Source: Owenia fusiformis
Taxonomy: Eukaryota; Annelida; Polychaeta; Sabellida; Oweniidae
Direction of reading: 5' to 3'
DNA: 64,000 nt
NCBI GenBank assembly: GCA_903813345.2
Contig: CAIIXF020000012.1
Span: forward strand, 12,074,932-12,138,931
Part shown: one piece after another, positions 1 to 64,000 of the stretch
How positions within the stretch are numbered: position 1 is the first letter of the stretch
Layout: every line of letters begins with the position of its first letter
Made by a program: the position numbers and the translations under genes
Notes under the pieces: model-generated
What the model was told of the DNA's origin: nothing
Database searches by the model: none
The model's input: only the letters and a program-made list of their open reading frames with translations

Positions 1-2267
1 AAGCCACGTTAACAAGCTCGCACCTATAAGTAGAAGTCACATAGAATATGTCAGTTAGTTTTTTCATGTAACTTTTTTTAGTTGATAGATTCATGCCAGT
101 TTGAACAAACTGCCTCCTCTGCTGGGATTTTGCAGGCACAACATATATTTTAGATTCTTGCGTTTTATCGCACTGTGTGAAATAAAGTAAATACCACTAA
201 ATCCCGCAAATAGTTATGTAGTTATTAAACCCGAAAATCGCTTTAATGAATACTAATGGACACGTTTGTATTTATACGTTCATATCTATTCTGTAATTAA
301 AGTGTGCGCCTGACCCGGCTACGTATAGCACAGAGTTTATACTGGCGGATTAGACTAGTTCATTTTTTATATGTGTGTGAAAGCTTTCTCTTATATGCGT
401 TTTTTCGTTTAGTACGGTTTTGTTATAATTGCCGAGGTCATATAACCGGGATAAAACAATGATTATCGTTGACTGCCCACACACAAAACATACGTTGAGT
501 GAACAGTGTTATTACAAACAAAGCGTAGTGTGATAATAAGCTGTACACTACCACTGCTGCATGTCCATATTACTAATTTACTAGGGCTCCCAAAGAGTGG
601 ATAGGGAGGTTGTGTTTGTCACTTTTAAATTTTACATTTCAAAATTGTCATAATTTGTTGGTTTCATTCGTTTAGCCAATCAAAACATTGTAAAACAATA
701 AATTGTCTGTTACGTACAATCAATTTTGTTCAGTTTTGATTAGTTGTCAGAATAAAGTTACGTTCATCTGAATCCATGTACTAAAACAAAAATCCTATTT
801 TCACTTCAAAATACTTCAGTGAGATGAAGGCTCGGAATTGTCAAATGCAATAACTTATCGTATTCGTTATTTTATCTTCTCGATAGTAGCATTTAGTCGT
901 ACATTTGATGCCAGGTCACCTTGTCGCGTACCTCTTGGGGAACCCCACATTTATGTGTGTACTCATGGAAGTAAATTCCCCGGTGTAGCCGAGAGCCACA
1001 AACTTTTCAACAGGTTCGAAATGACCAATTTCTCTCATATATACTCTAAATATTTTATTATTTAGCACCTACAAAGTATTGCTAATAACCATATGTAATT
1101 TCAATAAGGAACCTTATCTGGCTACATATAAATTCAATATCAACACTAGCTGTTCTCTCAACACGTCCTGGCTTACCTTGTGGTGACAAACCCTGGGTTT
1201 TCGCTATTTATAGTTTATCAACACCTGGACGCATGCGCATTTTATAGTTTATCGGGCACTTTAAAGTGGTGAACATAAATGATGACTAACACTAAGAAAA
1301 AGATTTTCTGTCACATATGTCATAAATTCTTACTTCAGTGAATTGAATGCTTTCTCCGTCCCGGAACGTACAAATATAGTGGAATTTGTGTCCATAATGG
1401 CAAATAAAAATTTGAAACTTAAAAATTTGAAGTGTTAATGCCGACTCTTCAAATGTTGATGTGATTTTGGAGCCCGATTACGCCGCAAGTAGGATTGGCT
1501 CCCAGAATGCAACATGACACATGCCAGCTTTCAAAATGGCGGAACCTGTCCCGAGTAAAAATGTCATTTGCCCCTTTACTCCTAATCAACTTGATAATTA
1601 TGCCAAAAAAGTCATTTATCAGTGGCCCAAGTTAGAAAAATATGGACACACAGTCAAAACTTGAAAATGTACTGTTAAAAAAACGAAGGGGGAATCAATT
1701 TGACCCCCCCCCCATCCCTGCAGACATTATGGATCGACGTTTTGATTTTGTGGGCAGTCTTGCATGTAATACATGTGCATAATTACATACCTAGGATATG
1801 CAAGTTTAGCATCCAAAAAAAGGTTGATATGCAAATGCATCTTTGTTTGTTGTTGATACAACGTAATGATGATAGGCTATCAAATAATTTGATATAGGTG
1901 GTATGACACTCACTCACATCGTATGTCCGTATCAAACATTTGATATCTAACTATATCTTGAAATAAAACAGGAGATATCGCACATTTTGCACAGTGTTTT
2001 TTATCTTTATGAAATAGATATATCGATTGTTTGGGAGATTTGTCAAATAATGATGTATAGTGACTTTACAATTAATGAAGTGTGATCTTACTGTACTGAT
2101 TGGCAAGATATATCGTAGCGTGAGAATCAACGTTTCTTAACTGAAAATGTAAAGATATTTTGATGACACCATTTTTTCATGGCGTATTGTCATATACGCA
2201 TAAAACGCCATGGCGTAATCTCAAAATTTAGAGAATTTTTTTTATAATGAATTGCCCAATACTCAAT
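1..2267. other. Upstream AT-rich region, no gene seen
   Basis: Only short chance frames. A tggcgta/tacgcca motif cluster lies at 2180-2220, and a possible fragment of the 300-bp MITE (taggattggctcccagaatg) is at about 1490. A 5' UTR exon of copy A could lie here or nearer 4700, but I cannot place it. Confidence 0.45.
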
Positions 2268-2536
2268 CTCATTTTCATTTTCAAATTTCCGACCCCCCCC
2301 CCCTAAAAGCTCGTTCGTTTCGCTCACTCGTGGCGTACACTCACAAAATAGCCACGCTGCGCCATTGGAGACCGTTCATCTGTCCCAGTCGTGTATTTTG
2401 TAGAGATGCCTGGGTGAACACTTTCTCATTATGCAAAATAATTGACTTGAATAACCTGCGTGACATTATTAATATTTCTACATCAACTAAAGAACATATT
2501 GAATGATTATTGATATTCGTCATATCGGGTTACCAT

Positions 2537-4017
2537 ACTTTAGTAGGAAGCGAGGGTCTCCATGCAAACGAAAGCTATACTTTTTTAATGAGATGTTTTG
2601 ATATCTAAATGTTGTCTACTTAAAAAAATTTGAATTGTAAAATGATTAATTAATAATGTTAACAAATATCCATGCAAATAACTATTATGAACTCGACTAT
2701 TAGCAAAAGTGGGTACCTCGGGGGGCAAAATATGACCTGTTTTCTTTCAACTTTTAATATAACTTTTTTTAATGGGCAATGAATAGTGGTAATAAATTCA
2801 TTTAAAGAGCTGGGGAGTGGACCTAGTGAAATCTTTGCTGCACTGGTGACTACTTTTTTCAAAAAATTATATTTAAAAGAGAAACCTAATTTTGTATAGG
2901 ACTTTAGCGAACCTCTTTGGTTCCTACATTGCTCCCTCTATGGTGGTATATTTGTATTTGTACAGAACTAAGATTAAAAACATATTTAGGCTTTGTTTTT
3001 TAAGTTTGAGGGTGTCTAGAACATAAAAAATGCCCAAATCTTGAAATACAAAGTCTCAAATGGCTGAATTTCAGGTATACCCATAGATGGTGCACACTAT
3101 TTCAAAGTTATGGACAAAATAATAACAATGTTAAAAATGGATAATCCTAAGCCCCGATGATAAGAATACACGGTTTTCATTTGTTGACAGATGTTATGGT
3201 TCAAATCACAAGACAAGGAAGTCAAAATATACGTTCATGTAACCATTAGGTTCTTAATACTTATTTGGGGTGATAGAGGGAGCAATGTAGGAACCAGGGA
3301 AGTTCGCTAAAGTCCTATACAAAATTACGTTTTTCTTAAAGCAGATATGAAATGGTATTTTTAGCCTAAAGGAATCAATATAACGTGAATATATGACGTT
3401 ACTAATCACGTGGGGGCCAATTTGATTGATCAGTTAGTTTTATTTCGTTATCTATGACCGTTAGCAGTTATCTAACATTTATTTTATGATGGCTATCGCA
3501 AGAACTCTACGTTGGGCCTACAATGGAGAAAACCGCATTTTTGTAGCTGCAAGTTGAGAAAAGCTATTTCAGTTGTCCTTTAAATATAATTTTTTGAAAA
3601 AAAGTATAACTCAGTGCAGCAAAGATTTCAATTTTTCCAGAATCACTAGGTCCCCTCCCCAGCTCTTTACATCAATATTATTATCACTATTCATCGCCCT
3701 TTAATAAAGTTATATTAAAAATTGTATGAAAACAGGTCATATGTTGCCCCTGAGGTACCCACTTTTGCTAATAGTCTAGTTCCATAACAGTTATTTGCAT
3801 GGATATTTGTTAAAAAGATTAATTAATTATATTTTTATATTTGTTATGTACAAAACTAAAAATAACAATAATACTGAAGAAATATAAAATATTCCTCTAA
3901 AAGGGGGGGCCCTCAATAAAAATCATAATTCTTTAAGTAGACATCCTGTATATATAAAAAATCTCATTAAAAATTATATATTTCGGGTGCATGGGTACCC
4001 TCGCTTCCTACTAAAGT
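2537..4017. mobile_element. Foldback-type element with long inverted arms, 5-bp target duplication
   Basis: The ends are ACTTTAGTAGGAAGCGAGGG and its complement. Long arms follow (for example 2660-2960 against 3280-3800). The target duplication ACCAT is at 2532-2536 and 4018-4022. The paralogous site in unit B (about 41880) is uninterrupted, so the insertion post-dates the duplication or was absent from that copy. No protein-coding frame is seen. Confidence 0.8.
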
Positions 4018-4755
4018 ACCATAGTCACCACAAAATTGATAAATCAAATAGTCGATGATTTATTCTTGAGGTACTAACTAAGTCCATAATGTTTGAGAAA
4101 TGGCCATATTCTCTTTACATTAGCTCTGGATCAGACTGTATAATACTTTATTGTGTTTATTTTTCATTTGCCATACATGTATATCTTGACAATTGAGTTG
4201 GAGGATTCAATATTATTTCTTAAAATTTGGCAATATAATACAAATCTAAATATGTATAAATATATAGAAAGATAGAATCAAGGGTCCACGTGTACAACTA
4301 AAGTGGTTGGAGCACTGAACTCAAATGACCACAACTAGAACAATTTAAAATGATAAGACTTTTTTAACATGCCCCGTGTTACACCACAATTTACACAAAA
4401 TCGATTCTTTGTAGTTTGCACATAATTTGTTTGCATTTAGTATATATGCATCATTCGTTATATAGTTAACTCCTACCTACATAAGAAATATAGAGTTATT
4501 ACTTATCATTTTTACATCAGTCTTACATTAAGTGTTTCATTTTGAATAAGGAATTTAGAGAGGTATGTAGATCTTTCATTTATATGAATATGTCATAAGT
4601 GAATTGAGGCATGGCAAATAACCTGCAATTGCTATCTTTGCATCTTAGACAAGCATACAAAGAAAATTATTTAAATGCGAACGTATGTAAGCTTATGATC
4701 GGAAGTGATTTTGAATGATGATATCATTTGTCTCTTTTTCCGCAGCATTGGACTT

Positions 4756-4914
4756 ATGGGGATGTGTGGAATCGTTTTTCTTATGCTATCATGTCTCGCA
4801 TCTTGCTACGCAAGAAATGCCACTTTATTCATAACGCAGATGAAGAGCAAATGTAATGGAAATAATCACTATCTCATGAACGATAACAATAAAGTGTTTG
4901 ATACATGTAAATCT
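4756..4914 (+). CDS. Copy A exon 1: signal peptide and start of the N-terminal segment
   Basis: This exon encodes residues 1-53. It starts at the first ATG after a pyrimidine-rich acceptor and ends at a gtaagt donor in phase 0. The first 19 residues are a hydrophobic stretch (IVFLMLSCLASC) with a plausible cleavage site after SCYA, so the product is predicted to be secreted or luminal. Two cysteines follow (SKCN, DTCK). A second ATG two codons later could also serve as the start. Confidence 0.85.
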
Positions 4915-7900
4915 GTAAGTTACTTGATACCATTGTACACTTATTTCTTAGAGTTCATTCATCTTTCATTGCAGACTAATCGAAACAGGTATTGACACTG
5001 TGTGAATAGCATTAATGAAAATGACCCTCAGAAGTTTTACAACTATTATCTACAATTCGTAGTTTTTGAAGAGATATGTTTACACTTCCCTAAAGAAATG
5101 TACGTTACTATTAATATTTGTTCATTAATGATAAGGTAAGAGACGAATATCGTGCGAGGTATGGCCCGATTGGTAAATGGAAATGTAAATTGTTTGTCAA
5201 AAATGGCGACATTCTGGCTATTAAGGTAAAACGTTGTCTTCAACCATACTGTATCATAATTATATATTGGTATTTTTATCATTTTATTAGAAGGTACATT
5301 ATACGAGGATGTCAGTAGCATTATGCTTCCAAAAAGGTGTATTTAAGATCTTCATAAAATACAATGATCTAAACACAATTCCGTAATATGGATTCAAATA
5401 ATATAATTTAATATAGTACAACATACAATATAATAATAATTATTATAAAATAATATAATAAAATATGATATAATATAATAAAATATAATATAATATAGAG
5501 GTTATATATTAAAATAACACCTATTGTTATATCTTGAAGTAATACTTTTGAAAAGGTCAAGGTCAAGTCTACTAAAGAAAGACCAGATGCATACATTCAT
5601 ATATTGGTAGACAACAAAGGCAAGTTAATCTTACAACAAAAGGGTTTCTTCAAGTGGAACGATTGCATTCACGTAAGCGGTATGTAGCATCAGCATGTTG
5701 CTCTCTTCAATTCCTCTCGGGCGTTTTGATTAGAATGTTTACAAAAACACTTTCAGATAAAATGTAAACTTAAAGGATTTGAGAGCAATTTATTGTCGTT
5801 TGTACGCACCAAGACATTTATTGTTTCTTATCTAAAACTTTCATACGTTTTGCTAGAGTATTGGGAGCATTACGGTAACACTGTGGGTGGAACACGTTAC
5901 TCTCCATTAGATGAAATAAATGTTAACAATGTCAAAGACCTAACGATAGCTTGGACATTCCGATATGGACCGAGTCCTTGGGGGCATAAAGCTGATAAAG
6001 CCCTTAAAGAACAAACAGCGCCGATTATGGTAGAAGACGGGTCGATATACGGTATACAAATTATGCGAAAACAAATGTAGTACCTAATAACTGTGTAACT
6101 CACTCCCTTCCCCGTACCCATACTGATGAATTATTTGCTCATGGTACTACACCACTAGACAAACCTCCAAGGATACATCACTTACCACCTCCCAATTATT
6201 TTTGTGATATTTCTACAGCATGTACATATCGTAGTCGCATTCTAAGCCAAAATGCACGAAACGAATCGAAAATAGTAGTTCAGGCACTTATTTGAGAGAT
6301 TTATTAATTTTGTAATATTTTCCTGGTGTAGAGGTTTATGTATTCATCTACAAGTAGACAAACTACTCTACAGGAGTTTTTTGAGATACTATTACTCTTA
6401 CTTAGTTCTTCCTCATATTAGATTAATGTATTTATCAGGACATATGTCTTATTCATAGTACACCGGACAAGTTGAATGAAGCAGTCGTGTTTTTACTCTA
6501 TATTGCAATGGAACAACCATTCTTATTGAAATGTTCAAGATTTATTGTAGAGACAATCTTCAACATGGAAAATAAACATTTTATCAAAATTTTCCAATTT
6601 TATGATTTTGACAGGCTTTTTTCAAAAACGCTTCACTGTCAATAAAATACAGGTTTTTGCTTGTACAATTGAACTTATAACGTCATTTCAAATTTTCCGT
6701 CATATTCAATATTGTTACAGTGCATTAGACCAATAAGAAACTTGTTGCTCTGGTTCTCCTTTTGTGAAGCGTTCCCTAGATTAAGCCAAGATAATGGAGG
6801 TCAATCTTCTTGTCAACGGACACGAGTTCAACCGGATCGAACTTTTCAATACTGTCCAAAATGAAGTAAAACATTACGAATCTCCAACCTCAAGTATTTT
6901 CGGCATTAGATCATTCAGAGATGTTAATATAGCTGTGTCAAATTCTATCATGAAATTGTCAGGGAAACCTGACATATTCGAAGCATGGGGTAATTTACAT
7001 ACCACATGGTTGCATGCTGAGTGATGGCGTTGGAAAAAACCAGTGGCGCAAAAGGTGCGTTATCAGAAGAAACGTGATCCGGAGTGAGAAGTTTTTCATT
7101 GGCCTAATGCACTGTAATAATATCACTGAATATGACAAAAATGAATAACAATAATCAGTCATACTTAATATGGCATCAAAGACATCTTGGAAGACTTTGG
7201 GCGGCCAAAAATTCAATTTCATGTTGAGAATTGTTTCCAGAATTTCAATAATAATGGTTGTTGCAAAAACAAAACTGCATCATCCAACGTGTCCGGGGTA
7301 CTATTTTTGTAATTTAGGAAACGATCTATTGATATTTTGCACTCCTTGGCGAGCAATCGTTGCATTAGATCCTATAACTGGTGCAGAGGTTTGGAGAAAT
7401 AATGACGGGATAACAGTGCATAAGTGAGTTGATTACATAAAGGTTCACTTCATGTTAAATGTGGTTAAAATTGAAACACCCACATCATAGAATGAATCGT
7501 TAAGTTTTATTGTATGTCGATTATACTGTATACTAGAATATAGTATATCTTTGGGGAACGGTATATTCTATCACTCACGGCCCAATTTTCATTGAAATTA
7601 ACTTTCTCGTTAACAAGAATACTTGCTTTGGGGCTTATATCACAAAGATTAATGATAACTAAGTTGTGTAATCATCCTTATGCGTGTTCATGGCGCAATA
7701 TTATAATTTATCAAATAATTATGTAATTGTTTCTCTTGGATACGATTGCGTAAGCTTTTCTCAATAGATAACCGTTTTTCGGATACGGTCGTGTAAGCAC
7801 CTCCTGCTGTATACTCCCCACCAATATTCAAGCATATGGAACACCTTGTTGTCTGGTGGTCGACAACATATATAAGCATAGTTCTATATAGTAGGACTGA

Positions 7901-10900
7901 GGTGGACTTTTTGGCTTTTAGGTTCCACATTTCCTTTCTTCTGAATTAAAGCCATCTGGAACTGTCCTTTGCCATTGAGGAGATGGCCTTCTTAAGTTCC
8001 TTGGGTTGTAGTCCTAGCTTGAACAATCGGGTTCTGACTGATGTTGCTGGGAACCCTCTGCAGCCAACTTCGATTGGGAAGATGGATGCGTCCCAGCCTC
8101 TTGTCTTCGCTTCATCTGCCAGGTCTCGAAATTTCGCTGCTTTGATCTCGTGTGAAACCTCCAGTCAGTCTTCCCATGGGACTGATAGTTCGATGATGAG
8201 AATGGTCTTAGTCGAAATTGAAGTCATAATCATGTCTGGAACCAAGGTTGTTACAGCCACATCCTGAGGAAAAACTAGTTTCTGGTAGAGGTCTACCTGA
8301 AGCTGCCAGTCTGTTGCATTGGCCAAGATACTTGTCTTGGGTTGTGGTTTGGGAGTGTTTACACCTCTCATAATGGTCAAGATTGCTCAGTTACATAATG
8401 CTTTTGGTGCCATTTGATGGAGAATAAGTCAGGCTTTAGCTTTTTTACTACTACCTTTGTATTTTATAAAAACTGCTTAAGAGTCTAGTGATTTGGATTT
8501 GAAGTTGGGTATACTTTTTTGTCCCAGTTGGTGCATCTTAATTTTGTTTAGCATGCTTTGACGTGCCTTTCTTCTTCTACTGAACGTCTTACTTCCTGCA
8601 CAATCTGACTCCTTTTTGATCCTTTGGGGTCATTACCAAAGGACTGTAGTGTCCTCGACCCAAGAGGCCTTTGTACACAACCCCGACTATGTCTTTGTAT
8701 CGCAGTCTCTCCTCTGCCTCTCTTATGGATTCTTGAGGTTTCCACTTTCTGCCACAGGCCATGCCTTCACATACAGTGTTGACCATCTTGTCCTTTGGCA
8801 TCAGGAGTGTAGTTATGGCTCACATCTTTGTAGCTTTGTACTCTTCCTCGACAGAAGATATTGGAATGGAAAGCTTGGATGTCTTTCCATAAAGATTTGC
8901 TGTGCTAAAACTTTGAGGAACGACCATCCACTTCCGAAAGGGATCGGCTGCATAACCTTTCCATGGGTTCTACTGCAGTCATTGGGATGTCATAGAGCAA
9001 TTGATACAATTTTATTAAAAGTATAAAATGATTAATATAAAAGTCAGAAATTAAATCAAACAATAATAGAATGTTTATTAGTTTATAGAATGAGAGGCAT
9101 GTGACAAAAGGCCTCCAATAATGAATTCTGATCATTCCCCTTGATTATGAACTCCAATGGCTACTCTTTGTTCTCGGCTACTATGATTCACGGCTACTAT
9201 TTCAGGAAACGTGACTCCTAAATATGAGGCACTTATTCCCCCTCCCGGTTTATGAGCTGAAACTATTCCTCCTCCTCCCAATCTATCAGAGAGAACTCCT
9301 TATTCAAATATAATGAATTTTAATGTTGACTCTCAATGAATGATTCTGAACTCCGATTCAGAGTTCAACTCTGTATGCTGACTCCCAATTAATGATTCAG
9401 AACTCCTATTCAAATTGTTACTCTTTATGTTGATTCCTGATAAATGATTCACAACACCCTATATTTGATGTACGACCTTTCTGGCTCCAAAAATGATGTT
9501 CCCCTTTCTGTGACTCCAAGACCGGTATGAAACCAACAGCAGTGTGGAACACATTATGGTGATATATAATTACTGTAGTTCCTAGAACATATCAAAACAG
9601 CATAGTAATACAAGTCAACAGCTCAAATTGTACGTCAAAAATAATGTCCAAAAGTTATGCTATATTATTCACGAATTGTGCTATTTTAGAGCTAGTTAAA
9701 GTTGAATGGAGACTTTATGGTAAACAAATGAGACTATCAAATATACCATTACAACAGCGATTTCAAGTTCATGAAATAACAATCTGATAAATGCAGTAAT
9801 TTAACAGACCTCAAATGCTCGCTATGAAAATCCCATTGTGAACATCAATCACATACCCTAGCCAATCTGTTAGTATCTTGTCCCCCCTCGTGGTGTAAAA
9901 TTTGCTTCCTAACGAATGCAAAAGGGGTCGATGCACGTGTGCATTCTTCTTTTATAGTAAATTAGAAATTTGTACGGGCTGAATAATTCCTTGATTATCA
10001 TTGGTTGAAAATAACATCATAATTCCGTATATGGCGCACCGGAAACACAACATGAAGGCAACCTAGTACGCCGAAATTATATGAGAATAAACACGAATTA
10101 TATACCCTGCTTTATCTACCCAAATACTTACTCGATTCCTATGAAACCGAGCTCAAAATAACTGTCTTATACTCCGATTTTAAGTTACATCAACATGCAT
10201 TAATGTTTGATAGAAGTAACATTTAACTTACAGCCTCAAAGTGTGGATTTCTGCAGCAAATATTCATTATATTTTTCACTTCCGGTTTCGATACACAATC
10301 GGCTTTGGTGAAACAAAAATACTGGTAAATAATAATCATCCATTTTCATCACAGTATTGCTATAATATATCTTAATCTAGTGATAGTCAGAAAAAAGATC
10401 GAGTAAGACGACGATATTCATTCGTTTTGTTTTTGCTGAGCACATTTGTTTTTGATGTCCTGGCGTTTGTCATGATTAGTGTCACATCTTATGTTAAGTA
10501 TGGGGAAATGGGCAAACACATGTCGAGGTGTTGCAACATGGGTGGATCCACTTAAGCCACGTGGAGCATTGTGTAAACGTAGCATATACATCCCTACGTT
10601 AGATCTCAGACTGTTAGCAGTTGATGCTGCCAATGGAAAAAATTGCGGTGATTTTGGTGTAGAGGTATGTTTTTTAATGCAATATATTTTGTAGTTACAT
10701 CGAACAATCACTCCTTATATCATTGGTGCAAGAAACGACTGTTTTTGAAGAAATGTTACCATTATAGTGTTTGGATAGTGATACTATACTATGTTCTATA
10801 CGTTTAAATAAGAACATGGCTCAAATCATTCCTTGTCATGTCTATTTTCTAAAAATCACAAAAGTGCATCTTTATTAAAGGAAAACTTAAGAGTTTTACA

Positions 10901-13900
10901 TTATGTATAATTTTTCTGTAAGAATAGTTACCATTCTTATTATTTGAAAGAATTTCTGCCATTTTTGCACTTTGAATCATGAATAACTTCACCAATTCAT
11001 AACATATTGCGAATCTTTTAGGATATATTGTATTTGATATTGTAAGGAATATATTGGTAGGTCATTTATACAAGCTGCTTGTAATTTTATCACCTCTTAT
11101 ACAGATTCTGCCTTTAATATCCGTTTTCCTTATTTTTCGGTGCAAAATACCTAGTAAGTGATTGATTCACAATATATAGGTGGTATTTGGCATCGTTTCT
11201 AGCCAGAATAGCCTTGCATTTTGTGTTTAAGGGTTTTGCTGATCTGAGGGTAGCAACTCCAAATGTGAATTGTGTGTGGTATCTAAACCCTCCAGCAGTT
11301 GTGAGAGACGTGTTGATTTTTGGACAAAGTATGTGCACTATTAGTAGTCAACATTGGTAAATGGTTGAGAAAGCGTATAAAAATTATTTTTGAAAAACTC
11401 TTTAAAATATCCTTGAATTATAAGTTATTTGATCTATTTTGCATACCGATCAAAAGACAATGGAATTAGTTTTTAATCCTGAGACTATCCTCTTAATAAT
11501 GGTATATTAAAACCCCGGAGCAAATCCATTCCAACTTCAACCCCGTTTGTAATTAAAGTTATAACTGACGACGACTGTGGAGACAATGCACCTAAGGGGA
11601 GCATACCCGCTTTCAATGCACGGACTGGACAATTTATGTGGAATTTCATGATTGTTCCAACGGATCCCAGTGATCCAGCTATGGGCACGTATCGGGATGG
11701 CACCGACGACGTTGGGGCAGGCAATGCATGGGCTCCCATTAGTGGGGACAACGAGCTCGGTGAGATGCTTATATCGATTTTTTTCTGTATGTCCCATGAT
11801 TCCCACATACAATTAACTTTTATATAAAACTTCTTAATTAGCATAACTTTGGAAAAAAATAATTTATTGAAAAATACAATCTTTTTGCTACTGAGTTTAC
11901 TTGGTTGGGTGAACATAAAGTGTAACGTTTTTGACTATTGGTCCTAATCAATGAGGATTGGCACTCAGGATTGAAATTTGATATTTTCCAACCATAATGA
12001 AAGCATCGAAATGTCGTTATTTTCTTAAATTATAACCGACTATAAATTCAAAATAAACAGATCAAAAGATTCAAACCAATATCTTGATCATTTCTTATGA
12101 GTTTTGAAATTTTGCGTTGGGAAATAAGACCAACATTCACGATTCAATTGTTCAAATGGCAGCTGTTTGACCTCGAATTTTGTATCACGACATCGACATA
12201 AATGGGATAGAATATCGATGTTGCATTCTGGGAGTAAATCCTCCTTGGTCCTAGTTGAAATGCAAAGGAACTATCTCGTGATCATTGTTTTTTTTAATCT
12301 GTTAGGTTTTGTTTACGTGCCAACAAGTTCCCCCAATCCAGACCATTTTGGAACAAATAGAATCGGCGACAACCACTATTGCAATTCAGTGGTTGCTTTA
12401 AATGTCAGTGATGGTAAAGTCGTCTGGTTTAGGCAATTAATACACCATGATATATTTAGCTACGTAAGTTATAGTATCTCTTTTCCCCAAATATATCTAT
12501 GGTTTTTTACATCAAAACTAAAAAATGGTAGTATAACTTTTCTGAAACCTTATTACAAAGATGGGTGTGACAGGCTTCTCTTTAGTTACACATTGGAGTA
12601 CATAACTAGGAATATTATAGTCATTAGATAATTTATTTTGCTCTAATATCCAGTAAGTGCCTGGGGGTGATAGCAGCTTTCCTTGTAGGGGGCAACCCTA
12701 GTTTCTTTGATGCCCCTGCAATTAAAGTATCTAGCTGCCAATTGCTTTGAAGTTGATTAGTATATCCAGATGGTATATCCTTACAATGTTTAGATACAAT
12801 TTGATTGATGCTGGTCTGATGTGCTCAGTGAGGAAAGCAGTATAACAAAGCAAATGTTCCTGCTTAATGGGCGCCGGGTTATAGCCCATTAACGTGTAGA
12901 ACCCCAAGAACTTGGTTAGTTGAACTGAGTATGTGGCTTTATTGTTTAAAGTATATTATGCACTACTCCTAAACTCTCTTATCCTTTGGTCAAGGTTTAT
13001 ACTGCTGTATCTGAGGAAGAAGAAAAATAATTGGGTTCAAAGTCATGTGGCAAAAGAGACAGTTGACATTCATTCCAGAGTATGGAAAATTTCCAGAGTA
13101 AATATTGCCTCTAATGATAGCAAGGCATTTTGTTCATGCAGTCTGGAAATAAGATCTGGCAAAATATTTAGTTTACTCCTTACATAGTTGGCCGAAATAT
13201 CAAAATTAAATTCCACAGAGAGCCAAAACCGATGTCTCAAAGTCTCCACGATGAAGGGATTGTAGAATTAGTGTGTATGAGGATTCGCTGATTCGCTGAT
13301 TTTTCCATAAATAACCCCGTATCTGAGCTGCGAAATAGACAGATATCATTTCCTTGTAGTTGAAGTGATAATCTTTGAAACTGGGTGTGTCACAAGCATA
13401 GTTGATATGCATCCAGTCTCCTTGGAAATATCCACCAGATGCTACTGTCGATTTATCCACCTCAATGTCAACAATAGGTTTATTGTCTAGAATTATAGCC
13501 TTCCCATTGAATGTGGCTATGCAGTCCAGCCACCAATGTATATCTTTCCAAATTTCGCTTGTATTTACGATTGCTTCGTTTTAGCTGACATATGGCATCA
13601 AGTACTCGTCTGAGATGACTTGAGATGCCCAATTTAGCTTCCCTGCCGGGGATTCTAGCTGTTTGCGAGATGCACGCTTTAATGTTCAGAGTAACTAACA
13701 GAGTAGGATAACAAGGATACAAGTTTTTGTTCTGGAAGTGAGATTTGCATTTTTATAGAATTTAATTCTACCCCGAGAAATGTTATCTTTGAGATGGTAC
13801 ATTTACTTCAGACCAACTGATACCAAGTCCAAGTTTCCTTAATAATCCAAGGAGCACACTGAGTTGAGTCATACATTCATCCCTCGACTCTGATATAATA

Positions 13901-16900
13901 AAAAATCATCTAAATACACAAATATGTCCTTGCAGTTGTTTTTATATTGCATCACCCTTTTTATTGAAACTTTCGGGCACCAAACATTAATCTGGAGTCA
14001 ATAATAGTCAATAATGTTTATTGGAGCCAAATTTCAATTTAATCCCAGATTATTGGTAATCAGAACGATGGATCCGAACATATCGATATGCCTCACTCAA
14101 GTCGACCTTGTACATCCAGTATCCAGGACGTAGGCTTTGTGTTGCATCATTGATTGTTGTATATTTGTATTGATTAGCTGTTGCATTCTCATTTACAGCT
14201 GTGCCTTTATGGTTGACTACAGTCATGAATAAGTCTAATGAAATCCGAGTCTGGCTTTTTTATTGCATTCAGGGCGCTCACAATGGTCGGCTTTTGTGAT
14301 ACCCTGACGTTTCTATGTTCATTAATTTCCTTCAAGATTTGTTTTTTTACTTTATCCTTAATTGTTTTATCAGTTTCTGACTTATAATTGTCCATTCCAG
14401 CAGGCACTGGACACTCATGTTTATCAATTATCTTAAATCCATTGTATATTCCATCAAGAATTCTTTATCAATATCACATTGTAACTCCTGTTCCGATACA
14501 TTGAAATTCAATGGGGAGGAAACTGGACCGTGAAGGGGCTATTCTAGTTTTTTCAATTGTGATCTTTCAGGGGGTGCTGTGTCTGAGAAGCACTGCTGGC
14601 ATATAAGTTCAAATCTGCAATTATCATACCTACAGACCCCTTTGTTAAAGTTGCGACATATAATATTTCCACTTGGGGATAGTTGGGATTTTTCTCTTGA
14701 CACTGGCTTGATTACTACCTGGCGCTCTTTCAAGAAGGTGCTACATATATGTGGTATATCCGTACACCAAGGCTTGTCTGCACATTTACTCATCATCATA
14801 CATAATAACACTTTGCCATGTAAACCATTCGACAAGTTCAAATATTTTTATTTGATATTCCAGCTTTAAAGCCACATCCACTGTACATCATATGACATCG
14901 TAAGGGACAAGATCCTATTGCTTGCCTGGGCCCACTGCTCGATTGTCAAAGATTCCAGACGCGGTTTCTAGCTGGACCTCATAACCAGACTAGTGTCTCC
15001 CTCGGTTGCCATGACCCTATCAACACTAGACTGGGCCCGTAAAGATGGACTAATAAAGTCCATTCCTTGGGCCCATTCCTTTAAGTATTTCTCACCTTGT
15101 ACTTTGGATACCGCTTCATCTCCCGCCCTTGTATTTATTCCAAGCTGGTCTAACACAGCTGAATTGAAGGGAGCGTTCTCCCTGGGCTGTTGGGTCCGTC
15201 AAGGGCTGCTGGATCTCCGGGGGTACCCGGTACTGGTCTACCTGGTCTAAATTGGATTTCCCCTCCCGCTTCAAGGCTAAGAGCCTTTGTTCAAGCATTC
15301 GGAATTGTCCTGGTGGTCTCATTTTGAGAAATTTGACAATGTTATTTGGGACTATCATACATTTTAGAGCCAATGATGAATCAAATCCATTGTCATTTAG
15401 TAAATTCACTGTGTCTTCACATAGGTTCCATTCTCTGATAAATTTTCTCCATATTGAAATTTAGAAAGTAAGCCAAATAACTATGGCTAAAAACTGCTAA
15501 AAACTGCTAATTTGATTTATAAGCGCATTGCTTCTGCTCTGGCTTCTTGCTGGCTGCTCGTGTCTTGAGAAACAGGCATGCTAATATAAAGCAAATGACA
15601 TATCTGACCCAGATATGTCATTTGCTTTATATTAGCATGACTGGTCAAGCTGGGATAAATTGCCCCTTCACAATTTAAATTACTTTCACTTGATATTACT
15701 ATTATATAATTATCAAAGTAAGCTTCATTTCTCCAAATAAAACTATAATTTATAAACAAATGATAGTTTCACTTTAAGGGGCCTAAATGTTTTGTCTGAC
15801 TTAAAATGACCCCCCCCCCTTGTTGTTCTGGATCCGCCAGTGAACCTTACTTATAATGCCTTGTTTTCCAATAAAGGGTTTGAATGTCCAACCTGTTGTT
15901 GGAAGCATTTCACGAAATGGCAAAGAACGAAAGGTTGTTCTACAGGTGAGCATTAATATCATTTGAGGAATGTGATCTGACATAAGCATAGTGTTATTCA
16001 AAATTACATTTGAAATTATAAGAATTGATAACTACGATAACGATAAATTAAAATGATTGCTATCATATGTCAAAATAGTACTGTATATGAATTAAATTAG
16101 ATTATATGAACTGTTATACATGTACGATATATTTACATGTCATATGTATAAGCAAGTAAAATTCTAAATCCATTTTTTTAAACTTCCAATCTAAATGTTT
16201 TTTTCAACACGTACATTACTTAATTTTTCAACACGTACATAACATTTTCGAATAATGTCAGGCCATTTTGAATACCGCCAATTGACTAACGGACAAATAT
16301 CATTCACTCGACTCACTCAAGTATAAGCACGTTATATTAACTGTAACAATAATTAACGCATCATATGATTATACTATGCTTATAAAACATCAATATTTAA
16401 CTGACTATTGTTTGTATTGTGTTTATTTTCTCGTTATCAACTCTTCAATATATCACTTTGATTTAAATCCAAATCGATCTGAACGTCTGAGTTGAATTAT
16501 GATCTGCAAAGAAAGATGGTGCATTTCAATGATTTTACTTACTGCATCATTTGCTGTACATTTGTCAAATGGTCGATACTAGAAATAATTTATAATGAGG
16601 GCATAATAATTTATAATGAGGGCAAAATAAGGGCGTATCTATGTATATAGCAAACACTCATTGATTAATGGCATAATATATTATGAAAGCATAGATGGTA
16701 TAATAAATAAAGTAGTAAAATATATAAAAAAAAACCATTTAATACTTGTCAACATTTTGATTAATCTAAAAGACAAAAAAATCAATTAAGAACATGTATA
16801 TCAACGCCTTTTTTGTTTAAAGTTCATTCAGAACGATGATGGGCTTAAATTAATTTCCTGGGAACCCTAGATTAACTGAATTGTATTTTTTGTTTACCAC

Positions 16901-19900
16901 CAATGGAGGTGAGCAATACCTCTTGGATAAATCCCTTATATATACGGTCGCAATTAAGGCATGTAATAATGACAGGCAAACTTTCCTTGGAGAAGCCCTG
17001 TGTTGTTTTATGTACACTCAAACATAGTCATACATGTATACACCACAGTACGAGTTGTGAACCACTCAATCAAACACCCTGAATTACTTCACGTAAACAA
17101 GCAAATTAAGTATTGCCAGAGTCGGGTATTGAATCCTCTGAGCTATACGGATGGATATGCTATGGTACATACAAGTAATATATTCTCATATTTTGCTTTG
17201 GTTTGATTTAAACAATTAATATTCATTCGTATAACTATAATTTCAGGGCACAAAAATGGGATTCTTATATGTGTTAGACGCCACAAACGGTGAGCCTGTA
17301 TTTGATATACAGGAACAGAATGTCCCAACCTTTACTGATGTATGTTTTTTATTTCATAATTATTGTGCACCTTAATAGTCTGTGATATTTCTGATATAAT
17401 AGAGCCAGGAATATCACATTTTTGCTATTTTGTGATGTTGTGGTGTAACGATGTGATCACATGACCGAAACAATACTTAAAACATGTAATTTTGTCTTCT
17501 TAATGTCCCATGAATTCTAAAATAATAATGATAGTGACTTTCAAAGACTTAAGAGGCTTAAATGAGGGATTTCAAGAAATACTCATCAAATAGATTATCA
17601 AAATAAAAAGTTAATTAACATCATTAATTCTTAATTTTCTGTTAATACACTTTCCCAGGTTCGAATCCCGGCCATGGCAAATCCTTTTCTTTTTTTCTTT
17701 ATTTAGTAGCCTGAGCAAAAATATATTTTCTTTATCTCATTTTTATTTAATACATAGTGTCAATTTTATTACTTTTTGGGGTTTTATAATATAGGTAAAA
17801 TGTCTGTATGTGGCTTTAGCTAAAAGTGGTTTAAACTTTACCCCGGACCTTTTTCAAGAATCGAACTATGTTCTTCACCGCCTATACTAGATATTAAGCA
17901 CATATACTACACTTTGATCTTAGGTAGCGAAAATGCCAAAAAGCTACATTTACATTTACCATGGGCATGCATTTACATAACATTTCTCGATTTACAAAAT
18001 GTTCTTAATAAACATACTCTAGCTGCCAGGTGAAATCCCGAGTCCAACACAACCTTTCCCTGTTGATGATTTTCTGAAGTTAGCAAAGATCTCCGTTGAC
18101 TTAAGGCCTGGAAAGGATCTATGGGGAAGAACCAATGTCCAGGAACAAGTTTGCGCAGACTTCATAAACAGTTCAGGACTTGATCCGTTTGGAGAGGTAT
18201 GCATTCTCTTCATTGTTTAAATTTATGTTTAATACAAGGGCGAACGTAATACCCGGAACGTACGTAAATTGGCGTTCGGTTTTTTACCGCATCCGATTTG
18301 AATTAGCAATTAAACATATACCATTGTCTCATGAAGATCATACAAAGCCCTGGACGTCGAACAATCATCTGGTAATATAAAAGACACCTGGACACACATT
18401 AATGAAATATTAAACAGAGGAAAGAAATTGCAGATATCACCTGATAAATTAATACACAATAATAAAACATTTACTAATCTTAAAGAAATAGCTAATGGTT
18501 TTAATGATTATTTTGTCAATGTTGGAAATAATTTGGCAAAACACATACATAATTCTCATAAAATATTTCAACTTTTTTTGAAGAAAATGTCTAATTCTTT
18601 AAGCCAAAGTTTATATCTACGACATGTAACTTTTGACGAAATAAAATCAATTTTAGATAATTTGAAAGATAAATCTGATGGTAATGATGATATAAAGCCT
18701 ATAGTTATCAAAAAAGTAGTGCCATCCTTGCAAAACCGCTTGTATTCCTAACTCAACTATCTTTCAAAACTGGCATCTTAATTTCCAGATGATTTGAAAC
18801 TTGCCAAGGTAATTTCATTATATAAAAAAGGTACAAAACAATTCTTCAGCAACTATAGACCTATTTCTTTAGTATCTGTTTTTCAAAAATAATTGGAAAA
18901 GTAATGGCTCGTAGACTTACAGATTTTTTTGAAAACTTCAAACTTTTGTGTCGTAATCAATTTGGCTGTAGAAAAAATAGATCCACTTACTTGGCTATAC
19001 TTTCTTTTTTAGAAAATTTACGCAAAGCATTAAATGATAAACAGTTCTCTATTGGCATATTCTTGGACCTCAGTAAAGCATTTGATACTGTTAATCATGA
19101 CATTTTATTATTTACTCAATTTTTATGGTATTAGAGGAAAAGCTAATGATTGGTTAAGAAGTTATCTAAATAATCAAAAACAATTTACTGTACATGGAGA
19201 TAATAATATTAAATCTCAGGAACAATCAATCACATGTGGAGTTCCACAAGGCACTACCTTAGGTCCTATTTTGTTTATAATATATATCAATGACATTATA
19301 TGTTCAAGTTCTTTGGTAAAATATGTAGGTTTTGCAGATGATACAAACATCTTCTATTCTGATAAAAAACATAAATAATCTGATTACTAAATTAAATTGT
19401 GAACTCTATAAAATTGATGATCGGTTTTGTGGTAATAAGCTATCTCTTAACGTACAGAAGACGAAATTTATGATATATACAACCTGCAAACATAAAGTTT
19501 CACAAAATATTGAGAACAAAAAAAGAAATAATTTAGTAGAGAGAGTACAATCAATCAACTCCTTAGGGAAAATTATTGATGAGGATTTAAACTAAAAGGA
19601 ACATATAAAAAAATATCGCTTAAAGTATCAAAAATTATCGGGATACTATTTAAAAATAGACATAAATTAAATACAAAAACACTTCTATCAATTTTTTATT
19701 CACTTATATATTCTCAAATTTAATAATGTATATGTGCTTGGGGAAATGCAGGCAAAACTGCAACGAATTCAATATTTTAACTACAAAAACGTTTTTAAGA
19801 ATTATTACTTACAGTGGAAATAGAGAACATACTAGGCCATTCTTTAAACAATTTAAAATTCTAAAATTTACGGACATATATGACCTTAATATTCTACAAC

Positions 19901-22900
19901 TAACCTACAAATGTATTAACAGACCCGATTATTTCCAAGTAACATTTTTATAGACTTCTTTGAAAAAAAACAATAGTGTTCATCAATAGACAGAATGAAC
20001 AAGTTCATGTTACAAAGTTCAAAACCAATTATTTAAGATACAGTTTTAAAGTACAAGGTGAAATTATCTGGAACAAAATGCCTAATACTTGTACTATTAA
20101 ACTTACCAATAATATTTATAAATTAAAAAGATGACACATTTTCAAAATACTGATTTCGATGTTCAGCAAACGTAAGGTGGTTCCATCCTCTTTATTGTAC
20201 ATTGTTTTTTACCAATGTTTTTAATTCATGAGACAAACTATGGTTCACCCAGTGTCATGTTGTGTTAAACTTTCAAGCACTTGAACATTTTAGATTAATG
20301 ATTTTAAATGTGGTCAATTAAATACCTATGTAGGTGTCACGACCATGATTATGTAAAAATGTTATTATGTTTTAATGTAATATATAAAAATATATATATA
20401 AATAAAATAAAAAATATTATGGGATGATTTGACCAATTCTGTTATTCTAAAATGATATAACACGATTTATTTTCAACTTAATTTCTGCTTAGTTTGTAAA
20501 AATAACCCAGTTCATGTGAAATTTAATCATGCTTCTGCTTCAATACAAAGTTATTAAAATGATAAAGCCACAAATTTAGTGATATTATCGCATAAAACAG
20601 TTTCTAAAACGTTCCAAAAACGTTTCCTTCCAGATATTCACACCGGCACTCGTAAGTAAGCCTATATGGTGGATACCAGGACTGACAGGTGGGATGAACA
20701 TCGGAGGCAGCGTGGCCTTGGACCCCACTAGAAGTATTGCTGTTGCAGCGACGCAAAATGATCTCTGGAGTAATTACCTTATTCACGTACTTATCTGTAA
20801 CCACTGTGATAACCCATACTTACACTAAACAAGGTCTAAAAACGTTCTATACTATCTACTAACTGTCCCAAAACAGTAAAACAGTCTCTGGTGGGTTTTC
20901 AATACCCCACTATATGATACTCTATTTCTGTTTTAGTAAAACAATTGATTCCAAGAAACACATCATCCCCATTGCCCCAATGGTGTAAACTTTTGTTTAA
21001 AACCCCTAACGCCGATGTGCCACTTCAGTGCTATGGTTTTACACTATTCAAAGAAAAGTGCGATAAACCACCATGGGCCATGTTACACGCTGTGGACTTG
21101 CAAAATGGGCGTAAACTGTGGAGCATCCCCCATGGCACCAATCCTAATATCCCAGAATCAACAGAAGAAGAGGGATCAAGGTAATTAGTAGTGGGATATT
21201 GTTCAAGTTACTTCCATAGGCTTATTTGTATGATAGATCTGAAACGTATGTCCTGTAATATAGGTCAACAAGATTCTAGTGTACATATAAATGTAATAAT
21301 ATTAATAAAAGCCGTATATTTACTTTGAAAAATCAGATGAATTCATTTTTGTTCATGGGGAGATCATAATGGAGGGCGCACTAGATCCGTTCTTGCCCTG
21401 GTTGTCATTTCATTTCGTTTAGTATACATAGTGTACTAAGCTCCGGGCATCAAATTGGTCTTGCCTATTTATATTGTGCGGAACTTACAAACGGTCACAT
21501 TTAAAGTTGTCCATTTACCAATTAAAATGTATTCTTATTTCCAATTAAGGATTTGGGGTTTACCAATATAACAAGCAAGATTGTCTGTATCAAATATGGG
21601 CTCCAGGGCCATCCTAGAACATAGCTAAAATCAATCACGCAATGAGCGACGTGTAATCACTCATCTACAAGTAACTTTCACGCTTACCTGTAAAAAGTAG
21701 ACTAATCTGACGTCATTTTCCTGCGCGCGAAAAAAAGTACACGTTCATGCTTTGTTGAATACGCGTCTGTAAATTGCACGAATATGATAATCTCATGTAA
21801 AAACCTGTAAACTTCACGCTTGCCCACAGGAAATAACCAAATCTGACGTCATTTATCTGCACGCGCAATTAAGTTCATGTTCAAGTTTTGTTAAATACGT
21901 GTAGCTTAACCTCTCTATTGATTGCATATAGATGTGAAACGTATGACCTGTAACAAGGTGCGATGTTGGATACTGAATAAACTTAATGTCTCAGGAGTAT
22001 CTCAGAATTTATCTCAACCTAAATTGGTTTTTACTTCTTTTTTATTAGACTCCAGATTGAAAATCTGGAGTCTATTGCTTTTGCCTGTATTCTTATTCTT
22101 ATTAGCACGTTTTCTCAGTAACTAGAGGACTTGGAATAAATCTAATTACATAGTCAGTTAGGCTATTTGACCTAGTTTCTGGGAAATTAGATCAAATTTT
22201 TATCTAGGTCAAAGGTCAAAATTAAGGTCAATTTTTTTCAATTTCACAAATTTTCAATTTTCTTTTTAATCTATCAATATTTCCTGCGATGAATTAAGTT
22301 ATAGCTCCCTCTAAGTATTTAAAACATTTCGCTCACTCTATGTCTCCATTAAAATTTTACCAATTTTGAGAAATTTGACTCCAAAAAAAGGTGAAATTTG
22401 AATTGTTCCAAAACTATTTAAAATAGTCTCAATTTAACATGAAATCTTCTCAGGATTCCCAATCTGAAAACGAAATTGTAATCCGACTTCCGGTTCAGGA
22501 GTTAACACATTTTGAAATTTCAAAAAAATGATATGATGGTACCCTGATGGCATGTCTACCTGACCGTTTATTTTCTCATTTCTCATTAATATCAGAGATC
22601 GAAATCTAACTGTAATAGGAAATCTTCTCAGGATTCCGAATCTGTAAACAAAATTGAAATCAGACATCCGGTTCAGGAGCTATGGCCTTTTGAAATCTCA
22701 AAAAATCCCTACCGCTGCCACCAATGTAGCATCCTGATGTTAAGTTAATGGTAATCAATAGCCAATCATCAAAAATTCAGTAAAATTTTGAGTGCTAAGG
22801 GTCAAGGTCAAAATCTAGGTCAATTTTGTTAATTTTGAGATTACCTTACTATTGATCAAATTTTGCTTTTAAAGTTGTGACGAACATAAATATTTTCTTT

Positions 22901-24801
22901 AAGTTTCACTTTCTCATCTATATCAAATGATGTCAAAATCATTTTATAAATAAAAAAAATGGAATCTGGAGTCTTGAATTGAACTTGTTCAATTTCTCCA
23001 ATCTAGTTTATTTATATATTTATACAAAGAATACATAAACAAATGCACATGTGCTCGTGGCTGGGCATCAGCATTATCAGCATTATCAGCCACGTTATAT
23101 GATGAAACTCAATTAACTGTATTCAATCAGACATTAAGAAAAAGGGTTGTATTTGTGGAGGGTAACAGTGGTGGGGGTGACCTAGACATTTTTACATCGT
23201 TCAAAAAAGATGGCACTACATTTGAGGATATTTAAGTTTACATCTTATGTCTTCATTTTTGAAATGGAGAGTTCTGATGAATTTATAACATCGTCATTGA
23301 ATAGATCTATTTTAAGCCTGGATTTGAATATACTAAGGGTAGGTGAATTTCTTATTTCATGTGAAAGCTTATTCCATTCAGTAAGTGTTTTTGATATGCA
23401 AGATCTATTAAAAAAGGAGGATTTATTTGGAATTGTGTAGCTCAGTTGATTTCTTAGACCATAAGCATGATTTATTTTGAGAGGCTCAAAAATGTTAAGA
23501 ACATAAGAGGGTAGCATATTATTATGTGCCCTATACATGAAAGTACTTCTGTGATATTGACGCCTCTTTGTTAATGTTGGCCAATTTAAATTATTCAACA
23601 CTTTAATTGTTAAGGTCCCATGAAGAGTGCCTGAACAAATACAAGTGGTTTTATAGTAAAGTCGATCTAATAACTGTAATTTTGGTAATTTTGTTGTGTT
23701 TGCAACAAAAATTGGCAACATAAAAGATTTAAAGATTGTTTCGAGATGTTTTCCTTTTATTTTCTGACAGAGCGCTTTTAGTGGATTTAAAAGTTTGTCT
23801 ATTCTTGCGCCAATTTTGCGCCAAGTCTGTTTTTACTGTAACGTATGAGTAGAATAATTATTTAATACGAAAAATCAAGTAAATTTAAACTAGACTCAAA
23901 GGCCCCATATTGAGTTTAGACCACTTTAGCTTATGTTGTACAAATTTGATATGTGAAACTTTTGTTTTTAATTTCTAAGTTTTTGAAAGACTTTTTGTTC
24001 ATAAAATAGTGAATTTATTTAAAACTATATGTTAGAGCTCACGCATATACATGTATATCCTTTATTAAGCGATAATATACACCAGTACATAGCATTCATC
24101 CTCACGTTTGAAAGTGGTTCAGAGAAATATGCATTTTAAAATTTTAGTTCTCAGAGAAACCGATGGTACAATAATATCTAAAACATAATACATTCTTCTT
24201 TTCTACCAAACTAAACAATCACAATTATTACGGATTATTTATAATACTTCAACTTTTATGAGAAAAGGAAAAGGCCAAATTTGTTTTTCAAAAAAATCTC
24301 AAGTAACTTTTAAAGTGATGGAAAAAATTGTAAATGATTAATAAAAACATATCATCAAACTCTACATGGCGCCTTTAAGATAGGTCATTGGGCCTTTTTA
24401 TATTTGGATTACAATGTACAGTATCATAGTTGTAACAATATTGCCTATTGTGCAAGCCTACATTATTCTGTAACTAAAGTTTTGTAGTTTTTATTTTATG
24501 ATACTTATTTTGGGCTAACTGTTTTTCAAGGTGGTATACTGGCGGCATACTGGTTACTAGAGGAGGTTTAGTAATAGCTGGAAATACAGAGGATAGATAT
24601 CTTCGGGCGTTTAACATTGAAACTGGGGAACAGCTCTACAGATCTCCAGATCCAATGATTGCTGCGGCAGCGGGGAATCCAATATCCTACAGAACTAGTG
24701 GGAGGCAATATGTTGTTCTTACTGTAGGTGGTAACTCGTTTTTGGGACGGTCCGCCAACCACTCAAGAAGTGACCACGTGTATGCCTTCGCGTTGCCATG
24801 A
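4756..24801 (+). CDS. Copy A: PQQ-dependent glucose/quinate/shikimate dehydrogenase-like protein, 15 coding exons
   Basis: Joined exons: 4756-4914, 5136-5225, 5556-5672, 5859-6051, 7318-7423, 10499-10664, 11232-11328, 11559-11759, 12306-12463, 15877-15945, 17247-17339, 18023-18196, 20634-20796, 20937-21180, 24531-24801. They total 2301 nt with no internal stop, giving 766 residues; all introns are GT-AG. Residues 1-19 look like a signal peptide ending SCYA. Residues about 20-122 match nothing I recognise. Residues 123-766 follow bacterial membrane glucose dehydrogenase (Gcd) order: RYSPL, NVKDLTIAWTFR, CTPWRAIVALD, CRGVATW, WAPISGDNELGFVYVP, GDNHYCNSVVALN, HHD, TKMGFLYVLD, SPTQPF, KDLWGRT, IFTPA, LIPR and GRQYVVL. 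The five N-terminal membrane helices of bacterial Gcd are absent. Lys455 matches the active-site Lys, but the expected catalytic Asp is Ser428. The exon before the start codon is not identified; a splice acceptor (tttttccgcag) lies 10 bases upstream of the ATG, so a 5' UTR exon is likely. Confidence 0.93.
5136..5225 (+). CDS. Copy A exon 2: N-terminal segment
   Basis: This exon encodes residues 54-83, including RYGPIGKWKCK and NGDILAIK. It is 90 nt and phase 0 at both ends. The acceptor is ataag and the donor gtaaaa. No known domain is recognised. Copy B lacks one A in this exon. Confidence 0.85.
5400..5512. repeat. AT microsatellite (ATAAT/TATAA type) in intron 2 of copy A
   Basis: An imperfect run of ataatata-type units lies just before exon 3. 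Copy B has a similar tract interrupted by insertions. Confidence 0.8.
5556..5672 (+). CDS. Copy A exon 3: N-terminal segment before the propeller
   Basis: This exon encodes residues 84-122, including ERPDAYIHILVDNKG and GFFKWNDCIH. It is phase 0 at both ends with donor gtaagc. The acceptor could also lie 6 bases downstream, because gtcaag is repeated; that would remove two residues. The sequence is almost unchanged in copy B. Confidence 0.85.
5859..6051 (+). CDS. Copy A exon 4: start of the quinoprotein propeller
   Basis: This exon encodes residues 123-186 plus one base. It opens with YWEHYGNTVGGTRYSPLDEI and continues NVNNVKDLTIAWTFRYGP, the usual N-terminal signature of PQQ dehydrogenases. 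The frame requires the acceptor tgctagag, not the nearer tag. The donor is gtatac, phase 1. Confidence 0.93.
6718..7114. mobile_element. TA-flanked inverted-repeat element with a small ORF, intron 4 of copy A
   Basis: The ends are CAGTGCATTAGACCAATAAG and, inverted, CAGTGCATTAGGCCAATGAA, flanked by TA on both sides. That fits a Tc1/mariner-pogo type insertion. It contains a 76-residue frame at 6794-7024 starting MEVNLLVNGHEF, with no recognised homology. The shorter copy B intron lacks it. Confidence 0.7.
7318..7423 (+). CDS. Copy A exon 5: propeller, CTPW motif
   Basis: This exon encodes the segment NDLLIFCTPWRAIVALDPIT followed by GAEVW, a canonical propeller strand with its W-motif. The acceptor is aatttag and the donor gtgagt, leaving phase 2. 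Bacterial Gcd has His where this protein has Trp in CTPW. That Trp resembles quinoprotein alcohol dehydrogenases (TPW). Confidence 0.93.
7930..9010 (-). pseudogene. Degenerate non-LTR retroelement C-terminal region (R2/NeSL-like tail)
   Basis: Minus-strand fragments in several frames resemble a repeat ORF common in invertebrate and fish genomes. In order: PMTAVE at about 8990; GRKWKPQESIREAEERLRYK and DIVGVV at about 8700; SVEEERH at about 8570; ATDWQLQVDLYQKLVFP at about 8300; LIIELSVPWED at about 8180; then IEVGCRGFPA near 8060. I associate it with the end of R2-type reverse transcriptase polyproteins. Frameshifts and stops make it non-functional. Confidence 0.65.
9290..9480. repeat. Minisatellite of about 60-bp units, intron 5 of copy A
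   Basis: Three to four imperfect units contain gaactcc-attcaaa and gactcccaattaatgattc motifs. The 120 bases before it hold similar shorter motifs. Confidence 0.6.
10499..10664 (+). CDS. Copy A exon 6: propeller, CRGVATW motif
   Basis: This exon runs to residue 277 and contains WANTCRGVATW, RSIYIPTLDLRLLAVDAANG and CGDFGVE. CRGV is characteristic of the glucose dehydrogenase branch; alcohol dehydrogenases usually have NRGV preceded by a Cys-Cys pair. Acceptor gttaag and donor gtatgt keep the frame. Confidence 0.93.
11232..11328 (+). CDS. Copy A exon 7: propeller
   Basis: This exon encodes GFADLRVATPNVNCVWYLNP followed by PAVVRDVLIFGQ, which aligns with the TSPP-and-gate region of Gcd. It starts in phase 0 and ends in phase 1 with donor gtatgt. 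It lies in the part of copy B that is lost at the assembly gap. Confidence 0.9.
11559..11759 (+). CDS. Copy A exon 8: propeller, WAPISGDNELG motif
   Basis: This exon encodes ITDDDCGDNAPKGSIPAFNA, then RTGQFMWNFMIVP and GAGNAWAPISGDNELG. This matches the family pattern of a propeller strand plus the Trp-Ala-Pro loop. The donor is gtgaga, phase 1. The 143-residue open frame on the other strand here is a shadow. Confidence 0.95.
11950..12247. mobile_element. 300-bp MITE, copy 1 of a family (intron 8 of copy A)
   Basis: The ends are diverged forms of CAAGGAGGATTGG and its complement. A 9-bp flanking duplication, GTCCTAATC/GTCCTAGTT, differs at two positions. It is closely similar over its length to 41232-41536. 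The right edge is only about 60 bp before exon 9. Confidence 0.75.
12306..12463 (+). CDS. Copy A exon 9: propeller, GDN and HHD motifs
   Basis: This exon encodes FVYVPTSSPNPDHFGTNRIG, DNHYCNSVVALN, and the end HHDIFSY at residues 423-429. The acceptor is gttag and the donor gtaagt, phase 0. In bacterial relatives the last motif reads HHDxWDxD, and its W-D aspartate is the catalytic base. Here that position is Ser428. Confidence 0.95.
12640..15460 (-). pseudogene. Degenerate DIRS/Ngaro-type tyrosine-recombinase retrotransposon, intron 9 of copy A
   Basis: Read on the minus strand, gag-like sequence (15410-14540) ends in a CCCH finger (ICRNFNKGVCRYDNCRFELI). Reverse transcriptase follows: KPTIVSALNAIKKPDSDFIR then LIHDCSQP at about 14230, YKVDLSEAYRYVRIHRSDYQ at about 14060, VYLDD-like remains at about 13900. 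RNase H (VDKSTVASGGYFQGDW) is at about 13440. The N-terminus of a tyrosine recombinase (FLGFYTLMGYNPAP, SIKLYLNIVRIYHLD) is at about 12900-12750. Stops and frameshifts are frequent, and the 3' part appears truncated. Confidence 0.8.
15577..15639. repeat. Perfect 30-bp inverted repeat with 3-base loop
   Basis: CATGCTAATATAAAGCAAAT and ten more bases are repeated exactly in inverse orientation around ACC. It sits between the DIRS remnant and exon 10. Perfect pairing suggests recent origin or an assembly or cloning artefact. Confidence 0.9.
15877..15945 (+). CDS. Copy A exon 10: short propeller exon
   Basis: This exon encodes residues 430-452, GLNVQPVVGSISRNGKERKV followed by VLQ, aligned with the LPAQPTL segment of Gcd. 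It is 69 nt and phase 0 at both ends, with acceptor aataaag and donor gtgagc. Confidence 0.88.
15946..17246 (+). other. Intron 10 of copy A: AT-rich, no gene seen
   Basis: It contains an imperfect doublet at 16583-16630 (aataatttataatgagggc repeated). At about 16880-17120 it holds sequence resembling a dispersed repeat that recurs near 34070-34320. Confidence 0.6.
17247..17339 (+). CDS. Copy A exon 11: propeller, active-site lysine
   Basis: This exon encodes GTKMGFLYVLDATNGEPVFD and then IQEQNVPTFTD. The Lys at residue 455 aligns with Lys493 of E. coli Gcd, 27 residues after the catalytic-Asp position in both proteins. Acceptor is tttcag, donor gtatgt, phase 0. Confidence 0.94.
17645..17690 (+). 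repeat. tRNA-like 3' fragment (B-box), probable SINE remnant
   Basis: GGTTCGAATCCCGG is a canonical pol III B-box, followed by a T-rich tract. No intact A-box or cloverleaf is seen upstream, so it is not a tRNA gene. Confidence 0.45.
18023..18196 (+). CDS. Copy A exon 12: propeller, PGE-SPTQPF motif
   Basis: This exon encodes LPGEIPSPTQPFPVDDFLKL and KDLWGRTNVQEQVCADF. The SPTQPF and KDLWG segments are diagnostic of the Gcd/quinate dehydrogenase branch. Phase 0 at both ends, donor gtatgc. Confidence 0.95.
18330..20430 (+). pseudogene. 5'-truncated LINE reverse transcriptase (CR1/Jockey-like clade), intron 12 of copy A
   Basis: Fragments in order: ANGFNDYFVNVGNNLAKHI (about 18490), QFGCRKNRSTYLAILSFLEN (about 18960), FLDLSKAFDTVNHD (about 19060), GVPQGTTLGPILFIIYINDI (about 19240), FADDTNIFYS (19330), then an LSLNVQKTKFMIY region and a C-terminal tail to about 20150. 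The FADD catalytic motif is intact. Several frameshifts and stops break the frame, and no endonuclease domain is present. The element ends in an A/T-rich tail near 20430. Confidence 0.88.
20634..20796 (+). CDS. Copy A exon 13: propeller
   Basis: This exon encodes IFTPALVSKPIWWIPGLTGG, MNIGGSVALDPTRSIAVAAT and the start of the LIPR loop. The nearest donor (after ATTCAC) breaks the frame. The gtaacc donor ten bases further restores phase 1 and yields the expected KQLIPR across the junction. Confidence 0.9.
20937..21180 (+). CDS. Copy A exon 14: propeller, LIPR and PPWAMLHAVD motifs
   Basis: This exon encodes KQLIPRNTSSPLPQW, then YGFTLFKEKCDKPPWAMLHA and VDLQNGRKLWSIPHGT. It aligns with the Gcd segment that reads QPAWGYISALDL. 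Acceptor is ctgttttag, donor gtaatt, phase 2. Confidence 0.94.
21665..21905. repeat. Tandem doublet of about 125-145 bp in intron 14 of copy A
   Basis: Two imperfect units share aatctgacgtcattt, a gcgcg tract, gttcatg and ttgttgaatacg-type motifs. No coding signal. Confidence 0.6.
22046..22980. repeat. Repeat block bounded by agactccagatt / aatctggagtct
   Basis: It begins with a small hairpin (agactccagatt, gaaa, atctggagtct) and ends near 22970 with ggaatctggagtct. Inside, 22439-22530 and 22619-22700 are two copies of a 180-bp-spaced unit (gaaatcttctcaggattcc, ccggttcaggag). Copy B lacks the block, so it is inserted. Confidence 0.55.
23240..23730 (-). pseudogene. LINE ORF2 C-terminal fragment
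   Basis: A 158-residue open frame on the minus strand contains LPKLQLLDRL, LNWPTLTKRRQYHRSTFMYR, YVLNIFEPL and WNKLSHEIRNSPTLSIFKSR. This is the typical tail downstream of reverse transcriptase in CR1/Jockey-like LINEs. It has no reverse transcriptase core here and opposite orientation to the LINE at 18330-20430. Confidence 0.8.
24531..24801 (+). CDS. Copy A exon 15: C-terminal propeller closure and stop
   Basis: This exon encodes WYTGGILVTRGGLVIAGNTE, DRYLRAFNIETGEQLY, GRQYVVLTVGGNSF and the end HVYAFALP before TGA. It closely follows the C-terminus of bacterial glucose dehydrogenases (LRAF, GRQYVV, AGG, VAFALP). A polyadenylation signal follows 82 bases later. Confidence 0.96.
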
Positions 24802-24883
24802 TGCAGCATACTATCTGAGCCTGCAAATGAGTTTGACGCGAATCACAACGTCACTAATAATTTTAAGCTATACCATGTTTGCA

Positions 24884-24889
24884 AATAAA
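24884..24889 (+). promoter_or_regulatory. Polyadenylation signal of copy A
   Basis: AATAAA lies 82 bases after the stop codon. The paralogous position in copy B carries the same signal. Confidence 0.75.
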
Positions 24890-25194
24890 ACACATTATTA
24901 CAAAATCAAATTTGTTTTAGTATTATCATAATTTTAACGGCGTATATTTCATGTGTAAAACACCTAATACATCTCTCTGCAAATGGATGGCACTTCAGAA
25001 AATGAACACTTTGAAATATACAATGTATATATATAACTTTATGTATGTACAATGGATATCCACACATCATATGTGTATATTGACTTGCGTGTAAGTATAC
25101 TTGAAATATAATAAATATTGAATTAATAAAAAACATATGGGTTGTATGACTTGCCAAGGTTGAAAATGATGAAATATAGATGTAACTGAAGGGT

Positions 25195-25265
25195 ATCAAG
25201 ACGTTTCACCCCCTGGACATTTCACCCCCTAGGCGGTTCACCCCCTAGACGTTTCACCCGGTAGA
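25195..25265. repeat. Short tandem repeat of ttcaccccctagac-type units
   Basis: About four units of roughly 16 bp (ttcaccccctggaca, ttcaccccctaggcg and variants) start exactly where similarity between the duplication units ends. Confidence 0.75.
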
Positions 25266-26080
25266 CATAGTATTTGTTTATATGAAAGATCTAAAAATGA
25301 ATCAAGGTCAGGGTGCACTTTGATGAAAAGACCACGTGGAGGATGGCAAGACGGTCATATCTTTCACCATGAGTACTTTCTGGGCATAAATACAGTGTTT
25401 TTATTAAAACAATATGTTTTCTTTCAAGTGAAGTGCCCATGGTGATAAAAATATCAATCAAACAATTAGAGAAATTATGAATAGGGACCCCATGTCAACA
25501 TTTTTTTCAAAATATTGAACCTATTTGCTCAAAAGAGGATCTCCCTTCTCTGTTTTTATTGCATGAAAACATTATTCAACAAGGGGTCTATGAAATGTTC
25601 AAAAATAGAATGGTATTGAAAGTCTAGTTTTGGAGATATCAATTTTGGAAGACCAAAATTATGCTGAAAACGATGGATAGCACGCGTTTTCCCAATGGGA
25701 AATTGTTAATATAGTGAAGAGGGGACTTTCCATATGTTTTAATTGATTAAACACAGCCTTTGAGGGACCATCGCCATCCTGGAAGTCCTGTCTATCAAAG
25801 TATTTCGTTTTCAAATGTTGCATTCACGCCATGTGGAACAGTCATACTTGGTCATACAGGGATTTAGTATAAATCTAGAGGCCTGTAGATCGACCGATGT
25901 AATTACACTATATACATTTTCTGAAAATGAGATGGATATGTGAAAAAATCACAAAATGAGAGCATTTTTATCAGAATACTAGTATATTGATCGCCCCTTG
26001 TATAAATCATAATTTATCAATTCCAAAGTACATAGTAGCCCGAAGAGAATTGTTCAAGGGTCACTTTTCCTTAAATTATT

Positions 26081-26419
26081 TACTGTAGCCTACGCCCGGT
26101 ATTATTCGCGAGTTTTAATTTCGAGAATTTCGAGAAATACCAATTTCGCAGCCATTAAATTTCGCGGATTTCAAAGGTTTCAATTCCATTATTCTCTGAA
26201 TCCTCAAGCTCTGTACACATTAATTTACCTTATCTACAGTAATTACACCTACCCAATGTCATATTTGGATGAGATTTAAAATTTCTAGATCTTAGTAAAC
26301 GGCATGTTGCACCTCAGCCTTTAATTTGCGAAATTCACGACGATTAATTTTCGCGATTTTAATACAGTCGCGAAAAGCGCGAAACTAAATCGCACGCGAA
26401 AAATACTGGGCGTACAGTA
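26081..26419. mobile_element. MITE with TACTGTA...TACAGTA termini
   Basis: Imperfect terminal inverted repeats begin TACTGTA and continue CGCCC.GTATT.TTCGCG. The interior is rich in CGCGAAA/TTTCGCG motifs. A similar element is at 34382-34644. No coding frame. Confidence 0.6.
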
Positions 26420-26712
26420 TTTAATGTTCGGTATTATCAAAATCCAATTACATATTTCAAAACTAGAGTAAAATTCTAACATAAAAAGATATTTAAGGGG
26501 CATCTCTTAATTTATTAATATTATAGTCTTTCGTTCATAGTACATGTATGAGTGACGCAAATACATAATACAGTATGTTTTGTGAATTTGAATGTTCGGG
26601 TCTACGAAGTGAATTGCTGCTTTGATATAAGGGAATGATTGCATTTAAAACCTTTTTTTAAATTGACTGGTATGCATACTTGAAAAAGTCCATACATTGC
26701 ATATACAGTATA

Positions 26713-26878
26713 CAATTGTTGACCTCTCCAGAGGTCAACCGGCAAAATTGTATACCGAGACTGTAAACCGAGAAACTACTGTTGACAGAGACCGAAGGTC
26801 GAGGTCAACAGTAGTTTCAAGGTTTACAGTCGAGGTATATGGTTTTGACGGTTGACCGAATGGAGAGGTCAACAATTG
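26713..26878. repeat. Palindromic element, 166 bp
   Basis: CAATTGTTGACCTCTCC at the left is mirrored at the right. The arms pair through CTACTGTTGAC around gaccgaaggtc at the centre. Confidence 0.8.
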
Positions 26879-27279
26879 TTTTGTTAGTCAGAAGATACTA
26901 ATAATACACATATAGACGACAGTCATCAATCATGGCTTCATTTCACAATCTTTTCTCCGAACCACGCCAGCAATAAATTTTTTAAGAAAATCTTATGACA
27001 GTGGTAGCTAAACTCTTTGTTTTTGGCACATAACTGCATACTCACTTGTAAATTAATGTTAATTTTTCGTTTCTCTTTGTATTTTTGCTATACTTGTCGT
27101 CTAGCAAAGTCAAAATATCACTTTCATCAACGTTTACGAAATGTCCGTCTACCATGTTGTTTCTGTAAACATTATGACGTCATAGTTCCCATAATTCACA
27201 AGTGTAGTACAGTAACATAAGCGGTCAATAATATCAGCAGGAGATCCAAGACGTCATTTCCATTGTTCTTTCGGCAAAA

Positions 27280-28440
27280 TCGCGTAGTAATCTACGGTGA
27301 TCAGTCCATTTAAATTTCACGCTTTTGAACGTCATGGTGTATACATGCATTTCTAATCGATCATATCTCAGTCAATATTTATCATTATATTATAAATTTG
27401 ATAATTAATGAAAGCTTATAACCAGGGCATTACGTATGCGAATTTGTTATTTTGGTCAGATAAAATACCAACCAGTTACGGGTGCTAAAGTTTTGACATA
27501 TTTTTCATTAAAAATGCAGAAATGTGTATCATGTTCGAGGGTTAAATAGGCTATTAAAACAAGTCGGGTTAAAAAATGTTTTTCACTCATCATTTAGCCC
27601 ACATCGAGCTCTTTCCAATGGTATAATTGTTTTTTTCTGAAACCCCTGAAGACAAATTTCTGCCAACTTTCTGTAACGACGAGTGAAAAATCATGGTTTT
27701 TCCCGCAAACCAATGACGTCGTATTTCTCGATTTTTATACCAAGATTAGATTTGATACGCGTATGATATTTGTTCACGGTCATATCTCGGTCAATATTCG
27801 TCATTGAATGATCATTTTTACAGTTAATGAAAGCTTATTATTTCATAGCTTATGTTCATATGTGTGTATTATACCTACTCTTATCAACTCTCAGATCTTA
27901 CTTATAATGTTATTGGTGTTTATTAGAGTTCTATTTTGTCTTTAAATTTGTTTAAATTTTGATACGCATCCAATAATACTGTAATATATAATTATTATAT
28001 TATCTCCAATCAATGGAGGGAAAATAAATCTAATAATAATAACAAGGGCAATGCGCATATGGATAAGTTATTTCGACCCGATTAAATACCACCCAGCTAC
28101 GGGTACAAACGTGTAAAACATTTTTTCACAGAAATTCACTGAAAATGCACAAATGTGTATCACATTCGCGCGTTAATTGGGCTATTAAATCTCGTCGAGT
28201 TAAAAAATGTTTTTCAGTCTACATTTAGCCCACAATGAGCTCTCTCCAATGGTACGATTGTTTTCTTCTGAAACTTCTGAAGACAAATTTCTGCCAACTT
28301 TCTGTAACGACGAGTGAAAAATCATGGTTTTTACCGCAAACCAATGACGACGTCGTATTTCTCGATTTTTAAACCAAGATTAGATTTGATACGCGTATGT
28401 ATTTGTTCATGGCCATATCTCGGTCAATATGCATTAATGA
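27280..28440. repeat. Direct repeat of about 280-320 bp, two clear copies
   Basis: 27520-27840 and 28157-28430 share long stretches including tagcccacatcgagctct, gacaaatttctgccaacttt and gtaacgacgagtgaaaaatc. A fragment also occurs near 38375. They are repeats with no coding signal. Confidence 0.75.
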
Positions 28441-29258
28441 TTCAGTATGAATCTAATACAACATAAAAGAGTATCACAAGCACATCACATTGATGGACTT
28501 ATTACATATGATCCGATGGAATGCAGCCAATAAAACCAGGTTACGTGTTACCGTTCTTCACGCCAAATGCGTAAATGTGACTCGTTTTAGCGCATTAATT
28601 GAAGCATGGTTGGACATCAGTAAGAATTCTTTTCCAACTTTGAACAATGAAAGTCAAAATACCCGGCTTTTAATTTTACGTTGTGAGATCGGCGGCCGTC
28701 TATATTTCTCGATTTGTCGAATGAGGGAATTCATTGTATAAATGTGCAATCATTGCTCGCTCTGTATTTAAATCGATTTTATATCAAGACCGGACACCGG
28801 ATATCACGACGATGAATAAATATCCGAATTAAGCGAATTATTTCGAAGGCATGTTTTATTCGAAAATGATCAGCTCACGTATACATATTCATTCATAGCA
28901 TAATGACCCCTGTTTAGTCTCGGATGAGCTGTGAATGCCTTCTATGCCCGGCTTCAATTCAACAATTCTGCCGACGCCCCTAAGTCAACACGCTATTAAA
29001 AATCATCCAATAAAACCGCTATCAGGCTATGCAGATATAAATTTTCGAAAACACTATCTCGACAGATTGGTTTTAAAAAACATTGTACTGGTAATTTCAG
29101 CATTATGTTCCGAGGAGCCACTCACCTAATAGCCATAATTTGTAAATTGTGCATCCTCAGTCTGTCAGCCGCTTAGCGTATGGATCAGTGACGCTGACCG
29201 CATATTGCTCCTTTCATTTGTAGCAGTTTGCACAACGTCGACGTGCAACTAGTTGGTG

Positions 29259-29441
29259 CAAGGAGGGTTGACTCCAAGAATTTCATTTTTGGAATGTTTC
29301 GATAGGAAATAAGACCAAAATTCACGATCCAAATGTTGAAGTGAACAAATGGCGGCTGTTGGAATTCGAATTTTGAAGCACATTCCCATATATGAGACAG
29401 AATATGGATGGATATTGCACTCTGGGAGGCAATCTTCCTTG
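29259..29441. mobile_element. 300-bp MITE family, internally shortened copy
   Basis: The ends CAAGGAGGGTTGACTCC and its complement, plus the aaataagaccaaaattcacg interior, match 41232-41536. Part of the left interior is deleted. Confidence 0.7.
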
Positions 29442-29571
29442 CCCTTAGGAAAATCAATAGTACATCGACTTTATTTATTTAATAATTGAAAGGAAGTGAA
29501 GTTAACGAAATATTCGAATACAATACATATTGCCGAAAAAGCACATTTATTTCGTGGGTATTTAAAGGACC

Positions 29572-29796
29572 GCGAGTTGTTTGTAGAATGAATCTAGGGA
29601 GCTTGTTCATGCATTTCACTTGTGTTTTTCATCTAAAAAACATCAATACACTTTAAAACACTATGTAACAATACTTGGGTGTTAGTCCATAGATAATACT
29701 TGAAAATGAGATATTTTTGGGGGTTATATGGTGCAATCTTAGAGTCAATTAAATGTTTTAAAGTGTATCATTCTACAAACAACTCACGGTCCTTTA
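29572..29796. mobile_element. Inverted-repeat element, about 225 bp
   Basis: TTTAAAGGACCGCGAGTTGT and following bases recur inverted as ACTCACGGTCCTTTA at 29780-29796, giving imperfect terminal repeats of about 28 bp. No coding frame. Confidence 0.65.
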
Positions 29797-30056
29797 CCCT
29801 ACAAATCTCCCTACCCTTCCGTGTTTTCCTGACGTTTTCACGAACCTTCCCTGTTCCACCTAACAAGACTCTTTTCCCCCATTGCTATACCCGTATACTG
29901 GTATACTGCCCATAGATCTGTGCACAGGAGTTTCACACGGAAAATGAACTTATTTTAGGAAATATTGTGGAAAAAATTATACTTAGTAAATAATTTCTCA
30001 ACAATATAGGCTGACCGTTGAATGCAATTATTCATTTATTTCATTTCATCAATACT

Positions 30057-30898
30057 CACCCTATGCAGACAGAGCCTGTGGGAAATATTGGGTGCGGCGC
30101 AAATGAGCGGAGGGTGCGGAGCTAACGGTCATTTTTGAATTTAAAATTGGGATATTTCTGAAACTAAGCCGTTTTGGGACTTCAAGGTATGTGTATTTGA
30201 CACCAAATATCAATAAAATTGTGAAAATAGTAGTGCAATTCATTTTATAGCGACGTAGTATGCCTTAAACATTTCCCAAACCTATATATTTTTAGACTAT
30301 CCTTTTAATACTGCGTCCCCAGCATTCATAAAAAATGGTGTTCAAGATACACTACCCATGCAAATTATTTTTGCATCTTTGAAGCCAGGCAGTATCTGTG
30401 TGATTTTATAAAAATTCGGAAATGTTCTTCAGATGTGAGCCCCCTCTAAATATTGGGTGCGGAGGTATGTTTATGGAGCTCCTCCGCACCCAATATTTAG
30501 AGGGGGCTCATATCTGAAAAACATTTCCGAATTTTTATAAAATCACACAGATACTGCCTGGCTTCCAAGATGCAAAAATAATTTGTATAGATAGTGTACC
30601 TTGAACACCATTTTTTATGAATGCTGGGGACTCAGTATTAAAAGGATAATTTCAAAATATATAGGTCTGGGAAAGGTTTAAGGCACACTGCGTCGCTATA
30701 GAATGAATTGCGCTACTATTTTCACAATTGTATTGATATTTGGTGTCAAATACACATATCTTGGTATATTTGAAGTCCCAAAACGGCTTAATTTCAGAAA
30801 TATCCCAAATTTAAATTAAAAAATGACCGTTAGCTCCGCAACCTCCGCTCATTTGCTCCGCACCCAATATTTACCACAGGCTCTGTCTGCATAGGGTG
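30057..30898. mobile_element. Near-perfect 842-bp palindrome with 5-bp target duplication
   Basis: The left end CACCCTATGCAGACAGAGCC is mirrored at the right. The arms pair over about 400 bp and meet near 30475. ATACT flanks both sides (30052-30056, 30899-30903). No intact coding frame. Its build resembles 2537-4017, but the sequences differ. Confidence 0.88.
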
Positions 30899-31494
30899 AT
30901 ACTAGTAATCATAAAATCATGACGCTTACACGCCAGCATGCTGACATGGTTTTAATTCTAAAAATTAAGATAAAGTGCAGTTATATAGTACCAAATAATA
31001 TTCATTCATAATATGCTAGGCTATGGAACAAATACTCAGTAATATGTCTTTTGTGGAGATCAATTCTGAAAAAGAGGGGTGGACCCCCAGAGCTTTAGCG
31101 ATGACTGATATATTAGTCTCCTGCCTACCACCTACCATGAGTCTGGGTATCGACTTAGAAAATATTGAAAATTGTAATGTCTGATAAACCAACTCAATCA
31201 CACATATTATTAAACTTCAATATCTTATCCTTCTATTCTGAGATTACAAAAATATCAATTTGTATCACAATTGATGAAGAATATTGGCATCAAAGACAAA
31301 TCAATAGCAAATATTAAATGAATTATTTATACAAAAACTTTGAAACATATCCTCCAAAATATTGCGTACTTTCTTTGTATAGACATTGAATGGTATTTCT
31401 GGATAAGTGAATTGGTGTTTATCTGGGTAATCAAGGGATTATAGTCACTCAAAGTTACTGAGCATCCAGTTTTGAGACTTCAATTGTGTTAGTG

Positions 31495-31833
31495 AAGGAC
31501 GATTCTCGGTTTGGAGAACAGTCTCTTGGGCTAATAATTTTTTTAATGAAAATATAGAAATATTACCAAAATTACCCTATGAATATTCAAAAGAGGACAT
31601 TTAAATCTACAAGATGAAAAAATAACAAATTGGTCTGAAGGGAAAGAAGTTCATCAGTGTACTGCGCTAATATTTTTTTGCGAAAAATCTAGAAATATTA
31701 CCCAAATTAAATTATGACTATTCAAAAGAGGACATTTAAATCTATATTATGTAAAAAAATCAAATTTGTCCGAAGCAAGGATAATGCTCATTTAGATTGA
31801 TGAACTTCGTTCTCCAAACCGAGAATCGTCCTT
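31495..31833. mobile_element. MITE, about 340 bp, with duplicated interior
   Basis: AAGGACGATTCTCGGTTTGG and its complement mark the ends. Inside, a segment with agaaatattacc and ttcaaaagaggacatttaaa occurs twice. A copy of the right half occurs at about 60050-60215. Confidence 0.7.
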
Positions 31834-33080
31834 TAAACATATTTCAGTCAAATTCATGCTGAGCACAACATTTTGGTTTCAATTTTATAATCTCTATACA
31901 TGACCCTGGTGATGAAGATTCAGAATCAGTCAAAAAAACCTAAACCGGAAAACTGTGCTCATTGTGCAAAACTAAAAGTGAAGCAACTTTTTTTCTGATA
32001 TTTCTTACATCAAATGGCAGCCATCTTGTTTTTCCCCCTTCAAATTAAACTGGCGGGAAATTCAAAAATTTGAAAAAATTTTAATCCTATACATTTCAAA
32101 AATATGATTTTCTTTTTAATTCTTCATGGGTCTTAAGTTATTTCTCCTTTGTATGTCATACATGTTGCCATTGGTGTTTTTTCTATGATAATGACCCTCT
32201 TTATTTGTTCAGATACTTATTCTGACTCTCAGCAGGGGGTTAATTTTGCATCAAAACTCGTGAAAAAGTAAATATACTTATCAAATATAACTAGGACAGT
32301 AATAAAAACCATATTTCACATACATTTGACTGAGGGACCAAAAGTGCATATATCCGGACACATCCTTCTCACGAGTTAGTTTTCTAATATTACACGTCGT
32401 CGTGATGTTTTAATGGATGTAAGCATATTCATTACGCTTTTCTTTATCTTGATGTGAAAATCCAAGCTATGATGTTATTAGAAAATTTGAATCCGCCATT
32501 TTTGTTTATCGATTTGGACCAATCAGAGGTGTACCAACTGAACGTCATCTCAATACATGTTTACATTATAAATGCAGTCATCTTTGAACTCTGAGGTTAA
32601 TCCCCCTCCCCCCCGATTCTGAAATATCTATGAATGAATACTCAGTAAACATGTGTATGGTAATATTTCTCAAATGTAACGATTCTATTCTATGTTCTCT
32701 CAATGACAAATAATGATTTAGACATTCTTATCAGAAGCTTATTCCATTGCTCAAAGGTTCAAACTAACAATTATGCTATTAGACAGTGTTGTGTATGTAG
32801 TACAGTATCACAGCAGTGTAGTATAGCAGACAGCTCCAAGAGATACCTCAATCTCCCAATTCTTGATGGGCCAAGATTTACTGCATAACATAACACAAAT
32901 CATTGTAATTTGTTGAGCTACTCCAGAAGATCATACTACTGCACATATTATCCACTGTCTAATTAAATTTTTCATTGAAACGAATCAGGAAGACTGGCAG
33001 TGTCATTTGGAACTAATTCTCTTAGTTCATGTTCATTATAGAATGAACTATATTCAGGTTTTGAATCCATGGAGGGAATT
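31834..33080. other. AT-rich spacer, no gene seen
   Basis: Short chance open frames only. I see no repeat structure beyond homopolymer runs. Confidence 0.5.
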
Positions 33081-34381
33081 TTAGAACACATTCTGTAGCT
33101 TTCCTTCTTTTGTATCTGCAATTTTGCCAGATGTCAACTTCGTCAGCATATCTTCAACTCCAGAGAATATGATGGCTACCTGCTCCTCTACTGCCATGGG
33201 GACTGCAAAGATATATCATAAACATAAAATTTCAAGGAAATGTGTGACAAATGAGTTGTCAAATTCACCTCTATTCTCTGCTCTGTTTGCCACTTCAATT
33301 TTAGTCCTTTTCTCAATGTTTTCGCCCACTGTGAGTTTTTGAAGTATCTTAAATGAATGCCCACGGGGTTTCACAAAGAGGGAAAAAACGTTTTCATACA
33401 CCTTTTTCAGATAAACGCCCATGGGCCTAAACGTGAGAAACTCTGGTAAATATTTATAACACACATGTGCAATGTGAAATAAGAGCATGTGCAAAACATG
33501 AAGTAGGCCAATTAATATAATATTTTTGACCACTCTGTCAGACCAATCTTTTATCAAAACTACTAGTATGTGTCCTTAATATGTAAAATAATCATATACC
33601 ATTTCAAATGTTGACCTTGACCTTAAGTTAAGAAAGCATTAACTCAACAAGAAGCAAATCAAAGTGAAGAAATTTTTTTTGATAAATAGTGGTCGTCTTA
33701 AAAATTTCTCCTTGAACCGACCTTTTACCAGTTTACTAGTATTTCAATTTTCAAAAAACATGTTTTCTTGTAAAAAATAATGGCCATTTTGAAACTCAGC
33801 TGTGTTCTTGAACCTACCTATTTCATGGCTTAAATCTGATCCTACACATGATACAGACTTCAGGGACCCACATTGATGGAGGGATCTACTATAGAAGTCA
33901 TTGATCTTAGGAATCTGGATATGTGAATGGAGCTCTGGAAATACCAAAAAAATGTGTAAATTAGTGTAGATTATAACTAGTCTTTGCATCAGGATGCAAT
34001 AAAGCACATGTTATGGGGAAAATGTAAGTTTCAAAATGGGCATGTTCTTTTTTGTTTTGTATTTTGTTTACCAGTAATGAGGGTTGGCAAAACCTGTTCT
34101 GTATATACAGCGTGTCCCCCACCCCCTAGGTAGTATGGGCCCCCCATAAGCAGACATATACCAATGGTTCCATTGCATGTGTCATATATCATTTAAAGCT
34201 TTGCACAAGCTTTAAATGTTGTCATAACATGTTGTCATGGCTTTTTGTACCAGCTGTGGACCGACGACGCAGTCAAACACCTTGAAGTACTTTTTACAAA
34301 CAAGCAAATTAAGGGGCCCCTGAGCAACCACACACCCGCCCATTAAATTGATCACAATATAGCACCTACGGTGCGATGATA

Positions 34382-34644
34382 ATATTGTACTCCCGGTAAT
34401 TTTGGCACGCTACTTTATTTTGGGCTTTTCGCAAAAATTGGAAAATTCGCGAATTATAAAAGGCGCGAAAATTCCAGCAGTTCTAATTCGGGGATTTCAA
34501 TGTTGACAATATTTAATCCAGGGCTGGGCTATAATAGGTAAAAAAAGCCGAAAAAATTAAAAATTAGCGAAATATAATAGCCGTGAAACAAAATGCCAAA
34601 AACGCAAAATATAATTGTGTCAAATATTAGTGGGAGTACAGTAT
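34382..34644. mobile_element. MITE with ATA.TGTACTCCC termini
   Basis: TATTGTACTCCC at the left and GGGAGTACAGTA at the right form terminal inverted repeats. The interior has cgcgaaaa/ttcgcaaa motifs as in 26081-26419. It lies within an intron of the ATP synthase alpha relic. Confidence 0.6.
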
Positions 34645-35944
34645 ATCATGAACATGTATATCAGAATGTACCTTGACCTGCATATTTATAATTTGAAAAT
34701 GAACACTCAACTTAATTCATGAAACATACTGTAGATACAGTTAATTATCACACTTAAGAACTGAGATTAAGAACTGAGTTTTAAGTTTTATCATTGATCT
34801 GGAAATCAGCATTTCAAACTCAGGTGTATAGCAAGTCTTGGTATAGCAATGAAATCCAAATAGAAAGGCTTACACAAATGAAATCTTTCAGAGATTTGGA
34901 GATTTTCCAAAATACACCTGAAAATTGGTGGATTTTTGTTTGGCAGACCTTTTCAATCCGTCAAATTAAACAGTAGCCAAATTAAAGGTGCAACAATTAG
35001 TGCATAGGGGGCATTAAATGATCATTGACCAGTGTCAAAATATATTTAAGTTTGTATATTTCATCAAGACTAGAATTATTTTTTATTATCTCCTAAGAAA
35101 CCCCCTGGATGAACATTAGTTCAGCTGATATTCCTCTTGAAACGTTGTGAATCTTAAAATCTATGAATTGGGACACCCTTTATAGAGGCTTTGAATTGAA
35201 TTTATACTGCTTAATGCTGAAATTGATAGTTTATCCATACATTTCAAGAAAATAGATATGTCAAAAAAGATATAAAGCTAAATATTGACCTGATAGCTCA
35301 GAAAAAAATAAAAAAATTCGAAGTTTCTCTCTACAGTCCTTGTTGCCCCTTTAAGTGTATCTACAGTACCCACGTAATAGGACTTTCTCACCTGTTTCGC
35401 TTATCTCTGAAGTATTCTCACATGATGTCACAGCCAGAGTAAGGAGTCAGGTATTAGAGAGGGGCAGCATCAGAAAGCCGTGCCAGATACAACAATGAGG
35501 ATGTACTTTATGGCATCTAAAGAAATATTTAAACAAGTTGTTAGAGAAAATTAGTACATAGATGACAGGCAGGTTTATGGTTGTTTCAATACCTATTACT
35601 CCAGTATCATCAAGGCAACAATAAATATTTTTGAAGCAATCTCTAACAAAGCATTAAAATGACAAAATGTAGCCACCTGGAAGCTACATCTAATCTAAAC
35701 ACTATTAGTTAAATTTTTTCAAGTTCTAAGAATTTGTTATAGATGCTGAATGCTAACTGCTGACAACTGGATGCTGTCCACAGAAAATGTGAAGGCTATA
35801 TAACATTCTAATATGATACGTGACGTCACAATAGCTAGCACAATTGATTTACTGGTCTATATTGCAGTATGCATGACTTCTAAAATTCATAAATGCAAAT
35901 AGAAATAGTTGTGTTTCTTGTGTGTTTATCATATTAGAATCGTA

Positions 35945-36110
35945 ACAAAGACCTCGATTTTATGATATATGTTAAATATATGACCTCAAATTTTATTCTG
36001 GCCATTGCCAAAGACCTCAATCGCTTCGCAATTTCGGTCTTTTAACAATGAGCAGAATAAAATTTTCGGTCATATATTACGCCATAAATTATAAAATCTT
36101 GGTCTTTATT
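35945..36110. repeat. Palindrome with cgcttcgc core
   Basis: aaagacctcgattttatgat at the left is mirrored near 36080-36110. The arms meet around caatcgcttcgcaattt. It resembles the other small palindromes at about 43600, 56870 and 58280 in having a CGCTTCGC or GCTACGC core. Confidence 0.7.
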
Positions 36111-36439
36111 CCTTAAATATCTCACCATTTTAGTAGGTAGTGACATAAAATCAATGTGTGTACAAAAGTGTAACATCTTGAAGTCTCTGACTGCCAACAG
36201 CCTAATTTTAGTAACAAAAATGCTTTTAGCAATATCAAACATTCAGGTTTTTGATCATTTGAACCCACGTGAGCTAATATTATCATGACTTCAACTAATT
36301 TAAATGAACAAGGAAACAAACCTGCATCTTTGAGTTTCTTGAGGAACTGAGTAACTATAGATCATTTCTACTCAAGCAATCTGCATGGGTTCTTTCACTT
36401 CATGTACCCAGAGCTTTAGTACCCACTCTTTGCCTGCCT

Positions 36440-39329
36440 GAAAATCAAAGTGTGAAGAGCATTTAGTATACAGTCAGTTCTTGGATATGTTATGCATGAA
36501 AATAGTCCTTTTGCATCTGTAAAAAAGCATCTAATATTGAAATTTAAATTCATTCAAATGCTAACTTACCATCCTATTTGGCCAATGCAATTGTGCTCTC
36601 TGGCTAATGACATTTTCAATTCATTTTCCCCATAGAATATAAAAAATACCCTTCTCAAAAGTGAAATTGACTGAAAAGGCTATAAATATTACCTATACCT
36701 AACATTAATAAGACAATGCATTAAATGCAATGGTGCAAAGATAAAGTGTTTTGCACTGTAAACGGTGAAGTGGACTATTTGATGATTAAAAAATTTCACC
36801 TTTTATTGAAAAATGGTTGGATATTTGAATATTTGAAAAACATTTCCAATATTTTTGCTTATGTCTGTTAATTTTGGACCTTTTGATATTAAAGGCTTAA
36901 GAGATTTTTCTACAGCAATGCTTGATCAAAATATGAAAATTTGAAAATGAATTCCACAGATCATCAAAAGCAAGGCTTTTTGGCCAGAGTTCAACTCAGT
37001 TCATAACATGAAAAAGTTTCACACCAACTGTTAAAATTATGAGAAAGCTGCTAGTAAAGGCTGAAGAAGATCTGGAGATATTTCATCAATGATGCTAGAT
37101 CAAAATATGAAAATGAATTCCACAGATCAACTTGCTTTTATAAATGTCACTACATGAAAAAGTTTCACACCAACCGTTGAAATTATGTTGAAAGATTAAG
37201 TGTAGCTAAATTAAACTGGCTCTCTCTAAAGCTGGCGGGATATAAGTATTAGCAGTATTATCAGGAGCTTTTCTCGCATCAAAATGAGGAAAATATGTCC
37301 AATAAACAATAACAATTTCAGTTGATCAAAATAATAAAGACAATACAGAGAAAGAAATGTCATGTCACCCTACACTTGAAGGAAATCACGGACCTCTGCC
37401 AGATTATCTGCTCTGTGTCTATGCTCAATAAATATTTTTTATCCTTTTAGCCTACTACCAATAGGAGCTGGATCTGGCTCCGGATCTGTGGTTTAAATTG
37501 TCACTCGGTTGTTTTTCACAATGAAATTCCCAATAAAATTTCCCCACTCGTCACCCTTATTTCCTGATTTATGATTTTTGGAAATATGTTTGAGAAACGA
37601 TTTAAGTCAATGAGGCAAATTAGAAGTCGGTTACTACACAAGTTGATTTTGAACTGTGAAATGCAGACATGACAGCAATCTTAGTTCAACTAGGCTTAAT
37701 CATCCTGATGAAAAGTCAAAGAAAGGAAACTTGGTGAGCCTTAGTTATCGCAGTCCACAAGTTGTAGACCGTAATAATGCCTTGGCCCAGAGACATGAAA
37801 AACAGTTTTTCATGTCTCTGCTTGGCCCTTGGTCTAGATCGGGATTCATAAAAGTCTTAAGTTGATCAAGAATAAGGGTAATATCCCAGGGTAATATCGA
37901 CCATCTAGTTATACCCTAAAAGCACAATAATTCAGATTGGAAGGGCAAAACTGGTCATTCAAAATTCAACTTAGAAAATTGGAAGCCATCTTCGATCTTG
38001 GAATAATTTTAGTAAACTTTTACGACTTGTTCCTTCGCTTTTATCGATAGCACCTGTTATATACTTACTTCAATGTTATCTGTTTGTTCCCTTATACTTT
38101 ATACACCAGACAGCAATACCTTAGGGTCCAATTTATTGTTACTGTCGTCATATTCGGGCATATTCGACAGCAATTTGAAAACTCCACCTCAAAACTTCAA
38201 AACCGGAATTTACGTCATGAGGTCATGACTCGCCAAAAATACGATTTAGGGTGAAAAATGAGAGTGCACTTTCGATATCATTTTCTACATGAACTACAGG
38301 TGGGTTAAAAAAGTTAAGCTGACAAAAAGATCAAAGATATCCAAAATAAGCGAGAACACTTGAAGGTTAGTGCTGAAAACCCTGAAGACAAATTTCTGCC
38401 AACTTTTTAGCGGAAAATTTTTTTTTTTGGAAAATTCTTCCAAAAATTTTCAAGTCGGGCCTACACCAAATACACTATTTTATCCCTTATGAAACATAAC
38501 GATGGCTTCATATATCGCAACTCTCGTATCTGGCATCCTAAAAATTCAAACAGAATCAAAATTGATAATGGGTTGAGTTATGGCCTCTTGATTTGAGGTG
38601 TCGTATTTTTCTACGAACTCGTGTACCGAGAAATCGGGACTATATCACGCCACGGCGGAGATAGAAATGTCGCTAACCGAAGCACAATTTGCCCTTTGGA
38701 TCTCCTGCTGATATGATATCCCATGATGCATAGGTGAGGTACAGGCAAAAATGTTGACCGCTAATTGACCAATCAGATGCGAGTATTTACACTGAGGTAC
38801 TAACAATATAATTATATAATAGGGTCGCAAGACCTTTAAGTTTTTTGGCCATTTTATTGTTGCCTGTAATAGATTAGCAACCCTAGTCCGTTTATCCCAT
38901 ACAGCTATAAGGTCATACTGCTACCATCTTTAATGTCCTTCCCAGTCGCACGCCTCTTGAGCCACCCTTTTTTCATGTTATCGACTTTTTCTAATAATAA
39001 CATAGATATACACAGTCAGCTGATTGCCAAATAAAGTTTTTTCAACATTAGAGGCAATTAAATGATATATACATGTCAGTGAAATAATAGATATTACATA
39101 AAATACAAAAGGTTTACATATCCTAATTCCAAATCACTGAATCAAGGAAATCCAATGGGCGGGGATGATGACACCCTTGAATGCATGTGAATTGTTATTC
39201 AGCTTTCAAAGGCCTTTGGGATGGCTGTTTGGGCTTCTTTAAAAGATCAGGGACCTACTCTCATCACACCCACACAATTGGGTGCCACCTTTTCACATCA
39301 TCTTAAACACAACCCCTGACCATTTCAAT
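36440..39329. other. Spacer, no gene seen
   Basis: It holds a short perfect hairpin at about 37787-37820 (cagagacatgaaaaac and complement), a fragment of the 27640-type repeat near 38375, and short AT-rich tracts. No supported coding region. Confidence 0.5.
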
Positions 39330-39775
39330 AGAATAACCCAGATGCGAGTAGAAATAATCTTGATTTACGTCATTAAAAATTCAAAATTCAGTCAAAGTGA
39401 TGTCATATTTGAAATCTGCATGTAAAAGTACATCCAAAAATATGGTTTCGAAAATTGTTTATCAACTTTGAAAATTTAATTTTTTTTGAAAATGTGACTT
39501 CTTGTTCGGGTTGATTCCCCATAGACCCCATGATACAAAATCACAAAAAGTGAAATATCTTTTCTTGTATTGGATAGATAACATTTTCTTTTACTGGACA
39601 TATTTCAGTTTGCATAACTATTAGATACATAAGGGTTATATGAAAATTGAATCATTAAAACAGATGTGATTTAAGTTTAAGGGAACTTTCTCCTATACCC
39701 GCCATGCTATCTGACCCGAACGAGCCACCTGGTGGTGAATCTGGTAACTACCTACTCGCATCTGCGTTATTGAGT
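39330..39775. mobile_element. MITE, about 445 bp
   Basis: gaataacccagatgcgagta at the left is mirrored at the right as tactcgcatctgcgttattg, giving imperfect terminal repeats of about 22 bp. A related cagatgcgagta occurs alone near 38776. Confidence 0.6.
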
Positions 39776-41231
39776 TCTATAAGCCTTGCAGGGAGTATGA
39801 CTTCTTGTATTTGATGATTGGTCAGTTGCTGTATTACATAAGGATTGTTATGGTGTCAGCATGACCCCATCGGTCTATGACATTTTTTAGATATTAAATG
39901 TCAACTGAACATTCATATTCACGAAACATGCTGCCATTTATGAACAAATATGCGACGAAATAATGATTTAAGTACTTGCATCGGTAATTCTATGAACACC
40001 TATAATATCAACAAATTGATTTTCCTTAAATAATTTATTGAGTGCCAGAATTTTACTCTAGTTTTCAAATATGTAATCAGTTTTTGATAATACTGAAAAT
40101 TAAAAAAGAAAAGGTGATGCTTGAACAATTTCGCTGTCCGGGCTACTATGGACATTAAGATCCTCTAATTTAAGTACTCATACTGTGAACAATTAAATTT
40201 CCCAACCATTCCCCTCATCCACCAAAAAGTTTAGAGACCTGAATTGTGAATATAGATAAATGTATATCATTATTTACATCCAACAACAAGTAAATTATTG
40301 TTCAATTCACAACAAGCAGTTCTAGGGAGAATCACAAATATTGCTTATCACTGTACAGGTGCAGTATTTAGAAAATTGTTGCTAAATACTGGCATGCGTT
40401 AAGCTATACAATAGATAGTATATTGCACTTAATAAGTATGAGAAAAGGATATGAACATTTAACCTAACTGCACTATAATACACAGTATGTGTACACGATT
40501 AATGAGAGCACATCCTGTTTTATAGACATGTTTTGTTTTTCATCAATCAATTAATATATAGTAGAACGTACTACAGTTATATGGAACATTTTTGCATTTA
40601 TTCTTACATTTATTCTCAATCAATCCATTTATTAATTATTCAGGATAGTTTTGTCTCATATCTTTCCTGGTCATACATAATTTCCATAAGTCAAAATGGT
40701 TATACTTTATTATTTAGTAATACATATTGTTTATGGATTTCTTGAGATATATAAATGTGGTCACAAATTTTCCCTAATGTCTGCAAAGTAATCTTTTTAA
40801 CACTTAGTGGCAAGGGAAGGCCATTTTGACCCCCCCCCCCTTCCCTTGCGTTTTTATTACTTGTCTGGTTTCAATAATGTTGGTATTGTTCTAAACCTGT
40901 ATTTTTCTTAAAAGTAGGTCAACAAAGGTCAAATCTGATCTGAGCTCATTGTGATGAGAGGAGTTACACTGTCAATAAGTGTGATGGTTATCATGTTATT
41001 ATAGCCCTAATGTCCATATATTACATAATATGTGTTGTATTATACTACTGTCACTGCCAGGACTGAGAAGAAATGAGATGCCATGGTTTATAATTATGGA
41101 TGTTATGCACTTTCAAAGATAGTGGGTATCGCAAAAATCAAATTGAAATCAATGTAACGCGAAATTGAATAATCAACAATTTCAAGTTCAACTTGTTTTT
41201 GTCTTTAGCATCCATATATAAAGATTGACGA
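39776..41231. other. AT-rich spacer, no gene seen
   Basis: Includes a poly-C tract near 40830. No reading frame with recognisable content. Confidence 0.5.
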
Positions 41232-41536
41232 CAAGGAGGATTGGCTCCCAGGATCGAAACTCGATATTTTCCAACAATGAAAACGTCGAAATGTCGTTAT
41301 TTTCTGAAATTAAAACCGACTATAAATTCAAAATAAACAGTTCAAAAGATTCGAACCAATATCTCGATCATTTCTTGTGAGTTTTGGAATTTTTCGTTTG
41401 GAAATAAGACCAAAATTCACGATTTAAATGTTGAAGTGAACAAAATGGCGGCTGTTTGAATTCGAATTTTGTATTACGACATACCCATATATGGGACAGA
41501 ATATCGGTGGTGCACTCTGGGAGCCAATCCTCCTTG
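41232..41536. mobile_element. 300-bp MITE with perfect termini and 9-bp target duplication
   Basis: CAAGGAGGATTGGCTCCCAG begins the element and its exact complement ends it. GATTGACGA flanks both sides (41223-41231, 41537-41545). A 9-bp duplication suggests a Mutator-like origin, which is an inference. This is the best-preserved of three copies in the window. Confidence 0.88.
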
Positions 41537-42610
41537 GATTGACGACAAATATCAATCGATGATTTAGTAATATATGAATGCTTGACTTGGAACGCTTCAA
41601 ATGCAATCTCAATTTCAAATTTCCTTGGGGGACAATCCCCCTGACCCCCTCAAAGCTCGTTCGTTTCGTTCACTCGTGGCGTACATTCACAAAATAGCCA
41701 CGCTGCGCCATTGGAGACCGTTCATCTGTCCCAGTCGTGTATTTTGAAGAGATTCTTGGCTGAACACTTTTTCATAAAGCAAAACAAGTCACTAAAGTAA
41801 TCTGCGTGACATCATAAATGTTGCTACATCAACTGAAGAGTATATTGGATTATTATAAATATTCGTCACATCAGGGTAACAATAGTCACCACAAAATTGA
41901 TCAATCATATAGTCAAATATTTACTCTTGAGGTACGTAGTCAATAATGTTTGAGAAATGGCCACATCATCTTTATATTAATCTGGATCAATCTGTATATT
42001 GCTTTATTGTTGAATGGTGTTATGTTTATTTTTTATTTGACGTCCATGTTTGCCCTGACAATTGAGTTGGAGGATTTATTACTACTTCTTTAAAATCTTA
42101 TAATATCATATTTTAATACAAATCTAAATATGTGTAAATATAAAGAATGATAGAATCAAGGGTCTGCGTGTACAACTAAATAGGTCGAAGCACTCAACTC
42201 AAATGATCCAAACTTACTTTTTTAACATGCCCTTGCGCAACACCACATTAATTTACACGTAATCGAGTTTGCACATAATTTGTTTGCATCATTTCTTACA
42301 TAGTTAACTCCTCCCTTTATGAGAAATGAAGACTGATAATACTTATGATAATTACGTATCATTCTTACACTAGTCTTACATTAAGTATTTCATTTTGATT
42401 TTGGAATTTAGACAGGTAGGTAGATCTTTCATTCCTATGAAAAAGTGAAATAAGACATGGCAAATGACTTTTAATTGCTATAGAATCAATATATAAGTCT
42501 TAAACAAGCATACCGAGAAAATTACTAAAATGTGAAAGTATGTAGGCTCATGAAGTGACTTTGAATTTTGTATGACGATATCATTTGTCTCTTTTTGCAG
42601 CATTAGACTT

Positions 42611-42769
42611 ATGGGAATGTGTATAATCGTCTTTCTTATGCTATCATGTTTCGCATCTTGCTACGCAGGAAATGCCACATTATTCATAAGACAGATGAAG
42701 AGAAAATGTAATGGAAATAATCACTATCTTATGGACGATAACAATGAAATGTTGGATAAATGTAAATCT
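42611..42769 (+). CDS. Copy B exon 1: signal peptide
   Basis: This exon encodes 53 residues beginning MGMCIIVFLMLSCFASCYA, a signal peptide like that of copy A. The acceptor ctttttgcag lies 10 bases before the ATG and the donor is gtaagt. Both N-terminal cysteines (KCNG, DKCK) are kept. Confidence 0.85.
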
Positions 42770-45700
42770 GTAAGTTACTATATACCATAGTATACTTATT
42801 TCTTTGAGTTTATTCATCTTTCATTACAGATTAATTGAAACAGGTATCGATAGCATTGATGAAGATGGCTCTCAGAAGTTTTACCGCAATTCGTAGTTTT
42901 TGAAGATATTTGAAATGTCAGGTTGTAAACCTATACTTTTGTTTACACTTCTTTAAAGAAATCACTATTAATATTTGTTTATCAATGATAAGGTAAGAGA
43001 CGAATATCGTGCGAGGTATGGCCCGATTGGAAAATGGAATGTAAATTGTTTGTCAAAAGTGGTGACATAGTAGCTATTAAGGTAACACTTTGTTTTCAAA
43101 CATGCTGTATCATAATTATATATTTGTATTTTTATAATTTTATTAGAAGAAACATTATACAAGAATGTCGGTGACATATATTTGGATTATGCTTCCAAAA
43201 AAGGTGTTTACGATTCTTTTTAAATTACAATGATCTAAACACATTTCCGTAAAATGGATTCAAATAATATAATATGATATAACATGCAATATAATATAAC
43301 AGTATTGCTTACTTATGAATTGTGAATTGTTGCAACGTTCCCTAGCAAAGACTGTAATTAAACTCTGTATGAAACGTCGAACATTCTTATATTAACTTAT
43401 TAATCGAATTGTTGTTAAGTGTCTCATATGCCGACATCGGCAGGGCCAATGTTTTTTAATATCGTTTTAGTACTATGTAATATTTTATGGCGTGACACTA
43501 TAATAAATAATAAATACAATACAATACAATATAATATAACATAATATATACAGAATATCACATCATTTTGAGTGATATCATTTTTATCGCCGAGTTGATA
43601 TCAAATATCAACACGAGTGAGCGAAGCGAAAGAGTGTTGATATTTGATATCTACGAGGCGATAAAATGATATCACGAGAAATTATGTGATATTGGGTTTA
43701 TCCCATGATTACAATTCGCCAATTCTTCGTCAGACGAATTTGCACCGGCCATTTTGATTTGTACTTTACTCACTGCGCAGTAATATGCACTTCTTTCTGT
43801 ACATGATATAGTTCGTCATAAATACCATTTTAATCGTTATTAAGCAGCCTTCTAATCGAATTATATACACAATCGTAATTCAATACACCAATGAAACTTA
43901 AAGAGAATAAATTAACGGACCTATTTTCTCAAAAGAGAATAAATTATCTGACCTAATTTCCAACAATATTGTGGCGCGAAATGCAAATGTGATATCACAC
44001 GGATATGCGTGAGATAAACGATATCACACGCATATGAGTTTGATAAACGATTTTCTGGAAAATATCACACGGATTTCAATAATATCAGAAATATCAATAG
44101 CTGTTATTGTACAGATAACACATTAATCATGGGATAAAATATGATATAATATAATATAATAATATAGAGGTTATATATTGAAATAAAACCTATTGTTATA
44201 TCTTGAAGTAATACTTTTGAAAAAGGTCAAGGTCAAGTCTACTAAAGAAAGACCAGATGCATACATTCATATATTGGTAGACAACAAAGGCAAGTTAATC
44301 TTACAACAAAAAGGTTTCTTCAAGTGGAACGATTGCATTCACGTAAGCGGTATGTAGCATCAGCGTGTTGTTCTCTTCAAGTTCTATCGACCGTTTTGAT
44401 TTCCAAAATACTTTCAAATAAAATGTAAACTAAAAGGATTTGTGAACAATGTATTGTCGTTTGTACATACCAAGACATTTACTGTTTCTAAAACGTCCAT
44501 ACATTTTGCTAGAGTATTGGGAGCATTACGGTAACCCTGTTGGTGGAACACATTACTCTCCATTGGATGAAATAAATGTTAACAATGTCAAAGATCTAAC
44601 GATAGCTTGGACATTCCGATATGGACCGAGTCCTTGGGGGTATAAAGCTGATAAAGTCCTTAAAGAACAAACAGCGCCGATTATGGTAGAAGACGGGTCG
44701 ATATACGGTATATGTTTTATGTAAAAACAAAAATATATGTTGTAACCCATTCCACTCCCCGTCCCTATACACCTGAATACTTTGCTTATGATGAACCTCC
44801 AAGAATACGTCAGTTACCAACTCCCAAGTATTTTGGTGATATCTAAACAGTATGTACATATTGTAGTCGCATTCTTAGCCAAAATACACGAAACGGAACG
44901 AAAATACTTAAGAAATAGTAGTCCAGGCAGTTATTAAAATAGATTCACTTGTAATATTTTCCTGAATCAGACGCTTACGTATTCATCGAGACAAGCTACC
45001 ATAAAAAAAGACATGAGACATGATTACTCTTACTTAATTCTTCCTCATATTAGATAATGTTTTTATCAGGACATATGCCTTATTCATATTTTTCTAACTT
45101 AGGAAACGATCTATTGATATTTTGCACTCCTTGGCGAGCAATCGTTGCATTAGATCCTATAACTGGTACAGAGGTTTGGAGAAACAATGACGGAATCACA
45201 ATACATAGGTGAGTTGATATCAAGTTCACTTTATGTTTAATGTGGCTAAAATTGATAAACCTGCATCATAGAATGTATCTTTAAAGTCTAATTGTATATA
45301 GATTATGCTGTATATATTTGGGAACGGCGTCCGGGAACGGCGTATTCTATCGCGAAAATATCGCGAAAATACAATATTCTGCGATATATTTTGAAAAACC
45401 AAAAATTCTCAATTTTATTTTCTGCGGCGCAGAAAAACGGAATTCTAGTACGAGTAAGTAATAATCAGATAAAGATCGGGTAAGACGACGATATTTATTC
45501 GTTATATTTTTGCTGAGCACACGTTTTGATGTCGTGGCTTTTATCATGATTACTGTCGCGTCTTATGTTAAGTATCGGCGGATGGGCAAACACATGTCGA
45601 GGTGTTGCAACATGGGTGGATCCACTAAAGCCACGTGGAGCATTGTGTAAACGTAGCATTTATGTCCCTACGTTAGATCTCAGATTGTTAGCAGTTGATG

Positions 45701-48700
45701 CTGCCTCTGGAAGGAATTGCGGTGATTTTGGTATAGAGGTATGTTTTATAATACATTATATTTTGTAGTTACACCGAAATTAATACAATTACTCCATACA
45801 TCATTGGTGCAAGAAACGACTGTTTCGGAAGGAATATTACCAGATAGTGTTTGGATAGTGATACTATACTACAGTATGTGCCATGTGTTTTAATTAGAAT
45901 TAATATCACAACCTTAATTTCCATTGTCCTTATTTGTCGGTGCAAAATACCTAGTTAGTGATTGATTCACAGGTTAGGTGGTATTTGGCATTGTTTATAA
46001 NNNNNNNNNNNNNNNNNNNNNNNNNNNNNNNNNNNNNNNNNNNNNNNNNNNNNNNNNNNNNNNNNNNNNNNNNNNNNNNNNNNNNNNNNNNNNNNNNNNN
46101 NNNNNNNNNNNNNNNNNNNNNNNNNNNNNNNNNNNNNNNNNNNNNNNNNNNNNNNNNNNNNNNNNNNNNNNNNNNNNNNNNNNNNNNNNNNNNNNNNNNN
46201 NNNNNNNNNNNNNNNNNNNNNNNNNNNNNNNNNNNNNNNNNNNNNNNNNNNNNNNNNNNNNNNNNNNNNNNNNNNNNNNNNNNNNNNNNNNNNNNNNNNN
46301 NNNNNNNNNNNNNNNNNNNNNNNNNNNNNNNNNNNNNNNNNNNNNNNNNNNNNNNNNNNNNNNNNNNNNNNNNNNNNNNNNNNNNNNNNNNNNNNNNNNN
46401 NNNNNNNNNNNNNNNNNNNNNNNNNNNNNNNNNNNNNNNNNNNNNNNNNNNNNNNNNNNNNNNNNNNNNNNNNNNNNNNNNNNNNNNNNNNNNNNNNNNN
46501 TCCCAGAATCAACAGAAGAAGAGGGATCATGGTAAGTAGTGGGATATTGTTCAAGTAACTACCATAGGCTTATTTGTATGATAGATCTGAAACGTATGTC
46601 CTGTAACGAGGTGCTATGTTGGATACTAATAATTTTTTTTTTCAAAATGTGATTTTTGAAGGACATTTGTTCGAAAATCGTGAATTTATTCAGAACTAAA
46701 TTTTAGAGCTCACGCATGTGCATGTATATCTTTTATTAAGCGATTATATACACCAGTGCATAGCACTCATCCTCGAGTTTCTTTTGTAGAAAGAATTAAG
46801 AAAATTGGGGATAAAAAGCGAGAAATGAACTCATCTATACTATGCACGAAATTGGTTCAGAGAAAAATGCATTTTAAAATTTCAGTTCTCATAGAAATCG
46901 ATGGTATAGTAGTATCTAAAACATAAAACATTCTTCTTTTCTACCTAATTAGACAATCGAAATTTGTTTGTTTCGGAAGTTTAACATATTTAGAAAAGCT
47001 GATATCATCACGATGAATATCATTTAGGGGGCAACAATTTTTTATTATGCTCAAACATTCAAGGTTAAATTTGATGAAATAGCATGTTCATTTCTCAATA
47101 TTCGCAATGATGTTGAAAATATGACGTGTTTTCACTGTACAGTGAATAGTAAATTTTATAGCTCTTTTTTGCTCTTTAAAATTTTAGTGTATAGTGGAAT
47201 ATTTGATGAATGGAATAATCAAACTTTTATGAGAAACATGATGGCAAATTTTAATTTTAGAAAAATGAAAAGCTGACAATTTTTTTACCTAACCTTTTTT
47301 CTAAAATTTCGCAAATAACATTTAAAGGCATGGCAAATTAGTAAATGAATGATAAAAACATATTTTCTTTACATGGGGCCTTTGAGATATGTTTTTGGTA
47401 CTATTCTTTTTTATATTGGGATTAGAATGTATCATAGTAACAATATTGTCAATTGAGCAAGCAACAGGATCTTAAGAGGTTCTGGACAAATCATTTGATT
47501 CTGGACTTGACATATTTTTTTTCCAACGAAATCACATCCAAGGGTTGAATTTTTATTGGATATTTAGAGAGCGAGTCCTGTATTGATTTCAATAAAAAGG
47601 TTAAAATAGAACGCTATTTGAGAGTTAATCTTATACTTTCATTACATTGATAAATTAAGGCAAATTCTGAAAAATTTTAAAGTGCATTTTTTATGAAATA
47701 TTATCCAAGTATTTAGATGAAACGGTCTTATTTAAATACAAATCATAACATGATGATATTTTTTCATAAAATATTTCTTCAAGAAATTCAATTGAAGGCT
47801 CAAGATAAAACGAGCTAATTTAGGTGAAAACCCTTACATGATGATGTGTTTTCATGACTTCTTTCATAAAATTCCATCAAGGGGTGAAAATAAAATGATC
47901 GAATTTAAGTGATTTAAGGATCACGAGGATAGGTTTTCTTGGATATTTTCTATGAAATCCCATCCAGTAGTCAAGGTAAAATTTTTATTTGGTATATTTG
48001 GTCACGTGTTCGAACCCATAGAACCATATAGGAACGTCATTTTGAATGTTACGTGATAAATCCATATAAGGCTTTTAGAACAATGTGGGGAAAGATGAGG
48101 GGAAACCCCTGACACCTGTTCACGATTTTATCCGAACGTTCATCGGATCATTTCGGTTTTTATGCACTTCATTATTTTACCGAAGTTTGCCGATTCGATT
48201 CGTCGTATTTCGGAATATTGGGGACAATTTTATACTCCATTGGGAGTATTTTTAATCTACTTCTTATTACGAAGATTCCCGAACCTTGTTCGGATTAATC
48301 CGGATTTTCTGACCTACTTCATCTACCGAGATTTAACGAGTTTACATTCGGCTCATTTCGGAATCCTGGTGACAATTTTATACTCCATTTGAGTATTTTT
48401 GATCTACTTCTCTGGATTTTTGATCTACTTCTTATGACGAAGATTCCCGAATCAGTTCGGATTAATCCGGATTTTCTGACCTACTTTATCTACCGAGATT
48501 TAACGAGTTAACATTCGTCTCATTTCGGAATCCTGGTGACAATTTTATACTCCATTGGAGTATTTTTGATCTACTTTTTCTGGATTTTGCCCTACTTATT
48601 ATAAGTTGACAGCAAGCAAATCAAAAAGTTCGCCATGAACGGGTTTCGACCGACTAACCTAGAGAGTGGAAGCTAAACACGCTAGCCATGAGGCTAACGT

Positions 48701-51700
48701 TCACCTGTGTGAGATGATAAAAGTATCATATATTTATACCGAGCGTCAATTTAGAATGATCTTCGCTTTTGACTCCACTAAGATACAACTCGTCAGTTGT
48801 ATCCAGAATAGGTGAACGCCTATGGTGTTAGTGAATAACCAAATCCCAGGCGAGTGGTTCGTATCCCACCGTGATATGTTATTTTTGCTTTATTAATACG
48901 ACAGAAAGGAGCAAGGTGTAGGTTTGAAAACAAGACGTACGTTTATTTCAATACAGTTTTAGAAACATTAACCTCTGATAATTGAAGGATTTCCACTTCT
49001 GAAGCGCGACTAGATCTAAGAAGTTCATTAATCAAGACAGTGTAAACCTTTTAGATATATGTTAGACAATGTACACGCCCCGTGTGGAATCAACTAAATG
49101 TTACATTTTGGATTTCATTGAGATCCTGTCATAGTCCTAAAATTTATTTTTCTGGAACATCATTTTTTAAACACTGATACAAATTTCCCTGACATTTCCA
49201 TGACATGTCTACAGTTTCAAAATTCCCGGACTCTTTGGCCCTTTTTGACCTTATTTTAAAATTCTCTGACATTTCAGGCACTTGGAAAATTAAATCAAAA
49301 CCCTGACATTTCCAGGTGTGTACGAACGCTGGAATTATTCTTAAAATATCCTTCAAACCAAAGGGGAAAATGCTATGCACAAATACTCTAATTTAGTTTG
49401 TATTATAATGCGTTGTATTACATTGCATTGCATTGTATTGTGTATTTATTTGAGTGTCCGTTGACGGTAAAGAAGGCATTTAAAAGTTATTTGTGAAACT
49501 TAATAAACTTAATAAACAATACTTTAACAGTATTCTGTTATGGCAAAGTATATTTCATTTTTTCTCTTGTTCTCTACAATCTGCGTTGAGGACACTGAAG
49601 CATATGTCTGTATTTTGTTGGTGGGGAACAGCGTATCCTATCGTTCACGGAGCAAATTCAACTCTCGTTCACGAGTACCTTGTTTTTGGGCTCTTGTCCC
49701 AAAGATAACGATTGTATAAGGTTGCATAATCAGGATTATGAGCTTTCATGTTCTCATAGTTACATCTGTTGTAAAACGAATCTTGTCGCAACCTCTGCGA
49801 ATCACGACAGCATAACATTTGAATCACGTTGACATCATTGCAAAATTAGGCTAAATATGCTAAGTCAAGACGTTAATTAGCCCACGAAAGTTCATGGGTA
49901 ACTTGAGAACTACAAAATACAACCAAATACTTTTCGAACGTACAATAGCAATATTTCTCACCTAACGTCTTCATAGTTTTAGGAACGTATTTTAAACGCA
50001 TGATAGCCAAATATATCAAGATACTATATCTGCCTAAATGAAGTTATCTAGTGTTTACAAAGTTTTGAAATATATTATATCCAGATCCATCAGAAATTAA
50101 CTTATCCATTTACATTACTTTACTAGTTCTAGTATCTTGCATGACTCGTTCATAAGAATTCTTTAATTCTACCTCGTTCCCAATACGTCCTCAGACAGAC
50201 AAGAAATTGAAGTCACACCCGTTTGTTTGCGTGGCATATTTATACGTATACGCACTTTCTCTGATTATTGTCAAACAAATACATTTCAGGAGAAGAACAT
50301 AAAAAACAAATGCCTGAAACGAATGCCGAAACATAAATCCCAAGTGATTAAGTATAGAATGTTTTATTCTTTTACGATTTGATAAGAGACCGAGACTAAG
50401 AAATTAAATGCGACGAAATATTTTGACAACGTAATTTGTATACTGTTTTATTCTTAAAGTTCTATGCGATAAATTATTTTATCTGTTTCAAAATGTTTCA
50501 TTTTATTTTGCCTATATAAAAGAGATTGAAGAAGATAAGATAAACTGTTCCGTAATATATATTGTGTTTTAATAACCTTTTTTTAGAATCACAATGTAAA
50601 ATAAATCTCCCGTTCCTGCCATTCTGGTAACGCCATGCAATGGATGCAATTCAAAGTGAGAGAGAGATCTATGAATAACAGAATGCGTCCATGCCATTAA
50701 TTTGGCCAAATACATGGCATGAAACTGACGTAAGTTTAAGTAAGCTACGCCCCCTGCTTTCTCTGGTAAATTATGACTTTATTTTTCGGAGTAATGGGTT
50801 TCGGACAACTGGGTTTCGGAGAACTGGGGTGTACCCGATTACGCTTTGCACGCCGCTTTAAAATCCCGATGTCTCCAGAGGTAGTTTAATCCGGTAGCCG
50901 ACAGGCGTTTCTTGCATTATTGAATACAAGCTTACCTTATATTCGCGAATGCAACTAACGCCTTCCGGCTACCTGATTAACCGAGTATAATATGACCAAG
51001 TCATTTAAATATGAATGGAATAGTGGCAGGTACTATTCGTATTGACATGAGTTTCCAGTAAAATAATAGGTTAATCCGGTAGCCGACAGGCGTTAGTTGC
51101 ATTTGCGAATACAAGCTAAGACTATGATTTGGGAATGGAAGATTTCAGCTTCCGGATTAACCTACCATTCTATGGGCGACTCATTTAAATATGAAAAGAA
51201 CCTGACAATATTCCATTGATATTTTAATGAATTGCCCATAAAATAGTAAAGTAGGTTTATCCGGTAGCCGACAGGCGTTAGCGGCATTCGCGAATACAAG
51301 CTCCTTTATTTCATAATTTGGGAAATATATATTTTCACAATATTGAAATAGATGGTGGTTCAAAGTGGAATACATATCATACAAGTGTCACAGATATTTT
51401 TAGTGCATATATGGTCTGTCTTTGCATGACTTTGTAGAACATATCAAAACCCTGGGATCCACAGGGTAACAGTAAGTACATTTCGTTAGATCTTCCGAAG
51501 TTCATGCTTCAAAGTTGTCAAAGTTGTAAAAGGGTAATCCTTTTTTGAGTACGAAAGCGTACTTTTTGTTCAATAGCCTTTCCCAGCTGCTAATCTTTTG
51601 AGTGCATCGTGCATTCAACGAATTGTATTCACTTATTAACCAATCAGTGCCAGGAACAAAATGCACGCTTACTTTTTGGGCTAAGTTTAGTGTTTTATGA

Positions 51701-54700
51701 AGCATGCTACATACAAATGTTACGCTTTTGCTCATTTACTTTGAGAACTATCTATAGGTACACATTACCAATTGACTCCTAGATCTGAGTGAACAAGTAC
51801 CTCGTATTTTCCATTTTTCGATATTTTGAGATTTGTTGGCTGATGAGTAACTTGATATTTTATGTCTAAATATATTAAAGTGGTTAATAGTAATAGTTTT
51901 ATTGTACACCATAAACTGTTAACGTTTTAGAATTGGGACACAATATATGATTTGATAATAGAACAATACATGTATATGTCTTACTCTAAACTCGGTGGTT
52001 TGTTTGTTAGTATGGTTTCTTAACAGCTCAATAACTGTTGTATTAATAAGGCGTTATACTATGAAAAAAAGATTGAACGATGTAGGCATAGGCAGAGGGA
52101 GTATCACACTACCCTACCACGTGAACACATTTAAAAAGAATACAGGGTACAGTTAAGTTGCAAATAGAGCGGGTATTCTTTGTCCTTTTCCATAGGACTT
52201 TTCTGGTGATAGTGCGTTGCAAACTGCTCGATGAATCTATACAATGTAAAATCTAGTATTCCTCCAGAACTATGGAAATAAACAAAGGTCCTCCATTTGC
52301 AACTTCACTGTAGCCTGTATTCCTTTTAAAGAAATACGGGCTACAGTATTGGGGTATAGTAGTTTGATTTTTCAATATATCACTAATCTAGCTTCTTTCC
52401 TTGAAAAAACATGAGTTTTGATGTACGTATATCAAACATGGGCCACTGCACTATATTGAACCAGGGTGCCGGTGTTACATAATGTGATTTTATGGGCCAT
52501 CATACAACCACCTCTTGCCCACTTTATTCATGTTTTGGATTACAGTTTATACACAATGCATAAACAGCATGAAACAATCATTTCTACTTGTGGATTAGAT
52601 TTGTATACATCTCTTTGTGAACTGAGTGTTATGTTCAATATGTGAAAATATCATGGACTTAAATTGTACTTATATTTATAACCTGACCACATTTGCATAT
52701 GTTCAACAACTGACTGAGTGATCGAGTTCATCAAACAATGTTCGTAATAGAGGTCATGAACTTTGCTTTATTCATAATCCTATTTCTGCAACTGACTCAT
52801 ATTATGCATCTTATTATATAATATTATATGATTTATTTTGATTAGCAGTGTCTCATTAGCCATTGGTGGCTCGAGGCTTTTTGGATGATTGTACAGATGT
52901 ATATGTATGAAATTAAGCATGCGACACTTAAATAAAAAACAATACAATATTAAGCTTATAAACTTGCTGATCATATGATTTTAATATTTTAATACTACAT
53001 GATACTCATATCAAAATACCAATGTATTTGTGAACAACTCTTACGTTTGATATTGTACGAATTTTCTGATTTGCTGTAGTAGTCGTAAATGCAACATATA
53101 ACAATGTTATGTTACTTTGTGTCATATGAAAAATAAATTCGTACAAAGATGAGTTTTATTTCGATTGTTATTCAATGTAGAATACACGTTGTACATTATT
53201 TCATGTATAGGATATTGACAATAATCAGACTATCGTATTACAATACAGAAGAATAAAAGAGATAATGATATATGCATTCTAATTTGAGATTGACATGCGT
53301 AAAGGTATCAATATTTCATCTAGTATTTCATTTTATCCCTCCCATCCCATCCCACCCGCTCATCAGCAATCCCCAGAAAATTCGTTCGGTGCTTTTAAAT
53401 GTTAATAGTTCGGTTGAGTTTTAAAAACAAATCTTAAGCACTTTAAATCTAGATAAAATATTCATGATTTGATTGTGATTATCATTTCTAATTATTACAT
53501 GACGGTTCCATTACATTCAATGCGTATCTAATCCTCATAGTTTATACTCGATTTTCGACAGGTAAAGGTAATATATCAACCCTCGGTCCCTACTATTTCT
53601 CGTGTAGATATATTGCATAACTTTCTCAGATATATCCTGTATATTAAATACATTAAATAATATGAGGTTATATAATGGTTCTTTCTGTATATCGTGTTTA
53701 TACTCGAGTGAGTAAGGGAACATGGGGCAAAGCGGCCCTTAAAATAAAATTCGAATTTCTTCCGTACATAGGCATTTCTTATTCGTCAATCATTGCGCTC
53801 TTTGATGTCTTATTTTATCATTGGGTTGTATTTTACATTTTTCGAGTGTTCTAGACTAGTCTAAGACTATCTTCTGGAATATTTCAGCGATCAAAGATAA
53901 TTTAGAGAGTGGGGCAAAACGGCCCATGGTTGGGGCAAAACGGCCCACCTTTCATACATGTGTTTTAAAATCAAGATTAATCAATTATACGACTCGTCCA
54001 CACAAATCTTATCTTAACTTCCAAACAGTTAAACAGGCAGTGAATTCTTAGCCATAACAATAATACTAGTCATGTGATACGTGTTGGAGGGGAATAAGCT
54101 ACAAACCAAATGTTTAAATCCTTGTATTTGAAAATCACTTGTTCTTGTATATTTCCAGGAATTACTACCATTATATGTTTTTCACTCCTTAATTCAAAGT
54201 ATTTTATTCCTTAATTCAAAGTATTTTATAAGTAAAATGTTGTCGAATGTTGCAGGGGTTATAAACTGTCACCTCAGCGTTCTATTCTGAGTGTTTCAAA
54301 CCAGCAACCAAAGCTTCAGTTCAGGATTCAAAACATTATTTATTCTAACAAATTAACGTGATTTACATTCATTTGTAATGGAATTGTATCGATGCTGCTG
54401 ATCATGCATGGTTGAGTCTCACAAACTAGACTTTGCAAAAGTCACAACAGATTGAGTCTGGATCTTTGCATGCTTCATGCATCCATTCTTTACAGGAGGG
54501 ACACTGCACCCAATCTTCAGTTGGTGGGTCACTGTATTTCTCAGCACAAAAAATACAATTATATTGCCGTGTTGTGCTAGCTTTATCGGTTAAGCTAGAG
54601 CTCAGCATAAGCTTTTTCTTTGCGTTTTGTTCTTTCTTCTTTTCTTGCTCTTTTTTCTTTTCTTCCTTTTCTTCCCGTTGTTTTTTGAATGGCGAACTCG

Positions 54701-57700
54701 TGACAATTGACGCCTTTCCCCTCCTATGGCTGCATTTAGATTGCTTTCGTTTTGCCGGTATAGGTGACAAATCAGCGAGAACACTTGCAAAATGGATGTT
54801 TTCATCTTTGTTGGTGTTGGCCTTCTTGTAAAACACGTTCGTATTTATCCCGGAAGAATTGCTCTCTTGACTGGTGTTTCCAAAGAAGGAAAACTGATGC
54901 GGCTGTTTGCCATCCGACAGACTCGTATTTGAAGGAGTAATTCTGTTTGTAGCATGACGTTGGTTCTCTTCAATAGAAGGTATGGTGTTGATCATTGCTG
55001 TTGTCAGGGGCTCCGGAACTCGGGGCAAAGAGTTGGATGGGGGGGATGCATTTGATGCTCCGGGAGACATTATGCCTTTCACCGAAGACAGATCATTTTG
55101 ATGGACCCTAACGTTATCATCTTCAGCAGGAGGCATTACGCCTTTCACCGTAGAAAGGTTTTTTAGGGGGGGAGTATTGCCATCTACATTATACGCATCA
55201 TCGTTGTACGCAAAATCGTCATCTTCAAAAATATTGGGATTGTAGGGATACAGTCCTGTTACACGGAATCCGCTCGGGCCTTTGTCGGGGGTCGATACTC
55301 TCCTGTAAGCTTGTCCAAAGAGTGCAGCAAGTTCATAAGGTGTAATTGGAACGCCTGGATTTTCTGCCATAAACCTATCGCATTCGGTGTCTAATCTTGC
55401 TTTCAATGGCCTGAAGAAAACTCGATCAAGAGGCTGCATTTTATGGGTAGTGTGTGGAGGTAGCGTTATCATCACTATTCCCAATTCCCTGGCTTTCAGA
55501 ATTGACGCTAAACTGATATGAGATTCATGTCCATCTAATATAAGGATTGTTTTCCTAGCTGGTGTAGACTTAGCGTACTGAGCGTGTTGCTCCAACACCA
55601 AAGGAAACAAATCCTTCGTCATCCACCCACTGTCATTACACAAAAACAGGGTATTCGCTGGCGCACCAATCATCATTCTCGGTGGAATGGTTTTGCGTTG
55701 ACCGTAAATTAGTGCAGGCGGCGTGTAATCACCAGCGGCATTCATAAATACACTTGTAGTAACCGTTCTGCCACGCTCGCCGGAAGTAAGCTTTGCCACT
55801 TGCCGTGACCCCATCTTGGCAACAATACGTTCTGGCCGATGTACAATAGATATACCACTCTCATCCATGTTATAGATTCGTGTAGGGTCGGCGCGAATTT
55901 CTGGATGTTCACGCAGTTCTTCCTCATATATTTGGAAGAAGTCCTTTACAGCTTCCTTGGTAAACCCGTTTGCTCTGTTCAATGAAGTAGGCTGTGGTTT
56001 CCTTATACTCAGAGAGGTGCGTGAAAGAAAGCGCACCAGCCAGTCTCTCCCGGCCATCTTATTTTCTTTATTGAACGGATGTTGGATTCCCATGTGTTCA
56101 GCCAAATCGAAGGCTAACGCCCTCGTCTGGACAGGGGTTATCCCATGGAGATGTCGTTGAAGAGTTATGATATGGGTCGCTAGTTGCGCTTCAAATCCTT
56201 GATGAAACACAGGTGTAAATCGCCCTAATGTCACTGAGCCAGGAGTCGATACATTCAAGGCTTTGTGCCTGAAAATAGAAAGATACAAGTCCCTAATTAA
56301 TACAAAATATCACTTTATAACGTAACAATGTATTTACAACGATAAGTCTATATGCATATCCAATAATTATAAGTTAATATATCCCCTGGAAAACTCTATT
56401 CAAAACCTCTTAGAAAATAACTCTTATATATTGCATACTAGGGCCTAGTATGCAATGAGTTATTTTCTAAGAGGTCTTGGATATAGAGTTTATCCTGGGG
56501 ATATATCTACGTATTCCATAGTTTGCATGATATTCATAGGATAACATGTCAAAATAAAAACGGTATTTTTGTAATCAGTCGTAAAATATGATATTTTTGA
56601 CAAATTTGCACTTAACCATAGCATATGATGTTTAAGCCATGACATACGGCGTCGTATGCTATGAATATGGTTTTTTGTTACTTCAGACTCAAAACGAGGC
56701 TAAGTGTCAACATCGCCGGACCGTTTGGAAAATTTGAGTTAAATTACTTAATTTCCGACGACTCTGATTATGACTTTAACTATGGAATAAAAAGAACATC
56801 CTATGATTTACTCGTGATATGATTTTAATCCACTCATGGATATTGATATCCGCACTCTCTCGCTACGCTCGCTCGTGTAGATATCATATCCATTTGTGGA
56901 TAAAAATCATATCACATTATCTAAATCATAGGATATCCTCTATTTATCCCATATTTTGTTTCAGGTACATGCGACCCTCGGACAGATATATTATATTGTC
57001 CTCGGGATAATCGAAATGTACTGAACCTCATGTAGGATAATCTCTATATCTCCAGGGAAGATATAGTAGCAGATCAATTCATTAATCTGCTCCAGCAATA
57101 TAAGAGTATGAACATTTCACAAACTTAAACTCTACTTTTTAAGACTAAGAAAATGCGTACCCAAAGTACGTTTTTTAATTTTGGAACTTCATGAAAAAGT
57201 AGCATAAGTTTGAAGTATAGTTTTTGTTTCGTAAATCGAGTAAAACGTAAATTGAGTTCGCCTTTTAGGAGCTGGACCAGAATGGATAAAGCCTGTGTCC
57301 ATCCCGGTCCGGACCTTGGCAATAGCTCCCTAGATACACTATATATTCCCGCTCTTTATGTACCTAGAACCGCAGTACGTATGGAATACAACAGATACAA
57401 ATCATGGAATAAAAAAGTTACCTTCTCAATGTCGTCCTTGGGATGTTAAAGGTTTCCGATGCTACACGACTTGCCATTCCTTGTCTCATTGCCCGTACTG
57501 CTCTTGCAAGGTTATCCCCATGGTCTCCTATAGTTGTTTTTCTTTTGTACTCACGTACCATCTCTAGCCCTATAAGCAATTGCAAATGTGTTATAAATGT
57601 TTATGATTTACTCCTAAAACACTTTTCTGATCTGATATATCAGTATATGGAATTTAGTTACATGGTCCAATGATAAGGGACGGCTGTAGACAATCCAGTT

Positions 57701-60700
57701 GATAACGTCTGAATAAAAGTGAATATCGACTATGGTGTGATCAACAAGGCAAACATGAATTCTTGTCAATAATTGCTTCGGAGTTCAAAAACATCCATAT
57801 ACCCCATGTTTAAACAAAGAATTTCAAATACCTCTTTCATATCAAAACGTCCATGTGGGGCAAAGCGGCCCTCAGGGCCGTTTTGCCCCACTGTCACGTG
57901 ATTTTTAAAATGGACGCCATTTTAACTACTCTAAGATTTGGATATTGAGATTTTGACAAATAATGAATAAATATACATACTCTCTGTTAAATCTTGATTT
58001 AAAACGATTTTCCATTGTTGCACGATTTTTCAGAGATTTTTGTGGGAGGGGTAATTTGTAAAAAAGAGTGTTAAAAATATAATTACCTCTTACGTAAGAC
58101 GAGACGCTCCTATGTTTAAAAATGGCGGACGAAAAGGAGGCGCAAATTTCCAAGGTCAATCACGTGACTTTTGAAGAGCCATCTTTTAATCGTTCAAATA
58201 ATATTTCGATGGGCCTTTTTGCCCCACAGGGCCGCTTTGCCCCATGTTCCCTTATATGATATATTCACAAGTGAGCGTAGCGAACGAGTGAATATATAAT
58301 ATTCTCACGAGAGTATAAAATGCAAGATATGCAGAATGAACCATTATATAATCTTATTATGCCACTCTAAGTTCAATTACAGTTGATTCGAACACAATCA
58401 TAACAATTAAAAACCATATAAAAAATCCATAGCAAACTCAATAATGCTGATGTTGATCTCGAACCATTTATGACGTGGCTTGATTCTAGCAAATCATGCC
58501 GGAACCATTTATGACGTCACTTGATTCTAGGAAATCATGAAAATTTTCATGATTTTTTTATTCATTAGTTCCCAGAATGCACTTCTACAGTGGTATACGC
58601 TGGAGTGTATACGGAGGAGTTGTATACGATGACGATATACCACTCTCCACTGTATATCGTTGTTATAGACCCATGTTATACAACTGTAATTGGACTTAGA
58701 GTGGTATAACATTATATATGTTAGTCTCAGCCTAGACAGTATATATATCAATTTTATTGGATAATGCCATGGGCTTTCCCACGATAATGCGTAAATTCGA
58801 ATGAACTTGAAATGAAATTCAACATCCAAAATGTGTTAATTTGATCATCCACCGTGTAACTAAAAGCATATTCATGGCCTATTTGCCTTAAAATACGATT
58901 GTGATTATGATTTCGAATTCTGTTCTCCATATGTAAAATCTAGAAACATAACAGAGTTAAGTTACACGAAATTCAGCCAACTTGAACATGAAGTCTTGTC
59001 AATTTACTCAATCGTTGATTGATTTCTAGGTTTATTAGAATTAAAAGAACGAACGTTTCATCAAACGAGTCCTATATTCAATATCTATTCGTTGGGCCCA
59101 TTCTTTAAATGTAACTATATTATTTTAACTTTAAAAGTATCTGTTTAGTGCTACTTTAACATATATTCATTATTTTTATCCGCACAACAGTATCAAACGT
59201 TAATGCACAACTAGCCATGCCAAGACATGGCCACTACCCTCGTCCAAAGTAAAATACAAGGTCCTCATTCTTTAATGATTATGTTTCAATTGATTTAGTT
59301 TAGTGATTTAAATGTAGGAAAATGAGTCGCTGTGATGTCATATCTGGCGCAGCAATTTCAGAGTCACTGCAAAAAATTGAAACATCAGTCGGATCATAAG
59401 ACTAAATAAAAAAGCTATTTAGGGATGAATAACATTCGGTGAAATCCGTGATATCGTTATATCATTCGTTAATTGTCAAAGCTGCGCCCATTTCTCGGTG
59501 CAGGCAGATATAAGGCGGCCAGACTGGGCATACACAAAATGTATTGTATGTGCTCCTTAGGTTGCACTCGGGTGCTATCAACATCGAACACACACACGTT
59601 TAAGATACACAGAGATAATTAAGGGATGGGTGACAAAGGGATGTTAAAAACAGGTGGCTATTGCAATTGATATTTTAATGTAACTTTAGTATGTAAGAAT
59701 CTTTTCATCAATAAAAATAACATCTTAGATATTGCAGCTACATGTACAATGTGAGTGTATTTAAAAATGTAGTACATAGCTAGTTCCATCTATAAAGATG
59801 TCTGATGACAAAAAGCTCAATTTTCCTTGATGTCGTGGTCAATGGGACTTTAACACGTGAACTAATGTTTTTTATTTTTTTGTTTTAAAGTCACTTATAG
59901 CAAACCTAATCTAACAATTATCTCACTATATGCTTATGACATATTCATGTATACGTTGTTTGTCTTTTTTTCAAATCAACCCACGGAAATATGCAATACA
60001 CCAAGTTAAAAAAGTGGTACGAATCATAAAAGCGACGTTGGGTGTTTCACTAGTAATTTTTATATGAAAAATCTAGAAATATTACCCAAATTAAACTATG
60101 ACTATTCAAAAGAAGACATTCAAATCTATATTATGTAAAAAAATCAAATTTGTCCGAAGCAGGGATAACGCTCAATTAGAGTGACGAACTTTGTTCTCCA
60201 AACCGAGAATGGTCTTTTATGAAAAAAGTTATGAAAACACATCACCAGATCATGTAAAGCTGTTTTACCTAAAAGATCGTTTTATCTTCACCCTTCGATT
60301 GGATTTCATGAAAAAATATTTTTATGAAAAAATAGGATTTGTAGGATATCGACGCTCTAACATGTAGTTTTAATCACACGCAGGTATCTGGTTTTATTGC
60401 GTGTAGAATGTATCGATATCAGGACCGCTACATGCCAGTGACCTTGCTCCTTTCTGTCGTATTAAAAAAGCAAAAATAACATATCACGGTGGGGTGCGAA
60501 CCACTCGCCTGGGACTTGGTTATTCACTAGTACCATAGGCGTTCATCTATTCTGGATACAACTGACGAGTTGTATTTACGTGCAGTCAAAAGTGAAGATC
60601 GTTTTGAATTGACGCTCGGTATAAATATATGATACTTTTATCCTTTCGTATCGGTTGCACGTTAGCCTCATGGCTAACGTGCCTAGCTTCCATGCTCTAG

Positions 60701-62225
60701 GTTAGTCGATCGAGACCCGTTCATGGCGAATTTTTTGATTTGCTTGTTGTAAAGATATAATAAGTAGGGCAAAATCCAGAAAAAGTAGATCAAAAATACT
60801 CCAATGGAGTATAAAATTGTCACCAGGATTCCGAAATGAGACGAATGTAAACTCGTTAAATCTCGGTAGATGAAGTAGGTCAGAAAATCCGGATTAATCC
60901 GAACAAGGTTCGGAAATCTTCGTCATAAGAAGTAGATCAAAAATACTCCAATGGAGTATAAAATTGTCACCAGGATTCCGAAATGAGCCGAATGTAAACT
61001 CGTTAAATCTCGGTAGATGAAGTAGGTCAGAAAATCCGGATTAATCCGAACAAGGTTCGGGAATCTTCGTAATAAGAAGTAGATTAAAAATACTCCCAAT
61101 GGAGTATAAAATTGTCCCCAATATTCCGAAATACGACGAATCGAATCGGCAAACTTCGGTAAAATAATGAAGTGCATAAAAACCGAAATGATCCGATGAA
61201 CGTTCGGATAAAATCGTGAACAGGTGTCAGGGGTTTCCCCTCATCTTTCCCCACATTGTTCTAAAAGCCTTATATGGATTTATCACGTAACATTCAAAAT
61301 GACGTTCCTATATGGTTCTATGGGTTCGAACACGTGACCAAATATACCAAATAAAAATTTTACCTTGACCACTGGATGGGATTTCATAGAAAATATCCAA
61401 GAAAACCTATCCTCGTGATCCTTAAATCACTTAAATTCGATCATTTTATTTTTACCCCTTGATGGAATTTTATGAAAGAAGTCATGAAAACACATCATCA
61501 TGTAAGGGTTTTCACCTAAATTAGCTCGTTTTATCTTGAGCCTTCAATTGAATTTCTTGAAGAAATATTTTATGAAAAAATATCATCATGTTATGATTTG
61601 TATTTAAATAAGACCGTTTCATCTAAATACTTGGATAATATTTCATAAAAAATGCACTTTAAAATTTTTCAGAATTTGCCTTAATTTATCAATGTAATAA
61701 AAGTATAAGATTAACTCTCAAATAGCGTTCTATTTTAACCTTTTTATTGAAATCAATACAGGACTCGCTCTCTAAATATCCAATAAAAATTCAACCCTTG
61801 GATGTGATTTCGTTGGAAAAAAAATATGTCAAGTCCAGAATCAAATGGTTTGTCCAGAACCTCTTAAGATCCTGTTAAGCCTACATTTTTTTGTATAACT
61901 AAAGTTTGTTATCTTTATTTCATGATATTAATTTTGTACTTACTGTTTTTCAAGGTGGTACACTGGAGGCATAATGGTTACTAGAGGAGGTTTAGTAATA
62001 GCTGGCAATACAGAGGATAGATACCTTCGGGCGTTTAACATTGATACTGGGGAACAACTCTACAGATCTCCAGATCCAATGATTGCTATGGCAGCGGGGA
62101 ATCCAATATCCTACAGGACTGGTGGGAGGCAATATATTGTTCTTGCTGCAGGGGGTAACTCGTTTTTCGGACGGTTCCCCAACCACTCTAAAAGTGATCA
62201 CGTATATGCGTTCTCGTTACCATGA
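42611..62225 (+). CDS. Copy B: second PQQ dehydrogenase-like gene, interrupted by an assembly gap, frameshift in exon 2
   Basis: Visible exons: 42611-42769, 42993-43081, 44226-44342, 44515-44707, 45103-45208, 45573-45738, 46501-46531 (3' end of exon 14), 61955-62225. Exon lengths, phases and splice sites equal copy A, except exon 2 at 89 instead of 90 nt. The missing A (about 43036-43039) shifts the frame and brings a stop (TAG) before the exon ends. Exons 7-13 and most of 14 should lie at the 500-N run. The remaining exons are open with mostly conservative changes: GNP for GNT, THYSPL for TRYSPL, GYKADKV for GHKADKA. It is either a young pseudogene or a functional gene with one sequencing error. 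The last intron is expanded to 15.4 kb by the 47463-61876 insertion. Confidence 0.88.
42993..43081 (+). CDS. Copy B exon 2 with one-base deletion
   Basis: This exon matches copy A exon 2 in sequence and splice sites but is 89 nt. Copy A has TGGAAATGT where copy B has TGGAATGT. The shifted frame ends at TAG within the exon. Downstream of the deletion, the original frame would still be open (SGDIVAIK). Confidence 0.8.
43300..43545 (+). mobile_element. LINE 3' end with (AATAC)n tail, intron 2 of copy B
   Basis: It contains tgtctcatatgccgacatcg and gcagggccaatgtttttt, followed by ataataaataataaatacaatacaatac. This is the form of a severely 5'-truncated LINE insertion. Absent from copy A intron 2. 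Confidence 0.55.
43545..44140. mobile_element. Compound palindromic insertion, intron 2 of copy B
   Basis: A palindrome at 43597-43651 (gatatcaaatatcaacac, core gagcgaagcg) is followed by an element bounded by TTTATCCCATGATTA (about 43687) and its complement (about 44136). The tgatatcacacg motif recurs inside. Copy A lacks it. Confidence 0.65.
44226..44342 (+). CDS. Copy B exon 3
   Basis: This exon is 117 nt and nearly identical to copy A exon 3. It ends NDCIH with donor gtaagc. The flanking intron bases are also nearly identical to copy A. Confidence 0.87.
44515..44707 (+). CDS. Copy B exon 4: start of the propeller
   Basis: This exon encodes YWEHYGNPVGGTHYSPLDEI and NVNNVKDLTIAWTFRYGP. 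It is 193 nt with donor gtatat in phase 1. The intron that follows is only 395 bp, compared with 1266 bp in copy A. Confidence 0.93.
45103..45208 (+). CDS. Copy B exon 5: CTPW motif
   Basis: This exon is 106 nt and encodes NDLLIFCTPWRAIVALDPIT followed by GTEVW. Acceptor is aacttag, donor gtgagt. Trp replaces the His of Gcd here too. Confidence 0.93.
45573..45738 (+). CDS. Copy B exon 6: CRGVATW motif
   Basis: This exon is 166 nt and encodes IGGWANTCRGVATW and CKRSIYVPTLDLRLLAVDAA. The donor is gtatgt. It is the last exon visible before the run of N. Confidence 0.93.
46001..46500. other. Assembly gap of exactly 500 N
   Basis: The left edge matches copy A intron 6, about 50 bp before exon 7. 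The right edge falls inside exon 14. In copy A these points are nearly 10 kb apart, so 500 N is probably a fixed-size placeholder rather than a measured length. Open frames drawn across it are artefacts. Confidence 0.95.
46501..46531 (+). CDS. Copy B exon 14, 3' end only
   Basis: The first bases after the N run match the end of copy A exon 14 (PESTEEEGS) and are followed by a gtaagt donor. The rest of the exon is missing from the assembly. Confidence 0.85.
47463..48917 (+). repeat. Left terminal inverted repeat of the 14.4-kb insertion
   Basis: It contains subrepeats at 48220-48590: two to three units of about 143-165 bp with ttcggaatcctggtgacaat, tactccattggagta and ggattaatccggatttt. The inner end has pol III B-box-like text (tggttcgtatcccacc). 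A 76-residue frame here also appears in the other arm, but it overlaps the tandem units and is not considered a gene. Confidence 0.88.
48918..50874. other. Interior of the 14.4-kb insertion: no gene seen
   Basis: A 78-residue minus-strand frame at 49144-49380 is probably chance or repeat-derived. An attgcattg-rich tract lies near 49420. Confidence 0.5.
50875..51310. repeat. Three direct repeats spaced about 185 bp
   Basis: TTAATCCGGTAGCCGACAGG plus cgttagttgcattcgcgaatacaagct occurs at about 50886, 51071 and 51256. Partial inverted versions (gccttccggctacctgatta; ttccggattaacc) lie between them, so each unit may fold. Confidence 0.8.
52129..52330. mobile_element. MITE, about 200 bp
   Basis: TTTAAAAAGAATACAGGGTA at the left matches the complement of tacagtgaagttgc...cctgtattccttttaaa at the right, with about 35-bp imperfect terminal repeats. 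Confidence 0.7.
54339..54344 (-). promoter_or_regulatory. Polyadenylation signal of the transposase gene
   Basis: AATAAA on the minus strand, about 80 bases after the transposase stop codon and inside the element. Confidence 0.6.
54426..57561 (-). CDS. Pogo/Jerky-type DDE_1 transposase, two exons, C-terminal zinc finger
   Basis: Exon 1 is 57561-57422 and exon 2 is 56268-54426, joined in phase 2 (AG|gtaact to ttttcag|G), giving 660 residues. Exon 1 holds a helix-turn-helix start (MVREYKRKTT, SETFNIPRTTLRR). Exon 2 continues with a CENP-B-like HTH (AGRDWLVRFLSRTSLSIRKP). The DDE catalytic core follows: YNMDESGISI, ILILDGHESHIS, PPHTTHKMQPLDRVFF. The C-terminus is Lys-rich and ends in a PHD-like finger (CIFCAEKY, WVQCPSCKEWMHEAC, CCDFC). 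No stops or frameshifts are seen, and catalytic acidic residues are present. The protein would bind the element ends and cut and paste in the nucleus. A domesticated host gene is possible, but the perfect termini favour an active transposon. Confidence 0.93.
56269..57421 (-). other. Intron of the transposase gene, with two palindromes
   Basis: GT-AG intron of 1153 bp. It contains an inverted repeat at about 56378-56510 centred on ctagggcctag, with arms such as gaaaataactc. A second at about 56815-56915 has the core ctctcgctacgctcgctcgtg and atggatattgatatc arms. Both are probably smaller insertions. Confidence 0.7.
58364..60440. other. Interior of the 14.4-kb insertion, right side: no gene seen
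   Basis: It holds gtatacg/gtataccac inverted motifs at about 58590-58710 and a MITE half at about 60050-60215 matching 31660-31833. Further in are degenerate copies of the arm sequence (about 60215-60340). Confidence 0.55.
60441..61876 (-). repeat. Right terminal inverted repeat of the 14.4-kb insertion
   Basis: Reverse complement of the left arm. The outer 700 bp are nearly identical. Toward the inner end substitutions and small indels increase, including in the number and edges of the tandem units (60780-61150). Confidence 0.88.
61955..62225 (+). CDS. Copy B exon 15: C-terminus and stop
   Basis: This exon is 271 nt like copy A. It encodes WYTGGIMVTRGGLVIAGNTE, DRYLRAFNIDTGEQLY, GRQYIVLAAGGNSFFG and the end HVYAFSLP before TGA. 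It lies 15.4 kb from exon 14 because of the inserted element. Confidence 0.95.
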
Positions 62226-62298
62226 TACAACATAATGAGTAAACCAAATGCGTTTGACTCAAAGCACAACGTCAGTAATAAGCTATACCATATTTCTA

Positions 62299-62304
62299 AA
62301 TAAA
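62299..62304 (+). promoter_or_regulatory. Polyadenylation signal of copy B
   Basis: AATAAA lies 73 bases after the stop, at the position paralogous to the copy A signal. Confidence 0.72.
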
Positions 62305-62487
62305 ACACCTTATTACAAAATCAAATCTGTTTAGTATTAACATAATTTTAACGGCGTATATTTTATATGTAAAACTAAAAATAATTCTCCAAGTATATAT
62401 ATACTTGGATGGCACTTCAGAAAAATTATACTTTGAAATAAACATCATATGTATTGACTAATTGCGTGTAAGTAAACATAAAATATA

Positions 62488-63372
62488 GTTACACGTCGCA
62501 CGAAACTGGGGACAATTTAGCGTAACATTATGGCGTCAAAAAAACAAAACAAAACAATGAGCAGTATAGGGCGCAAACACCCTTACAACGTCAAAAACGA
62601 CAAGCGTCACATTTTTTCAAGTTTACTCAACCTAGAAATAAAATACTTTATACTTATCTAATCATTACAAAATTCACAGGGTAGCAAGATCTCGAGGACA
62701 GTATTTCTAAAATGATTTTGAATTTTGAAAAAACGGTCAAGAAATCCATTTGGGGCGTTAGTAAAAATTGATATGTATGGAATTTGTGGTACAAAATCGA
62801 TGCGTCACATTTTTCAAGTCTCGAAAACCAGCTCTTATTTTAATATTATTTGCAAAATAAACAAAGTTAAACTATAAACAGTTTATTTTTCTTTCAAATC
62901 AGACCTAAATTAGAAGGTTAAATGAAGGTAAACTTATTGCTCGTCCCATTCGCCTTCAAAACCTTACACAATTTTGAAATTTTTAAAAGCGTTCGTTTTA
63001 AGATAATTTGAACTGTAGCCGTCAAGCAATTGTGACGTCATAAATGCACATGTTCGATTGAATAAAATGTGAAATTTTAGTGGGATTTTGATCATTATTT
63101 CAAAAGTTATCACAATTTCAATGAGCCCCGTAAGCGCAAAGTGTTACGTCTTACAGCGTATTTGACGATGTCGGGGTATATTTAACCTTAAAAATATGTA
63201 GGATCCCATCAAATTTTGAAGGAAAAATAATTTCACTGAAATGCAAATAAAAAATACTTCAAAAAGATATATAAAACACATAGTTAGCTTTTTAAATGAG
63301 GCAGAGATTAACGCTCAAAGCTGAGATCAGCCCTCATTTCCCGAATTGTCCCCAGGTCCTTGCACGTCATAA
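62488..63372. mobile_element. Insertion in the 3' flank of copy B with ggggacaatt termini
   Basis: The left text cgcacgaaactggggacaat is roughly mirrored at the right (gaattgtccccaggtccttg cacgtc). Copy A is continuous across this point. No coding frame; exact ends uncertain by about 10 bases. Confidence 0.6.
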
Positions 63373-63480
63373 GTACATATTGAATTATTAAAAAGATATA
63401 TGGGTAGTATGACTTCCCAAGGGTGGTTAATGATCCATGGCCTTTCTTGGATAATGAAGAATTATAAAATGTAACTGAAA

Positions 63481-64000
63481 ATTCGTATATAGTAGTTATT
63501 GACGATCTTAATATTTAGTTCACCTATTGACTATATTTTTACCAGTGTATAGATAAATTTATAGACTGATGAAGATAGTATACAGTTTCTCATACGATGT
63601 TTCCTTGGCTGTTTCCAAGAAGGAAAATACGTGACATGCAAATGACGCGAAATAAAATTTCATTTGCCCATGTAGTGTAACATTTAGTTCATTCTGTTAT
63701 CTGTAATTTCATAACATCCAAATTGATTGTGCAACTTGTTTTAATAAATGTCACATTGTTTGCCATAAATATACCCAAATGCATTTTAGATACGTGGTGC
63801 TACGTTTTGTGAAACCTCAGTCTCTAATGCCAGACGATATCCAAATATAGTTTAGAAGGGCAGTGTTTCAAATGATCTAATCTTACAATGATAAGGATAG
63901 TTATATGATTTTGCAGGTTATGTAATTTACACGTTAATTGTACACACGTTGTCTTATGTAAAGCTTGCCGCTAGCCTATATATACAGACGAAGGATAGAA
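63481..64000. other. End of window, no gene seen
   Basis: Beyond the right end of duplication unit B. AT-rich, no repeat or coding signal recognised. Confidence 0.5.

Follow-up and report, generated by a model that had tools for sequence, protein, structure and literature searches.

The nuclear genome of Owenia fusiformis carries a gene family whose sequence specifies a PQQ-dehydrogenase propeller of bacterial type; the propeller belongs to the Gcd lineage, and the membrane domain present in Gcd itself is missing. The explanation that best accounts for the observations as a whole, to which a probability of roughly 0.6 is assigned, is that of a transferred gene that gained introns, was joined to a host module and was duplicated, giving copies E and F, which would be catalytic, and a copy A, which would be non-catalytic. 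Copy A lies in the window, by which is meant the whole 64,000-nucleotide stretch of DNA analysed here; positions given below without a contig prefix are those of the window.

Spliced alignment, which started from Escherichia coli Gcd as the reference and went on to a profile built from the paralogs, yielded 15 exons for gene A on the + strand between 4756 and 24801, which join in frame to a product of 760 residues. The start codon may be the ATG at either 4756 or 4762, and the stop codon ends at 24801. Exon 1 (4756/4762-4914), which has a GTAAGT donor and is kept in B, C, D and E, encodes a signal-peptide-like stretch and the start of an N-terminal module. The module continues in exon 2 (5136-5225, phase 0 to 0), kept in C, D and E, and ends in exon 3 (5556-5679, phase 0 to 1), kept in C, D and E and also in carboxylesterase loci. 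The PQQ propeller begins in exon 4 (5857-6051), which corresponds to positions 1-61 of PF01011. Exons 5 (7318-7423), 7 (11232-11328), 12 (18023-18196) and 13 (20634-20769) were placed by spliced alignment, while PF01011 also matched exons 6 (10499-10664; profile positions 95-143), 8 (11559-11759), 14 (20937-21180) and 15 (24531-24801, stop codon included; profile positions 537-595). The conserved equivalent of D354 is encoded in exon 8 and that of K493 in exon 11 (17247-17339). Exon 9 (12306-12463; PF01011 E 1.5e-17) has the codon AGC (Ser) at 12458-12460, the site of Gcd Asp466, and the first codon of exon 10 (15877-15945) is GGT (Gly) at 15877-15879, the site of Gcd Asp468.

All 14 introns of gene A are GT-AG. 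Their phases (0,0,1,1,2,0,1,1,0,0,0,0,1,2) are identical at 14 of 14 positions in paralogs D and E. A micro-exon of 9 bases that the first alignment had inserted between exons 14 and 15 was discarded once a phase-2 junction had been found, and a 49-base exon 2, which broke the frame, was replaced on the basis of sequence conservation by one of 90 bases. The fifteen in-frame exons and 14 spliceosomal-type introns proposed in the first-pass annotation were borne out by the spliced alignment, the splice sites and phases, and a match of the assembled protein to PF01011 that covers positions 1-595 of 595 (536.1 bits, E 1.7e-160, gathering cut-off 26.7); a family match by chance is excluded. An eight-bladed propeller is predicted for gene A from this full-length match. 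The description of the product as a full quinoprotein holds for the predicted fold, which is complete, and fails for the predicted active site, which is not, the position of the catalytic Asp being occupied by Ser and that of Asp468 by Gly.

The bacterial type of the family, also part of the original proposal, was upheld by PF01011 and by TIGR03074, the glucose/quinate/shikimate family, which gene A matches with 410.1 bits (E 1.4e-122) and gene F with 445.8 bits, the curated cut-off of 832.65 not being reached. The match of gene A begins at profile position 155, and the membrane domain corresponds to about positions 1-150. A hydropathy count gave one hydrophobic segment before the propeller in the N-terminal part of A, against three in E. 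coli Gcd. Since its score lies far below the TIGR03074 cut-off and the membrane domain is absent, gene A is not a Gcd, and the membrane enzyme identity first given to it must be abandoned; judged by its sequence, it is a secreted-looking relative of Gcd.

When the whole genome was searched with PF01011, all 49 candidates were scored and 39 matches of exon size resulted, every one of them in genes A-F or in a fragment, H, at loci spread over four chromosomes. Spliced alignment placed gene C at C12:12149288-12161761, gene D at C12:16398321-16379318 on the - strand, gene E at C8:33525286-33541511 and gene F at C6:31956615-31972669. Genes E and F have no stop within their modelled exons and a stop codon shortly past the last conserved residues. 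Gene D is interrupted by a single in-frame TGA, and the last exon of gene C, compared with that of A, has lost one base. The model of gene F, the deepest branch among the animal copies, contains 11 propeller introns (introns 4-14 of A) at the same phases together with two extra introns; its 15 modelled introns are GT-AG, and two micro-exons in the model are not trusted. A search for the first exon of F returned one weak candidate, which was not used. Fragment H (C3:22583275) consists of exons 11 and 12 only, beside a 3000-base N run; it is 78-89% like parts of gene A and could be a displaced piece of gene B.

Gene B is a tandem paralog of A in the window (42617-45738, + strand), of which exons 1 (42617-42769) and 3-6 (approximately 44209-44349, 44513-44707, 45103-45208 and 45573-45738) are visible. 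The region of its exon 2, from 42993, appears frame-disturbed in the model. A run of 500 N at 46001-46500 covers the expected place of exons 7-13 and most of exon 14, and the last exon, matched by PF01011, lies at 61955-62222 (+ strand) without a stop codon. The reading of B as a pseudogene lacking its middle exons was withdrawn, since the missing part coincides with the N run. Within the gene B region, an open ORF of 627 residues at window positions 54426-56309 (- strand) encodes a DDE_1 transposase, presumably pogo-like, with a weak PHD-finger match at its end.

The gene A locus lies on a contig of 36.7 Mb in an assembly of 498,259,871 bases, contigs C1-C12 of which are chromosome-sized (32-62 Mb each, approximately 477 Mb together, which leaves no room for a further contig of such size). 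Genome searches detected dispersed repeats within the introns of gene A. With 40 of 291 first-look candidates scored, a stretch of 1001 bases in intron 5 (8300-9300) has at least 41 other matches genome-wide; with 150 of 2030 scored, an ORF of a high-copy dispersed element in intron 14 (23245-23832, - strand) has at least 149 others, spread over many contigs. The latter ORF had no match in Pfam, and the element may be a retroelement; of the animal-type retroelements with which the introns were originally said to be full, the dispersed repeats were thus recovered and the retroelement identity was not. Bacterial contamination is excluded, as had been argued from the outset, because the locus combines a large host contig, introns and dispersed repeats. 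Contamination or an assembly artefact would have nothing in its favour except the N run in copy B, and would have to be reconciled not only with the size of the contig and the repeats within introns but also with 14 GT-AG introns at phases common to paralogs, one of which is on another chromosome; the probability of such an origin is negligible.

The first-pass annotation, whose observation is confirmed and whose interpretation is supported in part, had overlooked both the membership of the gene in a family and the nature of its N-terminus, a module that is also found before carboxylesterase exons. Where Gcd has its membrane domain, exons 1-3 of gene A supply a signal-peptide-like start followed by some 100 residues more. 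Against Pfam the module gave two matches only, both below the cut-offs (E 0.1 and 0.21). A genome search with the module found it in A, B, C, D and E, in a second copy upstream of D, on C267, on C6 at about 8.92 Mb and on C12 from 4396104 onward; near gene F this search gave no match, approximately 10 kb upstream having also been modelled. At C12:4396104 the module exons measure 153, 90 and 121 bases, compared with 153, 90 and 124 in A when counted from the second ATG. Their phases are the same as those of gene A, and the next exon, likewise entered at phase 1, is that of a carboxylesterase (PF00135, 6.1e-12 for the first esterase exon, 2e-65 and 3e-19 for later pieces). That module and esterase form one gene is predicted from exon order and phase, and within a single genome the module is thus associated with no fewer than two unrelated enzymes.

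Because the same module precedes carboxylesterase exons at the same phase-1 intron, exon shuffling through that intron suggests itself as the simplest reading, in a direction that we infer. Recombination in the phase-1 intron would have put the captured gene behind a host secretory module, and duplication of the gene would have come after this joining. A three-exon module shared with carboxylesterases would offer a plausible route by which a bacterial-type gene could obtain a secretion signal.

Several further arrangements of the module were seen. At C12:4396104-4411000 two tandem sets of module and first esterase exon are followed by a third module. At C6:8919168-8919672 module exons 2 and 3 are followed by TTEGTPPITE-like repeat units and possibly by another stretch resembling the module; inspection by eye of the sequence downstream of this locus revealed no enzyme domain. 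A second set of three module exons, little different from those of D, lies just upstream of D at C12:16400800-16399002. Module exons with an in-frame stop, then a propeller-like start, are found at C267:16899-18436, and this may be either a D-related copy in decay or an alternative haplotype.

The equivalents of R201, R266, D354, K493 and G689 (E. coli Gcd numbering) are kept in A, C, D, E and F, and that of D730 is kept wherever it could be aligned, which excludes C. At the sites of Asp466 and Asp468, all 28 of the bacterial loci identified through the family model have D, as do genes C, D, E and F, whereas A has Ser and Gly, respectively. D466, which we take to be the catalytic base of E. 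coli Gcd, aligns with the WD-motif Asp of the quinohemoprotein alcohol dehydrogenases 1yiq, 1kb0 and 1kv9. A check of the catalytic residues in E and F found D466, D468 and K493 all present. The statement on Asp466 and Asp468 rests on the 28 family-model loci, for which ORFs were picked by BLAST to E. coli Gcd without recourse to any motif, instead of on the 77 bacterial relatives used elsewhere, whose agreement at positions 462-468 is biased by selection, the patterns with which they were fetched having included HHDIWDYD. Twelve of the 28 are the same proteins as in the pattern set and 16 are not, and all come from 14 genomes that are themselves those of motif-chosen loci. An earlier pick of ORFs, which employed a loose motif without residue 466 and aligned 25 of the 28 loci (13 of them outside the pattern set), agrees with this result.

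Gene A keeps 70 of 72 near-invariant positions and differs solely at 466 and 468, a count that used the pattern-selected alignment, in which conservation near 462-468 is inflated. On the same measure C differs at 1 of 65 positions, D at 2 of 72, E at 1 of 71 and F at 0 of 70. Ratios of non-synonymous to synonymous change (omega) were 0.15 for the A branch (bootstrap 0.09-0.28), 0.29 for the D branch and 0.39 for the C branch, the last two with wider ranges reaching above 1, and pairwise values among A, C, D and E were 0.16-0.23; all are rough figures, obtained from counts at high synonymous divergence.

With the catalytic Asp absent, oxidation of sugars or quinate by copy A is unlikely on its sequence, and so is the action on sugars or quinate/shikimate-type compounds once envisaged for it. 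Gene A might still act as a dehydrogenase through another base, or the Ser/Gly pair might be a sequence error or a rare allele, and retention of R201, R266, D354, K493, G689 and D730, together with purifying selection on A, would be compatible with this. We nevertheless consider it rather unlikely. The Asp466 site is that of the WD-motif Asp in the alcohol dehydrogenases named above, and another PQQ dehydrogenase, DepA, is described with a catalytic Asp, D311, in a docking study, as far as the available part of that paper goes (PMC10975547). A also differs from E. coli Gcd at N355, T424, N607 and H775, positions that vary in bacteria too. Relative to C, D and E, the pair requires a change at two neighbouring bases of exon 9 and at one base of exon 10; lying 3.4 kb apart, in two exons, the changes cannot be explained by a single error.

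Decay offers a different account, in which gene A would be a young pseudogene like C and D. D has its in-frame TGA, C its last-exon deletion and A has lost two catalytic residues, and a very recent loss would be compatible with the near-invariant positions, most of which C (64 of 65) and D (70 of 72) likewise retain. Against it, A is open over 760 codons with all splice sites present, and both its 70 of 72 near-invariant positions and its omega of 0.15 speak for maintenance; a young pseudogene is accordingly judged improbable, and more so than an A that is still active or misread. Gene A is probably a maintained pseudoenzyme: the predicted propeller and several cofactor contacts would have been kept while the catalytic base Asp466 and its neighbour Asp468 were lost, and the product is most likely a non-catalytic paralog under maintenance, for example a secreted binder of PQQ, a sugar or another protein. 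As such, copy A would be a clear-cut example of a propeller enzyme in which the catalytic acids are gone and the remainder has been preserved by selection.

The bacterial sets against which a search had been proposed were covered through prokaryotic collections, in which the best 80 of at least 595 matches come from several phyla and are full length, with identities of up to 39%. One or no hydrophobic segment precedes the propeller in 73 of these 80 relatives and two or more in 7, compared with three in E. coli Gcd; the count was made on ORFs read from stop to stop, some of them cut by contig ends. After three of the 80 loci (L052, L082 and L084) had been dropped, alignment gave a tree of 83 rows, the phylogeny likewise proposed at the outset, built here with bacterial rows. 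The five animal copies form one clade (100/100), whose stem is 1.48 changes per column long. With E. coli Gcd as the root, this clade falls inside the non-membrane bacterial group (100/100), its sister not being well supported; E. coli Gcd groups outside together with the seven rows that have two or more segments. Long branches prompted a warning from the program. An approximately unbiased (AU) test did not reject a topology in which the animal copies are joined to the eight membrane-type rows (p 0.215). No relative turned up when viral contigs were scanned, and by eye no common pathway was apparent in the ORFs flanking 12 of the bacterial relatives.

Bacterial descent of the family is likely on these data, and ancient transfer followed by gain of introns is the most likely history. 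This agrees with the history first proposed as to transfer, introns and a bacterial source; the donor and the age are not fixed by the tree (AU p 0.215). Vertical descent of a family old in eukaryotes, with many losses, would dispense with transfer into the animal line. Multi-propeller PQQ-like proteins are reported from trypanosomatids, plants and fungi in one study, which in the part available argues for vertical descent with loss in animals (PMC13384848), and a tree that cannot fix the nearest bacterial group leaves room for it. The nearest relatives found in the prokaryotic collections, however, are full-length bacterial Gcd-type proteins, and the 19 PDB hits of gene F are without exception alcohol, ethanol or methanol dehydrogenases, with no pyranose dehydrogenase among them. 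On these prokaryotic and PDB searches vertical descent appears unlikely, to much the same degree as an active or misread gene A. Under the history of transfer, a bacterial gene for a soluble, exported Gcd-like enzyme would have entered the host line long ago, and introns would have been gained by the captured gene.

A search of the genome for PqqE, a protein of PQQ synthesis, gave no match; exons were searched singly, and the model gave a signal in 14 of 14 control genomes, over the cut-off in none. The negative is weak because the genome was searched exon by exon, and it is to that weak extent that the absence of PqqE fits an outside source of PQQ, such as the diet or symbionts originally suggested. 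Asn, which occupies the N607 position in 11 of the 16 bacterial loci not drawn from the motif set, is replaced by Ala in A, C, D and E and by Ser in F. The equivalents of N355, T424 and H775 are variable in the animal copies as they are in bacteria. Of the positions considered for binding of PQQ and a divalent ion, those of R266 and D354 are kept. Because N607 is replaced and these three positions (N355, T424 and H775) vary, PQQ binding even by E and F is uncertain.

Having the Asp pair and the Lys, E and F would probably be extracellular PQQ-dependent dehydrogenases of sugars or polyols, and their PQQ may be taken from food, sediment or microbes. It is tentatively suggested, at somewhat less than even odds, that the animal line turned a captured bacterial gene into a secreted PQQ enzyme system in which catalytic E and F work on external PQQ beside the pseudoenzyme A as a binder of PQQ or sugar, the export signal having been supplied by a host module shared with carboxylesterases. 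If this is true, PQQ would be a genuine cofactor of an animal enzyme, obtained from outside. To our knowledge, whether any animal enzyme truly uses PQQ is a long-standing open question. The uninterrupted E and F, with Asp pair and Lys intact, would make that question testable in one organism.

Compared with membrane Gcd (E. coli b0124; TIGR03074), the animal propeller aligns over its whole length. The animal copies differ in having no membrane domain and in their 15 exons, and A-E in having a signal-peptide-like start and an added module; A lacks D466 and D468, N607 is replaced in A, C, D, E and F, and the TIGR03074 score of A is about half the curated cut-off. Non-membrane bacterial Gcd-like proteins (L044 from Acidobacteria, L013 from Hyphomonadaceae, L014 and L018) likewise have a propeller without a membrane domain, and in 6 of 6 scanned the propeller parts also score below the TIGR03074 cut-off. 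They differ from the animal copies in being at most 39% identical and intronless, and none of them was seen to carry the animal N-terminal module. Quinohemoprotein alcohol and methanol dehydrogenases (1yiq, 1kb0, 1kv9 and XoxF; TIGR03075) belong to the same propeller superfamily and share the WD motif at the catalytic Asp, whereas their matches are weak and partial and the animal copies have no cytochrome domain. The empty quinoproteins of Acidobacteria (TIGR04528) are, to go by their name, presumably propellers without PQQ function and would be a precedent for a PQQ-less relative; gene A matches this family with 175.9 bits as against 410.1 for TIGR03074.

By title and abstract opening, with subscription papers and genome annotations outside the scope of the search, no paper on a Gcd-type gene in an animal was found; such genes may already be named in automatic database annotations. 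The 'quinoproteins' of the pearl oyster are placed beside tyrosinase and dopaquinone in the accessible part of their description (PMC5597905). From what is available of the respective papers, the fungal pyranose dehydrogenase CcPDH is six-bladed and the trypanosome protein Tc323 has six nine-bladed propellers (PMC13384848), and centipede genes resemble PQQ-sugar dehydrogenase (PMC9151784). With CcPDH, Tc323 and the centipede genes, the family described here has in common that all are PQQ-type enzymes, or candidates for such, in eukaryotes.
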